Below the pieces are notes generated by a model, which worked only from the letters and a program-made list of their open reading frames with translations, searched no databases and was not told where the DNA came from. The translations under genes and the position numbers were made by a program. Source: an uncultured bacterium (GTDB lineage Bacteria > Bacteroidota > Bacteroidia > Chitinophagales > Chitinophagaceae). From it: DNA of 64,000 nucleotides. Where the stretch lies: assembly GCA_903920455.1 (NCBI GenBank), contig CAIXLY010000077.1:1-64000 (forward strand). Reading direction: 5' to 3'. Below are positions 1 through 64,000 of the stretch, in pieces (the stretch's first letter is position 1; each line of letters starts with the position of its first letter).

Positions 1-1
1 A

Positions 2-1006
2 GAAAATATAAGGACTCAGAATCCAAATTTTCTTTGGATCAATGATGTGGGCAATCAATATGGCGATTGGTTGAATGCCAATACCATTATTGCAGAAGGG
101 TATTCAAATTCTAGGGGCGAGGTTCCGAGAGAAGTTTTTGCCACTGCATTTTATGCCAATTCAGTGAGGCTGTTTTCAAAAATTGCTGCTGTGTTGGAAA
201 ATGAAAAAGATGCAAAAGCGTATCGTCAGTTATTTGACAGCATATACCAAAAGTTTAACGATGCCTATGTAGATGATAGTGCCAGAATAAAAGGGAATAC
301 ACAATCTGCTTATGCGCTTGCACTACACTTTGATTTACTGCCTGAAGCCAAACAGGATCTTGCCTTCCAGCATCTTATTGAATGTTTGAAAGAATATGAC
401 AACCGCATCTCAACTGGTTTTGTCACCACCTTGATGATGATGAAAGAACTTACAAAAAGAGGCAGAAATGATCTCGCTTATGCACTTCTTGAATCTGAGC
501 GATTCCCATCATGGATATATTCCATCAACCAAGGGGCTACTACAATATGGGAACGTTGGGATGGTTATGTTAAAGGACGAGGATTTCAGGATCCTGGGAT
601 GAATTCATTTTGTCATTATTCTATTGGTTCTGTAGGCGAGTGGATGTATAGGGTGTTGTTAGGAATCAATCCGTCTGATCAAGAGCCTGGATTCAAGAAG
701 ATCATCATTCATCCTCAACCGGGCGGAACAATTACATGGGCAAAGGGATCTTACAATTCCATCAGTGGGTTAATTTCAATTGATTGGAAAAAGACCGGAA
801 GCAGTTTTGCTATGGATGTTGAAATTCCTGTGAACGCAAGTGCTACTGTGATATTGCCATCAGCCAATTCTGCTGCAATTAGAATGAATTCAAAAAAGTT
901 GCACACATCACTATTGATGACAACCGATCAGCGTGCTGGAGAAACTTCAATAGAATTAGGCTCTGGAAAGTATAGTTTTGTGGTGGATAAGCTAGACTTT
1001 TATTGA
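2..1006 (+). CDS. Alpha-L-rhamnosidase (GH78-like), C-terminal part; 5' end outside window
   Basis: Frame is open from nt 2 (ENIRTQNPNFLWINDVGNQYGDWLN...), so the called GTG at 47 is internal. Contains GH78-like TGFVTT, PSWIYSINQGATTIWERWDGY and FNSFCHYSIGSVGEWMYR-type motifs followed by a beta-sandwich C-terminus. Confidence 0.85.
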   Translation, partial: ENIRTQNPNFLWINDVGNQYGDWLNANTIIAEGYSNSRGEVPREVFATAFYANSVRLFSKIAAVLENEKDAKAYRQLFDSIYQKFNDAYVDDSARIKGNTQSAYALALHFDLLPEAKQDLAFQHLIECLKEYDNRISTGFVTTLMMMKELTKRGRNDLAYALLESERFPSWIYSINQGATTIWERWDGYVKGRGFQDPGMNSFCHYSIGSVGEWMYRVLLGINPSDQEPGFKKIIIHPQPGGTITWAKGSYNSISGLISIDWKKTGSSFAMDVEIPVNASATVILPSANSAAIRMNSKKLHTSLLMTTDQRAGETSIELGSGKYSFVVDKLDFY

Positions 1007-1038
1007 TAACAGTAGCTTAATGTTATTGACGTAATTTT

Positions 1039-3780
1039 ATGGGATTGTTTAATAAACCCTTTGCCATGCACCCTAGGTTCTTTTTTGCTATCATTTCTTT
1101 CTTTTTGATCGCTACTGCTTTCAGTCAACAAAAAACAATCTTGCAGGTTCCTGGAAGAGACAAGTATACCCACATGAATACCAATGGGCTCTCTGTACTG
1201 CCCAGTGGTCGCTATGTTCAGCCTGCTGGTCAAATAACGAGAATCACCCATGACCCATTTGGCCTGGCTATTTCACCAAATGGCAAAATAGCGGTGACGT
1301 TGCATAATGGGGTAATGACCATATTGTATCTCGATAAGGGCGAAACCATTCGGGTGCCTAGTTATGATAACAAAATCGCCTCTCCATTTACAAACGGCTC
1401 TTTACTTGGGGCTTCTTTCTATAAGGATAGTCGGGTTGTATTTCTAAGCGGTGGCGACAATGGAACAGTTATCGCATACGATTGCGTTGAATTAAAAGTC
1501 GTTAATACGTATTCACTTGATGGAAAGGTTGGAGATTTAACATTTCAAGACAGCTTTACTTCAGACCTGATATACAATGAGAAAAATAATGAATTGTTGG
1601 TCTTGGATCAAGCCAATTATCGGTTGGTGCGCATTGATTGCACAACAAAGTTCATCACTGCTTCAATACCGGCTGGCAGATTGCCATTCGGATTGGCGAT
1701 AAGTCCTGATGGATCCACTGCAGTAGTTGCCAATGTTGGGATGTATGCCTATCCATTAATTGAGGGGCTTACAAAAGAAAACTATGACAGCATGCTGATC
1801 ACTCATCATCCATACGCTCACAATACTCCTGAGTCCATCAATGGTTCTATCGTAGAAGGAAAAAAAATACCAGGGGTTGGCGATCCGAATGATCCTGAAT
1901 CAATGAGTGTGTTTACAATAGATTTGTTGAGCAACAAGGTTACCTCAAAGCTAAAGACCGGGTACCTTGTTGGACACATGCTGGAAGATGCAGAAGTTAC
2001 CGGCGGGGCCAGTCCGAATAGTATTGCTATCGACAATTCATTTGCTTATGTCAGCAATGCTACGAATGACAATATCTCAGTAATCGACTACAAGAATGGA
2101 AAAATCCTTCGTCATATACCCATTAAAGTCGATCCAAAGATTGACAGCTATAGGGGCTTGCTTCCTTTTGGTCTTTCACTTTCAAAAGATGGCTCAACCC
2201 TCTATGCTGCGCTGCTTGGGTTCAATGCTGTTGCAGTGATTGATACCAAGACTGATAAAACAATCGGTTTAATTCCAGCTGGATGGGGTGCATCAAGAGT
2301 GAAGTTCTCTCCCGATGAAAAAGAGATGTACATCATCAGTTGTCGGGGTCTTGGTGCTGGTCCAAATGGCGGTAAAGATTTCAAGGCGCCGGTTCAGGGA
2401 ACCTATATCGGTGATATTCAACTCGCTACCTTCCAGCGTTTGCAAACTCCTGATGCTTCGGTATTGGCATCATATACCAGCAGTGTGCTGGCCAATACTT
2501 ATGAGGAAGTTCCTGTTAAAAAAAGCAATAACCCAGTTCCAAACTATCCAGGTGAAAAAGAGTCCCCAATAAAACATATTGTTTACATCACCAAGGAGAA
2601 CAGGACCTACGATGAGGTGATGGGGCAAATGAAAACAGGAAGAGGAGATCCTTCAATCGCCAGATTTGGCTTGAATGTTGATTTGGTACATGAAAATAAG
2701 CGTGGTGTAGACAGCACATTTTTTTCTAATGCTAATGTATCTCCCAATCACCACAAGGCATCCAGTCAGTTTGCATATTCAGATAATTTTTACTGCGATA
2801 GTGATGCTTCGATTCATGGACATCATTGGATGATGGGCGTAATTCCGAATGAGTGGGTGGAGGTAAATTCCAATACCAGCAAAACTGCAAAGTACTTTTC
2901 ACCAGCGGCTGGAAGAAGATTCCCTGGTTCCACGGGTAGCATGGATCCTGAGGATTATGCAGAAACAGGAGGTCTTTGGGAGGCTATGGAAAGAAAGGGG
3001 GTTTCATTTTACAATTTCGGTGAGGCTAATGAAACAGCGCACGTTCGTGAAGAGTGGAATGATACAGCCACTGGTGCTGCACATGGGGTGATGGTGCCAA
3101 TGCAAAAGGCCTTGTTCACTAGAACTAGTCATAATTATGCAGGATACAATACCAATATTCCGGATCAATTCAGGATGAATCAGTTTGAATCTGAGTTTAC
3201 TGATATGTGGCTTGCTGGAAAAGAAAAAATGCCTTCATTAGTAACCGTTCAAATTCCTAATGATCATACAGCTTCACCAAGGCCTGAAGATGGTTATCCA
3301 TTCACGCACAGTTATATGGCAGACAATGATCTTGCAGTAGGAAGAATATTGCATTTTCTTTCCAGAACACCTTACTGGAAAAATATGCTGGTAGTCATTA
3401 CAGAAGACGATCCTCAAGGGGGAGTTGATCATGTTGATGCACATCGAAGTATTCTTTTGCTCGCTGGCCCTTATATAAAACGAAATTATGTTTCACATAC
3501 GCATGCGAATTTTGGATCAGTACTAAAAATGATCTATAATATTCTAGCTGTTCCCTATGTCAATCAGTATGATGTGACGGCTTCTCATCTGGGTGATTTT
3601 TTTTCAAGCAAGCCCAATTACGCTCGCTATACGCTGGAAATGCCTGATAAGCGAGTATTTGACCCAACCAATGCCATGAAAAAGTATAACAGGGATATTG
3701 ATTGGAGAAAGGTGATGCAGGGCCCTGATATGGATGATGAAGAGGAGCAAAGAACAAATCATTACAAAAAGGGAAATTAA
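1039..3780 (+). CDS. Bifunctional YncE-type beta-propeller / alkaline phosphatase-like phosphoesterase (PF04185-like)
   Basis: Signal peptide; YVTN-like repeats (LPFGLAISPDGSTAVVANVG; NSIAIDNSFAYVSNATNDNISVIDYKNGKI); then KHIVYITKENRTYDEVMGQ, HHWMMGVIPNEW, VQIPNDHTASPRPEDG, ITEDDPQGGVDHVDAHR. Confidence 0.85.
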   Translation: MGLFNKPFAMHPRFFFAIISFFLIATAFSQQKTILQVPGRDKYTHMNTNGLSVLPSGRYVQPAGQITRITHDPFGLAISPNGKIAVTLHNGVMTILYLDKGETIRVPSYDNKIASPFTNGSLLGASFYKDSRVVFLSGGDNGTVIAYDCVELKVVNTYSLDGKVGDLTFQDSFTSDLIYNEKNNELLVLDQANYRLVRIDCTTKFITASIPAGRLPFGLAISPDGSTAVVANVGMYAYPLIEGLTKENYDSMLITHHPYAHNTPESINGSIVEGKKIPGVGDPNDPESMSVFTIDLLSNKVTSKLKTGYLVGHMLEDAEVTGGASPNSIAIDNSFAYVSNATNDNISVIDYKNGKILRHIPIKVDPKIDSYRGLLPFGLSLSKDGSTLYAALLGFNAVAVIDTKTDKTIGLIPAGWGASRVKFSPDEKEMYIISCRGLGAGPNGGKDFKAPVQGTYIGDIQLATFQRLQTPDASVLASYTSSVLANTYEEVPVKKSNNPVPNYPGEKESPIKHIVYITKENRTYDEVMGQMKTGRGDPSIARFGLNVDLVHENKRGVDSTFFSNANVSPNHHKASSQFAYSDNFYCDSDASIHGHHWMMGVIPNEWVEVNSNTSKTAKYFSPAAGRRFPGSTGSMDPEDYAETGGLWEAMERKGVSFYNFGEANETAHVREEWNDTATGAAHGVMVPMQKALFTRTSHNYAGYNTNIPDQFRMNQFESEFTDMWLAGKEKMPSLVTVQIPNDHTASPRPEDGYPFTHSYMADNDLAVGRILHFLSRTPYWKNMLVVITEDDPQGGVDHVDAHRSILLLAGPYIKRNYVSHTHANFGSVLKMIYNILAVPYVNQYDVTASHLGDFFSSKPNYARYTLEMPDKRVFDPTNAMKKYNRDIDWRKVMQGPDMDDEEEQRTNHYKKGN

Positions 3781-3781
3781 G

Positions 3782-5815
3782 ATGCGGCGCTATCTCAACA
3801 TTATTGGTGTTACGCTGACGGCGCTATTTATTAATACTCAGGTTTTTTCACAGCAGTCAGTTGATACTGCAACCATCATGGATGAGGTTACAGTGACTGC
3901 TACCAAACGCTCAATGAACAAGTCAGCACTTCCTTATTCGGTTGAGCTGTTGACAAGAGAAGAGTCTTTACTAAACCTTTCTCGTACGGTGCCAGAGTCG
4001 CTCGCTGGAATTCCTGGTGTTTTTATTCAGAAGACCAATCATGCTGGAGGAGCTCCTTTTGTGCGCGGACTAACGGGCAATCAATCACTGATATTAGTAG
4101 ATGGCATTCGCTTGAACAATTCTATTTTCCGTTATGGGCCCAATCAATACTTAACACTGGTTGATCCATTTATCGTTGAACGGGTAGAAGTTGTAAAAGG
4201 AACCGGCTCTGTGCAATATGGTAGTGATGCCATGACTGGAGTTATCAATATCCAGACCAATTCATTGAAATTTAGGGAGCAGGAATTGTGGAGGGAAAGA
4301 GCTACTGCAAGGATTACTGAATCTGGCATGGAGTTTTCTGTTCGTCCAGAATTGAAATACGAGGGCAAGCGATTTGCGTTTGTAATGGGTGCAAGTCAAA
4401 AGAAATTTGGAGACCTTAGAGGAGGCGATACAACAGGGCTTCAAAGGCCTTCAGGATATGGTGAGAAAGCCTTCGATGCAAAAGTAATGGCCAACTTGGG
4501 CGCCAACTGGATCATCACATCTTCTTATCAATGGTTGAGTCAGCATCATGTTCCAGTTTATCATAAATATCTCCTAGAGAACTATGCGCTCAATACTTCA
4601 GATCCGCTGACGCGCGGGTTGGGGTATTTAAAAGTGAATAAGAAATTCGACCATGCAATAGTGAAAGAGCTCGACTTTTTTGTTGCCAATCAATTTATTG
4701 AGGATTCTCGCTATATCAGAAAAAATGCTAGTCAGGTCCTGCGTTCGGAGTTTGATCAAATATCCACTGTCTCAGGTGGAATAGATATGTCGACAGCAAT
4801 ACTTTCAGCATGGACAGCCAATTCCGGCATTGAGATGTATGTCGATAAGGTGGAGAGTTCAAGAAGTGAGAGGAATATTGATGGAGAATCAATAACCCGC
4901 ATGCGCGGTTTATATCCGAATGGCGCAACCTATTCAAACCTTGCCATCTATTCTCTTCATCATTTAAATTTAGGAAGGCTAAATGTTGAAGGTGGATTAC
5001 GCTATAATATATATCAAGCAAAGATTACAGATATTACCCTTGGAAGAATTAGGCTTAGTCCAAGTGCATTGGTTTTTCAAGGCGGAGTAAATTACCAGCT
5101 CAAGAAGGGAATTCATCTTTATGCTAACGTCAGTGATGGATTCAGGGCTCCAAACATAGATGATCTTGGTACGCTGGGCATTGTTGATTTTAGGTATGAA
5201 ATTCCAGCCTATGACCTTAGGCCTGAGCGTTCTGTTAACCATGAAGTTGGACTCAAATATTTTGATAGTAAGTTTAGCGGAAGCCTCGCAGTGTTTAGAA
5301 CAAATCTTTTTGATCTGATCTCGAGAGTGAAAACGTCAGAGGTGGTTGGTGGCTATGATGTATATAAAAAAATCAATATTGATAAGGGGTTTATTCGGGG
5401 CTGGGAAATACAAGCAGCGTATCAGCCAATTAAACAAATTAGATTGCATGCTTCTGCTACGAGCTTATTTGGGCAAAGCATTACAAAGGATCAGCCCCTT
5501 CGACGAATACCGCCATTCAATGCAAGATTGGGTTCGGAGTACTCTATATCCAATTATGTTTTTGGTATTGTCTTTGATTATGCTTCTGCACAAAGACGAC
5601 TGGAATCTGGTGATAAATCCGATAACCGTATTCCTGTAGGCGGTACACCAGGATTTAATATTTTGAATCTGCATGCCAGCGCAACATATCGAAATGTGAC
5701 AATAAGAACTTATCTTAATAATGTCTTTAATCAAGATTATCGCACACATGGTTCAGGAATAAATGGGATGGGTCGTGCTTTCTCCATGATGTTAGTCTGG
5801 CAGTTCAATCATTAA
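3782..5815 (+). CDS. TonB-dependent outer membrane receptor
   Basis: Plug motifs (MDEVTVTATKRS, VPESLAGIPGVFIQK, FVRGLTGNQSLILVDGIRLN, VERVEVVKGTGSVQYGSDAMTGVINI) and C-terminal barrel NVFNQDYRTHGSGINGMGRAFSMMLVWQF. Start set at 3782 (MRRYLNIIGVTLTALFINTQVFSQ signal peptide), not the called 3734. Confidence 0.9.
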   Translation: MRRYLNIIGVTLTALFINTQVFSQQSVDTATIMDEVTVTATKRSMNKSALPYSVELLTREESLLNLSRTVPESLAGIPGVFIQKTNHAGGAPFVRGLTGNQSLILVDGIRLNNSIFRYGPNQYLTLVDPFIVERVEVVKGTGSVQYGSDAMTGVINIQTNSLKFREQELWRERATARITESGMEFSVRPELKYEGKRFAFVMGASQKKFGDLRGGDTTGLQRPSGYGEKAFDAKVMANLGANWIITSSYQWLSQHHVPVYHKYLLENYALNTSDPLTRGLGYLKVNKKFDHAIVKELDFFVANQFIEDSRYIRKNASQVLRSEFDQISTVSGGIDMSTAILSAWTANSGIEMYVDKVESSRSERNIDGESITRMRGLYPNGATYSNLAIYSLHHLNLGRLNVEGGLRYNIYQAKITDITLGRIRLSPSALVFQGGVNYQLKKGIHLYANVSDGFRAPNIDDLGTLGIVDFRYEIPAYDLRPERSVNHEVGLKYFDSKFSGSLAVFRTNLFDLISRVKTSEVVGGYDVYKKINIDKGFIRGWEIQAAYQPIKQIRLHASATSLFGQSITKDQPLRRIPPFNARLGSEYSISNYVFGIVFDYASAQRRLESGDKSDNRIPVGGTPGFNILNLHASATYRNVTIRTYLNNVFNQDYRTHGSGINGMGRAFSMMLVWQFNH

Positions 5816-5826
5816 AATATATTGCT

Positions 5827-8238
5827 ATGTATAAATTACTTTTTCTTTGTTTGTTGGTTACAACATCATTTGTTCATGCACAGATTATCAATTTGCCTAA
5901 TCCAGTTCAACTTCCCAATGGCTGGAAGCTGACTCCGGCAGGCGAATCCTTCGGATTGGGAGATCTTCCATTGAACCTTGCAGTAAGCAATTCTGAAAAG
6001 TATATTGCTGTGACCAATAATGGGCAGAGTACACAGAGCATTCAATTGATTGATGTAAAGAAGAAAAAAGTAATTGACTCTGTGGTTATCGAAAAGTCGT
6101 GGTACGGACTTTCCTTTACCTCTGATGATCGATTTCTTTATGCATCAGGTGGGCATGATAATAGAATTATAAAATATGAGATCTCGTCTGGAAAATTGAA
6201 ACGTATTGATGTGATCAAGTTAGATAAACCTTGGCCTGTGCGTGTTGGTCCTGCTGGTCTTGCTATTGATGAAGTGAGAAATAGAATGTATGTAGTGACC
6301 AGAGAAGACAAAAGCTTATACATCATTGACCTCAAGACAAATTCGGTTATCAATAAGGTAGGGCTTGATGCAGAGGCTTATGATTGTAAAATTTCTAAAG
6401 GCGGAAAAGAGTTGTATATCAGTTGTTGGGGATGTGATAAGATTGTATTGTTTGACCTTGAAAAAAACATGTTTAATACTGCCATCACTGTTGGTGACAA
6501 TCCCAATGAGATGCTTTTATCGCCCGATGGAAAGCTCTTGTATGTTTGCAATTCCAATGACAACTCCGTATCTGTTATTGATCTGCAAACCAAGCGGGTA
6601 ATTGAAACCCTTGATGCAGCGATGTATCCCAATTCTCCTAGTGGATCTACCAGCAACAGCCTCGCGCTTGATTCCAAAACAAATACATTATTTATTGCCA
6701 ATGCAAACAACAACTGCGTCGCAGTTTTTGATGTGGCTGTTAAGGGTAAAAGTTTTTCTAAGGGATTTATTCCTGTAGGCTGGTATCCCACTTCTGTTCG
6801 TTTTGTAGACGGCAAGCTTTGGGTAGCTAATGGTAAGGGGATGACTTCGAAGAGCAATCCGTTTGGCCCCTCGCCCCTTCGCAGGAAGCAGGAGGTTATC
6901 CATCATGGGTATGAAGTGCGTGATGCTTCTCAGGTAGAATATATTGGCAGCCTTTTTAAGGGCAGTATGAGTGTGATACCCTCTCCAACAGAAGAGCAGC
7001 TAGATGTCTATTCAAGAGCGGTGTATTCAAATTCTCCTTATTCAGTTGCCAAGACGAAACTTGCAGACTCACTTGCTCCTGGATTTCCAATCCCTATGAA
7101 GCTCGGTCAGCAGTCGCCCATCAAACACGTTTTTTATGTGATCAAGGAAAACAGAACCTACGATCAGGTATTGGCAGATGTTGCAGGTGGAAATGGAGAT
7201 ACGTCGCTTCTGTTGTTTGGGAAAAATATCACTCCCAATCAGCATGCTTTGGCAGAATCTTTTGTGTTGCTTGATAATTTTTTTGTGGATGCTGAGGTGA
7301 GTGCAGACGGACACAATTGGAGCATGGGAGCTTATGCAACGGACTATCTTGAAAAGACCTGGCCTAGCAGTTATAGCGGAAGAGGTGGTACATATGGCGG
7401 AGAGGGAGATCGTGAGGTTGCAAATAATAAGGGTGGTTTTATTTGGGATAATTGTGCCCGGTCTAATATTAGTTATAGAACCTATGGTGAGTTCACAAGT
7501 GATTTTAAACCAAAGCTAAAATCCCTTGAAGACCACTACTGTACCTATTATCCTGATTACGATATGACCGTGATGGATACTACAAGGTTTTCGTTGTGGA
7601 AACGCGACTTTGATTCACTCCTTGCCATCAATAAAGTACCTCAGTTTAGCACGATAAGATTTAGTAATGATCATACAGAAGGACTAAGCCTAGGAAGACC
7701 CTCTCCATATGCGCATGTTGCAGACAATGACCTTGCTGTTGGCCTATTTATTGAGGCCTTATCCAAGAGTTCTATTTGGAACGAATCCGTGGTGTTCATT
7801 CTGGAAGATGATGCGCAGAATGGCGCAGACCATGTAGATGCTCACAGAAGCCCTGCCTATGTTGCAGGTGGGTTTGTAAAAAGAAGTTTCGTTGATCATA
7901 CGCCATATACAACAAGTTCTATGCTCAGGACCATGGAGTTGATTCTTGGAATGCCTCCAATGACCCAGTACGATGCTGCCGCCACGCCAATGTGGCGTTG
8001 CTTCGATTCAACAGCTCAACGTTTTGAATTTAGTGCAATTGCTCCGGGAGTAAATTTATTCGAGAAAAATACCGCTATTAATCAATGGCAGAAAAAGTCT
8101 GATCAGTTCGATTTCTCCAAAGAAGACAACATCAATGATATTGAATTCAATGAAGTACTGTGGTCTGCCCTTAAAGGCGATATTCCTTTTCCCGGTCCAA
8201 GAAGATCAGCATTTCTCGCTACGCCAGAGAAGGATTAG
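5827..8238 (+). CDS. Second bifunctional YncE-type beta-propeller / alkaline phosphatase-like phosphoesterase
   Basis: Same architecture as 1039..3780: NEMLLSPDGKLLYVCNSNDNSVSVIDLQTKRV; KHVFYVIKENRTYDQVLADVAGGNGD; IRFSNDHTEGLSLGRPSPYAHVADNDLAVG; ILEDDAQNGADHVDAHRSPAYVAG. Confidence 0.85.
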   Translation: MYKLLFLCLLVTTSFVHAQIINLPNPVQLPNGWKLTPAGESFGLGDLPLNLAVSNSEKYIAVTNNGQSTQSIQLIDVKKKKVIDSVVIEKSWYGLSFTSDDRFLYASGGHDNRIIKYEISSGKLKRIDVIKLDKPWPVRVGPAGLAIDEVRNRMYVVTREDKSLYIIDLKTNSVINKVGLDAEAYDCKISKGGKELYISCWGCDKIVLFDLEKNMFNTAITVGDNPNEMLLSPDGKLLYVCNSNDNSVSVIDLQTKRVIETLDAAMYPNSPSGSTSNSLALDSKTNTLFIANANNNCVAVFDVAVKGKSFSKGFIPVGWYPTSVRFVDGKLWVANGKGMTSKSNPFGPSPLRRKQEVIHHGYEVRDASQVEYIGSLFKGSMSVIPSPTEEQLDVYSRAVYSNSPYSVAKTKLADSLAPGFPIPMKLGQQSPIKHVFYVIKENRTYDQVLADVAGGNGDTSLLLFGKNITPNQHALAESFVLLDNFFVDAEVSADGHNWSMGAYATDYLEKTWPSSYSGRGGTYGGEGDREVANNKGGFIWDNCARSNISYRTYGEFTSDFKPKLKSLEDHYCTYYPDYDMTVMDTTRFSLWKRDFDSLLAINKVPQFSTIRFSNDHTEGLSLGRPSPYAHVADNDLAVGLFIEALSKSSIWNESVVFILEDDAQNGADHVDAHRSPAYVAGGFVKRSFVDHTPYTTSSMLRTMELILGMPPMTQYDAAATPMWRCFDSTAQRFEFSAIAPGVNLFEKNTAINQWQKKSDQFDFSKEDNINDIEFNEVLWSALKGDIPFPGPRRSAFLATPEKD

Positions 8239-8334
8239 CAGCTAGTAGTTACAACTCTTTTCAGGTGACTGACTTCGTTCTTCATTGCATTCCTGCACTT
8301 GAATTGCTTATCTTGAGCATTCAAAATTATAGGC

Positions 8335-11300
8335 ATGAGACAACTGATAAAGAGCACAAAACCAGTTTCGTTATTGTTCTTTTTTATGCTACTGCTGGGC
8401 AATGCTACAATTGCTCAAAAGAAGATTGCAAAAAAGCCAATCGCTACAGCATCATCAATTGATTTCAATGCATATTTCAAGCCGCTTGTTTGGAGAAACA
8501 TCGGCCCAACCCGTGGAGGAAGGTCTGTAGCGGCAACAGGAGTCAATGGGAATCCGCTGGTCTATTATATGGGAATAACAGGCGGTGGATTGTGGAAGAC
8601 GGAAGATGCGGGGCAATCTTGGAAAAATATTTCAGATGGTTATTTTAATACGGGCTCCGTTGGTGCAGTGGCTGTCTCCGAATCAGATCCTAATGTAATT
8701 TTTGTTGGTATGGGAGAACATGCGCCGCGGGGCGTGATGACTTCCTACGGGGATGGTGTTTATCTTTCAACAGATGCTGGAAAGACCTGGCAGCATTTGG
8801 GGCTTGAACTGACTCGTCATATCTCAAGCATCAGAATTCATCCAACCAATCCCGACATCATATATGTAGCGGCCCAAGGTGCATTATATGGGCCTTCTAA
8901 GGAAAGGGGAATTTATAAGTCGGTTGATGGAGGAAAATCATGGAAGCAAATTTTATATGTAGATGAAAATTCAGGTTGCTCAGACTTGAATATGGACATC
9001 AACAATCCCCGTGTTTTGTATGCTGCTATGTGGGACCATCGCAGGTTGCCCTGGGCAATTCAAAGTGGTGGCAAAGGAAGTGGTTTGTATAAGAGCACGG
9101 ATGCTGGAGAAACTTGGAACAAAATTGAACAAGGTCTGCCTGATGAACTTGGCAAGATGGCGGTTGCGGTATCTCCCGCCAATTCAAATATTGTTTACAG
9201 CTTGGTAGAGAGCAATACTGAAAAAGAAAAAGGTGGACTTTTTGTTTCGATAGATGCCGGAAAAAATTGGAATAAAGTGAGCAGCGATCACCGTCTTACA
9301 AGCAGGGCATGGTATTATATAGAGTTAGCTGCTGATCCGCAGCAGGAGAATACGATTTATGTCCTTGGTGCGGCTGGATTAAAATCGGAAGATGGGGGAA
9401 GGACCTGGACTGAAATTCGGGGAATACATTCAGATTATCATCAGCTTTGGATAAATCCGACCAACAATAAAAATATGGTGATTGCTAACGACGCTGGTGC
9501 TGCGATCACTTTCAATGCTGGTAAAATATGGTCATCTCAAGACAATCATCCTACCGGACAATTCTATCGCATCAATGTGGATAATCTATTTCCATATAAT
9601 ATCTATTCAGGTCAGCAGGATTATTCTTCTATCAAGATGGCCAGCAGAAACACAACTGGTGGTAGGATTTCTGAAAGGGAGTGGACGTATTCAGCAGGAA
9701 GTGAATCTGCTTTTCTTGGCTTTGATCCAAATAATCCCCGTTATGTAATGGGGGGAAGTTATCAGGGAACTATTGAATTGCTTGATTCACAAACTGGAGA
9801 AGGAGTTGGTGTCATGATTCATCCTGTCCAGTATCAAGCCTTGCAGCCGAAGGACATGAAATATAGGTTCAACTGGAATGCTCCAATATTTTATTCTGCT
9901 CATGAGAAGAATGTATTTTATCATGCTGGAAATCGCTTGTTCAAAACATATGATATGGGCAAGTCATGGCAAGTGATTTCGCCTGACCTAACAACCCATG
10001 ACACCAGTAAAATGGGGATTAGCGGTTATCCGTATACGAACGAAGGTGCTGGTGGCGAGAACTATTGCACCATCAGCTACGTAGCGGAGTCGAGATTGGA
10101 AAAAGGCGTGTTGTACACAGGGAGTGATGATGGATTAATTCATATCACCAGAGATGGAGGAGCTAGCTGGAGCAACATCACGCCACCTGATCTGGGAGAA
10201 GCTGTTGTCAATGCAATAGAAGTCTCCCCACATGATCCTGCAGCTGTATATATTGCCGCAAATAAATATAAGTTTAATGATTTTACACCTATTGCTTATC
10301 GATCAGTTGATTATGGAAAGAGCTGGATAAAAATTGTTGCAGGCATACCATACGGATCTTTTCTAAGGGTGGTCAGAGAAGACGATAGGAGAAAAGGGCT
10401 TTTGTATGCAGGGACAGAACGAGGACTTTATCTGTCTTACGATAATGGTGATCATTGGTTTGCTTATCAAGGCAATCTTCCCATTGTGCCAATTACAGAC
10501 TTAAGGGTGCATAGGGGAAATCTTATTGCTTCTACCCAAGGTCGGGCAATATGGATTCTAGACGACCTTCAGCCAATTAGAAGTTTTGATCCGTTGATAG
10601 CGCAGCAAATTAAACTTATGCCGATTGCAGAAGTCTTCAGAGTGTCTGGCTATAGCATGTTTGATGAGAACAAAGATCCTGAGCAACTCTCTCCAAATAC
10701 CGTAAGTGCAAATCCAAGTACTGGTGCTGTCATGTTCTATCACTTGCCGGACAACGCAGATTCCATTAAAGAAATAAAGATTGAGATCAAAGACGCCCAG
10801 GGCGAGCTTGTTCGAAGTTTTAGTGGAACTGCTGCTGCGAAGAAGTCATTGATTAATCTTTCCGAAACAGATCCTTTGCTTACAAAGCGCAAGGGGCTTA
10901 ATCGTTTTGTTTGGGATTTGAGAAGACAAGATATGCCCATGATTGATGGCGTATATATTGAGGGTAGTTATACTGCAGGAAAAGTAAGACCCGGAATGTA
11001 TACCGTTACAATGACCGTTGACGGCATGGTGAGTTCAACCCAGTTTTTAATTCAGCCCGACCCTCGTGTACAGTCTAGTATAAGTGATTATGCGCTGCAT
11101 GATGATTTTTTAAAAAAGCTAGAAGCTGAGGTGATGGATATACACGTTTCAGTTATTCGCATGAGAAACCTTTCTGCTCAGATTAAATCGATGGCTAGAT
11201 TGGCGGAAAAGGACACTGCCAATCAGCCTATTATACAGCTTGCTCAACAGCTCAGTGATCGGATTAAAAACTGGGAGGAGAAGCTTATACAGCCCAAAAG

Positions 11301-11544
11301 CCAGTCGTATGACGATGTTATCAATTTTGTAAATAAGTTAAGCGCAAATATTATTTTTATTCATGGCGAGGCCAATACAAATGTGCCGTATTTTACAGAA
11401 GGGCAAAAGGCTCGGTATGAGGAGTTGCATACTGAGTGGATGTTGTATAAGAAAGAGATGAATGAAATTTTGCAAAAAGACCTTGTCTCATTCAATGCCT
11501 TGTGTAAGTCATTGTTGGTAGACCATGTATTATTTCTTGACTAA
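8335..11544 (+). CDS. BNR/VPS10 (sortilin)-like beta-propeller protein, putative secreted glycosyl hydrolase-like protein
   Basis: Signal peptide; repeated Asp-box-like motifs ([80 protein letters not shown]). Confidence 0.8.
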
Positions 11545-11574
11545 TATTTCACTCATCGCCCAACTGCGTATAAT

Positions 11575-13047
11575 ATGAATCAGATGAAGCGTAAATTAAA
11601 AAATATCCCTTTGGTACTGGTTCTGGCCTGCATGCTTGTATTGAATCAGTCGCATGCACCACCCAAACAAAGAACGCCAAATATCATCCTCATTTTTATG
11701 GATGATTTGGGCTATGGAGATCTTTCTTGCTATGGGGCAGATGGTATTCATACTCCTAATATTGATAAGCTGGCAGCGGAAGGAATTCGATTTACCAATT
11801 TCATGTCTGCTCAAGCTGTCTGCAGCGCATCTAGGGCGGCCTTGATGACAGGCTCGTATCCCAATAGGGTAGGGATCTCTGGCGCATTGTCACCCAATTC
11901 AACGGTTGGACTTGCTAGAGAAGAAATGACGATTGCCGAATTGCTTAAACAGAAAAATTATGCTACTGGTATTTTTGGTAAATGGCATCTTGGCGATGCA
12001 AAAGAATTTCTGCCATTGCAACAGGGCTTCGATGAGTATCTCGGCATTCCTTACTCCAATGATATGTGGCCAGTTGATTATGATGGAGCGCCTGCTAGAA
12101 AAGGAAGTAATAAGCTTCAGTATCCTCCACTTCCATTGATAAAAAATGATCGGCCGATTAAGATAATTAGTTCGTTAGACGATCAGGCGAAACTCACTGA
12201 GTTGATAACGAACGAAGCTATCGGTTTTATTAAGCGAAATAAGCACAAACCTTTTTTTGCCTATATCCCTCACCCCATGCCCCATGTGCCAATCAATGCA
12301 TCTCCTGCATTTATAGGAAATAGCAAACGCGGGCTTTTTGGTGATGTGATCCAAGAGGTGGATTACCATGTGGGAAGGATTATGAAAACTTTGAAAGAAG
12401 AGGGGCTTGAAGAAAACACGCTTGTTATTTTTACAAGCGATAATGGACCATGGCTAAATTTTGGTGATCATGCTGGTAGTACTGGCGGACTTAGAGAAGG
12501 CAAGGGTACTTCATTTGAAGGAGGGCAACGAGAACCTTGTATTATGCGATGGAAGGGAATTGTTCCAGCAGGAATTGTATCCAATCAGCTTGTGTCAACA
12601 ATCGATATTCTTCCTACGCTTGCCACTCTTGTAGAAGTTCCGCTGCCAGAAAGAAAGATTGATGGTGTTGATATTTCTAGCGTGCTAAAGGGTGACTTGC
12701 ATATCACTCCCAGAAAAACATTTCTTTATTATTACAGACGCAATTCACTTGAGGCGGTGAGAAGAGACAATTGGAAATTGGTTTTTGAACATCGAGGAAG
12801 GTCCTATCTTGGTCAGAGGCCCGGTGTTGGTGGTTTTCCGGGCAATGCTCCAGAAGATGTACTTTTTCCAGAAGCACTCTATAATCTTGAAGTAGACCCT
12901 ACAGAGTCGCATGACGTTAGTGGTTATCATCCTGAAATTGTATCAGCACTTAGGTTGCTTGCAGAAGAAGCAAGAAAAGAACTTGGGGATGATCTCCAGA
13001 AATCACCTGGCTCCGGACGCAGAGGTCCAGGTGAGCTGACCAAATAA
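11575..13047 (+). CDS. Sulfatase (arylsulfatase family)
   Basis: PNIILIFMDDLGYGDLSCYGADGIHTPNIDKLAAEGIRFTNF; formylglycine site VCSASRAALMTGSYPNRVG; GKWHLGD; FTSDNGPWLNFGDHAGSTGGLREGKGTSFEGGQREPCIMRWKG. Confidence 0.92.
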   Translation: MNQMKRKLKNIPLVLVLACMLVLNQSHAPPKQRTPNIILIFMDDLGYGDLSCYGADGIHTPNIDKLAAEGIRFTNFMSAQAVCSASRAALMTGSYPNRVGISGALSPNSTVGLAREEMTIAELLKQKNYATGIFGKWHLGDAKEFLPLQQGFDEYLGIPYSNDMWPVDYDGAPARKGSNKLQYPPLPLIKNDRPIKIISSLDDQAKLTELITNEAIGFIKRNKHKPFFAYIPHPMPHVPINASPAFIGNSKRGLFGDVIQEVDYHVGRIMKTLKEEGLEENTLVIFTSDNGPWLNFGDHAGSTGGLREGKGTSFEGGQREPCIMRWKGIVPAGIVSNQLVSTIDILPTLATLVEVPLPERKIDGVDISSVLKGDLHITPRKTFLYYYRRNSLEAVRRDNWKLVFEHRGRSYLGQRPGVGGFPGNAPEDVLFPEALYNLEVDPTESHDVSGYHPEIVSALRLLAEEARKELGDDLQKSPGSGRRGPGELTK

Positions 13048-13067
13048 CTTCTCTAATGCTATTCGTC

Positions 13068-14327
13068 TCAGATCTCCAACCCTGCTAGCGAAAGGCTCAT
13101 CTTTTTCAGCTCAATTAATTCTGTATGTTCTACAATATTGTTTGGCATAAGAATAAGCGAAGTGTTATTTGTTTTCCACCAATCTTTTTTATAGAGGGCT
13201 GTAAATGGAATTGTACCAATGAGGTAACTCCTTTCATTGCCAGAATGCCATTCTTCAATACTTTCGAATTCATCTTTTGGGATGTTGCCTAAGTCTTCGA
13301 AGCTGATGAAGACCCGCAGATGGAAGTCGTTGCTCAATTGAGCAGCAGTATGCTGATTTTTCTTTTTGTACTCATACCTGTATCCGTAGCGAAGAGCGCC
13401 AATATCACTCAATACTGCAGATGCTGTTGGAAAACTGCCAGCACCTTTGCCATAAAAGAATTGCTTGTCTGAAAATCCGCTTTCGATGACAACACCATTG
13501 TACTCATTTTTTACAAAATAAAGCTGGTCGGTTTGTTCAACAAACTGTGGCAAGAGAAACGATGCGATTTTGCCATTGTAGAGTTTTTTTGCTTGTCCAA
13601 CAAGTTTGATGGAGAGTCCGCGCGACTGAGCAACTTTTGCATCCAATTCATTGATTTGGGTAATGCCATTGAATAGCATGTTATCTATGGAAGTGATGAT
13701 GCCATAGCTGTGTGCAAGAAGAAGAACCCATTTGTGTGCAGCGTCATATCCTTCTATGTCTAGTTTCGGGTCAGACTCCGCAAAACCAAGCTGTTGTGCG
13801 AGCAGCAATGCCTCTTTAAAATTGAGATGTTCCTCAAACATTTTTGTGAGGATAAAATTGGTTGAACCATTTACAATTGCCTTGATGGAATGAAGCAAGT
13901 CGTTATCATAATACTCTTCGAGATTTCTGATTACAGGAATCGAAGCACATGAGGAAGCTTCGTAGAGTAGTGATCTTCCAGTAGACTCTTGCAATTCTAT
14001 TAGTTCTGCCAAATGTTCTGACAGCATTTTTTTGCTAGCACTCACCACATCTTTGCCATTCTTGAGCGCGGTAGTTACAATTTCATAACCAGCCTTGCTG
14101 TCGTTAATTACCTCTACAATTACATTGATTTCAGGATCTAGTAAAATATCATCTTTTTCTGAAGTGAATATTTCTGCAGGAGCATTTCTTTTCTTTTTAG
14201 TATCCTTTATGCAAACCTTTTTTATTGAAGCTTTTAGCGAAGGGGTTTGTTTAAGGATTTTATAAAGGCCCTCACCTACCACACCAAAGCCGAACATTCC
14301 AATCACTAGGTTTTTCTCTGATGCCAT
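13068..14327 (-). CDS. hom: Homoserine dehydrogenase
   Basis: MASEKNLVIGMFGFGVVGEGLYKIL Rossmann start; KNGKDVVSASKKML; EASSCASIPVIRNLEEYYDNDLLHSIKAIVNGSTNFILTKM; GYDAAHKWVLLLAHSYG. Start moved from called 14363 to 14327 (7 nt after metX stop). Confidence 0.9.
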   Translation of the reverse strand: MASEKNLVIGMFGFGVVGEGLYKILKQTPSLKASIKKVCIKDTKKKRNAPAEIFTSEKDDILLDPEINVIVEVINDSKAGYEIVTTALKNGKDVVSASKKMLSEHLAELIELQESTGRSLLYEASSCASIPVIRNLEEYYDNDLLHSIKAIVNGSTNFILTKMFEEHLNFKEALLLAQQLGFAESDPKLDIEGYDAAHKWVLLLAHSYGIITSIDNMLFNGITQINELDAKVAQSRGLSIKLVGQAKKLYNGKIASFLLPQFVEQTDQLYFVKNEYNGVVIESGFSDKQFFYGKGAGSFPTASAVLSDIGALRYGYRYEYKKKNQHTAAQLSNDFHLRVFISFEDLGNIPKDEFESIEEWHSGNERSYLIGTIPFTALYKKDWWKTNNTSLILMPNNIVEHTELIELKKMSLSLAGLEI

Positions 14328-14334
14328 CTCAATT

Positions 14335-15360
14335 TTATTTGTTTGGATGAATAAATTTTTCAAGTACTTCTGTCAGCCTATCATGCTCAAGTAAAAAACC
14401 ATCGTGACCATAAACAGATTCAATGATTTCTAATTTTGCATTTGGTACGTGGGCGGCAATAAATCGTTGTTCGCTTGTTGGATAAAGTATATCTGAAGAT
14501 ATACCAACCACAAGGCAAGCTGATTGTATTTGCTGTAGCTTTTCTTCTGCCTCCAATAACCCTCTTCCAATATGATGTGAGTCCATACTCTTCGTTAACA
14601 TATAATAACTGAAAGCGTTGAATCGGTTTGCAAGTTTTTCTCCCTGATAGCGTTGGTAAGATTCACTTCTTGTATTTTCAATTTGCTTATCAAGGTCTTG
14701 CTGAGTCTGGTCGTAGGTTTCGTAGTGTCTATAACTGATTAGGGCAATCGACCTCGCCACTTTCATCCCCTCTCTGCCAGCCTTTGGATTGGCTTCTTGC
14801 CAGGTGCTATCTGCCTCAATTGACATTCTTTGGGAAGCATTGAATGCCTTCCCCCATGGAGAATGAAAGGCATTGGTAGCAATGGGTACGATGTATTGAA
14901 AGAGCGATGGTTGAGCCGTTGCCCATGCCAACAATTGCTGGCCTCCCATTGAGCCACCGATGCCCAACAATATCTTTTCAATCCCCAATTCCAGCCTAAG
15001 TTTATCATACGCTTTGGCCATGTCGAGTGGAGTGAAAAAAGGGAAGGAATGATAGTAAGGTCTACCAGTCTCAGGGTTATGATCCAAAGGGCTAACGCTA
15101 CCATAACAGCTTCCCGGCATGTTTACGCAGACAATGAAATATTTATTTGGGTCAAAAAACTTGCCTTCACCCACCATGCCAGGCCACCATTCCGAAGGGT
15201 TGCTATTGGCTGTCATTGCATGAAATATCCAGACGGCATTGCTTTTGCTTGCATTCAGCGCACCAATGGTAGTGTAGGCGAGTTGAAAATCTCGGATACT
15301 CTTTCCCGATTCTAGTTGAAGCGGGGACTTGTGCTGATATGTTGATAATATTGATTTCAT
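14335..15360 (-). CDS. metX: Homoserine O-acetyltransferase (alpha/beta hydrolase)
   Basis: LESGKSIRDFQLAYTTIGALNASKSNAVWIFHAMTANSN; VNMPGSCYGSVSPLDHNPETGRPYYHSFP; GIGGSMGGQQLLAWA; YGHDGFLLEHD. Start placed at 15360 because the called start (15402) lies in the riboswitch terminator. Confidence 0.92.
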   Translation of the reverse strand: MKSILSTYQHKSPLQLESGKSIRDFQLAYTTIGALNASKSNAVWIFHAMTANSNPSEWWPGMVGEGKFFDPNKYFIVCVNMPGSCYGSVSPLDHNPETGRPYYHSFPFFTPLDMAKAYDKLRLELGIEKILLGIGGSMGGQQLLAWATAQPSLFQYIVPIATNAFHSPWGKAFNASQRMSIEADSTWQEANPKAGREGMKVARSIALISYRHYETYDQTQQDLDKQIENTRSESYQRYQGEKLANRFNAFSYYMLTKSMDSHHIGRGLLEAEEKLQQIQSACLVVGISSDILYPTSEQRFIAAHVPNAKLEIIESVYGHDGFLLEHDRLTEVLEKFIHPNK

Positions 15361-15387
15361 TGATAAATGACCCATCCGGTTTCGCAT

Positions 15388-15417
15388 AAAAAAACCCATC
15401 ATAAGTCGGATGGGTTT
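15388..15417 (-). terminator. Intrinsic terminator of the SAM riboswitch expression platform
   Basis: Minus strand: AACCCATC-CGACTTAT-GATGGGTTTTTTTT, an 8-bp stem followed by a T run, between aptamer and metX. Confidence 0.85.
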
Positions 15418-15456
15418 TCAATATGAAGTGTTGAACTTGTCTATAGAAAATATCTG

Positions 15457-15566
15457 ACTTATCTGTCCACGCTGTTGCGTGGATGGAGTTGACACCTTAT
15501 TGCTTTTGGGCTAACAGGTTGTCAAGGCTTCATTGGGCCGATCCCTCTGCCTTTCTGGATAAGAAA
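15457..15566 (-). ncRNA. SAM-I (S-box) riboswitch aptamer upstream of metX-hom
   Basis: Minus strand: CTTATCCAGAAAGGCAGAGGGATCGGCCCAATGAAGCCTTGACAACCTG...AAGGTGTCAACTCCATCCACGCAACAGCGTGGACAGATAAG. P1 (CTTATC/GATAAG), AGAGGGA..GGCCC.ATGAAGCC..GACAACC core and AAGGTG..AA.TCC core are all present. Confidence 0.95.
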
Positions 15567-15581
15567 AATAAAGAACTATTG

Positions 15582-15612
15582 TAAAATTAACCAATTTGAA
15601 AGAAATAACAAA
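15582..15612 (-). promoter_or_regulatory. Bacteroidota-type promoter for riboswitch-metX-hom
   Basis: Minus strand TTTG (15612-15609), 19-nt spacer, TAATTTTA (15589-15582; 7/8 to TAnnTTTG), placing the TSS just before the aptamer P1. Confidence 0.6.
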
Positions 15613-15637
15613 ACAGGTAAGTACTATTGGGTAAATT

Positions 15638-15671
15638 ATTGAACCAAAGCGGTTTGGGATGGTTAAATTTG
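15638..15671 (+). promoter_or_regulatory. Candidate uvrA promoter, divergent from metX
   Basis: Exact -7 TAAATTTG at 15664-15671, ATTG at 15638-15641 (22-nt spacer); uvrA ATG at 15698. Confidence 0.5.
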
Positions 15672-15697
15672 CAGTGGAGTCAGATTAAAATAAACGA

Positions 15698-18535
15698 ATG
15701 AGCGATTTAGGGATAAAGGATGATTTTATAGAGGTAGTAGGTGCCAGAGCACACAATTTGAAGAATATTGATATAAATATTCCAAAAAATAAATTGGTTG
15801 TAATTACTGGTATTAGCGGTAGCGGAAAATCATCCCTTGCCTTCGATACGATTTACGCAGAAGGGCACAGACGATATATGGAAACTTTTGGCACCTATGC
15901 CCGCCAATTTATGGGCGAGATGGAGAGGCCCGATGTAGATAAAATCACTGGACTTTCGCCGGTTATTTCGATTGAGCAAAAAACAACCAATCGGAATCCC
16001 AGGTCAACAGTAGGCACGGTTACTGAGGTTTATGATTTTCTGCGTTTGCTCTTTGCAAGGGCTGGTGATGCATATTCTTTGAATACCGGCAAGAAGATGG
16101 TCAAGTTCACCGATGAGGAAATCGTAGCGGATGTATTCAAAAAGCTTAAAGAAAAAAAAATAACCATTCTTGCTCCGCTGGTGAGAGGACGAAAAGGTCA
16201 TTACAGAGAACTTTTTGAGGAGATCAGAAAAAAGGGATTTGTCAAGGTACGTGTAGATGGTGAGCTAAAAGACCTCGTTCCAAAAATGCAGGTTGATCGA
16301 TATAAGGTGCATGACATCGAGGTTGTAATCGACCGGTTGGCAGTTACACCCGATATGAAGGTTAGGATTTCCCAAAGCATCAACCAATCAATGATATTGG
16401 GAAAGGGGTTGATATTCATTTTGGAGAATGATAACGACAGGCTTATTCAATACAGTAAAAAGTTGATGTGTGCAGATACTGGATTATCTTATGAGGAGCC
16501 ATCGCCCAATACGTTTTCCTTCAATTCTCCTTATGGGGCTTGCCCGGTATGTAAAGGACTGGGTCAGCAACATGCCATTGATGTCGATGCGGTTGTTCCC
16601 GATAAAACAATTTCAATTTCGGATGGTGCAATTGTACCCCTAGGTGAATCAAAGGATGGGCACTACTATAAAATGGTAGAACAGCTTTCGAAAAAAAATA
16701 AATTCAGCCTCAAGACTCCAATCAGTAATTTGTCTGAAAAGAACCTTAACCTTATACTGTTTGGCAACGAAGACGGATTGGTTACCGAGGATCAATCAGA
16801 TGAATCACCCGCTGCAGAAAACAAAGAATCCTTTGAAGGGATTGCCAGCATGATTTACCGATGGTTTACTGACTCATCGAGCGATTCAGTGAGAGAGTGG
16901 GCTGAAAAGTTCATGATGCTCAAGACCTGCTCTGACTGCAATGGTGCAAGGCTAAAAACTGAAAGTTTATGGTTTCGGGTAGACGGAAAGCATATCTCCG
17001 AGCTTTCTGAAATGAACCTTGCACGCTTGAATGAATGGTTTACCAAGGTTGAAGAAAGGTTGGAATCAAGACAAAACTTAATTGCAAAAGATATTCTAAA
17101 AGAAATCAGAAGTCGACTTGGATTTCTGCTGGATGTTGGGCTTGGTTACTTGTCGCTTAATAGACCCACTCGTTCATTAAGTGGCGGTGAGTCTCAGCGG
17201 ATTAGGCTGGCAACCCAAATTGGTTCACAATTACAGGGCATCACCTATATTCTTGATGAACCATCGATTGGATTGCATCAGCGAGACAATCAGCAGTTGA
17301 TTGTTGCGTTACAGAATCTTCGTGACATTGGAAATAGTGTATTGGTGGTAGAGCATGATAAGGATATCATGCTAGCTGCAGACTATCTCATAGATGTTGG
17401 TCCGCGTGCAGGTATTCATGGTGGGAGAATTGTGGCACAGGGTACACCCAAGGACGTGTGCAAGTCAAATTCGGATACTGCCCTCTACTTGAACAACAAG
17501 AAAAAAGTAGAATTACCGGAGGAGAGGAGAAAAGGAACAGGCAACATCATGTCGCTTATTGGTGCAAGTGGAAATAATTTAAAGAAGGTTGATGTTCATA
17601 TTCCATTGGGCACTTTTGTTTTGGTCACAGGGGTAAGTGGCAGTGGAAAATCTACGCTCATCAACGAAACCCTATATCCCATTTTGAGCCAGCACTGCTT
17701 TGATTCAAAGCAAGCTCCTATGCCATATAAAAAAATCAATGGGTTAGAATTTATTGATAAGGTGATTGAGATTGATCAATCTCCTATTGGCCGAACGCCA
17801 AGAAGTAATCCTGCAACCTATTGTAATTTTTTTACGGATATTCGTCAGTTGTTTGCTTCGATTCCAGAAGCTAAAATCAGGGGATATAATGCTGGCAGGT
17901 TTTCTTTCAATGTTAAAGCCGGTAGGTGTGACGTGTGTGAAGGGGGTGGACTTAGGGTAATCGAGATGAGCTTCCTGCCGGATGTCTATGTGCATTGTGA
18001 AAAGTGCAATGGCAAAAGATACAATAGAGAAACATTAGAGATTAGGTATAAGGGGAAATCGATTAGTGATGTATTGGACATGACTGTTGATCAGGCAGTA
18101 GAGTTTTCCCAACAGATTCCTTATCTCTATAGAAAAATCAAGGTATTGCAAGAGGTTGGGTTAGGTTATATCACATTGGGGCAATCAGCTGTAACCCTTA
18201 GTGGCGGTGAGGCACAGCGCGTAAAACTTGCCACAGAATTGGCTAAAAGAGATACTGGTAAAACATTTTACATCCTTGATGAACCCACTACCGGACTCCA
18301 TTTTCAAGATATCAATTTGTTGTTGAACGTATTGAACAAACTCGTTAATCGAGGAAATACAGTGTTGGTGATAGAACACAACATGGATGTCATTAAGGTA
18401 GCAGATTATATTATTGATCTTGGTCCCGAAGGTGGGGATGGAGGCGGTACCATTCTCTATGAAGGGCTTCCTGAAGGACTTGTAAAAGTAAAGGCTAGTC
18501 ACACTGCCAAATTTCTAAAGCAGGAGCTTGGGTAG
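15698..18535 (+). CDS. uvrA: Excinuclease ABC subunit A
   Basis: GARAHNLKNIDINIPKNKLVVITGISGSGKSSLAFDTIYAEGHRRYMETFGTYARQF; two ABC signatures (SLSGGESQRIRLATQIGS; TLSGGEAQRVKLATELA); zinc motifs CPVCKGLG, CDVCEGGG, CEKCNGKRY. Confidence 0.98.
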   Translation: MSDLGIKDDFIEVVGARAHNLKNIDINIPKNKLVVITGISGSGKSSLAFDTIYAEGHRRYMETFGTYARQFMGEMERPDVDKITGLSPVISIEQKTTNRNPRSTVGTVTEVYDFLRLLFARAGDAYSLNTGKKMVKFTDEEIVADVFKKLKEKKITILAPLVRGRKGHYRELFEEIRKKGFVKVRVDGELKDLVPKMQVDRYKVHDIEVVIDRLAVTPDMKVRISQSINQSMILGKGLIFILENDNDRLIQYSKKLMCADTGLSYEEPSPNTFSFNSPYGACPVCKGLGQQHAIDVDAVVPDKTISISDGAIVPLGESKDGHYYKMVEQLSKKNKFSLKTPISNLSEKNLNLILFGNEDGLVTEDQSDESPAAENKESFEGIASMIYRWFTDSSSDSVREWAEKFMMLKTCSDCNGARLKTESLWFRVDGKHISELSEMNLARLNEWFTKVEERLESRQNLIAKDILKEIRSRLGFLLDVGLGYLSLNRPTRSLSGGESQRIRLATQIGSQLQGITYILDEPSIGLHQRDNQQLIVALQNLRDIGNSVLVVEHDKDIMLAADYLIDVGPRAGIHGGRIVAQGTPKDVCKSNSDTALYLNNKKKVELPEERRKGTGNIMSLIGASGNNLKKVDVHIPLGTFVLVTGVSGSGKSTLINETLYPILSQHCFDSKQAPMPYKKINGLEFIDKVIEIDQSPIGRTPRSNPATYCNFFTDIRQLFASIPEAKIRGYNAGRFSFNVKAGRCDVCEGGGLRVIEMSFLPDVYVHCEKCNGKRYNRETLEIRYKGKSISDVLDMTVDQAVEFSQQIPYLYRKIKVLQEVGLGYITLGQSAVTLSGGEAQRVKLATELAKRDTGKTFYILDEPTTGLHFQDINLLLNVLNKLVNRGNTVLVIEHNMDVIKVADYIIDLGPEGGDGGGTILYEGLPEGLVKVKASHTAKFLKQELG

Positions 18536-18564
18536 GATATCAAAGAAGATCGAGTAGCGTGTTG

Positions 18565-19548
18565 CTAAAATGTCGACGGACATTGAATTGATTTAACCTG
18601 GTTTCGACCAAAGTATTTAAGGTCTCCAATCCTAAAGCTTACTCTTAAGTTGATGGAATAATACGAGTCGTTGTTTCGCGGTTGTCCTCTTTGTGATCCA
18701 GGAAAGTAATTGGTCAGATAACTGCCTCCATTTTTAAACGCAGCCTTATTTGACATTTGAAATGCGATTTTTGCTTCTTCGCTGCTGGCACCAAAATAAT
18801 TTTCAAAATCTTGTTTGCTGATGTAATTGGTACTGACATCATCCACATAATCTGTGAATGTTTTGCGCGTGACAACTTCTAATCCGATGGCAAGGCTTCT
18901 GTTGACAAAATATTTTAAGCCAAAACCATAAGGCATATGAAAATTAGTAAGGCTATACTCTTTTCTTTCAGGGTAGTTTGGCATGCCCTGACCCTCAGTG
19001 CGCAACGGTTTTAAATCAACCCATCTGCTTGAGCCAGACTCATCAATATACTGAGCTTGGGGGTTGAAGTGAAAGGCACCAATGCCGATAAGAAAATAAG
19101 GATGTATGTGGTGGTAGACTTCGTTGGGGTCATATTCAAGAAATACTGTGGGAAAAAATTCTAATGCAAGATAGACCTCACTGATATTTGATCGGAAGTG
19201 TTGGTTCCTGTTTCTTCTGGCATCTTCAATACCTCCTCTGCCGTTGATTAGGCTATCGGCTGCACCAACCCTACCCGCATTGATTGCGAATTGAATATTC
19301 AAATGCTCTGATGGACGGTAGGCTAGATATACTCCTGTCAATGATTTTGTCAAAGAGAGTTGATTGTCTTTCAGGAATGCACCACCCTTCCCTGCATTGC
19401 CACCCAGGTCACCGAGAAAATTAGATAGTCCATAGGTGACCCCAAATTCCATTTTCGGCAGCTGAGCGGATGCAGACAAATGGAGTACGCTTATTGCTAT
19501 TATTGATAGGAACGTCCTCAAAGGGTTATGGATTGGGCTTGATGTCAT
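18565..19548 (-). CDS. Outer-membrane beta-barrel protein, DUF6089-like
   Basis: Signal peptide then KMEFGVTYGLSNFLGDLGGNAGKGGAFLKD and barrel-like strands (HPYFLIGIGAFHFNPQAQY, GFGLKYFVNRSLAIGLEVVTRKTFTDYVDDV). Confidence 0.7.
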   Translation of the reverse strand: MTSSPIHNPLRTFLSIIAISVLHLSASAQLPKMEFGVTYGLSNFLGDLGGNAGKGGAFLKDNQLSLTKSLTGVYLAYRPSEHLNIQFAINAGRVGAADSLINGRGGIEDARRNRNQHFRSNISEVYLALEFFPTVFLEYDPNEVYHHIHPYFLIGIGAFHFNPQAQYIDESGSSRWVDLKPLRTEGQGMPNYPERKEYSLTNFHMPYGFGLKYFVNRSLAIGLEVVTRKTFTDYVDDVSTNYISKQDFENYFGASSEEAKIAFQMSNKAAFKNGGSYLTNYFPGSQRGQPRNNDSYYSINLRVSFRIGDLKYFGRNQVKSIQCPSTF

Positions 19549-19552
19549 TTAA

Positions 19553-20008
19553 TTATTTTAGTCTAATCATACTAATATGAGGAATATTATCTTCCAAGTA
19601 CATATCGCTGCATTGTTCAAAGCCAAGGTTTTCATAAAACTTTTTTAGGTAGAGTTGCGCTCCAATTTTGATTGGCAATTCGCCGTTTAACCTGATACAC
19701 TCTTGGATAGCTTTTTCCATTAAGGCAATACCAATTCCTCTTTTTCTGTATCGGGGCGAGCTCACCACTCTGCCAACTGACGCTTCTTCAAAGGCAATGC
19801 CCTGTTTCAATATTCTTGCGGTTGCTACCAATTCTTCCCCAATCTTTGCTTGAAGGTGATGTGCTGATTGATCAAGGTTGTCCATATCTTGGAAAATACA
19901 TTGCTGCTCTACCACAAATACCTCAGATCTTAGCCTGAGGATATTATATACTTCAGCTCCTGAGAGTTCGTGGAATGGTTTGATTGTCCAGATAATCTTT
20001 TCTTCCAC
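19553..20008 (-). CDS. GNAT family N-acetyltransferase, ElaA-like
   Basis: LRLRSEVFVVEQQCIFQDMDNLDQSAHHL; VGRVVSSPRYRKRGIGIALMEKAIQEC. Confidence 0.88.
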   Translation of the reverse strand: MEEKIIWTIKPFHELSGAEVYNILRLRSEVFVVEQQCIFQDMDNLDQSAHHLQAKIGEELVATARILKQGIAFEEASVGRVVSSPRYRKRGIGIALMEKAIQECIRLNGELPIKIGAQLYLKKFYENLGFEQCSDMYLEDNIPHISMIRLK

Positions 20009-20148
20009 TTTAATTAGGTGATGTAAGGGTATGGTTGGAATGAGTTATGAAACCGTGAATTGTCAATAGGTTATGAATCAAAAATAGTCAATTGAAACTT
20101 TACTTAAGATTAATATGCTATTAATATATTTAAATTTGTGATAAATCT

Positions 20149-22260
20149 ATAACTACTAATTCTTCCATACTATCCAATCCAATTGAATACCTAAAAGGGG
20201 TAGGGCCTTTGCGTGCAGATATGCTCAAGAAGGAATTGCAAATTTTTACATTTGGAGACCTGCTCAATCACTTTCCATTTAGACATCTAGACAGAACACA
20301 GATTCAGGTTATTGGTCAGATTAATCCCTCTATGGATCATGTACAAGTCAGAGGGATACTAATCTCCATGGAAGTCTTGGGCGAAAGGCGTGGAAGAAGA
20401 TTGGTAGCTCAGTTGAGGGACAGGACTGGAATAATTGAACTGACATGGTTTCAGGGAATTCAATGGGTGCAAAAATCTTTGGCATTAGGCAACGAATATC
20501 TAGTGTTTGGCAAGCTTGGCTTCTTTCTAGGTAAACCCCAGTTGAATCATCCCGAGATTGAGTCAGTAAAGGACAATGCCAATGCAGGAAAAAACTTTCT
20601 TGAACCAGTGTATTCTGTTACTGAAAAGCTAAAGGCAAGGGGTTTAAATGGCAGGGCATGGAGCAAGTTAACCCAGCAACTTTTTATGGTGCTTGGGGAA
20701 AAGGAAATATCTGAGATATTGCCCCAGCAAATCATACAGGCTGAACAATTCATCTCAAGATGGCAGGCATTTTTATACATTCATTTTCCTACTTCACAAC
20801 AGCTTCGAGACGAGGCCATTAGAAGATTGAAGTTTGAAGAGTTTTTCATCGCCCAATTGAGGTTGGGTTTGCTCAGGTCCGCTCGCCACAGGTTTTCAAA
20901 AGGACATGTATTTTCTAAAGTAGGTGACAATTTCAATACATTTTTTCACCAGCATCTCGCTTTTCCCCTAACCGGTGCACAAAAAAGGGTATTGAAAGAA
21001 CTTAGGCAAGACACCTCAACTGGAAAGCAGATGAACAGGCTCTTGCAAGGGGATGTTGGAAGTGGTAAAACCATTGTGGCTTTGATGCTGATGCTGATTG
21101 CAGTTGACAATGGTTTTCAAGCCTGTATCATGGCGCCTACCGAAATTCTGGCAAAACAACATGCCGATAATTTCACTGCCATGCTTTCTCCAATGGGCAT
21201 GGAGGTTGTTCTGCTGACAGGATCTGTTAAGTCTGCCGAAAAAAAGAAAATATTACAATCTATTGAAAGCGGAAAAGTATCGATTGTAGTAGGTACACAC
21301 GCTCTCATTGAAGAGACCGTAAAGTTTCAAAATCTCGGACTTGCTGTTATTGACGAGCAGCATAAGTTTGGTGTAGCCCAGCGTGCCAAACTCTGGCAAA
21401 AAAACAGCATACCGCCACATATGCTGGTAATGACTGCAACTCCAATTCCCAGAACCCTTGCCATGACTGCCTACGGGGATCTTGATTATAGTGTGATTGA
21501 TGAGCTTCCGCCCGGCAGAACTCCAATTCTTACAGTACACCGGCTCGATGATGCCCGACCACAGGTAATGGATTTTATCAAGTCGGAAATCGCTCTGGGT
21601 CGTCAGATATATTTCATCTTTCCGCTCATCGAGGAAAGCGAAAAGCTTCAGTATGAAGACCTCATGCAAGGATTTGAAAATGTTAAGGCTTGGTTTCCTG
21701 AGCCCAAATATTGGATTAGCATGGTGCATGGAAGGATGACTGCTGAACAGAAGAATGTAAATATGAGCAGATTCATAAACAAAGAAACCCAAATCATGTT
21801 AGGGACTACGGTAATCGAGGTGGGTGTAAATGTTCCCAACGCCACGGTAATGGTTATTGAGAGTGCAGAAAAATTTGGATTGAGTCAGCTCCATCAATTG
21901 AGGGGACGTGTTGGGAGGGGCAGTGAAAAAAGTTACTGCATTTTGTTGTCTGGAAGTCAGGTTGGACGAGATGCGAAAGACAGGCTATCTATCATGTGTT
22001 CAACCAACGACGGATTCAAAATTGCAGAAAAAGATCTTGAACTAAGAGGTCCTGGTGATATCCAAGGCACAAGGCAAAGTGGAACCCTTGATTTTAAGTT
22101 GGCAGATCTTGTTCAGGATAAGTTGTTGCTTGAGAAATCAAAGCAATATGCAGAGCAGATCTTTGTATCAGATCCTGACATAAAAAAACAGGAAAACTCA
22201 TCTTTAAAGGAATTTTTGCAGGTCGAAAAGGGGTTTACGACCTGGGGTAAGATATCTTGA
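20149..22260 (+). CDS. recG: ATP-dependent DNA helicase RecG (start uncertain; coding clearly extends 5' of called TTG 20209)
   Basis: LLQGDVGSGKTIVALMLML, IMAPTEILAKQH, IDEQHKFGVAQRAKL, MTATPIPRTLAMTAYGDLDYSVIDELPPGR, LRGRVGRGSEKSYC. Upstream in-frame sequence TTNSSILSNPIEYLKGVGP-LRADML is the conserved RecG N-terminus. Confidence 0.93.
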   Translation: MTTNSSILSNPIEYLKGVGPLRADMLKKELQIFTFGDLLNHFPFRHLDRTQIQVIGQINPSMDHVQVRGILISMEVLGERRGRRLVAQLRDRTGIIELTWFQGIQWVQKSLALGNEYLVFGKLGFFLGKPQLNHPEIESVKDNANAGKNFLEPVYSVTEKLKARGLNGRAWSKLTQQLFMVLGEKEISEILPQQIIQAEQFISRWQAFLYIHFPTSQQLRDEAIRRLKFEEFFIAQLRLGLLRSARHRFSKGHVFSKVGDNFNTFFHQHLAFPLTGAQKRVLKELRQDTSTGKQMNRLLQGDVGSGKTIVALMLMLIAVDNGFQACIMAPTEILAKQHADNFTAMLSPMGMEVVLLTGSVKSAEKKKILQSIESGKVSIVVGTHALIEETVKFQNLGLAVIDEQHKFGVAQRAKLWQKNSIPPHMLVMTATPIPRTLAMTAYGDLDYSVIDELPPGRTPILTVHRLDDARPQVMDFIKSEIALGRQIYFIFPLIEESEKLQYEDLMQGFENVKAWFPEPKYWISMVHGRMTAEQKNVNMSRFINKETQIMLGTTVIEVGVNVPNATVMVIESAEKFGLSQLHQLRGRVGRGSEKSYCILLSGSQVGRDAKDRLSIMCSTNDGFKIAEKDLELRGPGDIQGTRQSGTLDFKLADLVQDKLLLEKSKQYAEQIFVSDPDIKKQENSSLKEFLQVEKGFTTWGKIS

Positions 22261-22293
22261 ATAATTAACAAGTTGTATAACTTTTAATCCCTA

Positions 22294-22311
22294 CTTTAGT
22301 TTTAACTAAAG
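22294..22311. repeat. 18-bp inverted repeat just upstream of the 22314 start codon
   Basis: CTTTAGTT-TT-AACTAAAG: perfect 8-bp arms, ending 2 nt before the ATG. Confidence 0.8.
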
Positions 22312-22313
22312 CA

Positions 22314-25300
22314 ATGAAAAACCGTATTCACATATTTCTTGCTCTCCTTCTTACATTTCATGTAACCAGCATATTTTCACAGTCGTATTATGCCCTAGAT
22401 TTTATTGAGAACAAAGGGCAGTGGGAAGGGAATTTCAACTATAAAAGTACAGTTGGGGATGGCTCATTATTTATTGGTCCAGATGGCTATACCATTGTTA
22501 AACATCATCCTGATGATCATGCTGCTGCTCTTGAATTTATGCATGGACACAGTATAGAAAAAATTAAGCCCCCTGTAAAAATCACAACAGGAGTTAAAGA
22601 TGGTCAAGGGAATGGCAATAACAATGCCAATCGTATTTCAATTCGTTCGCACGCATACACTGTTCGATTTATTGGGGCTAAGGGGCAGGCCCAATTTATT
22701 TCTGAAAAGCCCACGGGGGAATTGTCTAATTATTTTTTAGGGTTTAATCCTCAAAATTGGAAAACTGATGTTGGAAGTTTTGGAACAGTAATTGCCAAGG
22801 AGGTATATCCCGGTGTGGATGTTAAATATTATTCAAGTGGGGATCAACTTAAGTATGACCTTGTTGTGCAACCAGGCGCAGACCTGTCTGGCATATCCAT
22901 GCGCTATGATGGGGTAGATAAAATCTCACTTCGTGATGGACAGTTAATCATTAAAACTTCTGTCGGCGAATCAAAAGAGTTGGCGCCTTATGCGTATCAG
23001 ATCGTGAATGGGGAGAAGATTGAAGTGACTTGCAGTTATGAACTGAAAGATCAGTTAGTAAGTTTTAGAGTAAGAGGATATGATAAAAAGGCAGTGCTTA
23101 TAATTGACCCAGTCTTGGTTTTTTCAACTTATACCGGAAGTAAGGCAAGCAATTGGGGGTTCACTGCTGCTCCTGGTCCTGATGGAAGCCTATACGCTGG
23201 AGGAATAGTATTTGGAACGGGCTATCCAATTTCAATCGGGGCCTTTCAAACTGATTTTTTAGGTGGAACCGATTCCAATAATGGTAGCGGTATTGATGTT
23301 GGGATAACCCGATTTAGCAATGATGGAAAAGCAAGGTTGTTCTCCACCTACCTCGGGGGCAATGGCAATGAATTTCCACATAGCATATTTGTTGATCCGA
23401 TAGGGAATCCTGTTATTCTCGGTAGAACTACATCTTTGAGAGACTTTCCGGTTCTTGGTCAAAACCGTATTGGTTCTTTGGGAGAGACAGATATTTTTGT
23501 TACAAAGCTGTCTGCAGACGGCAGAATAATGTTGGGTGGTGTTGTGGTCGGTGGCAGCCGGAATGACGGAGTGAACATCGATGAAAATATGAGTCCAGAG
23601 GGTCCTCGGTCCCTGTTATATAATTACGGGGATAATGCAAGGAGTGAAGTCATCCTAGACAATTCAAACAACGTTTACGTCGCATCAAGCTCCTCTTCAT
23701 CTGATTTCCCTGCTGGAAATAATCTTGCTGGTCAACAAGATGGTGTGGTTATGAAGTTTTCACCTGACCTTTCTACTCCAATCTTTATTACCATGATTGG
23801 AGGAGCGCTGGATGATGCAGCATTTGTGATTGCACTAAATCCACTTGCAAATGAACTCTATGTTGCTGGAGCTACTGCCAGTAATAATTTTCCTGGTGAT
23901 AAGAATGGTTCTATGCGTACGGCCAATGCGGGTGGTGTAGATGGCTTTGTTGCAGTAATAGACAATGCCGGCAACATCACTAAGTCTACTTACTTGGGTA
24001 CAACAGATTTGGATATTATTTACGGAATTCAATTTGATGAAAAAGGATTTCCGTATGTCATGGGAATTTCGCGCGGTACATGGCCTGTTGTTAACGCACC
24101 AGGACAGAGCAGCATATATAAAAATGATGGATCACATCAATTCATATCAAAACTAAAGCCAGATCTTAGTGGATATATTTACTCTACTGTATTTGGTAAA
24201 AAGGCGACAATACCAAATATTTCTCCAGTCGCCTTTTTGGTTGATCGTTGTGAAAATGTGTATGTATCTGGCTGGGGAGGCAGGTTGAATTCATGTTATA
24301 GCAGTGCTTTTGATGCAAAGACCACAGGTACTACTGGTCTTCCACTTGCAGGAACGCCAATTCAGAATTATACGGACAATAAGGATTTTTATTTTTTTGT
24401 GTTAAAGAAGAACGGAACTGATCAGCTCTATGGTTCATTTTTTGGACAGCAGGGTGGGGAAGGTGATCATGTGGATGGCGGCACCTCACGGTTTGATAAT
24501 AAAGGAGCAATCTACCAGGCCATCTGCGCTAATTGTGGAGGCAGCTCAATTTGCAGAACTGACCCCATAACAAAACCAATGATCATTACACCGGGTGTTG
24601 TTGCACCCGTGAATGGCGCCTTGGGATCTCGAACTCCTGGAGAATGCAATTTGGCTGCATTCAAGATCAACTTTGAGTTTGATGGTGTCAAGGCTGGAAT
24701 CAAGTCTCTCATTAATGGGGTGGCCTATGATACCTCAGGCTGCGTTCCTCTGGAAGTTGAATTTGTTGACACGATTGGCCTTGGTAAGGAGTATGTCTTT
24801 GTTTATGGTGATGGCACACCTAATGATACATTAACCACTGCTAAATCATCACATATTTTCACCCAGCCAAACCTTTACAGTGTAATGGTTATTGCTATAG
24901 ATGAGAGCAGGTGCATTACAAGGGATACCTCCTATGTGAACATTAAGGTGAGTACAAATAAAGCCATCATAAAAGCGAATGCTCAAAAACAGCTGCCATG
25001 CGATGGCTTGCTCTTTAAGTTTGTCAATGAATCTATTGCTCCATTGGGTTCACTATTTACCGGTCAATCTTTTGTGTGGGATTTTGGTCATGATGGGCAA
25101 GTTGACACGGTAGGGCTCCAAGACGTCTATCACTCCTTTCCTGCATATGGTTCATACAAAGTGAAATTATTTCTCATTGATGATAACTATTGCAATCAGT
25201 CAGACTTTTTGGAATTCAATGTTTTTGTTTCTCCTCTCGTTAAAGCACAATTTATTAGTCCGGAGATTGGGTGCATACCATACACCGCTGAATTCATCAA

Positions 25301-26003
25301 TACCAGTACTGCGGGAATAGACTTTCAGTGGTCTTTCGGCGATGGATCGCCTGTGTTTAATGGTTTCAGGCCACCTGCCCATTCTTACGGATCTTCGGTA
25401 GGCGATTATAATGTGATGCTCATCGCAACCGATTCAGGAACCTGTAACATCAAGGATACTTTTCAATATACGATCTCTGTTAAACCAAATCCTGTTGCCT
25501 CGTTCTCCTTTAGGCCTGATCCTCCAGAAGAAAATACACCCTTGGAGTTTACCAATCAATCAACAGGAGCAACCACCTACCTATGGAATTTTGGTGATGG
25601 ATTCTATGCGACCAGCAAAGACACTTCACATCTTTACCAAGAAACCGGAACTTACAACGTATGCCTAACAGCCTCCAATGAGTTTGGTTGCGCAGACACA
25701 ACTTGTGATGTTGTGGAGACGCTCATATTTCCCTTGGTAGATTTGCCCAATGCCTTTACGCCTAATGGCGATGGCATTAATGATATCTTGTATGTCAGGG
25801 GATTTGGAATAAAAAGTATGGCACTGAGAATTTATAATCGGCTGGGACAACTGGTTTTTGAGTCTTCAAGTCCGAACTATGGTTGGGATGGAAAATTCAA
25901 GGGAGTACTTCAGCCGATGGATGCATATGCATATACACTAAGTATATTGTTTGGCGATGATACCACAGTGAACAAGAAAGGAGATATTACGTTGATAAGG
26001 TAG
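22314..26003 (+). CDS. Large secreted protein with PKD domains and T9SS type-B (CHU_C/gliding-motility) C-terminal sorting domain
   Basis: Signal peptide, FIENKGQWEGNFNYKS N-terminus, SBBP-like repeats, PKD motifs (FQWSFGDGSP, YLWNFGDG), C-terminal LPNAFTPNGDGINDILYVRGFGIKSMALRIYNRLGQLVFES...GDITLIR. Confidence 0.9.
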   Translation: MKNRIHIFLALLLTFHVTSIFSQSYYALDFIENKGQWEGNFNYKSTVGDGSLFIGPDGYTIVKHHPDDHAAALEFMHGHSIEKIKPPVKITTGVKDGQGNGNNNANRISIRSHAYTVRFIGAKGQAQFISEKPTGELSNYFLGFNPQNWKTDVGSFGTVIAKEVYPGVDVKYYSSGDQLKYDLVVQPGADLSGISMRYDGVDKISLRDGQLIIKTSVGESKELAPYAYQIVNGEKIEVTCSYELKDQLVSFRVRGYDKKAVLIIDPVLVFSTYTGSKASNWGFTAAPGPDGSLYAGGIVFGTGYPISIGAFQTDFLGGTDSNNGSGIDVGITRFSNDGKARLFSTYLGGNGNEFPHSIFVDPIGNPVILGRTTSLRDFPVLGQNRIGSLGETDIFVTKLSADGRIMLGGVVVGGSRNDGVNIDENMSPEGPRSLLYNYGDNARSEVILDNSNNVYVASSSSSSDFPAGNNLAGQQDGVVMKFSPDLSTPIFITMIGGALDDAAFVIALNPLANELYVAGATASNNFPGDKNGSMRTANAGGVDGFVAVIDNAGNITKSTYLGTTDLDIIYGIQFDEKGFPYVMGISRGTWPVVNAPGQSSIYKNDGSHQFISKLKPDLSGYIYSTVFGKKATIPNISPVAFLVDRCENVYVSGWGGRLNSCYSSAFDAKTTGTTGLPLAGTPIQNYTDNKDFYFFVLKKNGTDQLYGSFFGQQGGEGDHVDGGTSRFDNKGAIYQAICANCGGSSICRTDPITKPMIITPGVVAPVNGALGSRTPGECNLAAFKINFEFDGVKAGIKSLINGVAYDTSGCVPLEVEFVDTIGLGKEYVFVYGDGTPNDTLTTAKSSHIFTQPNLYSVMVIAIDESRCITRDTSYVNIKVSTNKAIIKANAQKQLPCDGLLFKFVNESIAPLGSLFTGQSFVWDFGHDGQVDTVGLQDVYHSFPAYGSYKVKLFLIDDNYCNQSDFLEFNVFVSPLVKAQFISPEIGCIPYTAEFINTSTAGIDFQWSFGDGSPVFNGFRPPAHSYGSSVGDYNVMLIATDSGTCNIKDTFQYTISVKPNPVASFSFRPDPPEENTPLEFTNQSTGATTYLWNFGDGFYATSKDTSHLYQETGTYNVCLTASNEFGCADTTCDVVETLIFPLVDLPNAFTPNGDGINDILYVRGFGIKSMALRIYNRLGQLVFESSSPNYGWDGKFKGVLQPMDAYAYTLSILFGDDTTVNKKGDITLIR

Positions 26004-26014
26004 TTTGGTCTAAG

Positions 26015-27130
26015 ATGCTTGGCCTTGTGAAGCATACAACAACTGAAAGATTGAAAACAGTGAAAAGAAAACATAATATAGTATTTAACAGGCATGCGAG
26101 GGCTACACTTACTGTTGCTCTCGCTGTTTTCTTTGCTTTGTTTCAAGAATCGCGATTGGCTGCGCAGGATCTTCACTTTTCTCAATTCTTCAATTCTCCG
26201 CTCTCTACCAATCCTGCTAATACTGGCTTTATTCCTACATCTGATTATAGGATAGGAGCTCATTACAGAGATCAATGGTCAAGTGTTCCTGTTCCTTACA
26301 AGACCACGAGTATTTTCGGGGATTTTCAATTTTTGCGTGACCGTTTTCCAAGTGGATGGATGGGCCTCGGTGGACTCATCCTTCAGGATGTTGCAGGCTC
26401 CGGAAATCTGAAATCAACAAAAGTATATGCCTCCATAGCCTATCACCAGATGCTGGGGAGTACTGGGCTATTGTCTGCAGGATTTAATCTTGGATACGCA
26501 GGTAAGCAAATCAATCTCACCAAATTGACATTTGATAACCAGTGGAACGGAAGGTTTTTTGACGGAGCTGTACCCAGTGGCGAAACGTTTCAGAATAATT
26601 CCATAGGATATATTGATGTTCAGGCAGGGCTCAACTACGCCTATTTTCCTTCAGACAACCTCTATATGCATGGAGGCTTTAGCGTACATCACCTCAATAA
26701 ACCAAAAGAAACTTTTTTTGCACTCACTCCAGGATACGACAACAGGATTAAGCCCCGCTCCATATTTTTTGCCGATGCAATGATTAAGGTTAACAATCAG
26801 GTGATCATTTCTCCAGGAATTTACTACTCAAGGCAAGCAGCTGCTTCTGAATTTGTTGGTGGGCTGCATATTAATTATAACTTATCTGGAAATGGAGATC
26901 AGCAGCTGATTGCAGGTGTTTATTATCGGCCTGGCGATGCTTATTTGCCCATGGTTGGCTATCAATGGAAAAGCTTCAAATTCATGTTTAGTTTTGATGT
27001 AACAAATTCCTCTCTGAAATTCAATAACTCAAGCCGTGGCGCCAGCGAACTCTTCCTGCAATATGATGGCATTTACAACACGATTTACGGGAATAGACGT
27101 CAAAGCTATTGCCCAAGTTTTGGTAACTAA
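26015..27130 (+). CDS. PorP/SprF family T9SS-associated membrane protein
   Basis: AQDLHFSQFFNSPLSTNPANTGFIPTSDYRIGAHYRDQWSSVPVPYKT and HGGFSVHHLNKPKETFF. Confidence 0.9.
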   Translation: MLGLVKHTTTERLKTVKRKHNIVFNRHARATLTVALAVFFALFQESRLAAQDLHFSQFFNSPLSTNPANTGFIPTSDYRIGAHYRDQWSSVPVPYKTTSIFGDFQFLRDRFPSGWMGLGGLILQDVAGSGNLKSTKVYASIAYHQMLGSTGLLSAGFNLGYAGKQINLTKLTFDNQWNGRFFDGAVPSGETFQNNSIGYIDVQAGLNYAYFPSDNLYMHGGFSVHHLNKPKETFFALTPGYDNRIKPRSIFFADAMIKVNNQVIISPGIYYSRQAAASEFVGGLHINYNLSGNGDQQLIAGVYYRPGDAYLPMVGYQWKSFKFMFSFDVTNSSLKFNNSSRGASELFLQYDGIYNTIYGNRRQSYCPSFGN

Positions 27131-27199
27131 AGTGTACTCCACTATTTAAATTTCAATTGCTCAGCTTGAATGCCGAATTTCGTATGAAATAAAACGATA

Positions 27200-28606
27200 A
27201 TGGCAGATACTTCTATACCGGTGCATGTATATGAGCAGTTTAGGAAAATTGTCGGAAATCAGTATGTGATGACTGATGAGGAATCATTAAATGCATACGG
27301 GCATGACGAGACTGAGCGCTTGCTTTTTCTTCCTCATGTTGTAGTTCGACCAAGAACAACAGATGAAGTTAGCCAGATCATGCGTATTTGTAATGAGGAA
27401 AAAATTCATGTAACTCCGAGGGGAGCAGGAACTGGATTGAGTGGCGGAGCGCTTCCGCATTTGGGCGGTGTATTGCTTTCTACAGATCGGATGAATACAA
27501 TACTACAGATTGACGAACAGAATCTTCAAGTGACCACTGAGCCAGGGGTGATCACTGAAGTGCTGCAGCTGGCAGTAAAAGAAAAAGGACTTTTTTATCC
27601 ACCCGATCCTTCGAGCAAGGGTTCATGTTTTATAGGTGGAAATATAGCAGAGAATAGCGGTGGTCCGAAGGCAGTTAAGTATGGTGTAGTAAGGGATTAT
27701 GTGTTGAATCTTGAAGTGGTACTCCCGACTGGCGAGGTGATTTGGACGGGCAGCAATGTGCTAAAAAATTCTACTGGCTATAGTTTAACGCATCTGCTCG
27801 TGGGAAGTGAAGGCACTTTGGGCATCGTTACAAAAATCGTTCTTAAATTAATACCATTTCCAAAGTTTGATTTGCTGATGCTCGCACCTTTTAACTCTCT
27901 AGAAAAGGCGGGAGAAGCGGTAAGTGCTATTTTTCGTGCAGGCTTCACTCCCTCTGCATTAGAACTGGTTGAGATCGAAGCCTTAGAGATTGTTAGTCGA
28001 TTTGTTGATTCTTCTGCTGTTCCCGTGACTGAAGGTACCGCAGCCCATCTCATCATTGAAGTTGATGGAAATCATATGGATACGTTGATGGCGGAGATGG
28101 AAGCAATCGGAGAACTATTGTTGAATTTCGATTGTGGCGAATTGTATTTTGCAGATGATGCCCAACAAAAGAACGAATTATGGAAACTGCGTAGGAGAGT
28201 TGCAGAAGCAGTTAATATTGCAGGGTATACGATTGAAGAAGATACAGTTGTTCCCCGCGCTGCGCTTCCTGCACTCATCCGCGGAGTAAAGCAGCTGGGC
28301 ATAGAAAAAAATTTTCAAGTGGTTTGTTATGGTCATGCAGGGGATGGAAATCTGCATGTAAGAATAAAAAAGGAAGGCATACCCAATAGCCATGGCAATC
28401 CAGAGATGAAACAGATTCTACGTGCTTTGTTTGTAATAGTAAAAGATCTTGGAGGCACAATCAGTGGGGAACATGGCATCGGGCTTGTGCAAAAAGATTT
28501 TCTCGATATAGTTTTTGATCAAACCCAGCTTCGTTTGATGAAAGAAATTAAAAAGATATTTGACCCCAATAACATCCTAAATGCAGGAAAGATTTTTGAT
28601 ATCTAA
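27200..28606 (+). CDS. FAD-binding oxidoreductase, glycolate oxidase GlcD-like
   Basis: VVVRPRTTDEVSQIMRICNEEKIHVTPRGAGTGLSGGALP; GNIAENSGGPKAVKYGVVRDYVLNLEVVLPTGE; CYGHAGDGNLHVRI; GGTISGEHGIGLVQKDFL. Confidence 0.92.
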   Translation: MADTSIPVHVYEQFRKIVGNQYVMTDEESLNAYGHDETERLLFLPHVVVRPRTTDEVSQIMRICNEEKIHVTPRGAGTGLSGGALPHLGGVLLSTDRMNTILQIDEQNLQVTTEPGVITEVLQLAVKEKGLFYPPDPSSKGSCFIGGNIAENSGGPKAVKYGVVRDYVLNLEVVLPTGEVIWTGSNVLKNSTGYSLTHLLVGSEGTLGIVTKIVLKLIPFPKFDLLMLAPFNSLEKAGEAVSAIFRAGFTPSALELVEIEALEIVSRFVDSSAVPVTEGTAAHLIIEVDGNHMDTLMAEMEAIGELLLNFDCGELYFADDAQQKNELWKLRRRVAEAVNIAGYTIEEDTVVPRAALPALIRGVKQLGIEKNFQVVCYGHAGDGNLHVRIKKEGIPNSHGNPEMKQILRALFVIVKDLGGTISGEHGIGLVQKDFLDIVFDQTQLRLMKEIKKIFDPNNILNAGKIFDI

Positions 28607-28648
28607 AGAATAACCAGCCCCTGCTTGGTTTCATGGTTTTCAGTGCAA

Positions 28649-29287
28649 TTATTTCTTTTTGTAATCACCCCGCTTCCAGGAGCGTATGAATTCCCCCCAA
28701 GCCATTGGGTTAAAAATATTCATGGGAGGTGCTTGTCCTGTATAATAATACTTTTGTGCACTCTTGGCGAGGCTCATGTTGACTGATTCCTTTCCGTCGC
28801 TTGGTAGGCTTCGCATGAGGATTCTTCTGGTTGCTGCATCAGTATTTTTTCTTGCTATTTCTATGTTATCGTCTGGCACATCAGCAGAAACAAAATCTCG
28901 CTCAAATTGCTCCCTAGTGGGCCTTGGCTTGATGATGGCAGCCGGCAGAAAGGCTGTATCATTTACCATAAGTTGAATAATACTGTATTGGTTTCCTTCC
29001 AGTTGGGGAGGAATTTTAGTGATCTTATCCTTAAATCCAACACAGGTGAACTCAATTTCATCCCCCTTTAAAACAACAATAGAAAACACCCCTTGGCCGT
29101 TGCTCAGGGTTCCTCTGCCAGTTCCTTTTACCACAATACTCACTGCAGGAAGGCCACGTAGACTATCGGCAGTCATAACAACTCCATAAAGTTGTACAAC
29201 AGAATCCTTGAAGGTTTCAAACTGGGCTTTGGCTGAAAATGGCATAAAAGCCACTAGCACAACGAGTTGTTTCAGGATTTTTTTCAT
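28649..29287 (-). CDS. Carboxypeptidase-like regulatory domain protein
   Basis: Signal peptide MKKILKQLVVLVAFMPFSAKAQ; VQLYGVVMTADSLRGLPAVSIVVKGTGRGTLSNGQGVFSIVVLKGDEIEFTCVGFKDK. Likely start is 29287 rather than 29332. Confidence 0.75.
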   Translation of the reverse strand: MKKILKQLVVLVAFMPFSAKAQFETFKDSVVQLYGVVMTADSLRGLPAVSIVVKGTGRGTLSNGQGVFSIVVLKGDEIEFTCVGFKDKITKIPPQLEGNQYSIIQLMVNDTAFLPAAIIKPRPTREQFERDFVSADVPDDNIEIARKNTDAATRRILMRSLPSDGKESVNMSLAKSAQKYYYTGQAPPMNIFNPMAWGEFIRSWKRGDYKKK

Positions 29288-29390
29288 CACATTCATTCTT
29301 GCACAAATTAAGTCCATCTTTTGGATAAACAAAGTAGCATATGATTGGTTATTTTTACAGATCTAATTAATTTTTAACAATTCGTAAAAT

Positions 29391-30470
29391 ATGGGGAAGG
29401 AAGAGATTTTAAAAGCCTTGGCAAATGTTGAAGAACCTGACTTGAAGAAGGATTTGGTCTCTTTAAATATGGTAACAGACATTATTATCGGAGAAAAGTC
29501 GGTAGAATTTTCAATTGTACTCACTACGCCAGCTTGTCCACTGAAAGAAAAGATCAGGCGCGACTGCGAAAAGGCAATTCATCAATACGTGGATGAGGGA
29601 GTAGAAGTGATCGTTAATTTCACTTCAAACACCAGCACCATGAGGGTAGATCTTCATGCTGTTCTGCCTGGCGTGAAAAATATTATCGCTGTAGTCAGTG
29701 GAAAGGGTGGCGTTGGAAAATCAACAGTATCAGCCAATCTGGCACTAGCCTTATCCCAGCAGGGAGCAAAAGTAGGCCTAATGGATGCAGATATCTATGG
29801 CCCAAGTGTTCCTATCATGTTTGGCGTTAGGGGTCAACGGCCATTGATGGAAAGCGTTGATGGCAAGGATAAAATTGTTCCCTTAGAGCAGCATGGCATC
29901 AAACTTATCAGCATTGGATTGTTGGTTGACGAAAAAAGTGCTGTAGTGTGGAGAGGGCCTATGGCAAGCAGTGCCATCAGGCAGTTTGTTACAGATGTTC
30001 ATTGGGGTGAATTGGATTACCTAGTGATTGACATGCCTCCGGGAACAGGTGATATCCATCTTACGCTTGTGCAGACAATACCTGTTACTGGCGCTGTAGT
30101 AGTCACCACACCCCAAGAAGTGGCACTAGCAGACGCAAAAAAGGCAATTGCGATGTTTGCCCAAGCGCAAATACGGGTGCCCATTATTGGCTTGGTAGAG
30201 AACATGGCTTGGTTTACGCCAGTTGAGTTGCCGGATAACAAGTATTACATATTTGGAAAAGATGGAGGAAAGCATCTTGCAGATCAACTCGATCTTAATT
30301 TTCTTGGACAGATTCCACTTGTGCAAAGTATAAGAGAGGGCGGCGATGCGGGGGTGCCGGCAATGGTATCAGACGATATCCTCACTAAAGAAGCTTTTTC
30401 CTTGTTTGCTGCTGAGACAATCAGGGCGATTGCTGTTGCAAATGCTTCTAACGCAGCAGAAAAGGGATAA
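29391..30470 (+). CDS. mrp: Mrp/NBP35 family Fe-S cluster carrier ATPase with N-terminal MIP18/DUF59 domain
   Basis: LTTPACPLKEKIRRDCEKAI; IIAVVSGKGGVGKSTVSANLALALSQQGAKVGLMDADIYGPSVPIMFG; VIDMPPGTGDIHLTL. Confidence 0.95.
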   Translation: MGKEEILKALANVEEPDLKKDLVSLNMVTDIIIGEKSVEFSIVLTTPACPLKEKIRRDCEKAIHQYVDEGVEVIVNFTSNTSTMRVDLHAVLPGVKNIIAVVSGKGGVGKSTVSANLALALSQQGAKVGLMDADIYGPSVPIMFGVRGQRPLMESVDGKDKIVPLEQHGIKLISIGLLVDEKSAVVWRGPMASSAIRQFVTDVHWGELDYLVIDMPPGTGDIHLTLVQTIPVTGAVVVTTPQEVALADAKKAIAMFAQAQIRVPIIGLVENMAWFTPVELPDNKYYIFGKDGGKHLADQLDLNFLGQIPLVQSIREGGDAGVPAMVSDDILTKEAFSLFAAETIRAIAVANASNAAEKG

Positions 30471-30492
30471 GCTTAACAGATTATACAATTAC

Positions 30493-30524
30493 AAAGCGCC
30501 AAGGGTATTGCCTTGGCGCTTTTG
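30493..30524 (+). terminator. Intrinsic terminator after mrp
   Basis: AAAGCGCCAAGG-GTATTG-CCTTGGCGCTTTTG, 12-bp perfect stem. Confidence 0.85.
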
Positions 30525-30568
30525 TTTATGCTATCCTTGAAAGGGGCATTCTTGTTTTTTTCCGCGAG

Positions 30569-31072
30569 TTATTTGGTTATGCTAACCGTAGTGCTGGGGG
30601 CTGTTAATTTCAAACTCTCTCTCTTTTTATCAATGTTTAGATGGATGATGTTGGTTTGCTCTTCTCGGTATTCATACATGAGGTCTGTAGATAATTCAAT
30701 GGATGCTACATTAGTAAGCTTGGGGATATTGAAATAAATCCATGTAGCTTCTTTGTCATTCTGGTATCCTAGAAAAATAATGTCTTTGGATTTTCCATTG
30801 ACTTTTATTCCAAGATGTTTTTTAAAATATGATGCCAGAGCAGCACTAATTTCTTGATTGTTCTCAATGCTCAAATCAAATTTCTTCTTTGTAAAAAGTC
30901 TAAGCGCCTCTTCCATATCGTCTGGGAATACCTTGCACGAAATGCCTACTTCCTTTCTGCTGCTGTTGTATTCAAGTTCAGTTACTGAGAAATAAAAAGG
31001 GTGATTTGCCCCTGTTAAAAAAGGCATTGCAGCGAACAATAATAAGTAAACAGAATTTTTCATAAAGCACAA
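30569..31072 (-). CDS. DUF6702-like small secreted protein
   Basis: Signal peptide, HPFYFSVTELEYNSSRKEVGISCKVFPDDMEEAL. Confidence 0.65.
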   Translation of the reverse strand: MCFMKNSVYLLLFAAMPFLTGANHPFYFSVTELEYNSSRKEVGISCKVFPDDMEEALRLFTKKKFDLSIENNQEISAALASYFKKHLGIKVNGKSKDIIFLGYQNDKEATWIYFNIPKLTNVASIELSTDLMYEYREEQTNIIHLNIDKKRESLKLTAPSTTVSITK

Positions 31073-31104
31073 AAGTCTGATTTATTTTCTCACCTTTATC
31101 TTAT

Positions 31105-31689
31105 ATGAGCAATTTTATGTTTTATTTCAGATTGGGGTGGGATCATATCATCAGTGCCAATGCATTGGATCACCTATACTTCATTTCTGTGCTTGCAGTA
31201 GTGTATCAATTTCGGGAGTGGAAACAAGTCTTGATATTGGTTACTGCATTTACCATTGGGCATGCCCTCACGTTGTTTTTGAGTGCTATGGACCTATTTA
31301 GGTTACCGGATCAAGCAGTAGAATTTGCCATCCCCTGTACAATCATGCTTTCGGCCATCCTCAATTTTAGAAAGGGGGGGAAATCAGGTCATGCAGACAA
31401 AATCCAATATGCAATAGCACTGTCATTTGGCTTGGTCCATGGAATGGGCTATGCGAATGCCATCCGATTTATGCTTTCCTCAGATCAGCAGATAGCATGG
31501 AGTTTGTTAAGTTTCAACATAGGGCTTGAAATAGGTCAAATTTTCGTAGTATTGTTAATGCTTTCTTTAGGCTTGTTGGTTTCGGCTGCCACATCACTAA
31601 CGCGCAGAGAGTGGGTACTAATCTACTCCTCATTTATACTCGGCCTGGCCCTTCAAATCGCAATTGAAAGAAATCCATTTATACAATAA
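31105..31689 (+). CDS. HupE/UreJ family membrane protein
   Basis: FRLGWDHIISANALDHLYFISVLA; FTIGHALTLFLSAM; SFGLVHGMGYANAIRF. Confidence 0.85.
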   Translation: MSNFMFYFRLGWDHIISANALDHLYFISVLAVVYQFREWKQVLILVTAFTIGHALTLFLSAMDLFRLPDQAVEFAIPCTIMLSAILNFRKGGKSGHADKIQYAIALSFGLVHGMGYANAIRFMLSSDQQIAWSLLSFNIGLEIGQIFVVLLMLSLGLLVSAATSLTRREWVLIYSSFILGLALQIAIERNPFIQ

Positions 31690-31700
31690 ACAAACATACT

Positions 31701-34019
31701 ATGCAAAAGCTGCTTTTATTGCTTTCTCTTGTACTCTTGCTTTCTAGTCAAGCATTTTCTCAACTGCTGAGAAATCCGGGTTCAAACCATGGAAACAGGT
31801 TTGAGCAATTGGATTATCTACTTCAAGACCCCAATGAATATAGGGCAGCAAGTGGGGCTCCTGGTTCAAAGTATTGGCAGCAGCGGGCCGACTACGACAT
31901 CAATGTAGAGATTGATGAGGTGAGCAATGTGTTGACTGGAACAGAAGTAGTTACTTATTATAACAATTCTCCTGATGTACTTACCTATATCTGGCTACAG
32001 ATAGATGAGAATTTTCATCATCCCAATAGCGATAACAATTACGATGATCCATCTTCAATGGGAAGTCGCATGACCCACGATCAGTTGTTGCAGATGGATC
32101 CCAAAGAACATTTGAAGGGATATGGTGTAAATGTTACCGCACTTACTGATGCAGCAGGCCGACCACTTTCATACACCGTCAATCAAACCATGATGAGGGT
32201 GGAGATGCCTCTGCCATTGAGACCGGGACAAAAATTTGTGTTTAGGGCCAATTGGAATTACAAGATTCCCGATAAGCTTACCAGAAATGGAAGGGGTGGA
32301 TACGAGTACTTTGCTGAAGACGGAAACAATCTTTACAGCATAGCACAATGGCATCCAAGACTCGCTGTTTATAGTGATTTTCAAGGGTGGCAAAATATGC
32401 AGTTTACAGGCGGTGCAGAATTTGCTCTTACGTTTGGGAATTTCAAGGTAAAGATTACAGTGCCGGAAGACCATATCGTTGCAGCAACTGGAGAATGTAA
32501 AAACCTTAGCGCTTTACTGACACCATTGCAATTGTCTCGCTGGCAGCAAGCACAAACAGCAAAAGATCCAATTGAGATTGTAACATTGGATGAAGCAATT
32601 GAAAATGCAAAAGATAAATCCAATGGGAAAAAGACTTGGATCTACGAAGCACAGAATGTTCGTGATTTTGCTTTTAACTCATCTAGAAGATTGGTATGGG
32701 ACGCAATGGCAGTTGCTGTAAATGGCAACAAGGTGATGTGCATGAGCTATTACGGCAAAGAAGCATATCCCATCTATCGCAAATATTCAACAAAGGCGGT
32801 TGCGCATACTATCGATGTGTATTCAAAATATACTGTTCCATATCCTTACCCTGTTGCCATTTCTGTTGAGGCAGCAATAGGCATGGAGTATCCAATGCTG
32901 GCCATGAATTATGGCAGAGCAGAAAAAGACGGCACCTACAGCGAAGGAGTTAAGTACGGAGCAATTGGTGTAATTATTCATGAGGTAGGACACAATTTCT
33001 TTCCCATGATTATTAATTCTGACGAAAGACAATATTGGTGGATGGATGAAGGGTTGAATACTTTTTGCCAATATCTGACAGAGCAGGAATTTGACAATAA
33101 CTATCCATCAAGAAGAGGTCCTGCTCATCTGATCACAGATTACATGAAGCTGCCTAAAGATCTTTTAGAGCCCATCATGACCAAAGGCGACAATGTAGTT
33201 AACGTTGGATCAAATGCCTATGCAAAAGCTGCAACAGGTCTTAATATCCTCCGTGAAACAATCATGGGAAGAGAGTTATTTGATTATGCTTTTGGAGAGT
33301 ATGCAAGGAGATGGGCTTTCAAACATCCTACGCCGTCTGATTTATTCAGGACCATGGAAGATGCCAGTGCAATGGATCTGGATTGGTTTTGGAGGGGTTG
33401 GTACTATGGCACGGAGCCTGTAGATATTTCTCTTGATTCCGTAAAGTGGTTCAAGCTCGACGCTGAAAAGAATTTGGCAGCAATGAAGTCCCCTGATTTT
33501 GAAAACATCAGTAAGATTAGAAATCGGGAGTCCAAAAAAATCAATTTCTATACCGATCGGGATACTACACTAAGAGATTTTTATTATTACAACAGAGGTG
33601 CCGATGTGAAAATGAATCAGGATATGGCGCAGGCTCAATTGGATGCACAAAAAGACAAGGATAATTATGCAGCCTGGGCAGATAAAAATTTATATGAACT
33701 CAAGTTCAGTAATCTTGGTGGTATGGTGATGCCTATTATTGTGGAGTGGACCTTCAAGGATGGCAGTAAAGAGGTTGAAAAGATACCTGTCTCCATCTGG
33801 CGCTCGAATGAGAAAAATGTGACCAAGCTTTTCTTGAAAGACAAGGAAGTAGCATCGATTAAGCTGGATCCAATGAGAGAAACTGCTGACATCAATGAGT
33901 CAAATGGCATGTGGCCACTGAAGGAAATGCCAACCAAGTTTCAATTGTATAAAAGTGGATTGAATTCCCCACGAGGCACAAGCGGTAGTGGCAATGCAAT
34001 GCAAAAAGCAAAAAAATAA
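31701..34019 (+). CDS. M1 family metallopeptidase
   Basis: GMEYPMLAMNYG; VIIHEVGHNFFPMIINSDERQYWWMDEGLNTF (HExxH-x18-E). Confidence 0.93.
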   Translation: MQKLLLLLSLVLLLSSQAFSQLLRNPGSNHGNRFEQLDYLLQDPNEYRAASGAPGSKYWQQRADYDINVEIDEVSNVLTGTEVVTYYNNSPDVLTYIWLQIDENFHHPNSDNNYDDPSSMGSRMTHDQLLQMDPKEHLKGYGVNVTALTDAAGRPLSYTVNQTMMRVEMPLPLRPGQKFVFRANWNYKIPDKLTRNGRGGYEYFAEDGNNLYSIAQWHPRLAVYSDFQGWQNMQFTGGAEFALTFGNFKVKITVPEDHIVAATGECKNLSALLTPLQLSRWQQAQTAKDPIEIVTLDEAIENAKDKSNGKKTWIYEAQNVRDFAFNSSRRLVWDAMAVAVNGNKVMCMSYYGKEAYPIYRKYSTKAVAHTIDVYSKYTVPYPYPVAISVEAAIGMEYPMLAMNYGRAEKDGTYSEGVKYGAIGVIIHEVGHNFFPMIINSDERQYWWMDEGLNTFCQYLTEQEFDNNYPSRRGPAHLITDYMKLPKDLLEPIMTKGDNVVNVGSNAYAKAATGLNILRETIMGRELFDYAFGEYARRWAFKHPTPSDLFRTMEDASAMDLDWFWRGWYYGTEPVDISLDSVKWFKLDAEKNLAAMKSPDFENISKIRNRESKKINFYTDRDTTLRDFYYYNRGADVKMNQDMAQAQLDAQKDKDNYAAWADKNLYELKFSNLGGMVMPIIVEWTFKDGSKEVEKIPVSIWRSNEKNVTKLFLKDKEVASIKLDPMRETADINESNGMWPLKEMPTKFQLYKSGLNSPRGTSGSGNAMQKAKK

Positions 34020-34712
34020 TTAGCGTGTAAGCCAGGAATTAAATTCTTCCTTGCTCACCAAGCCCTGTTTTCTTTTAACCTCTTTCCCGTTTTGATAGAG
34101 GATAAAAGTTGGCAGGGCTTCTACATTTAATGATTTCATGAGCTCGGTTTCAATTCCACCATCCATTTTTATAAGGGTTAGCTTGTTTGCATTTTCTTTC
34201 ATAAACGCCTGAATCACTGGTTCCATTCTAATGCAAGGCGGGCACCATGCTGCACCAAAATCTACCAATACCCAAGTTGTACTTTGCACCTGACCTTGAT
34301 ACGATGCAATGCTTGTTTGTTTGGCATTGGGATCAACACCTTTGAGGGGCTTATTCGATTTTTTCCAAGCGGTTATTCCACCTTCTAGGTTGGTAACCCT
34401 GTATCCCTTTTCCCTTAATGCGTCTGCCGCTGCAGCACTTCTTCCCCCACTCAAACAATAAATATAGACCTGCTTGGATTTGTCAAGATGCGCGGTTCTG
34501 TCAAAGAACTCTGACTTATTAAGCCAATTGGCTTGAAGGGCATTTTCAATGTACCCACTTTTATATTCTTCAGCTGTTCGAACGTCCAGCACTTGCACAT
34601 TCGGATCTGCAATTAATTTTTCAAACTCTGCTGTACTTGCAGTGCCGGCTTGTTGGCCATTCATGGTGCATGCTGCGAGTAATGATATCAGGAATGTAAA
34701 TAGGAATTTCAT
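34020..34712 (-). CDS. Rhodanese-thioredoxin fusion, putative lipoprotein
   Basis: LLAACTMNG lipobox; VQVLDVRTAEEYKSGYI...YIYCLSGGRSAAAADAL (rhodanese); VLVDFGAAWCPPCIRMEPVIQAF (thioredoxin CPPC). Confidence 0.9.
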   Translation of the reverse strand: MKFLFTFLISLLAACTMNGQQAGTASTAEFEKLIADPNVQVLDVRTAEEYKSGYIENALQANWLNKSEFFDRTAHLDKSKQVYIYCLSGGRSAAAADALREKGYRVTNLEGGITAWKKSNKPLKGVDPNAKQTSIASYQGQVQSTTWVLVDFGAAWCPPCIRMEPVIQAFMKENANKLTLIKMDGGIETELMKSLNVEALPTFILYQNGKEVKRKQGLVSKEEFNSWLTR

Positions 34713-34722
34713 GTTGGCAGGT

Positions 34723-34737
34723 ATTTGTACAAATTTA
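34723..34737 (-). promoter_or_regulatory. -7 element TAAATTTG overlapping palindrome ATTTGTACAAAT (rhodanese-thioredoxin promoter)
   Basis: Minus strand TAAATTTGTACAAATACCTGCCAACATG; exact TAnnTTTG. No well-spaced -33 seen. Confidence 0.5.
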
Positions 34738-34860
34738 CTATAAAGATTTTGTTCCTATTGTCAATGCTCTCATAAGCAGCTGTTGATTGGGCATCTAACC
34801 TAATGACCTTTTAGCACTTCTATCGTACCTCATATATGGTTTCTGGCTTATCTTGCTGCC

Positions 34861-35805
34861 ATGTCTGATGGTAAACTAGTGATGTTTGATAACCGCCTAA
34901 AAAAGGTCTACCGTATTCTTAGTAAACAGGCTAAGCAACAATTAATTTCATGTTATAGACTCTACGATAGGGATATCCCTGAATTTCCTTTGATCGTGGA
35001 TGTTTATGGCGAGGAAATTTTGGTGACCGAATACAGAAGTAATCATCATCTTTCTCCTGAGGAGTACGAAGATTGGCTAAAGGATAGCATGGAAGTGATT
35101 CAGCATGTGTTGGGTCGTCAGCCAGAGCAACTTCACTTGAAAGAAAGAAAGAGAAAAGAAGATCGGTCTGATCAATACCAAAAAACCGGCGAGCAGAAAG
35201 AGTTTTTACATGTGGAGGAAGGTGGACTGAAATTTTTAGTTAACCTGACCGATTATTTGGATACAGGTTTGTTTCTTGATCATCGGATTACCCGTGATTT
35301 GGTTCGTAAGGAAGCTGCCGACAAACGGTTATTAAACCTGTTTTGTTATACGGGATCATTTTCAGTTTATGCTGCTGCTGGTGGAGCAAAAGAAGTGGTG
35401 TCTGTAGATTTATCAAATACATATTTGTCATGGGCTAAGGAGAATATGGAGTTGAATGGATTTTTAGGAGGGCAATACATTTTTGAGCGGGCTGATGTAC
35501 TCCAATATTTACCAACCATTCCTGATGCTAGTTTTGATATTATTGTATTGGACCCTCCTACGTTTAGCAACAGTAAGGCGATGAAAGAAATATTTGATGT
35601 TCAGCAAGATCATGTAAGTATGATCAATACATGCATGAGTAAGCTTAAAAGTGGTGGGGTACTCTATTTTAGCACCAATGCAAGGAAATTCGAATTGGAG
35701 ACTGATCGAATCAAGGGGGCTGTAAAAGAAATAACCACCGCAACTGTTCCATTTGATTTCAAGGGGAAGCTGCTGCGGTGGTGTTATGAGATAAAGGCTA
35801 ACTGA
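34861..35805 (+). CDS. Class I SAM-dependent 23S rRNA methyltransferase, standalone RlmK-like
   Basis: FLVNLTDYLDTGLFLDHRITRDLVRKEAADKRLLNLFCYTGSFSVYAAAGGAKEVVSVDLSNTYLSWAKENMELNG; DIIVLDPPTFSNSKAMKEIFDVQQDH, resembling the C-terminal RlmK half of RlmKL. Confidence 0.85.
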   Translation: MSDGKLVMFDNRLKKVYRILSKQAKQQLISCYRLYDRDIPEFPLIVDVYGEEILVTEYRSNHHLSPEEYEDWLKDSMEVIQHVLGRQPEQLHLKERKRKEDRSDQYQKTGEQKEFLHVEEGGLKFLVNLTDYLDTGLFLDHRITRDLVRKEAADKRLLNLFCYTGSFSVYAAAGGAKEVVSVDLSNTYLSWAKENMELNGFLGGQYIFERADVLQYLPTIPDASFDIIVLDPPTFSNSKAMKEIFDVQQDHVSMINTCMSKLKSGGVLYFSTNARKFELETDRIKGAVKEITTATVPFDFKGKLLRWCYEIKAN

Positions 35806-35810
35806 AAAGT

Positions 35811-36242
35811 TTAGGCACCTATAATTTCAACGATTTCAACGTCAAATACAAGGTCCTTGCCAGCCAAGAAATGGTTGGCATCCATGATGATAACGTCTTC
35901 CTTCACTTCTACAACTTCAACTGGAACTGGGTGGCCATGTTCATTTTGAAGGTTCAATTTCATTCCTGGTTCAATTTTCATTCCTTCAGGAATGTTTGAG
36001 GCTGGAAATTCTATGATCGCTTCTGGATTTTTAAGTCCATATCCCTGATCAGGGGTGATGTCAATCTTTTTCTTTTCACCAACTGCCATTCCAACAACGC
36101 CGGCATCAAATCCTGCGATCATTTGTCCTGCGCCAACAGTGAATTCCAATGGTGCACGACCCACTGAACTGTCAAATTGCTCACCATCCAGCAATGTGCC
36201 TGTGTAGTGAACTTTTACTACATCTCCTTTTTTAACTTGCAT
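35811..36242 (-). CDS. FKBP-type peptidyl-prolyl cis-trans isomerase, SlyD-like
   Basis: VKVHYTGTLLDGEQFDSSVGRAPLEFTVGAGQMIAGFDAGVVGMAVGEKKKIDITPDQGYG...NHFLAGKDLVFDVEIVEI. Confidence 0.93.
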   Translation of the reverse strand: MQVKKGDVVKVHYTGTLLDGEQFDSSVGRAPLEFTVGAGQMIAGFDAGVVGMAVGEKKKIDITPDQGYGLKNPEAIIEFPASNIPEGMKIEPGMKLNLQNEHGHPVPVEVVEVKEDVIIMDANHFLAGKDLVFDVEIVEIIGA

Positions 36243-36383
36243 AATGTTTTTTTTAATGATTATTGCTCACTGGTGAACCCACCTGAAATGGACTGAATGC
36301 CATTTTATGGAAGATGAAACAGTAAAGTATGTGCAAAACTACCTTTATTCTTTTATTTTTATTGAAATAATCAGTTAAAAGCC

Positions 36384-37607
36384 ATGCGAAAAGTCCACTT
36401 TCTAATGCTGTTTTTGCTCGTCGCTTGCCAAATAAGTTGGACTCAACCTATCCTTACTGGTGCAGAGCAACTTGATCAATACATGCCATTGTTGAAGGAC
36501 AAGCGGGTAGGCGTATTTGCGAACCAGACTTCTATGGTTGGCAATGAACACTTGGTCGACGTGTTGATAAAGCATGGGGTAAAGGTTGGTGTGATCTTTG
36601 GTCCAGAACACGGATTTCGTGGCACTGCAGATGCCGGTGAAAAAATCGGTAACTATATAGATCTAAAAACCGGCATACCGGTTGTGTCATTGTATGGCGC
36701 CAAACATCAGCCTTCGCATGAAGACCTTAAAGACATTGATCTCTTGTTGTTTGATATCCAGGATGTGGGTGTTCGTTTTTATACCTACATTTCTTCACTC
36801 GAGGAATATATGGAAGCGGCATTCATCAATAAAAAACCCCTGATTATTCTTGATCGTCCCAACCCCAATATTCATTATGTTGATGGCCCAGTTCTCGATA
36901 CTGCCTTTCGATCTTTTGTGGGTATGCAACCTATTCCGGTTGTATATGGAATGACTATAGGCGAGTATGCCCAGATGCTTGTTGGTGAGAAGTGGTTATC
37001 AATACAAGCGAATAAGGCCTTTGACGAAATGAAAAAAGCGGGGGATAAACTACTGTCTGTAATCCCATGTGGGAATTATTCAAGGGAGAGTGTATACAGT
37101 CTTCCAGTAAAACCTTCTCCCAATCTGCCTTCAATGAGCGCAATATATTGGTATCCTTCCATCTGTTTTTTTGAGGGCACCGTATTGAGTGAAGGAAGAG
37201 GTACTGAAAAACCTTTTCAATTGATAGGGCATCCCTCGCTTCCAGATACCCTATTTTCTTTTACACCAGTCTCCATGCCGGGAGCCAACAATCCAAAGCT
37301 GAAGGATAGGTTATGTTATGGATGGGATCTTTCAGAAGGCGATAAGGAGGTTAGGACTAAAGTGGACGGAAGGATTCAGCTTTCTTATCTGCTGACAGCC
37401 TACAACCTCTTCCCAGCGAAGGATCAATTCTTCATTCTGCCAAAGTCGGGCAATACGCGCGGTGCGTTCTTTAATAAACTTGCGGGCAATGAAGTGTTGA
37501 TGGATCAAATCAAAAGGGGGATGAAAGAAGAGGAGATAAGAGAAAGCTGGAAGCCTAGCCTGAAGGCCTTTAAACGCGTTAGAGCGAAATACCTCATCTA
37601 CAAATAG
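36384..37607 (+). CDS. DUF1343 protein, NamZ-like exo-beta-N-acetylmuramidase
   Basis: LKDKRVGVFANQTSMVG; FGPEHGFRGTADAGEKI; LFDIQDVGVRFYTYISSLEEYMEAA; ILDRPNPN; SEGRGTEKPFQLIG. Confidence 0.9.
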   Translation: MRKVHFLMLFLLVACQISWTQPILTGAEQLDQYMPLLKDKRVGVFANQTSMVGNEHLVDVLIKHGVKVGVIFGPEHGFRGTADAGEKIGNYIDLKTGIPVVSLYGAKHQPSHEDLKDIDLLLFDIQDVGVRFYTYISSLEEYMEAAFINKKPLIILDRPNPNIHYVDGPVLDTAFRSFVGMQPIPVVYGMTIGEYAQMLVGEKWLSIQANKAFDEMKKAGDKLLSVIPCGNYSRESVYSLPVKPSPNLPSMSAIYWYPSICFFEGTVLSEGRGTEKPFQLIGHPSLPDTLFSFTPVSMPGANNPKLKDRLCYGWDLSEGDKEVRTKVDGRIQLSYLLTAYNLFPAKDQFFILPKSGNTRGAFFNKLAGNEVLMDQIKRGMKEEEIRESWKPSLKAFKRVRAKYLIYK

Positions 37608-37646
37608 ACAACGCATCTAAGCACTTATATTGATTACTTTTGCGCT

Positions 37647-38585
37647 ATGCCAAACCTTAAAGATTGCCGTATTGTTTTCATGGGTACTCCAGAATTTGCT
37701 GTAGCCATACTCGATAGACTTGTGCAGGAGCGTTGTGCTGTTGTTGGTGTTGTTACTGCTGCCGATAAGCCTGCTGGAAGGGGAATGGAACTTTCTCAGA
37801 GTGCGGTAAAAAAATATGCTGTGGATAAAGGATTGCATATTCTTCAGCCCATCAAATTAAAAGATCCTGAATTCATAGCACAGTTGGAATCACTGCATGC
37901 AGATGTGCAGGTGGTAGTTGCTTTTCGAATGCTTCCTGAACTGGTGTGGAACATGCCACCCATGGGTACCATTAATCTTCATGCATCATTGCTGCCAAAA
38001 TACAGAGGCGCTGCACCCATCAACTGGGCGATTATTAATGGGGAGACAGAAACAGGCATCACCACATTTAAGCTGCAACATGCCATTGATACTGGTGATG
38101 TATTGATGCAGCAGCCGATAACTATTCGTCAAGACCAAACGGCGGGTGAGTTGCATGATCAAATGAAAATGCTTGGCGCAGCACTTGTATTTGAGACCCT
38201 GAAAAAATATTGTGAAGGAACGCTTGCCCCTATTCCTCAGTCTGCCATACACGATGAGGCATCAATTTCAACTGCACCAAAAATCAATACCGATACGTGC
38301 AGAATAAATTGGTTTTTATCTGCTAAGCAAGTGGTTGATTTAATACGAGGACTGTCACCTTATCCTGGTGCATTTACAACACTTGACGGTAAGATGCTTA
38401 AAGTGTATTCTTCTTCTTTCGAAGCAGCGGCTCCACATATTGCTGTCGGCGAGTACGACACAGATCAAAAAATGTTTCTTCGTTTTGCTGCAAAAGATGG
38501 ATGGGTGTACGTAAAGGAAATACAGCTTGAAGGAAAGAAAAGAATGAAAATTGAGGATTTTCTTAGGGGGTACAGAATCAAGTAG
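37647..38585 (+). CDS. fmt: Methionyl-tRNA formyltransferase
   Basis: RIVFMGTPEFAVAILDRL; VTAADKPAGRG; INLHASLLPKYRGAAPINWAIINGETETGITTFKL; IDTGDVL. Confidence 0.96.
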   Translation: MPNLKDCRIVFMGTPEFAVAILDRLVQERCAVVGVVTAADKPAGRGMELSQSAVKKYAVDKGLHILQPIKLKDPEFIAQLESLHADVQVVVAFRMLPELVWNMPPMGTINLHASLLPKYRGAAPINWAIINGETETGITTFKLQHAIDTGDVLMQQPITIRQDQTAGELHDQMKMLGAALVFETLKKYCEGTLAPIPQSAIHDEASISTAPKINTDTCRINWFLSAKQVVDLIRGLSPYPGAFTTLDGKMLKVYSSSFEAAAPHIAVGEYDTDQKMFLRFAAKDGWVYVKEIQLEGKKRMKIEDFLRGYRIK

Positions 38586-38620
38586 TTTACTTAGTTAATA
38601 ATTGTATGGGGGTAAAATAA

Positions 38621-39856
38621 ATGATGAGTCCAATTGCTGAGCGTTTAATGCGCTATGTAAGTATTGATACACAGAGTGATCCTGAAAGTGAATCTTTCCC
38701 GTCAACTGAAAAACAGAAAGACCTCTCAAGATTGCTGGTGGCAGAGCTTTTGCAGATGGGGGTCTCCGATGCGCATATCGATGAATGGGGCTATGTGTAT
38801 GCCACGATCCCTTCAAATTCAACCAAAAGGCTACCTGTAATTTGCTTCTGCTCTCATGTTGATACAGCACCTGATTGCAGCGGCAGCAATGTCAGGCCGA
38901 TTTTTCATCAAAATTATCAAGGACAGGCTATTATACTTCCAGATGATCCAACTCAGGTCATTACCACTGCAGAGCATCCTTACTTACTCGAAAAAATTGG
39001 AGATGACATCATCACGGCAAGTGGCTTAACACTTCTTGGTGCAGATGACAAAGCCGGGGTATCGGTTATCATGGAGCTGGCAAAGCGGTTAATGAATAGT
39101 CCAGCCATTGTTCATGGCGATGTCAGAATTCTGTTTACCCCCGACGAGGAAGTGGGAAGGGGCGTGGAGCATGTTGACATGAATAAGTTAGCTGCTGATG
39201 TTGGGTATACGCTTGATGGGGGTGAATTGGGATCGTTTGAGTTTGAAACATTTTCTGCCGATGGTGTTGAGGTAATTATACATGGTGTGAGTGCACATCC
39301 GGGAACAGCAAAGGGTAAGATGGTCAATGCAATAAAAATTGCATCAGCATTTGTTGCCGCGCTACCCAAAGATGAAATGGCGCCGGAACTGACTGAGGGC
39401 AGGGAGGGTTTTTTTCATCCCACCGATATTAAGGGTGGAGCAGAGACAGCAAGTGTTAAATTCATCATCAGGGATTTCAATACTGCCAAGCTCGCTGAAT
39501 ACGAGCTAAAATTGGAGTCTATTCTTCGAGATGTCATGCAAGCATATCCACTGGCATCATATGAGTTTAAGATCAAGGAGCAGTATCGCAACATGAGGGA
39601 AGTGTTGGATCTTTATCCTGAAGTTACTCAGCATGCACTAAAAGCAATTGAGCAGTGTGGGTTGATTCCAAAAACTGAGCCAGTTCGAGGAGGCACGGAT
39701 GGGTCAAGACTTTCTTTCATGGGCCTTCCATGTCCAAATATTTTCACTGGTGAAATGGCATTGCACTCTAAGCATGAGTTTGTGAGCGTTCAAGATATGG
39801 AGAAGTCAGTAGAGGTGTTGGTTAGGCTTCTTCAAAATTGGGAAGCGTCAGTTTAA
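38621..39856 (+). CDS. pepT: Peptidase T
   Basis: LMRYVSIDTQSD; CFCSHVDTAPDCSG; LLGADDKAGVSVIMEL; FTPDEEVGRGVEHVD; GGTDGSRLSFMGLPCPNIFTGEM. Confidence 0.95.
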   Translation: MMSPIAERLMRYVSIDTQSDPESESFPSTEKQKDLSRLLVAELLQMGVSDAHIDEWGYVYATIPSNSTKRLPVICFCSHVDTAPDCSGSNVRPIFHQNYQGQAIILPDDPTQVITTAEHPYLLEKIGDDIITASGLTLLGADDKAGVSVIMELAKRLMNSPAIVHGDVRILFTPDEEVGRGVEHVDMNKLAADVGYTLDGGELGSFEFETFSADGVEVIIHGVSAHPGTAKGKMVNAIKIASAFVAALPKDEMAPELTEGREGFFHPTDIKGGAETASVKFIIRDFNTAKLAEYELKLESILRDVMQAYPLASYEFKIKEQYRNMREVLDLYPEVTQHALKAIEQCGLIPKTEPVRGGTDGSRLSFMGLPCPNIFTGEMALHSKHEFVSVQDMEKSVEVLVRLLQNWEASV

Positions 39857-39907
39857 GGCTTGGAACTTTATCATGTTGTTAGTAAATAATATTGCAACTT
39901 CATGGCA

Positions 39908-39943
39908 TTGGCCAGCAGAAAATTATTTTACATTTGTACAAAT
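39908..39943 (+). promoter_or_regulatory. Candidate exbB/exbD promoter with 12-bp palindrome over the -7 element
   Basis: TTG (39908-39910), N18, exact TACATTTG (39929-39936); palindrome ATTTGTACAAAT (39932-39943); ATG at 39952. Confidence 0.55.
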
Positions 39944-39951
39944 AAACTAAC

Positions 39952-40644
39952 ATGATAGCAAGTTTTCTTCAGATCAATTCAGCCGGGGCATTGCAGGATA
40001 CTTCTGCGGTTGCTCAAGCATCAAAGCCAATGCAGTTGTGGGATATTTTACAGTCTGGGGGAACCCTGATGATACCGCTTGGGGTATTGTTTGTACTTGC
40101 AATATTCTTTTTCTTTGAAAGATTTATCGCAATCCGAAAGGCTGGAAAAATTGATGATAATTTCATGCGCATCATTCGTGATCATATTGTTAACGGCAAT
40201 ATTACAGCTGCCCGTGCAATGACTAAGAATACTGATAATCCTGTTGCACGTATTATTGATAAGGGAGTTCAACGCATTGGAAAGCCCATCGATGCGATTG
40301 AGCGCAGCATGGAAAATATTGCACGACTGGAAATGTATAACCTTGAAAGAAACCTGAGTGTGTTGAGCGTAATCTCTCGGGCAGCTCCGATTTTCGGTTT
40401 CGTAGGAACACTTGCCGGATTGATGCAACTGTTTTTTGATATCAACACAACCGGTGAATTTGTGTTGAATACCATTGCGGGTGGATTGTATGTGAAGCTG
40501 GTTACTTCGATCTCAGGGTTGTTGATTGGACTAGTATCGTTTCTGTCTTTCAGTTTCTTGCATACACAAATTGATAAGACTGCCAACAAGATGGAAGTTG
40601 CTGCTGCAGACTTTTTAGATATCCTTCAAGAGCCCACAAAGTAG
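39952..40644 (+). CDS. exbB: MotA/TolQ/ExbB proton channel family protein
   Basis: GGTLMIPLGVLFVLAIFFFFERFIAI; ISRAAPIFGFVGTLAGLMQLFFDI; FVLNTIAGGLYVKLVTSISGLLIGLVSFLSF. Confidence 0.9.
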   Translation: MIASFLQINSAGALQDTSAVAQASKPMQLWDILQSGGTLMIPLGVLFVLAIFFFFERFIAIRKAGKIDDNFMRIIRDHIVNGNITAARAMTKNTDNPVARIIDKGVQRIGKPIDAIERSMENIARLEMYNLERNLSVLSVISRAAPIFGFVGTLAGLMQLFFDINTTGEFVLNTIAGGLYVKLVTSISGLLIGLVSFLSFSFLHTQIDKTANKMEVAAADFLDILQEPTK

Positions 40645-40655
40645 AATAAGTAGAA

Positions 40656-41054
40656 ATGCGAATAAGAAAAACATACCGAGCTGATGCAGAGGTCTTCACA
40701 GAAGCCCTAAATGATATTCTTTTCATCCTGTTGATGTTTTTTCTCATTGTGTCTACATTGGCCAATCCCAATGTAATCAAGCTTTCTCAGCCAAAGTCAC
40801 AAGGTGACACAAAGGCAAAACAAAATGTAGTGGTATCCATTGATGCCAATAAACAATTTTATATAGGCACCACACCGGTTGGTATCGATTCACTAAAGGC
40901 TATGTTGGTTCCGGTGATTGCTAAAGAAAAAACCGAGGTTCCCACGATTGTGATCAATGCTGATAAGTCCGTCGACATTGATGCAGTTGTTTCAGTCATG
41001 CGTATTGCAAAAGAACTTGGTGCAAAAACGGTACTCTCTGTCGAGAAGCAGTAG
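40656..41054 (+). CDS. exbD: ExbD/TolR biopolymer transport protein
   Basis: LNDILFILLMFFLIVSTLANPNVIKL transmembrane segment with conserved Asp; VVSIDANKQFYIG; VINADKSVDIDAVVSVMRIAKELGA. Confidence 0.9.
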   Translation: MRIRKTYRADAEVFTEALNDILFILLMFFLIVSTLANPNVIKLSQPKSQGDTKAKQNVVVSIDANKQFYIGTTPVGIDSLKAMLVPVIAKEKTEVPTIVINADKSVDIDAVVSVMRIAKELGAKTVLSVEKQ

Positions 41055-41059
41055 TAAGC

Positions 41060-41941
41060 CTAGAGAGAGGCTCCAATTTTTCTGCCAACCACCATTCTTT
41101 CCTTTCCTTGTAAGTCTGACTTTACCTGAACATCTTCAAATTCATTTTCTTCCAACAATGCTGCAACTTCATTGCTGAAGTCAGCATGGGTCTCAAAAAA
41201 TATCTTACCGCCCCTCAACAGATGGTGGGCAGAGAATTCGATGATTGATTTATAGAATTGCATCGGATCGTTATTGGTGATAAACAATGCTTCGTGCGGT
41301 TCATGTTCCAGTACGTTTGGTGCCATATCCAACTTGTCAGCATGGGGGATATATGGGGGGTTGCTAATGATCACATCATACGCAGGAAGATGATCGTCTT
41401 TGCTCTCCTTAAGGATATCAAGTCTTTTGTAAATCACATCTGCTTGATTTGCTTCTGCATTTTTTACTGCAAGCTCTATCGCTCCTGTACTGTTATCAAT
41501 TCCCCATACTTCCCAGGAAGGGAAATATCTTTTTAGTGCAACTGCAATGCATCCACTGCCGGTACCAATATCGATTGCTTTAAACACATGATCATCCTTC
41601 TGTGATAATTCGGCCATGGTTTTTCTTGCTTCTTCAACCAGCTCTTCTGTTTCGGGCCTTGGTATAAGCACTCGCTCATCAACTTGAAAGCGCATCCCAC
41701 TGAACCATGTAGACCCCAATACATATTGTACGGGCTTTCCTGCGACTAGTGCATTTTTAATAGTTTCAAATCGTTCAATTTGATCCTGATTCATTTCTTG
41801 GTCATGGTAGATGATTCTTTTTGACCTTTCCCATCCGGTTAATTCCTCCATCACCCAGTCGGCAATATTTGCACTTTCTCTGTTATCATAGTAATGGGCG
41901 ATGCTTGATTTCAATAGCTGATAGGCTTCTTTGATGCGCAT
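41060..41941 (-). CDS. prmC: Peptide chain release factor N5-glutamine methyltransferase
   Basis: VQYVLGSTWFSGMRFQVDERVLIPRPETEELVE; AIDIGTGSGCIAVALKRYFPSWEVWGID; YDVIISNPPYIPHAD. Start moved from 41995 to MRIKEAYQ. Confidence 0.95.
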   Translation of the reverse strand: MRIKEAYQLLKSSIAHYYDNRESANIADWVMEELTGWERSKRIIYHDQEMNQDQIERFETIKNALVAGKPVQYVLGSTWFSGMRFQVDERVLIPRPETEELVEEARKTMAELSQKDDHVFKAIDIGTGSGCIAVALKRYFPSWEVWGIDNSTGAIELAVKNAEANQADVIYKRLDILKESKDDHLPAYDVIISNPPYIPHADKLDMAPNVLEHEPHEALFITNNDPMQFYKSIIEFSAHHLLRGGKIFFETHADFSNEVAALLEENEFEDVQVKSDLQGKERMVVGRKIGASL

Positions 41942-42038
41942 GGTCAAATGTAAAACAATTAACTTTGTAGTAGCAAGCCAGTGAGGAGTGGTCATTTAAA
42001 AAGTGATAAATCCTTTTATTTGGAATGTTTACCTCAAT

Positions 42039-43091
42039 ATGATTTCAACCGATATTTTTTTTATGCAACGTGCGCTGGACCTTGCCGCCAAGGGTGCTGG
42101 TCATGTTTCACCAAATCCAATGGTGGGAGCTGTGCTGGTTCATGATGGAGAAATTATTGGTGAAGGGTATCACGAACAATTCGGACAGTCACATGCAGAG
42201 ATCAATTGTTTGCATGCTGTTAAGGATGAATTAAGGCATCTCATTCCTGTATCAACCATGTATGTTACCTTGGAGCCATGTGCTCATCAAGGAAAAACAC
42301 CGCCATGCGCAGATAGGTTGGTTGTGGAGGGATTGAAAACTGTTGTGATTGCTACATCCGATCCAAATCCTTTGGTGAATGGAAAGGGCATTGCAATTCT
42401 AGAAAAGGCTGGCATTGAAGTTAGGATTGGGGTATTGGAGCAGGCTGCACAATTTCAGAACCGCAGGTTTTTTACCTCTTGTCAAAAGGGCAGGCCCTAT
42501 ATTCTATTGAAGTGGGCGCAGACAGGAGATGGTTTTATTTCCTCAGGTACTGCTGAGCGATTGAAAATCACCTCGCACAAAACTGATATTCTTGTTCATC
42601 AATGGAGAGCGGAGGAGGATGCGATCATGATTGGCAGTCGAACTGCATTGCTGGATGATCCCTTACTCACCAATAGGTATAATGACGGGCCGTCGCCTCT
42701 CCGCATTGTATTGGATAGCAACAACAGCCTGCCAACAACACTAAAGATGTTCAATGATGGGAATCCTGTAGTTATAATCAGTCGTCATAAAGACTTACAA
42801 GAAGGGAACCTGCGCTACAAGAAAATTGAAAAAGACATCAATTACTGGAAGCACCTTTTCATTTTTCTGCATGAACTAAACATTCAGGGGTTGATGGTAG
42901 AGGGCGGAGCACAATTAATCTCTTCTATGATTGAAGGGGGACATTGGGATGAAATCCGTGTACTCATCAATCCAACAAAAAAAATCGTCAGCGGTATTTC
43001 CGCACCAACATTACCACACAACATCAGCAAAACAGATCACCAACAGATCGGAAATGAGTTGCTACATATTTATTACAACAGCAACCAATGA
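42039..43091 (+). CDS. ribD: Bifunctional diaminohydroxyphosphoribosylaminopyrimidine deaminase / reductase
   Basis: MQRALDLAAKGAGHVSPNPMVGAVLVHDG; QSHAEINCLHAV; VTLEPCAHQGKTPPCAD; MIGSRTALLDDPLLTNR; LMVEGGAQLISSMI. Start moved to MISTDIF. Confidence 0.95.
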   Translation: MISTDIFFMQRALDLAAKGAGHVSPNPMVGAVLVHDGEIIGEGYHEQFGQSHAEINCLHAVKDELRHLIPVSTMYVTLEPCAHQGKTPPCADRLVVEGLKTVVIATSDPNPLVNGKGIAILEKAGIEVRIGVLEQAAQFQNRRFFTSCQKGRPYILLKWAQTGDGFISSGTAERLKITSHKTDILVHQWRAEEDAIMIGSRTALLDDPLLTNRYNDGPSPLRIVLDSNNSLPTTLKMFNDGNPVVIISRHKDLQEGNLRYKKIEKDINYWKHLFIFLHELNIQGLMVEGGAQLISSMIEGGHWDEIRVLINPTKKIVSGISAPTLPHNISKTDHQQIGNELLHIYYNSNQ

Positions 43092-43708
43092 TTCATGACC
43101 CCAATTATTATCAGTCAATAGAAAGTCCTTCTGTAGCCGAGTTTACGGATAGGGGAAGCCGATTTGTTGCACTTGCATTTCCTGTGTTATCAATTGATTC
43201 TTTCAAGCAGATATTGAATGACGTGAAAAAAGAGCATCCCAAGGCTTCGCACCACTGTTTTGCATACCGTATTGGTGCGGAGGGTATGACGTTCCGGGTT
43301 ACAGATGCAGGTGAGCCCTCTGGCACAGCAGGACGGCCAATACTTGGGCAAATCGATAGCAAGGGGTTGACCAATCTCTGTGTTATCGTTGTGCGTTATT
43401 TTGGCGGAACACTCCTTGGCGTACCTGGCTTGATCAACGCCTACAAAAGCGCTGCATCTATGGCCTTACAACTGACTCCTGCGATTAGGAAAGCAGTCGA
43501 AGTTTCATATGAACTTCAATTCGATTACACCGTAGTGAATGATGTGATTAAGACAATAAAAAGATTCAACTGCAACATCACCAAGCAGGAGATGCAACTG
43601 TTCTGCATATACGAAATTGGGATACCGAAAATAAATGAGATGGATTGTCTTAGGCTGCTGTCAGACATCAAAGGGTGTAGCCTAAAAAAGAAAAGCGACT
43701 CAGCTTGA
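43088..43708 (+). CDS. YigZ/IMPACT family protein
   Basis: FTDRGSRFVALAFPV; HHCFAYRIG...VTDAGEPSGTAGRPILGQI; VIVVRYFGGTLLGVPGLINAYKSAA. ATGA overlap with ribD. Confidence 0.93.
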   Translation: MIHDPNYYQSIESPSVAEFTDRGSRFVALAFPVLSIDSFKQILNDVKKEHPKASHHCFAYRIGAEGMTFRVTDAGEPSGTAGRPILGQIDSKGLTNLCVIVVRYFGGTLLGVPGLINAYKSAASMALQLTPAIRKAVEVSYELQFDYTVVNDVIKTIKRFNCNITKQEMQLFCIYEIGIPKINEMDCLRLLSDIKGCSLKKKSDSA

Positions 43709-43741
43709 TGATGAATCGCTTTTATATATTCGTTGAGGAAT

Positions 43742-44488
43742 TTATTTAGCAGGACTGATTTCTTCATCAACAAGAACACGTCCGCAGTTTTCGCAAACAA
43801 TGATTTTCTTGTGCTGACGAATTTCACTCTGACGTTGTGGTGGGATGGAGTTAAAGCATCCTCCGCAAGCATCACGAACTACAGGTACTACAGCAAGTCC
43901 GTTGTGGAAATTCTTTCTGATTCTATCAAAGGAAGCTAGCAATCTAGGGTCAACTGCAACACGTGCTTTGTCGGCCACTGCCCTATATTCTTTTTCTTCT
44001 TTTTCGGTTTCAGCAACTATTTTATCAAGCTCACCTTTTTTAACTTTCAGGTTCGCCTCTTTTGCAGCGATATTCTTTTTTGCCGCTTCAAGGACTCTTG
44101 CTTTTTCAGTAATTTCTTCACTAGCATCTTTAATGTGACGCTCACAAAGTTTCACCTCTAGGGTTTGCATTTCAAGCTCTTTGTTGATGGCTTCGAATTC
44201 CCTATTGTTTTTTACATTATCACTTTGCTTTTCATACTTTTTTATCAAGTCCTCAGAATGGGCAATGGCTTCTTTTTTCTGTTTGATAAATTCGTTGATG
44301 CCATTCACTTCTTCCTCTAGCCTGGTTTCCCTGGCATGGAGTCCTTCGATCTCATCCTCCAAATCGCGTACTTCAATTGGAAGTTCTCCTTTGAGGATTG
44401 CTATCTCATCTAGCTTGCTTTCTACTTTTTGCAGAGTAAGAAGGGAAGCGAGTTTTTCTTCTACGGAATATTCTTTTACTGTTGCCAT
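43742..44488 (-). CDS. Coiled-coil plus C4 zinc-ribbon domain protein
   Basis: Long charged coiled coil then DACGGCFNSIPPQRQSEIRQHKKIIVCENCGRVLVDEE. Confidence 0.88.
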   Translation of the reverse strand: MATVKEYSVEEKLASLLTLQKVESKLDEIAILKGELPIEVRDLEDEIEGLHARETRLEEEVNGINEFIKQKKEAIAHSEDLIKKYEKQSDNVKNNREFEAINKELEMQTLEVKLCERHIKDASEEITEKARVLEAAKKNIAAKEANLKVKKGELDKIVAETEKEEKEYRAVADKARVAVDPRLLASFDRIRKNFHNGLAVVPVVRDACGGCFNSIPPQRQSEIRQHKKIIVCENCGRVLVDEEISPAK

Positions 44489-44494
44489 AATGAG

Positions 44495-45595
44495 TTATAA
44501 AAAGTAGTTGACAGGATTGGTATTAATGCCTGTTTTTAGGACGGCAAAGGTAGGGAATTTTTCTTTTATCATCCTTGCCAGTAGGTCTGAAGTGTACTGC
44601 TCACTCTCAAAATGCCCAATATCAGCCAGCAGCATCCTCCCATTAGGGCTAAAAAAGTCGTGATATCCAAGATCCCCGGTTAGAAAAATATCTGCATTAT
44701 TTCTTAATGCACTGGAAATCATAGACTTACCCGATCCGCCACAAACTGCAACGGTTTTGATGGGTTTGTTGGTAAGTGGACTGTGCCTAATAATTCCTGT
44801 AGAGAAGGTGGCCTTGATCAGCGACAGAAAATCCGATTCTTTCATTGGGTTCTCCAGGTTACCAATCAATCCTCCTCCAAACTCATGAAAATTGTTCTCG
44901 AGGCCAAGGATATCATAGGCTGGCGTTTCATACGGATGACTCGAGAAAAGGGCTTTAGTTATTGCTGATTCTAAATGGGAAGGAAAAATAACTTCTATTC
45001 TTTCCTCAGGTTCAGTATGTATTTTTCCAATTTCTCCAATAAATGGATCTGCACCTGCGAGGGGCTTAAAATTTCCCGATCCACTAGCGCTGAAGCTACA
45101 GGCTTCGTATTTTCCAATTTTTCCAGCCCCTGCGGCAAAGAGTGCAGCCCTTACCGAATCTAGATGGGAGGCAGGAACGAAGGTGGTGATCTTTTTATGG
45201 GTATCTGCAGCTGGAACCAATACCCTTGTTTGGGTAACACCTAACCTCTTTGCTATCTCTCCGTTTACTCCCCAAAGCACATTGTCGAGATTGGTGTGGC
45301 AAGCATAGATGTTGATGTTGTTTACAATCGCCTTAATCAACAGGTCTGAAACGAATTCGCCTTTGGCTATTCTTTTAAGTGGTGCAAAGATGGGGGGATG
45401 ATGAACAACAATGAGGTTGTGCTTACGGGCTATCGCTTCGTCTATGACTGCTTCAGTAAGGTCTAGTGCGGTGGTAGCGCCTGAACAAGGGGCATTTGCA
45501 TCACCACATACCAGTCCGGAATTGTCATACACTTCCTGCAAGAAAAGCGGGGCTTCTGTTTCTAAAACGTTAATAATGTCTCCTATGCTTTGCAT
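44495..45595 (-). CDS. Nif3-like dinuclear metal centre protein
   Basis: YDNSGLVCGDANAPCSGATTALDLTEAVIDEAI; LIVVHHPPIFAPLKRI; YACHTNLDNVLWGVN; FLTGDLGYHDFFSPNGRMLLADIGHFESEQYT. Confidence 0.93.
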   Translation of the reverse strand: MQSIGDIINVLETEAPLFLQEVYDNSGLVCGDANAPCSGATTALDLTEAVIDEAIARKHNLIVVHHPPIFAPLKRIAKGEFVSDLLIKAIVNNINIYACHTNLDNVLWGVNGEIAKRLGVTQTRVLVPAADTHKKITTFVPASHLDSVRAALFAAGAGKIGKYEACSFSASGSGNFKPLAGADPFIGEIGKIHTEPEERIEVIFPSHLESAITKALFSSHPYETPAYDILGLENNFHEFGGGLIGNLENPMKESDFLSLIKATFSTGIIRHSPLTNKPIKTVAVCGGSGKSMISSALRNNADIFLTGDLGYHDFFSPNGRMLLADIGHFESEQYTSDLLARMIKEKFPTFAVLKTGINTNPVNYFL

Positions 45596-45652
45596 TTATT
45601 TCTTTATTTCTATTAATTGAAATTACTTTACTTTCTTAACAGCCTAATACTG

Positions 45653-46459
45653 ATGCAAAGATATTTGTTCCTTCTTCTTCTTTCCCTAACTGGTTTTGCC
45701 AATGCCCAACAGGTGACTAGCGATTGGGAGAACTATGTTGTTTCCTTAAAAGGGAAGCCCGTGTCAATTAATGTTGACCTTGGATTGAAGAAGCTAGCTC
45801 CTATGAGGGACAATCCTTTTGTAATCATGCTCAGGCTGAAATTGAACAATCCCAATGCAGAGGGTATGCCTCAAGGAGGAGATCTTGATCAATTAGTCAA
45901 GCTAGAAGACAAGCTGGTAGAAATGCTTGCCCGGCAGAATGGCATGCTATTCGCCGGCCGTTTTACTCAAAGGGGACTAAGAGAATTTTATTTTTATGGG
46001 CCAGACACATTGGGTTATTTGAAAGCGATTAATGAATCCATGATTGAATTTCCTGCTTTTGAATTTCTTTGTCTTGCAAAAAATGATCAACAATGGGAAA
46101 ACTATCTCACTGTATTGTATCCTTCAGGTCCTGATAAGATCAGGATCGACAGCCGAAGAAGGTTGGGTGAAATGGCCAGGGTAGGCACTTTGGGTGCTGG
46201 CTCGGTAGATGTTTTTCACTATTTTATTTTTTCTGATCATGAGTCTCGAAAGAAGTTCCTGATGGCCCCGCTTTCCTCAGGCACTACACTTGTATCCATG
46301 CCATCTCAGGCGGATGGTCAAACAGGGAAGTATAGCTTGGTGCTGAAGAAAAATGAAAAACCCGGATATGATTGGATTGAAAATAGTCTCATCCCTTTAT
46401 TCAATGAAGCCCTCAAATCAGGAGGATCATATCAGGGCTGGGATTTCACCGCAAGGTGA
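45653..46459 (+). CDS. DUF695-like secreted protein
   Basis: Signal peptide MQRYLFLLLLSLTGFANAQ; WENYVVSLKGKPVSINVDLGL; RQNGMLFAGRFTQRGLREFYFYG; HYFIFSDHESRKKF. Confidence 0.7.
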   Translation: MQRYLFLLLLSLTGFANAQQVTSDWENYVVSLKGKPVSINVDLGLKKLAPMRDNPFVIMLRLKLNNPNAEGMPQGGDLDQLVKLEDKLVEMLARQNGMLFAGRFTQRGLREFYFYGPDTLGYLKAINESMIEFPAFEFLCLAKNDQQWENYLTVLYPSGPDKIRIDSRRRLGEMARVGTLGAGSVDVFHYFIFSDHESRKKFLMAPLSSGTTLVSMPSQADGQTGKYSLVLKKNEKPGYDWIENSLIPLFNEALKSGGSYQGWDFTAR

Positions 46460-46588
46460 TTTAGTATAATTTCCTCTTAATTGTTTGATTTTATGTAATT
46501 TAGGTGTGAAAACGGCCTTAAATTCGGGGCTCATATCAGGTTATTTTTTTTGATCAACTACCCCCATATTAAGCAGCTTATCAAGCCT

Positions 46589-49500
46589 GTGAAACTTATT
46601 CTGTTTCGGCTCATTCCAATATTATTATTGCTCAGCACGCAAGATGCATCCGCACAGGTAGTGGCCAATTTCTCTTATGAAAAACCAGTTTGTTTCATTG
46701 ATGGCGCAGGGGTAATTGTTAAGTTCAAGGATGAGTCTTATTCTCTGAATGGCTATCCAATAGTTGAATGGGTATGGAATAAGGGCGATGGGAGTCCTGA
46801 TTTGCCTAACAAGAAAGACCCATCACCGGAGTGGACATACGATAATCCTGGAGTATATCGTGTGACGCTCACTGTGAGAAATCTTGCCAATGACCAGCCT
46901 GGGTTCATTACTCAACTGGTGCTTGTTTATCCTCCTGTCATCGTAAACTTCAGTTCCAACATCAATGTGGGATGTAATCCGCTTACTGTGTTATTGTCTG
47001 ATTTATCTGCTCCTGAATCCTTAGTAGATGGTGTAACTGGCAGTTCCTATATTAATAAAATAAAAAATTGGACCTGGGATTTTGGTGATGGAGTTCAAAG
47101 CAATACGCTGACCAGCACTGTTTCACATACCTACACCAACTCTGGTAATTTTAGAGTGAGGCTTTTCATTGAAACTGAAGGCGGGTGTAAGGCATTCGGT
47201 GAATCTGCTCCTGATTTTATACAAGTTGAAGAAAAAGTAAAAGCTAACTTTTACTTGCCAGTACCCGACATCTGTAAATTTCCTGTCAAGGTAAATGCCT
47301 CCAACCTCTCGGAAGGTGCAATTTCCTATAAGTGGAATGTGACTGGACCAGGCTTGGCCAATTTGTCTGATGATGCGGTTGCTGAGCCTGAGATAAGTTT
47401 TTCGCAACCGGGAACCTACAAAGTGCAGTTGGAAGCAACAGGAGCCAATAATTGTGGTGATGTATATGAACTTGATTATGTTATTTCACCAAGTCCATCT
47501 TCAGCTCAATTTAGCAGCCCACTTTCGGCCTGTCCAAATACCAACGTACCATTTATCAATACATCCACCGCTCCAACGATTACCAATGCATGGTATGTAA
47601 ATGATGTGTTGGTCGCTACTTCAAAAAATCTAACCCACCAGTTTAATACTGATGGTATAAACAAGGTTCGTCTTGAATCCTTAATCGGTTCTTGTCAGTA
47701 TACCCTTGAAAAGGACATTGAAATTTATCCAGTGCCAGTTGTGGATTTCGAAGCAGATATCTATACAGGCTGCAACACTCCACTAGTAGTGAAATTTAAG
47801 GACTTGACACCCGGAAACATTGTTGAAAGGATTTGGGAGTTTAACGATCAGATTACACCATATAAAAGAACATCAAATGAGATAACGCATACCTATTACA
47901 AAACTGGGTCGTACTATCCTGTGTTAACTGTAATTACTGACAAGCTTTGTCGAGTAAAAAAAATGTCCAGCACACCAATTTTAATTCAACTGCCTAAAAT
48001 TATCAGTAGTAATCTTCCGGACAGTGGATGTGTTGGAATGGAAATCACCCCCAACGTCACATTTAACATCCAAGCTGATATCACTGAATGGATTTGGGAA
48101 GTAGTGGATGAAAATGGAGTAGATGTATATACAAGTACACTAGAAAGTCCAGGTTCATTTCGATTTGATGATAGGGGTATTTATACCGTTAATTTGACAA
48201 TCAAGGCATCCCAATTCTGTGAGAAGTCCTACAGCTGGCCGGTTAAAGTCGGCATTCAGCCCCAACCTTTCACCATCTATCCCGACAAACTTGAAGATTG
48301 CGCAAATTCAACGTTCAAATTTTTTTACGACGGCACTGGTCCAGAGCCCACAACCTTTAAATGGAAATTTTCATCATCAGACTCTTCTTTTGAAAAAAGT
48401 CCTTCAAGAATATTTAAGGAGCTCGGTCCAAAGGATGTAACATTAACTGTATTTGACAACGGCTGCCCTTTGTCTGTTACTGAAATTGGAATGATTAATA
48501 TTAAAGGAGTTGTAGGCGACTTTAAAGTCAACAACGATTGTGCTAATCCTTTGGAGCCTCAATTTGAAGACAAGTCTTTAGGCAATATTGAAACTTGGAA
48601 GTGGACATTTGGAGATGGTTCGCCTGCGAAAGAATATACTGCCTATGAGCCGCCATTTATACATGCTTTCACTAACCCCGACAAGTATGAGATTACACTT
48701 ACTGTAACTGGAGAGGGATGTGTTTTTAGCGAATCATTAAATATTACAGTGGCCAATGAAAAGGCGATCGACTTTTCCACAACACTACCAGTGTGTCTTT
48801 CAGCTGGGTCCACTACCTTGCAGGCCACAAAAAATAGTCCAAGTTTTGTCAAGGATTATTATTGGGATTTGGGTTGTGAATATAGGCCTGTTCCAGATGA
48901 AGATAATTTTGAGTTGATGTTTGCTCGACCCTGCGGATCTGATCCAACTTACCTCAGGGGCAGCTATCCGATGCGGGTTAAAATCATTGATGTCAATGGA
49001 TGTATTTATGAAAGCCCAATTAAAGATGTATATATCGGAGGCCCCATTGCAAAAATTTCTGAAATTACTTCTCTTTCTGGGTGTGAAGATTTAACGGTAA
49101 AATTTGAGGACAATTCCGATGTTGATCCTAACGTACAAATCCAAAGTCGAATATGGAATTTTGGTGATGGTACCAGTCAGGATATTTTATCAGGGCCTAT
49201 CTCCCATGTCTTTTCAAATCTTGGTACTTCGCCCGTTAGCATGACAGTATCAGATGAACAAGGGTGTTCATCTACCAGTGGTATACTCGAAGTGAATACG
49301 TCGAGGATAGATATAGATTTCAGTGCAGCACAAACTTCCAGTTGTATTGACAAGAATATTCAATTTGAACCAATAACTCCAAATCCACTAACATCTTATA
49401 ACTGGGAATTCGGCGATGGATGGGCATCAACATTGTCTAGTCCCAAAGTTGCGTATGCTGCATCAGGACGAAAGTCTGTTCGGTTAACTGTAAGAGATGG

Positions 49501-51547
49501 ATATGGATGTGAGGCTACAGTCTTTAAGGATAATTATATTGAAATAGATATGCCGGTTGCGAACTTTTCTGCAGTAACGAATACTGCAGACTGTCCACCC
49601 TTTGATGCACAATTTAATTTTGAGGGTCAATATGCAGAGCGTTTTGAATGGACCTTTGGAGATGGCTCAAGGTCAACGCTTCCAAATCCCAATCACATCT
49701 ATACCAGTGGCGGTAATTATTCTGTAATCCTCAAGGTAGTAAGTCCGGGTGGGTGTCAGGCAGTTTCCGCCCCGTATCCAATCGAGGTAAGTGGCCCTGT
49801 TGGAACAGCTTCGTTTGATGCATTTTCTTGTGAACCTTTTGATGCTTTGCTTAACGTATCCTCAACCTCAGCGCAATTTGTCATTATTGATTATGGGGAT
49901 GGGGAAGTGACGGATCGCTTGCCTTATCAAGTTCAGTTTTCTCATCGATATACCGATACAGGGTTTTTTCAACCGAAAGTTTTCTTATCAAATAATGAAG
50001 GCTGCATTGTTCGTCTCCCAGTAAACAATGGCATCAAAACTGTTGATGTACAAGCAGTGTTCAAGCCCGATAATAATATCTTCTGCCAAAGTGGAAATGT
50101 AAGTTTTTCTGATCTCTCACTTACAAATGATCAATTTGTTTCGTGGGATTGGACAATGGGGGATGGAGCCACTGAGTCAGGAAAAAATGTTTCTCATTTT
50201 TATAATCAACCGGGTATTTATGATGTGAAGCTGGTGGTGAAAACGCTGTTGGGTTGTGTTGGCAGTGTTGCGCGTACTGCACTCATCAAGGTTAAGGAAA
50301 ATCCTCAAGTAGACATCATTGTTTCAAGGCCGATTATTTGTGAAGACGAAGCCGTCACATTCACAATACAAGAAATATCATCTGCCAGTCCAATTGTTAA
50401 TTGGTTTTGGGATTTTACCAATGGGAATAGTTCTAGCCTTCAAGCACCTTCTTCACAGTCATTCAGAAAACAGGGAATTTATCCGGTTCGACTTTATGTG
50501 ACTGACGCAGAGGGATGCAGAGATACAGCATTGATTGATTATCAAGTCAATCCATTGCCCGAACTGGATGCAGGGGCTGACATACAATTGTGCTTGGGCA
50601 CTCCTCTGCAATTGAATCCCTCCGGTGCTCAAATTTATCAGTGGTTTGCAGGACCAACACTAAGTTGTACTGATTGTGAAAATCCCTTCATCAATCCATC
50701 AGATGATGCAAAGTACTTCGTTAAGGGAACTTCCGTCGATGGATGTATTAGCTACGATTCGATATATGTTGAAGTGGTAGGCCCTTCTACAGTCTCTGCC
50801 ATTGCCGACACCGTGCTATGTTTTGGTGATGAGTTAGAGCTTAGGGCAACTGGAACAGCCAACTATAGCTGGTCGCCAGCAGTTGGGTTAAGTGCAACTG
50901 ATATTGCCAATCCTAAAGCTAGCCCACTTCAAAACACAATATATACGGTCACGGGATCCGACCCTTATCATTGTTTTGTTACAACAGATGAAGTGGAAGT
51001 CAGGGTCAATCCGATTCCAGAAGTATATGCAGGTGCAGACACCACCATGATGGCAGGGTATCCATTTCAACTTCGTCCGGTTTTCTCTAATGATGTAACA
51101 AAGATTCAGTGGGAGCCTTCAACTTTCTTGAACTGCTCTGACTGCAGGAGTCCGATTTGTAATCCTTCCTTCTCTGCAACATATACCCTCTTTGCATACA
51201 ATGATTTTGGGTGTGTCTCAAAAGATGTAATCAATGTCTTTGCAACATGTACTAGAGAGAATCTTTTCATCCCCAATACTTTTTCTCCAAATGGTGATGG
51301 TGTAAATGAGGTGTTCTTTCCCAGGGGACGTGGCATAGAAAAAATAAAGTCACTAAAAATATTCAGCAGATGGGGGCAGCTGGTCTATAGCAAAGAAAAC
51401 TTTTTTGCCAATGACCAAGGTGCGGGATGGAATGGGAAGCGTTCAGGGCTGGATGTTTCAACTGATGTATATGTTTATATGATTGACTTGGTATGCGAAA
51501 ATGGAAATATCATCACATTAAAAGGAGATATTGCATTAGTAAGATGA
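46589..51547 (+). CDS. Giant multi-PKD secreted protein with T9SS type-B sorting domain
   Basis: About 8-9 PKD-like motifs (WTWDFGDGV, WKWTFGDGSP, RIWNFGDGT, YNWEFGDGW, FEWTFGDGS, WDWTMGDGA, WFWDFTNGN); C-term FIPNTFSPNGDGVNEVFFPRGRGIEKIKSLKIFSRWGQLVY...GDIALVR. Start set at GTG 46589 giving signal peptide (M)KLILFRLIPILLLLSTQDASAQ; track calls TTG 46550. Confidence 0.9.
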   Translation: MKLILFRLIPILLLLSTQDASAQVVANFSYEKPVCFIDGAGVIVKFKDESYSLNGYPIVEWVWNKGDGSPDLPNKKDPSPEWTYDNPGVYRVTLTVRNLANDQPGFITQLVLVYPPVIVNFSSNINVGCNPLTVLLSDLSAPESLVDGVTGSSYINKIKNWTWDFGDGVQSNTLTSTVSHTYTNSGNFRVRLFIETEGGCKAFGESAPDFIQVEEKVKANFYLPVPDICKFPVKVNASNLSEGAISYKWNVTGPGLANLSDDAVAEPEISFSQPGTYKVQLEATGANNCGDVYELDYVISPSPSSAQFSSPLSACPNTNVPFINTSTAPTITNAWYVNDVLVATSKNLTHQFNTDGINKVRLESLIGSCQYTLEKDIEIYPVPVVDFEADIYTGCNTPLVVKFKDLTPGNIVERIWEFNDQITPYKRTSNEITHTYYKTGSYYPVLTVITDKLCRVKKMSSTPILIQLPKIISSNLPDSGCVGMEITPNVTFNIQADITEWIWEVVDENGVDVYTSTLESPGSFRFDDRGIYTVNLTIKASQFCEKSYSWPVKVGIQPQPFTIYPDKLEDCANSTFKFFYDGTGPEPTTFKWKFSSSDSSFEKSPSRIFKELGPKDVTLTVFDNGCPLSVTEIGMINIKGVVGDFKVNNDCANPLEPQFEDKSLGNIETWKWTFGDGSPAKEYTAYEPPFIHAFTNPDKYEITLTVTGEGCVFSESLNITVANEKAIDFSTTLPVCLSAGSTTLQATKNSPSFVKDYYWDLGCEYRPVPDEDNFELMFARPCGSDPTYLRGSYPMRVKIIDVNGCIYESPIKDVYIGGPIAKISEITSLSGCEDLTVKFEDNSDVDPNVQIQSRIWNFGDGTSQDILSGPISHVFSNLGTSPVSMTVSDEQGCSSTSGILEVNTSRIDIDFSAAQTSSCIDKNIQFEPITPNPLTSYNWEFGDGWASTLSSPKVAYAASGRKSVRLTVRDGYGCEATVFKDNYIEIDMPVANFSAVTNTADCPPFDAQFNFEGQYAERFEWTFGDGSRSTLPNPNHIYTSGGNYSVILKVVSPGGCQAVSAPYPIEVSGPVGTASFDAFSCEPFDALLNVSSTSAQFVIIDYGDGEVTDRLPYQVQFSHRYTDTGFFQPKVFLSNNEGCIVRLPVNNGIKTVDVQAVFKPDNNIFCQSGNVSFSDLSLTNDQFVSWDWTMGDGATESGKNVSHFYNQPGIYDVKLVVKTLLGCVGSVARTALIKVKENPQVDIIVSRPIICEDEAVTFTIQEISSASPIVNWFWDFTNGNSSSLQAPSSQSFRKQGIYPVRLYVTDAEGCRDTALIDYQVNPLPELDAGADIQLCLGTPLQLNPSGAQIYQWFAGPTLSCTDCENPFINPSDDAKYFVKGTSVDGCISYDSIYVEVVGPSTVSAIADTVLCFGDELELRATGTANYSWSPAVGLSATDIANPKASPLQNTIYTVTGSDPYHCFVTTDEVEVRVNPIPEVYAGADTTMMAGYPFQLRPVFSNDVTKIQWEPSTFLNCSDCRSPICNPSFSATYTLFAYNDFGCVSKDVINVFATCTRENLFIPNTFSPNGDGVNEVFFPRGRGIEKIKSLKIFSRWGQLVYSKENFFANDQGAGWNGKRSGLDVSTDVYVYMIDLVCENGNIITLKGDIALVR

Positions 51548-52572
51548 TGATAGGGAGAAAACATATCAGGTATTTAATGCTCGCTCTCATGGGGAGTATC
51601 TTTTTTGTCGGTAATGAGCTTCATGCACAAGACCTTCACTTTTCTCAATTTTTTGAGGCGCCATTGCTTCGAAATCCTGCATTGGCAGGTTTGTTTGAAG
51701 GGGATGTTAGGGTGCAGGGAGTACATAGGAGCCAGTGGAACAGCATTTCTTATCCATTTCAAACCAGCTCAATCAACGCTGAGTATAAGTTTCATTTGGG
51801 TAGCGGTGAGGATTTTATGACCGCTGGTGGACAGGCCATGCTCGACAAGGCGGGTACTGTGCAATTGAAAACAGTGCATATGCTTCCAGCACTAACTTTT
51901 CATAAGTCGCTCAGTCAACGCAGAAACACGTATCTCTCAATTGGATTTATGGGGGGATTGGTAAGACGCGGACTCGACCGCTCAAGGGTTACTACAAATA
52001 GTCAGTATGATGGATTTTATTTTAATGGGGCACTGCCCGATGGGGAAACTTTTTTAGCTACGTACTCATACCTCGATATGTCTGTTGGGATGAGCTTTAA
52101 CAGTACCTTGGGCGCAGACGATCAACATAATTTTTTTGTAGGCATTGCCTATCATCATTTCAACAAGCCGGTAAGTTCCTTTTATAAAAATGTAACACAT
52201 CTTCCAAAATTTGTGTTGTCTGGCGGTTTGAAAATCAATATTGATGAGTACAGTTACTTTACACTCCATGGTGACCTGAGTAGTCAGAATCCTTTTAAGG
52301 AGGCAGTAGGGGGTGGAATTTTTTCAAAGCGAATTGGAGATCCTGCTGAATCTTTTTATACGGTTCATGCAGGGTTATTTTATCGATACAACGATGCATT
52401 AGTTCCGATGTTGAAATTTGATGTGCATAAAATATCTGTGGGCATTACCTATGACATCAATACGTCTTCACTGGCTTCAGCGAGCAAAAACAGAGGTGGC
52501 TTTGAGCTTTCATTGTCGTATATCACTTCAAGACCACGTAAGGCACAGACCATTCATTGCCCAACATTTTAA
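51544..52572 (+). CDS. PorP/SprF family T9SS-associated membrane protein
   Basis: AQDLHFSQFFEAPLLRNPALAGLFEGDVRVQGVHRSQWNSISYPFQTSSINAEYKF; start MMIGRK at 51544 overlaps the preceding stop (ATGA). Confidence 0.9.
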   Translation: MMIGRKHIRYLMLALMGSIFFVGNELHAQDLHFSQFFEAPLLRNPALAGLFEGDVRVQGVHRSQWNSISYPFQTSSINAEYKFHLGSGEDFMTAGGQAMLDKAGTVQLKTVHMLPALTFHKSLSQRRNTYLSIGFMGGLVRRGLDRSRVTTNSQYDGFYFNGALPDGETFLATYSYLDMSVGMSFNSTLGADDQHNFFVGIAYHHFNKPVSSFYKNVTHLPKFVLSGGLKINIDEYSYFTLHGDLSSQNPFKEAVGGGIFSKRIGDPAESFYTVHAGLFYRYNDALVPMLKFDVHKISVGITYDINTSSLASASKNRGGFELSLSYITSRPRKAQTIHCPTF

Positions 52573-52704
52573 AAGCACCGATCCCATTCAATTGCCAGTT
52601 GTGTCTATTCGGAGGTCAATGAACCAAAGAAGTAGTTTTTTGTTCTTACTTTCGTGCGTCTAATCAATTATTCAGTTTAACATTTAAATTTTAATATCAT
52701 TATT

Positions 52705-53175
52705 ATGAAAGTACAAAAAGGACAAGCGGCTCCAGATTTCAGCCTCTACAACACAGAAAAAACAAAGGTGAGTTTGGCTGATTACAAAGGCAAAAACCTT
52801 TTAATTCTATTTTTTCCTCAGGCATTCACCGGAGTATGCACAACAGAGCTTTGCGCCGTTCGTGATTCCCTTGATGTATATGCCAACCTACATGCTGACG
52901 TAGTTGGGATATCTGTAGATTCTTTGTTTACATTGGCTAAATTCAAAGAAGAACAACAGTTAAACTTCCCTCTGCTATCTGACTTTAACAAGGAGATCTC
53001 ACAGGCATATGGTGCCTTCTATGATGATTTCGTTTTTGACATGAAAGGAGTTTCTCGTAGGGCTGCCTTTGTGGTTGACAAGCAAGGTATTGTTCAGTAC
53101 GCTGAAGTGCTTGAAAGTGCAGGAGATCTACCAAATTTTGAGTCAATTAAAGCGGCATTGGCTGATTTGGGTTGA
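52705..53175 (+). CDS. Peroxiredoxin (AhpC/TSA, Bcp/AhpE-like)
   Basis: KGQAAPDFSLYNTEKTKVSLADYKGKNLLILFFPQAFTGVCTTELCAVRD. Confidence 0.93.
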   Translation: MKVQKGQAAPDFSLYNTEKTKVSLADYKGKNLLILFFPQAFTGVCTTELCAVRDSLDVYANLHADVVGISVDSLFTLAKFKEEQQLNFPLLSDFNKEISQAYGAFYDDFVFDMKGVSRRAAFVVDKQGIVQYAEVLESAGDLPNFESIKAALADLG

Positions 53176-53194
53176 TGCTTAAATGTAGTTTAGT

Positions 53195-53229
53195 GAAAGC
53201 CGTGCTGTCCAGTACGGCTTTCTTTTTTT
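53195..53229 (+). terminator. Intrinsic terminator after the peroxiredoxin gene
   Basis: GAAAGCCGT-GCTGTCCAGT-ACGGCTTTC followed by TTTTTTT. Confidence 0.88.
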
Positions 53230-53262
53230 AAAAAACCATAACTTCGCTCTATTATAATCTAC

Positions 53263-53595
53263 ATGAGGCTTTTTGTTTCCATATTATTCATCTTGTTTGT
53301 GCTTGAGGGAAAGTCCCAGATTAAGCAGGTAAACTTTGATGACCATACTCGGAGAACAAGCATTTATCCCAATCCTGCCCGTTCATTTTTGCAGATACAA
53401 TACAAGCCCTCTTCTGAATTGCCTTATGTTCTGGTTGTCTATAACTTTTTAGGTAAAAAGCAGCTAGAGATCTCCAAGCCTACAAGCAATGTGTATGTTG
53501 ATCTTGCAGAATTTAGACGCGGGATTTATATTTTCCAGTTTCGCGACAGCAATGGTCGCATCATCGATTCTGGAAAATTTCAGGTTGAGAAGTAG
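53263..53595 (+). CDS. Mini T9SS type-A sorting-domain protein (signal peptide plus CTD only)
   Basis: MRLFVSILFILFVLEGKSQ; SIYPNPARSFLQIQYKPSSELPYVLVVYNFLGKKQ...VDLAEFRRGIYIFQFRDSNGRIIDSGKFQVEK. Confidence 0.85.
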   Translation: MRLFVSILFILFVLEGKSQIKQVNFDDHTRRTSIYPNPARSFLQIQYKPSSELPYVLVVYNFLGKKQLEISKPTSNVYVDLAEFRRGIYIFQFRDSNGRIIDSGKFQVEK

Positions 53596-53598
53596 CTT

Positions 53599-54768
53599 CT
53601 ACAAAACCTGAACAATCAAAAATTTTAGGTAGTTGGTGTTTTCCAAATTGCGCATTATCGGATGATCTGCAGATTGTGAATGATACACCACTTGTCTCAG
53701 TGTTCTTCTCGCATCTCTTGCTGCCATCTCAATGACTTCATAAAACATATCGGGTGTAACCAAATTGGTGCATGAAGAAGTTACAAGAAAGCCTCCTGGT
53801 TTTATAAGTTTCATACCCCTCAGATTAATCTCCTTATATCCGCTGATTGCATTTTGGATATTTTCTCTTGTCTTGGTGAATGAGGGGGGATCTAGCATGA
53901 CCACATCCCATTGTTTTCCTTCTTTACTCCATTGTTTCAGCGCATCAAAAGCATTGATGGCCTGAAAGCTAATGTTTGTCAAGTTGTTCAATTCCGCATT
54001 TTCCCTGGCCTGTGCCACTGCTTTTTCTGAAATATCAAGTCCAAGTACTTGTTTGGCACCGTAGTGTGCTGCATGGATTTCAAATGTACCCGTATAGCAA
54101 AAGGCACCCAGCACATCAGCTCCTTTTACAATATGTTCAAGGGCTTTTCGGTTGTCTCGTTGGTCAAGAAAATATCCTGTTTTTTGTCCATTTTCAATAT
54201 CTACAATAAACTTCAATCCATTTTCAACAATAGGAACCTTGGTGTCAAAGGGGGCAGAGAGAAATCCTTTCTTTTGCTCCATTCCTTCCAGCTCCCTGAT
54301 CGGAACGTCGTTGCGCTCATAGATTCCTTTTGGAGAAAATATTTTTTCAATGGCTTCGCATATTTCTGTTTTCCAAACATCAATCCCAAGCGCCAATGTC
54401 TGAATCACAAAGTAGTCGTTAAACTTATCAATAATAAGTTGAGAAAGTCCATCGGCTTCTCCAAATACCAATCTGCAGTTTTCAGTGTAGCCAATTTTTT
54501 TTCTATACTCCCAGGCGCCAAGAATCTTTCTGTAAAAAAAATCCTTGTTTATTTCCTCGTTTTTATCTCTTGTCAGTAGTCTGACCGGAATCCTCGACAC
54601 TGGATTCACATAGCCCTTGCCAATAAACTTCCTGTCGTATCCTAGTACTTCAGCAATCTCCCCTGCTTTCAACTCATCGTCCATCAGATCTATCTCATTT
54701 GAATAAATCCAGGGATGTCCGTAAGCTACCCTTGTGCTGATCTTTCTTTTCAATACCACTTTCTTCAT
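53599..54768 (-). CDS. rlmI: Class I SAM-dependent 23S rRNA methyltransferase, RlmI-like with PUA domain
   Basis: RVAYGHPWIYSNEI; NGLKFIVDIENGQKTGYFLDQRDNRKALEHIVKGADVLGAFCYTGTFEIHAAHYGAKQVLGLDISEKAV; DVVMLDPPSFTKTRENI. Confidence 0.92.
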   Translation of the reverse strand: MKKVVLKRKISTRVAYGHPWIYSNEIDLMDDELKAGEIAEVLGYDRKFIGKGYVNPVSRIPVRLLTRDKNEEINKDFFYRKILGAWEYRKKIGYTENCRLVFGEADGLSQLIIDKFNDYFVIQTLALGIDVWKTEICEAIEKIFSPKGIYERNDVPIRELEGMEQKKGFLSAPFDTKVPIVENGLKFIVDIENGQKTGYFLDQRDNRKALEHIVKGADVLGAFCYTGTFEIHAAHYGAKQVLGLDISEKAVAQARENAELNNLTNISFQAINAFDALKQWSKEGKQWDVVMLDPPSFTKTRENIQNAISGYKEINLRGMKLIKPGGFLVTSSCTNLVTPDMFYEVIEMAARDARRTLRQVVYHSQSADHPIMRNLENTNYLKFLIVQVL

Positions 54769-54895
54769 GCTGCAAAGATAAACTTTCGTTTAAAAGCCGG
54801 AGATTTGCATTTCTAGAGTGAAAAACCCGACAATTTGGCTTGTTCTCTTAGGATGGCAGGCCATTTGAGCGAATAAACTTGCAAATTCTTAGATT

Positions 54896-55429
54896 ATGGA
54901 AGAACAAGAAAACCTTAACAAGGAGGAACAATTGTCAGATTCTCAAGCAGAAGAAACAATGGTTACCCCAGAAGCTGGAACTGAAATTGATCAGTTAAAA
55001 AAAGAGCTGGACGAGCAAAAAGAGAAGTTTATCAGGATCTATGCTGAATTTGATAACTACAAAAGGCGAAGCGCTAAAGAGCGGGTTGAGCTTATTCAAA
55101 CTGCCGGGCGTGAGGTGCTCCAATCTCTTTTGGAAGTATTGGATGACAGTGAAAGGGCTGAAAGCCAACTGCAAAAAACAGAGGACCTTGCCCAAATCAG
55201 AGAAGGTGTTCAACTTGTTTTTGCAAAATTTAGAAACATCATGCACTCGAAAGGGCTAAAGGAAATGAAATCAATTGGGGAGGAGTTTAACCCAGATTTT
55301 CACGAGGCCATCACTGAAATTCCTGTACAGGATGAATTCATGAAAGGCAAGGTTGTTGACCAAGTTGAGAAAGGATACACATTGAATGATAAAATAATTC
55401 GCTTCGCGAAAGTAGTGGTTGGAAAATAG
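54896..55429 (+). CDS. grpE: Nucleotide exchange factor GrpE
   Basis: EKFIRIYAEFDNYKRRSAKERVELIQTAGREVLQSLLEVLDDSERA; GEEFNPDFHEAITEIP; VEKGYTLNDKIIRFAKVVVGK. Confidence 0.95.
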   Translation: MEEQENLNKEEQLSDSQAEETMVTPEAGTEIDQLKKELDEQKEKFIRIYAEFDNYKRRSAKERVELIQTAGREVLQSLLEVLDDSERAESQLQKTEDLAQIREGVQLVFAKFRNIMHSKGLKEMKSIGEEFNPDFHEAITEIPVQDEFMKGKVVDQVEKGYTLNDKIIRFAKVVVGK

Positions 55430-55456
55430 ACTCCCTTGGAGCAATAAAAATAGCAT

Positions 55457-56620
55457 ATGGCTAAAAGAGATTATTACGAGATACTTGGTGTTGCTAAATC
55501 TGCTTCGGCAGACGAAATAAAAAAGGCTTACCGCAAAGTGGCAATGCAGTTTCACCCTGACAGAAATCCAGGCGATAAGTCTGCAGAGGATAAATTTAAA
55601 GAAGCTGCTGAGGCGTATGAGGTACTAAGCGACCAAGAAAAAAAAGCACAGTATGATCGCTATGGCCATGCTGGAGTAAACTCGCGTGGAGGATTTGGTG
55701 GCGGTCAGGGTCAGGGAATGAACATGGATGATATCTTCAGCAATTTTGGAGATATTTTTGGCGATGATATTTTTGGAAGTTTCTTCGGTGGCGGCCGTCA
55801 GCGTAGTGGTGGCGGTAAGTCTAGAGGAACAAGAGGAAGCAACCTGCGCATCAAACTTAAAATGAATTATGAGGAGATTGCAAAGGGTGCAAGCAAGACG
55901 GTAAAAGTTAAAAAATATACTGGATGTAACTCATGTGGGGGTTCAGGTGCTAAGGATAAAAGTTCCGTGCAGAGCTGTGGAACTTGTGGAGGAAGCGGCC
56001 AGGTGAGAAAAGTGACCAATACCTTTCTTGGTCAAATGCAAACAGTAGGTACTTGCCCAACGTGCAACGGGGAAGGATCAACCATCACCAGCAAGTGTAC
56101 CAATTGTAAAGGTGAGGGGAGGGTATATACAGAAGAGACCATTTCAATCGATATCCCTGCAGGCGTTCAGGATGGAATGCAGCTCAGTTTAAGCGGCAAG
56201 GGAAACACAGGCGAACGTGGGGGAGCTCCTGGCGACCTAATCGTTTTGATTGAAGAAGAGCCCCACGCAGAGTTGCAGCGAGATAGTCTCAATGTTATTT
56301 TTGATATGCACATCAGTTTCCCTGATGCTGTTTTTGGTGCAAATCTTGAAGTGCCAACCATTGACGGCAGGGCTAAAATTAAAATTCCTCCAGGAACGCA
56401 AAGTGGAAAAATATTTAGACTAAAGGGCAAAGGGTTTCCTTCAATTAATTCTTATGAGAAAGGGGATCAGTTGATTCATGTGAATGTATGGACTCCTCAA
56501 GAGTTGTCTGCAGATGAAAAAGTAATGGTTGAGAAGATGAAGGATTCCAAGAATTTTCAACCACATCCAGAAAAAAACGAAAAGAGCTTTTTCACTAAGA
56601 TGAAAGAGATGTTTGGATAG
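55457..56620 (+). CDS. dnaJ: Chaperone DnaJ
   Basis: [38 protein letters not shown]; CxxCxGxG zinc repeats; DNAJ_C domain. Confidence 0.97.
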
Positions 56621-56637
56621 GAGATCTCTGAATAATC

Positions 56638-57171
56638 TTATTCTGTAATCTGTAGGATCTCGTTCATGTTTCTGCCCAATCCATTGTAATCCAGGCCATA
56701 CCCAACTACAAAAAGGTCCGGTATTTCAAATCCAAGGTAATCGATCTGTATCGGGTACTGGGTGGCTTCTTTCTTATGCAGTAAGGCGCATATTTTTATC
56801 GAGCTCGGACTCTGCGAGAGTAGTTCCGGCAATAGATAGTGCATGGTTTCACCGGTATCAATAATGTCTTCGATAATAATAATATCCTTGTTCTGAAGGC
56901 TATTCTCCAGTCCGATCGTTGCAGTCACTTTTCCTGTTGAGGAGGTGCCGTCATATGAAGACAGCTTTATAAAGCTGATTTCAGCAGGAACGGTAATCTG
57001 TTTGAATAAGTCTGATGCAAAAACAAAGGCCCCATTTAATATCGCAATGAAAACGGGTTGCTTGTTCCGGTAATCTTCATTGATTGATGCTGCTATTTCA
57101 TTTACTCTCTTACTGATCTCTTCTCTGGAAATATAGGGTGTAAAATTCTTGTCAAGGATCAACTGATTCAT
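56638..57171 (-). CDS. hpt: Hypoxanthine phosphoribosyltransferase
   Basis: VFIAILNGAFVFASDLFKQI; KDIIIIEDIIDTGETMHYLLPEL; DYLGFEIPDLFVVGYGLDYNGLGRNM. Confidence 0.94.
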   Translation of the reverse strand: MNQLILDKNFTPYISREEISKRVNEIAASINEDYRNKQPVFIAILNGAFVFASDLFKQITVPAEISFIKLSSYDGTSSTGKVTATIGLENSLQNKDIIIIEDIIDTGETMHYLLPELLSQSPSSIKICALLHKKEATQYPIQIDYLGFEIPDLFVVGYGLDYNGLGRNMNEILQITE

Positions 57172-57175
57172 GATC

Positions 57176-58021
57176 TTATTTTGTGATCTTTATTTTTTGT
57201 CCCACTTGTAGGCGATCGCTTTTCATCGAATTTGCTTTTTTAATCGCGGGTATGCTCACATGATACTTCTGTGAAATGGAAGAGAGGGAGTCACCCTTTT
57301 TTACAATATGCACTTTGTGGCGTTGATTGCGCTTAAAATGAAACTTGCTCAGTATATTTTTTCTGGCATGCTCTTCACCAACAGAAGCATCCTCTTTCTC
57401 GCTGTTGTTGGATAGCGGAGGTGAAACCTGGGTGCTGAGTTTTGAAAGATATTCATTAAGCTTTTCCTCATCGTTTTCTTCAGCGATACTATTGATTGCA
57501 TCGAGTGAGTAATTCTCGATATACTTGATGAGTTGTTGTGGATAGGTAGGACTGGTTGCATAGCCAGCTTTTTTTAATCCCCAAGCCCAAGCCTTGTAGT
57601 CATCTTGATCATATTCAAAAAGGAATGCATAACGGGGTTGCGACTTCAAATAATTAGAGTGATCAAGATAGGACGCTTCCGCATTGTCATATTTTCTAAA
57701 GCATTCGCCTTCCGCATCATCATCATGATACACCTTCTCGCCAGTCCAACTGCTTTTGCATTTAATCCCAAAATGATTATTTGATCTCAAAACAAGATCG
57801 CTTAGTCCAGCTCCAGTTTCCAGAAGCCCTTGGGCTAGTTTGATTGATGCAGGAACTCCTGTCCTGTTCATTTCTTTTGCTGCGAGAGGGGCATATGTTT
57901 TGATGTACTTGACGATGGCTTCAGATGACTCTGGTTGAGCAAAAGCCATTTTTCCTGAAAACATGCTCAGGCAGAAGATGGCTATTTGAATAAATTTTAT
58001 TGGCATTCTCTTCGTGTTCAT
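57176..58021 (-). CDS. Glucosaminidase-domain peptidoglycan hydrolase with C-terminal LysM
   Basis: GVPASIKLAQGLLETGAGLSDLVLRSNNHFGIKCKSSWTGEKVYHDDDA; KAGYATSPTYPQQLIKYIENY; HIVKKGDSLSSISQKYHVSIPAIKKANSMKSDRLQVGQKIKI. Confidence 0.93.
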   Translation of the reverse strand: MNTKRMPIKFIQIAIFCLSMFSGKMAFAQPESSEAIVKYIKTYAPLAAKEMNRTGVPASIKLAQGLLETGAGLSDLVLRSNNHFGIKCKSSWTGEKVYHDDDAEGECFRKYDNAEASYLDHSNYLKSQPRYAFLFEYDQDDYKAWAWGLKKAGYATSPTYPQQLIKYIENYSLDAINSIAEENDEEKLNEYLSKLSTQVSPPLSNNSEKEDASVGEEHARKNILSKFHFKRNQRHKVHIVKKGDSLSSISQKYHVSIPAIKKANSMKSDRLQVGQKIKITK

Positions 58022-58026
58022 TTCTA

Positions 58027-58665
58027 TTATTTTTTATACAAAATGGTAAGGCCGTCTCTAACAGTGAGCATTACCTTATCAACTCGGCTATCTTCTTTAA
58101 TAAAGTCATTGAATGCAGTGATCGCTTTTGCATTCTTGCCAGTAATAGTTTCTTTTAAGACCTCTCCGTGAAAAAGCACATTATCAATAATGAACCATGT
58201 CCCTGATCGCACTTTTTCGATTAGGTGCTGATAATAATTTAAGTATCCCGTTTTGTCGGCATCGATAAAAATAAGATCCCATTCTTCGTTTAGGGTTTCA
58301 AGTATTGCTGAGGCTTCTCCAACATGTACAATGATTTTTTTTTGATAATCGCTTCGTTCAATATACTGTTTGGCTTCTGCAGCATCTTCCTCCCTTTTCT
58401 CAATGGTGTGGAGTACACCATCCTCAGTAAGTCCTTTGGCGAGGCAAAGGGCGCTATATCCAACAAATGTTCCAATCTCAAGAATCCTTCTAGGCTTGAT
58501 CATTTTACTGAGCATGCTCAATAAGTTTCCTTGGAGCGGACCGCTTAGCATATGCGCTTCGGGGTGTTCCAGCAGGGTAGCAGCATGGATCTCATTCAGC
58601 AGCTCATCCTTGTTAGGGCTGTGTCTGAGTGCATAGTCATTGGCTGATTGAAGAATGAAGTCCAT
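58027..58665 (-). CDS. O-methyltransferase (class I, caffeoyl-CoA OMT-like)
   Basis: MIKPRRILEIGTFVGYSALCLAKGL; WDLIFIDADKTGYLNYYQHLIEKVRSGTWFIIDNVLFHGEV. Confidence 0.92.
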   Translation of the reverse strand: MDFILQSANDYALRHSPNKDELLNEIHAATLLEHPEAHMLSGPLQGNLLSMLSKMIKPRRILEIGTFVGYSALCLAKGLTEDGVLHTIEKREEDAAEAKQYIERSDYQKKIIVHVGEASAILETLNEEWDLIFIDADKTGYLNYYQHLIEKVRSGTWFIIDNVLFHGEVLKETITGKNAKAITAFNDFIKEDSRVDKVMLTVRDGLTILYKK

Positions 58666-58739
58666 AAGAATATTGTAAAATTAAGCCCTTCATCCCGTAG
58701 AGGCAAAACGGTTTTGTTGTCAAAAAGACAAAATTTCAG

Positions 58740-60242
58740 TTATGATTCCTTTGTGGAGATCATGAATAGTCCTAAAAACGTGAGTAGCCCATTAATCAGC
58801 AGCATTTCAAACCCTATGCTATACCCATTAAACCAAGTGGCTGCATTTTTTGAAAGTATATAACATAGGGCGGGTGCAATTAGACAAATTGCTGTAACCC
58901 TATATCCACTGGCCAATCTTCTTTTTGTCAATATCCCAAATCCAAACAGGCCGAGCAGCGGACCATAAGTATATCCAGCAAGATCCAGAATAATCCCGAT
59001 AATAGATTTGTTGTCAATCCACTTGAAGATCATGATGCACACTAAAAAAATTATTGCAAAACTCAGGTGTACAAAAATTCTGGTTTTCTTTTGTGCTGCT
59101 TCGGAGAGGCCTTCTTTTCTTCTTATGCCTAGGATATCAATGCAAAACGTAGAGGTTAGCGCGGTGAGCGCCCCATCCGCACTAGGGAATAATGCAGAGA
59201 TGAGTGCAATGATGAATATTATACCAATTGCCGGTGGGAGGTGAAAAAGGGCAATGGTTGGGAAAAGATCATCTCCAATGACATTCTTTCCTTGGAACAG
59301 CAGTTGCTTCCCATCATACAACGCGCCTTTGTCAAGCATGTATAAATATAGGAGTCCACCTAGGAAAAGAAAGAGCAAATTCACAATCACCATGGTTATA
59401 GTGAACGTCATGATGTTCTTCTGTGAATCTTTCATGTTGCTTACACTGATATTCTTCTGCATCATTTCTTGATCCAATCCAGTCATGGCAATTGCAATCA
59501 CTGCCCCGCCAAGAAGATTTTTCAGGAAATATGATTTGCTGTTGATATCATAATTAAAGAGTCTGGTTAGTCCCTTTTCATTCATGATCGAAAAAGCACT
59601 GGTCATGGAAAGGTCCATCGTTGATAAAATATATACAAGACAGATGACCAATCCAATCAGCATAAAGCTTGTTTGAAGCATATCTGTATAAACGATTGTT
59701 TTTACACCACCCTCGAAAGTATAGAGCAGGATCATGAGCAATATCAACGCTGTTGTGGCAATGAAAGGCACACCCATTTGATCGAGGATAAAAATCTGCA
59801 ACACATTGATCACAAGAAATAACCTGGCGGTAGCGCCTGCCGTTCGTGATAGAATAAAAAACAGTGCTCCAGTTTTGTAGGCCTCCTTTCCAAAGCGCTG
59901 TTCTAAATAATGATAGATGGAGGTCAGTCTCAGTTTATAGTAGATGGGGATCAGGATAAAGGCTATGGCGGCATAGCCAAATATATAACCCAAGACTACC
60001 TGGAAGTAGCCAAATCCCTGATATCCAGCTCCACTAAGGTTGCCTACAGTTCCTGGTACCGAAACAAAAGTTACTCCGGAGAGTGAGGTGCCAATCATTC
60101 CAAAGGCAACCAGCATCCAATTTGAGCTTCGGTTCCCGATGAAAAACGATTCATTCGTGGCGTTCCTGGAGGTATAATAGGCTACGCCCAGGAGTAGTAA
60201 AAAATATCCGATGACGAAGATAAAAAGTAGGATGGGTGACAT
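58740..60242 (-). CDS. Sodium:solute symporter family protein
   Basis: About 13 hydrophobic helices; MIGTSLSGVTFVSVPGTVGNLSGAGYQGFGYFQVVLGYIFGY; LISALFPSADGALTALTSTFCID. Start likely at MSPILLF (60242). Confidence 0.88.
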   Translation of the reverse strand: MSPILLFIFVIGYFLLLLGVAYYTSRNATNESFFIGNRSSNWMLVAFGMIGTSLSGVTFVSVPGTVGNLSGAGYQGFGYFQVVLGYIFGYAAIAFILIPIYYKLRLTSIYHYLEQRFGKEAYKTGALFFILSRTAGATARLFLVINVLQIFILDQMGVPFIATTALILLMILLYTFEGGVKTIVYTDMLQTSFMLIGLVICLVYILSTMDLSMTSAFSIMNEKGLTRLFNYDINSKSYFLKNLLGGAVIAIAMTGLDQEMMQKNISVSNMKDSQKNIMTFTITMVIVNLLFLFLGGLLYLYMLDKGALYDGKQLLFQGKNVIGDDLFPTIALFHLPPAIGIIFIIALISALFPSADGALTALTSTFCIDILGIRRKEGLSEAAQKKTRIFVHLSFAIIFLVCIMIFKWIDNKSIIGIILDLAGYTYGPLLGLFGFGILTKRRLASGYRVTAICLIAPALCYILSKNAATWFNGYSIGFEMLLINGLLTFLGLFMISTKES

Positions 60243-60350
60243 AAGGCTGAGTTCTGGGCGGAAGTTAATGATTTTAAAAAAAATCAAGCATTCTTCGTCA
60301 ATTATCAAGGGGCAAAAAAGCTCACAGGAGGTGTTTTTTCTTTAAAATGA

Positions 60351-60384
60351 TTTGTTCATTCTAGCTTCAATCATATTACTTTTG
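60351..60384 (+). promoter_or_regulatory. Candidate recN promoter, -7 element 5 nt from ATG
   Basis: TTTG (60351-60354), N22, exact TACTTTTG (60377-60384); ATG at 60390. Confidence 0.5.
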
Positions 60385-60389
60385 GGAAT

Positions 60390-62042
60390 ATGTTGCACCG
60401 GCTTTTCATACAGAACTACGCCATCATTTCACAGCTTGAAATTTCTTTTGCAGATGGATTGATCATCATCACTGGAGAAACTGGTGCGGGCAAGAGTATA
60501 GTGATGGGGGCTCTTGGCTTGGCACTTGGCGACAGGGCAGATTTGGCGCAGATGCGTGACAAAGAAAAGAAAACAATTATTGAAGCCACATTTAAGTTAA
60601 TGCCCCCCGCTTCGCTCAAACAAATTTTTTCCGAAGCAGATATCGATCTTGACGACGAGGTGATTATTAGAAGAGAAATACAATCTGGTGGAAAGTCAAG
60701 GGCTTTCATCAACGATACACCTGCTAGTCTTTCCCAAGTGCAAGCGGTAGCTTCAATGTTGGTTGATCTTCATCAGCAATTTGATACACTAGAATTAGGC
60801 AATAAAAATTTTCAGAGGTTGTTGCTGGATGCCAGGGCAGATGCGCTTACACTCATGGATCAATATGGTGTATTGTATTCTCGCTATAGTGGCTTGCAAA
60901 AAAAAATACAAGCACTGGCCCAACTTCTTCTCAAAGCACAGGAGGAAAAAGAGTACAAATTGTTTCTCTTAACAGAACTGGAAGACCTTAACTGGTCGGT
61001 AGGTGAGGGTAAGTTGTTGGAGGATGAACTGAATATACTTTCTCATGCAGAGCAGATTAAGTCAGGTATAGGCAAGGTTTCTTTTTCCTTGAGTGAAGGC
61101 GATCTTCCATTAATACCCCAATTCAAATCACTTGTGTCTCAGCTACAAGCAGTCGCGCCATACCACCCATTGCTACCATCGTTGATTGACCGACTTGAAT
61201 CTTCCTATGTAGAAATAAAAGATATTCATCGTGAGCTAGCATCATTGCTTGATGGAATAACTGTGGATGAAAAGAAAATTGAGCAGTTGAATGAACGCAT
61301 TGCACTGGCCCAACGCATTTCGAAAAAACATGGTTTGTTGGATCTTGATCAGTTGGTGGAAACAAGAGAATCTCTCAGAGTTGTGATTGATCAATTTGAG
61401 GGAAGCAGGGATGAGTTGATAACACTTGAGAAAGAAATAGAATCACTACAGGTTGCTGCTGTTAACTTGGCTCAGCAGCTGCATGAAAAAAGAAAAAAGC
61501 AGGTTCCAATTTTAGAGAAGTCTACCAAGGAGCTGTTAACCAGGGTGGGGATGCCCAATGCAGTATTGAAGATTGAATTAAAGCAGGTGGCATTATCTGC
61601 TGCAGGGATTGATGAAGTTTCATTCTTGTTTGACGCCAATAAAAGTGGACAATTTGAGCCGCTTCAGAAGGTTGCGAGTGGCGGTGAATTGAGTAGACTG
61701 ATGTTGGTGCTTAAATCGCTTGTTGCTGGCTCTTTGGAGACGCCAACACTTATATTTGATGAGATTGATAGCGGAATCAGTGGGGAGGCCGCCAAGCAGG
61801 TTGGTGTACTTATGGATGAGCTTTCTGATGTTCATCAACTTATTGCCATTACCCATCAACCTCAGATTGCTGCAAGGGCAGATCAACATCTTTATGTATT
61901 CAAACACGAGCGTGATCAAACAATTACAACTGGTATAAAGGTATTGGAGGCGGAAGAGCGCGTGATGGCAATCGCCAAGATGCTGTCTGGAGAGAAGCCT
62001 GGCGAATCTGCATTGGCTACTGCAAGAGAGATGATGAAATGA
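60390..62042 (+). CDS. recN: DNA repair protein RecN
   Basis: MLHRLFIQNYAIISQLEISFADGLIIITGETGAGKSIVMGALGLALGDRAD; ASGGELSRLMLVLKSL; TLIFDEIDSGISGEAAKQVG. Confidence 0.96.
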   Translation: MLHRLFIQNYAIISQLEISFADGLIIITGETGAGKSIVMGALGLALGDRADLAQMRDKEKKTIIEATFKLMPPASLKQIFSEADIDLDDEVIIRREIQSGGKSRAFINDTPASLSQVQAVASMLVDLHQQFDTLELGNKNFQRLLLDARADALTLMDQYGVLYSRYSGLQKKIQALAQLLLKAQEEKEYKLFLLTELEDLNWSVGEGKLLEDELNILSHAEQIKSGIGKVSFSLSEGDLPLIPQFKSLVSQLQAVAPYHPLLPSLIDRLESSYVEIKDIHRELASLLDGITVDEKKIEQLNERIALAQRISKKHGLLDLDQLVETRESLRVVIDQFEGSRDELITLEKEIESLQVAAVNLAQQLHEKRKKQVPILEKSTKELLTRVGMPNAVLKIELKQVALSAAGIDEVSFLFDANKSGQFEPLQKVASGGELSRLMLVLKSLVAGSLETPTLIFDEIDSGISGEAAKQVGVLMDELSDVHQLIAITHQPQIAARADQHLYVFKHERDQTITTGIKVLEAEERVMAIAKMLSGEKPGESALATAREMMK

Positions 62043-62055
62043 GATGAGGATAACA

Positions 62056-62070
62056 AGACGTCTCACGTCT
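62056..62070. repeat. Inverted repeat AGACGT-CTC-ACGTCT upstream of fabI
   Basis: Perfect 6-bp arms with 3-bp centre in the recN-fabI gap. Confidence 0.7.
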
Positions 62071-62107
62071 GATTTCTCATTATCTTTACCCCCAAAATAA
62101 TTCTCCC

Positions 62108-62938
62108 ATGTCCAATCAACTGCTTAAAGGAAAGAAAGGAATCATCTTTGGCGCCCTTGATGAAAAATCAATTGCCTGGAAGACTGCCCTTGAGTGTCAT
62201 GCACAAGGCGCTCAGCTTGTTTTAACAAACGCACCAGTTGCCCTAAGGATGGGTGAAATCAATAAACTTGCTGAATTGGTAAATGCCCCTGTAATTGGAG
62301 CAGATGTAGTGAACATGGATGATCTCAAAAACCTTTTTGAGCAAAGCATGAAGCATTTTGGTGGTGGGATTGATTTTATCCTGCACTCCATCGGCATGAG
62401 CTTGAATGTTAGAAAAGGAAAGCATTACACTGAAATGGATTATGGATTCAATCAAAAGACGCTTGATATCTCTGCAATGTCACTTCATCGTGTGTTGAGA
62501 ACAGCTTGGGACTTAGACGCACTGAATGAATCGGGTAGTGTTGTTGCACTTACCTATATCGCTGCACAGCGTGTATTCCCCGACTATAACGAAATGGCTG
62601 ATGCTAAGGCACTGTTGGAAAGTGTTACGCGCAGCTTTGGTTACCACTATGGCGTTAAGAAAAAAGTTAGGATCAACACCATATCACAGTCACCTACCCG
62701 TACAACTGCAGGTAGTGGAGTAAAGGGATTTGACGGGTTTGTAACCTATGCTGAAAAGATGAGTCCACTTGGTAATGCTTCAGGGGAAGATTGCGCTAAC
62801 TATTGTGTGACCATGTTTTCTGATATGACCAAGATGGTAACAATGCAAAATCTGTTTCACGATGGAGGGTTTTCCTTTACTGGGGTTACCAATGCAGTTA
62901 TTGAACAAATGGAAAATAATATACATGAACTGGATTGA
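62108..62938 (+). CDS. fabI: Enoyl-[acyl-carrier-protein] reductase (NADH)
   Basis: LLKGKKGIIFGALDEKSIAWKTALECHAQGAQLVLTNAP; DFILHSIGMSLN; YNEMADAKALLESVTRSFGYHYGVKKKVRINTISQSPTRTTAGSGVKGFD. Confidence 0.93.
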   Translation: MSNQLLKGKKGIIFGALDEKSIAWKTALECHAQGAQLVLTNAPVALRMGEINKLAELVNAPVIGADVVNMDDLKNLFEQSMKHFGGGIDFILHSIGMSLNVRKGKHYTEMDYGFNQKTLDISAMSLHRVLRTAWDLDALNESGSVVALTYIAAQRVFPDYNEMADAKALLESVTRSFGYHYGVKKKVRINTISQSPTRTTAGSGVKGFDGFVTYAEKMSPLGNASGEDCANYCVTMFSDMTKMVTMQNLFHDGGFSFTGVTNAVIEQMENNIHELD

Positions 62939-63182
62939 TTACTTGGGGCTATTGGGCGTTGTCACTGGGTCGCTGACTTTTGTGCCGCAGGTTTACAAGG
63001 CTTGGATATCAAAGTCGGTGGGGGATCTTTCTATCTGGACAGTTCTTATTCTTATTTCTAATGTAGCGATTTGGTTGGTGTACGGAATTCTCAAAGATGA
63101 TTTCGCGATGGAGTTAGCCAACTCGATCATTCTAACCCTGGCGTTAGTGATGCTTTACTTCAAACTTACTTTCAAGAAATAA
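62925..63182 (+). CDS. SemiSWEET-family transporter (PQ-loop)
   Basis: MNWIDYLGLLGVVTGSLTFVPQVYKAWISKSVGDLSIWTVLILISNVAIWLVYGILKDDFAMELANSIILTLALVMLYFKL; three TM helices. Start 62925, overlapping the fabI end by 14 nt. Confidence 0.9.
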   Translation: MNWIDYLGLLGVVTGSLTFVPQVYKAWISKSVGDLSIWTVLILISNVAIWLVYGILKDDFAMELANSIILTLALVMLYFKLTFKK

Positions 63183-63212
63183 TAAGAAAGCCACCAATCG
63201 GTGGCTTTCTTA
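63183..63212. terminator. Bidirectional terminator hairpin between convergent genes
   Basis: TAAGAAAGCCACC-AATC-GGTGGCTTTCTTA, 13-bp perfect stem. Confidence 0.88.
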
Positions 63213-63222
63213 TGTACAATTT

Positions 63223-63444
63223 TTAGTATTCATCTTCATTGAAGAAGAAGTCTTCTTGGCTTGGGTAATCTGGCCAGATATCATCTATCCCCTCGTAGAT
63301 ATCACCTTCGTCTTCAAGTTCTTGTAGGTTTTCAATTACTTCAATTGGCGCGCCACTCCGGATGCTAAAATCGATGAGTTCATCTTTTGTCGCAGGCCAA
63401 GGAGCGTCTTCTAGGTATGAGGCAAGTTCAAGTGTCCAGAACAT
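63223..63444 (-). CDS. DUF2795-like small acidic protein
   Basis: MFWTLELASYLEDAPWPATKDELIDFSIRSGAPIEVIENLQELEDEGDIYEGIDDIWPDY. Confidence 0.8.
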   Translation of the reverse strand: MFWTLELASYLEDAPWPATKDELIDFSIRSGAPIEVIENLQELEDEGDIYEGIDDIWPDYPSQEDFFFNEDEY

Positions 63445-63595
63445 AGTGCTATGTTTAGATTTTCGGCAAAAGTAATGGTTAATTCGATATATCCAAATGC
63501 CAAGATATCAACAGAATTATCGAACCGTAAAATGCAAATTTTCCTTTTGACAGGGAAAACTACATTAGCTACCTTCATTTCAAATTATTAACTGC

Positions 63596-64000
63596 ATGTT
63601 GCAGGCAAAGGGCATAGTCAAAAGGTATGGAACACTAGAGGTGTTGAAGGGCATTGATTTGTCAGTCAGCCGCGGAGAGATACTCAGCATTGCAGGATCT
63701 TCAGGTGCTGGCAAAACTACGCTGTTGCATATTTTGGGCACCTTGGATCATCAAGATCAAGGTGAGCTACACATTGAAGGAATAAGGGTAGATACCCTGG
63801 CCGGAAAAGCACTAGCAGCTTTTAGAAATCGGCATATTGGCTTTATTTTTCAATTTCACCATTTGCTTCCTGAATTTTCGGCATTGGAAAACATATGTAT
63901 TCCTGGATGGATTGCAGGTAAGCCGAAGTTGATGCTAGAAAAAAAGGCAAACGAATTGTTGGGAAGACTTGGCATTGGGCATCGGGCTGATCATAAGCCC
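63596..64000 (+). CDS. lolD: ABC transporter ATP-binding protein, LolD-like; 3' end outside window
   Basis: Absent from ORF track because it runs off the edge. Translation: MLQAKGIVKRYGTLEVLKGIDLSVSRGEILSIAGSSGAGKTTLLHILGTLDHQDQGELHIEGIRVDTLAGKALAAFRNRHIGFIFQFHHLLPEFSALENICIPGWIAG. Confidence 0.9.
   Translation, partial: MLQAKGIVKRYGTLEVLKGIDLSVSRGEILSIAGSSGAGKTTLLHILGTLDHQDQGELHIEGIRVDTLAGKALAAFRNRHIGFIFQFHHLLPEFSALENICIPGWIAGKPKLMLEKKANELLGRLGIGHRADHKP

Follow-up and report, generated by a model that had tools for sequence, protein, structure and literature searches.

The 64,000 nucleotides analyzed here (the window) extend from base 1 of contig C77 in the 2.31-Mb genome of a lake bacterium, for which 100% completeness is listed; the relatives used for comparison are Chitinophagaceae, often metagenome assembled. 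Near the start of the window, the gene for a TonB-dependent receptor (TBDR) is bracketed by genes for two propeller-phosphoesterase proteins, PE1 and PE2 (Table 1), as a preliminary description of this DNA had reported. This triplet and the VPS10/BNR and sulfatase genes behind it form a run of five plus-strand genes with successive gaps of 1, 11, 96, and 30 nt. The 1-nt gap counts from the ATG at position 3782; an alternative in-frame start at 3734 would lengthen the receptor and overlap PE1. A scan for promoters and terminators returned fewer sites than in shuffled sequences. The VPS10-BNR protein stands behind PE genes in about 10 related loci (L024 to L027, L029, L031, L033, L035, L037, and L222). 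Elsewhere in the window, two large proteins (22314-26003 and 46550-51547), one with DUF7948 and one with many PKD domains, bear CHU_C type IX secretion signals, and a PorP/SprF protein (26015-27130) follows the first of them.

Table 1. Positions of the triplet, its domains, and neighboring genes in the window
Feature	Position	Strand	Basis
GH78 alpha-L-rhamnosidase, C-terminal part, truncated by contig start	47..1006	+	PF17389/PF17390; ends 32 nt before PE1
PE1: signal peptide, YVTN propeller, and PF04185 phosphoesterase (predicted), 913 aa	1039..3780	+	ORF, Pfam, TIGR02276, PDB 1l0q, tree
PE1 propeller domain, approx. residues 60-470	1216..2448	+	TIGR02276, 1l0q; strands in low-confidence model
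PE1 phosphoesterase domain, approx. residues 511-870	2569..3648	+	PF04185; metal-ligand alignment with AcpA
TonB-dependent receptor (TBDR), phosphorus-associated subfamily	3782..5815	+	PF07715 (Plug), PF00593 (beta-barrel); orthologue contexts
PE2: signal peptide, 7-bladed YncE-like propeller, and PF04185 phosphoesterase (predicted), 803 aa	5827..8238	+	ORF, Pfam, TIGR02276, PDB 1l0q, AlphaFold
PE2 propeller domain, approx. residues 40-335	5944..6831	+	TIGR02276; AlphaFold model; YncE fold match
PE2 phosphoesterase domain, approx. residues 432-720	7120..7986	+	PF04185; metal ligands align with AcpA and NPC4
Sortilin/VPS10-BNR propeller protein, often found with the triplet	8335..11544	+	PF15902; recurs in relatives' loci
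Sulfatase, companion recurring in several genus members	11575..13047	+	PF00884

PE1 and PE2 share one architecture, in line with the preliminary description. Both contain YVTN repeats (TIGR02276, with a PDB match to 1l0q), and their PF04185 domains score 42.4 bits in PE1 and 41.1 bits in PE2, above the gathering cutoff of 23. Searched against the PDB, a joint profile of the two catalytic domains matched AcpA (2d1g, E = 2e-8) and the plant phospholipase NPC4 (8hav, 2e-4). Residues E520/N521/D790/D791 of PE1 and E441/N442/D661/D662 of PE2 align with E43/N44/D386/D387 of AcpA and with E23/N24/D299/E300 of NPC4, the last four being metal-binding residues in the crystal structure of that enzyme (PMC9837106). 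The metal ligands, whose loss from both enzymes the preliminary description had named as an argument against its own proposal, are retained in both. The motifs ENRTYD, PNxH, SxxGHxW, NDHT, ADND, and EDDxQxGxDHVDAHR are near-invariant in the distinct orthologues compared, of which 88 belong to PE2 and 38 to PE1; they include the three that had been picked out earlier (ENRTYD, NDHT, and the last), and this conservation is well above chance. In the longest motif, the PE1 orthologues differ from one another only at V/I/L and A/G; NDHT was matched in 28 of these 38. The candidate nucleophile is probably the invariant serine of SxxGHxW (S591 in PE1 and S492 in PE2, the latter in a low-confidence part of its model).

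The catalytic domains of PE1 and PE2 are only 33% identical, and the PE1 orthologues, which come from many genera, form one clade in a quick tree (23 of 23 tree members, support of 1.0), indicating that the two are not recent duplicates. A separate PE2 clade lacked support in this tree (0.05), and a clade is therefore claimed for PE1 alone. These comparisons support the earlier view of two diverged phosphatases, that is, phosphoesterases with intact active-site motifs and predicted activity. Both proteins carry type I signal peptides and lack a consistent lipobox, so that they are more likely to reside in the periplasm than on the cell surface, the other location that had been suggested for them. 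In the AlphaFold model of PE2 (mean pLDDT of 71.8), the propeller matches E. coli YncE with a target TM of 0.80; propellers saturate the matches in the fold search, masking the catalytic domain. The PE1 model, built from 7 sequences, has a mean pLDDT of 47.9 and was for this reason not used for catalytic geometry.

Judged by its sequence, the receptor is a distinct subfamily: its orthologues are 41 to 67% identical, and within the same genome the nearest other receptors reach about 30% over partial length. It scores 56 bits against the SusC/RagA profile (cutoff of 368), and there is no SusD gene within the triplet interval, upstream of which lies only the GH78 gene truncated by the contig start. 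The triplet interval does not show the SusC/SusD pair with glycan enzymes that marks a classical polysaccharide utilization locus; the preliminary description had drawn the same conclusion from the lack of a SusD gene after the receptor. Its term "SusD-less" applies only locally, since SusC-SusD genes lie immediately upstream of PE1 in relatives (L031, L124, L129, L152, L212, and others). Receptor orthologues also occur without PE genes, beside genes for Exo_endo_phos, metallophosphoesterase, MJ1255-type glycosyltransferase, and DUF5690 proteins (L106 to L108), and another (L109) lies near polyphosphate kinase and exopolyphosphatase genes. These contexts support a phosphorus-containing substrate independently of the PE genes.

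Contiguous PE1-TBDR-PE2 genes occur in seven genomes of the genus (that of the window, G002/L026, G006/L104, G008/L031, G009/L105, G021/L132, and L029). The preliminary description would have given up its proposal for a triplet confined to close relatives among random neighbors; the exact order is indeed confined to the genus, but its neighbors are nonrandom, and PE1-PE2-TBDR genes are adjacent or nearly so in four other genera (L152, L154, L160, L183, L212, and L214). In some genus relatives (L024; L124, the same as L027; and G011, where L110 and L125 span two contigs), a block lies between the receptor and PE2 genes, coding for Phn-HD (TIGR03276, 215 bits), a PhnX-like protein (TIGR03351), an HpnZ alcohol dehydrogenase (TIGR03366), a further PhnX-like protein, and DUF5690. 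An HpnW-type FAD oxidase (TIGR03364, 413 bits against a cutoff of 285) follows PE2 in these relatives. The Phn-HD and TIGR03364 matches reach the NCBI cutoffs; the PhnX-like and HpnZ matches are strong but below theirs. A CehA/McbA-like metallohydrolase with no Pfam match (L024:10316-11563) recurs in the genus between PE2/HpnW and VPS10.

Across related Chitinophagaceae, the locus runs SusC-SusD, then PE1/PE2/TBDR or another alkaline phosphatase (AP)-superfamily enzyme, then Phn-HD oxygenase, PhnX, DUF5690, and a PbfD/HpnW-type FAD oxidase; L221 has the order SusCD-PE1-PhnX-DUF5690-FAD oxidase. Two variant loci (L187 and L191) contain PhnA-, aldehyde dehydrogenase-, and PhnW-like genes, and in L187 PhnA, phosphonoacetaldehyde dehydrogenase, and PhnW all score above their cutoffs, constituting the classical 2-aminoethylphosphonate (AEP) pathway. 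PE1 often stands alone, and most PE2 relatives are in other contexts. DUF5690 shows weak similarity to the phosphoglycerate carrier PgtP; this protein (e.g., L024:5326-6615), which also occurs beside receptor orthologues lacking PE genes, is a candidate for the import of phosphonates or organophosphates.

The association with phosphonate genes was quantified in 399 genomes of the family, searched separately for Phn-HD and PE1. Phn-HD is present in about 110 genomes and a PE1 orthologue in 47; 33 genomes contain both genes (13 expected, P = 8e-11). The two genes are less than 11 kb apart in 14 of the 33 (0.17 expected, P = 2e-22). No Phn-HD gene lies within 11 kb of the remaining 33 of the 47 PE1 orthologues. 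These P values ignore shared ancestry and so overstate independence, though the matches are spread over many genera. In the reverse test, 60 Phn-HD loci chosen regardless of their neighbors were compared with 20 random control loci; the PE counts exclude weak partial matches, with about 25% coverage, to a third PE paralogue. The Phn-HD loci contained SusC (52 loci), SusD (56), DUF5690 (59), the FAD oxidase (58), PE1/PE2 (12), and AP360 (43), whereas SusC was found in 6 control loci and the others in none. A phoB or phoR gene (threshold of 60% identity, with at least 64% for the orthologues counted) flanks 17 of the 60 Phn-HD loci, including the reference's own locus, and 0 of the 20 controls; a looser count of PhoB/PhoR homology was rejected because 5 of the 20 controls were also positive, and the identity threshold was used instead.

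Several other features of the phosphonate loci recur. A near-fixed SusC-SusD-AP360-PhnHD-PhnX-DUF5690-FAD oxidase cluster extends across many Chitinophagaceae genera (L139 to L198), in which AP360, a PF01676-like protein of the alkaline phosphatase superfamily, occupies the slot held elsewhere by PE1/PE2. A 434-aa protein with weak metallo-beta-lactamase similarity and no Pfam family is encoded in about 10 loci, between SusD and AP360 (L151, L158, L165, L166, and L127). Upstream of SusC in about 14 loci (including L142, L156, L161, L164, and L184) is a gene for a 190-aa XRE-cupin protein, a possible local regulator besides PhoBR.

The C-P-cleaving enzymes that define a phosphonate catabolic locus are present in the relatives and absent from the locus and genome of the window. 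Searches of this genome returned no match to Phn-HD (TIGR03276), DUF5690, or PhnJ, no PF06007 match at the cutoff, and nothing above the cutoff for the HpnW oxidase (TIGR03364); the best phosphonatase (TIGR01422) match scored 29.5 bits against a cutoff of 220. What matches there were to TIGR03364 and TIGR01422 are generic superfamily matches far below the cutoffs and were rejected. With no phosphonate module, C-P lyase, or DUF5690 in this genome, the triplet there probably acts on phosphate esters only, and the link to phosphonates comes solely from the relatives.

Taken with the receptor and PE gene contexts, these results make it likely that PE1-TBDR-PE2 forms the front end, in the outer membrane and the periplasm, of a system scavenging organic phosphorus, a function predicted from protein families and gene neighborhoods. 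The earlier proposal of outer-membrane uptake of a phosphorus-containing substrate gains support from receptor orthologues beside phosphoesterase genes and from PE genes beside phosphonate catabolism and, in part, phoBR. As to substrate class, phosphonate-type organic phosphorus fits better than the inositol phosphate that had been considered. The receptor, in many relatives together with the adjacent SusC-SusD, would carry an organic molecule containing phosphorus through the outer membrane. PE1 and PE2, given their fold and residues, would then use a hydroxyl nucleophile to cut a P-O-C ester bond of this molecule in the periplasm, and the propeller probably serves to hold a substrate or partner. 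Where relatives have the complete locus, the freed phosphonate, most likely AEP or its N-methyl form, would enter the cell through DUF5690, the PgtP-like carrier candidate, and would then be converted to phosphate by enzymes encoded in the locus: a FAD oxidase of the PbfD/HpnW type, acting with PhnX-like hydrolases, the Phn-HD oxygenase, or both. Import, ester cleavage, entry through DUF5690, and oxidation and hydrolysis to phosphate are mutually consistent as successive steps, for which we infer substrate, activity, localization, and regulation from gene content and residues. Phosphonate esters as the ancestral substrate would be part of the best explanation. In the window's genome, which lacks the intracellular module, the triplet most likely frees phosphate from phosphate esters, or else the phosphonate part would go unused; the system there is probably best read as a remaining front end acting on phosphate esters.

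More tentatively, and short of a commitment on our part, the loci may represent an undescribed system, widespread in the Chitinophagaceae, for foraging on phosphonate esters. SusCD and/or the TBDR would import esterified phosphonates (fragments of phosphonolipids or phosphonoglycans), the PF04185 fusions would hydrolyze these esters in the periplasm, and DUF5690 would be the inner-membrane phosphonate carrier feeding PbfD, PhnX, and Phn-HD. The window would then retain the front end of a system whose intracellular half had been lost.

Alternatively, the triplet could serve plain scavenging of phosphate esters (nucleotides, glycerophosphodiesters, or phospholipid fragments), its proximity to phosphonate genes reflecting shared Pho regulation only. 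The lack of phosphonate enzymes in the window's genome, the receptor orthologues accompanied by Exo_endo_phos, metallophosphoesterase, and PPK/PPX genes, the frequently solitary PE1, and phoBR near many loci all agree with this explanation. We nevertheless consider it unlikely: many genera have PE1 and PE2 in the slot from SusD to Phn-HD, as members of apparent operons and not simply as neighbors; genomes with PE1 also have Phn-HD more often than expected; and L221 places PE1 between SusCD and PhnX-DUF5690-FAD oxidase. Use of a glycan, whereby phosphate or phosphonate is stripped off a rhamnose-containing or sulfated polysaccharide that then serves as a carbon source, is improbable. The rhamnosidase upstream and the sulfatase and VPS10/BNR genes downstream, in a single run, suggest a glycan and count against the scavenging of organic phosphorus as the main role; SusCD is present in relatives, and dissolved polysaccharides are known to occur as phosphonate esters (PMC5649143). 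Still, the window's run has no SusD or broader set of glycan enzymes, a rhamnosidase lies beside the cluster in just one other locus (L033, after VPS10), and what makes up the loci of other genera is phosphonate genes, not glycan genes from the reference set.

In E. coli, the gene for the YncE propeller, which has no phosphoesterase domain, lies beside that for the TonB receptor YncD, and in heme receptors the ligand histidine is located between the FRAP and LxPE motifs. A role of the TBDR in taking up heme or a siderophore, with accessory help from the propeller-phosphoesterases (compare YncE beside YncD), would accord with the best receptor matches, TonB-hemin (TIGR01785) in NCBIfam and PhuR in the PDB, but is very improbable, and a heme receptor was rejected, because the TIGR01785 score is below the cutoff (198 against 317 bits) and the FRAP-LxPE stretch is without histidine in every orthologue where the motif pair was found; moreover, no iron genes were recognized near the triplet.

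The closest known counterparts of an organic-phosphorus front end are the PUS/PusCD phosphate utilization systems of Flavobacterium (PUSI to PUSIV and PusCD), which are induced by phosphate depletion and whose PusCD clusters are stated to include phosphonate-degrading enzymes (PMC8115612). In these systems, TonB-dependent transporters, partly SusCD pairs, are colocated with periplasmic phosphoesterases, and the triplet has the same combination of transporter and phosphoesterase. It differs in that a SusCD-type pair (PusCD) is absent from the window, though present upstream of PE1 in relatives L031, L124, and L129; such a pair is not universal among PUS, since the listing for PUSIII has a TBDT but lacks SusD (PMC8115612). 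The PUS enzymes are PhoA, PF00149, PF16670, PF02333, and others, the YncE-PF04185 fusion not being among them, and that study, in which the Chitinophagaceae are unmentioned, describes Fjoh_3414, a Pi-induced putative phosphatase with a YVTN domain encoded as an orphan lipoprotein (PMC8115612). Fjoh_3414 may be related to the fusions. PE1 and PE2 have the PF04185 catalytic family and metal ligands in common with the AcpA/phospholipase C superfamily (AcpA, 2d1g; NPC4, 8hav), from which they differ in their N-terminal propeller and in their presence as two paralogues with a TBDR in one predicted operon. The relatives' loci resemble the hydrolytic AEP pathway (PbfC/PbfD and PhnX), in which PbfD enzymes convert AEP and N-methyl-AEP to phosphonoacetaldehyde and PhnX then frees phosphate (PMC10590968), by their TIGR03364 FAD oxidase, PhnX-like hydrolases, and Phn-HD. 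They differ from it by being coupled to SusCD/TBDR and periplasmic esterases, and the pathway is absent from the window's genome; the text of PMC10590968 mentions neither TonB transport nor Bacteroidetes. In the open-licence papers searched, whose silence is weak evidence, we found no description of the combination of propeller-PF04185 fusions, TBDR, and DUF5690 in Chitinophagaceae.

Polysaccharides of dissolved organic matter can carry phosphonates in ester linkage, and alkaline phosphatase-like enzymes have only been postulated to free them (PMC5649143); a 2023 review of phosphonate degradation leaves TonB transport and Bacteroidota unmentioned (PMC10574752). The triplet, together with the C-P-bond-breaking genes of its relatives, points to a little-described route by which Bacteroidota may feed on phosphonate-containing matter. 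For a family of lakes and soil, the loci supply candidates for uptake at the outer membrane, cleavage of the ester, and transport across the inner membrane (DUF5690), and they offer a testable role for three groups of proteins without a known one: the YncE-PF04185 fusions, DUF5690, and the TBDR subfamily of the triplet.
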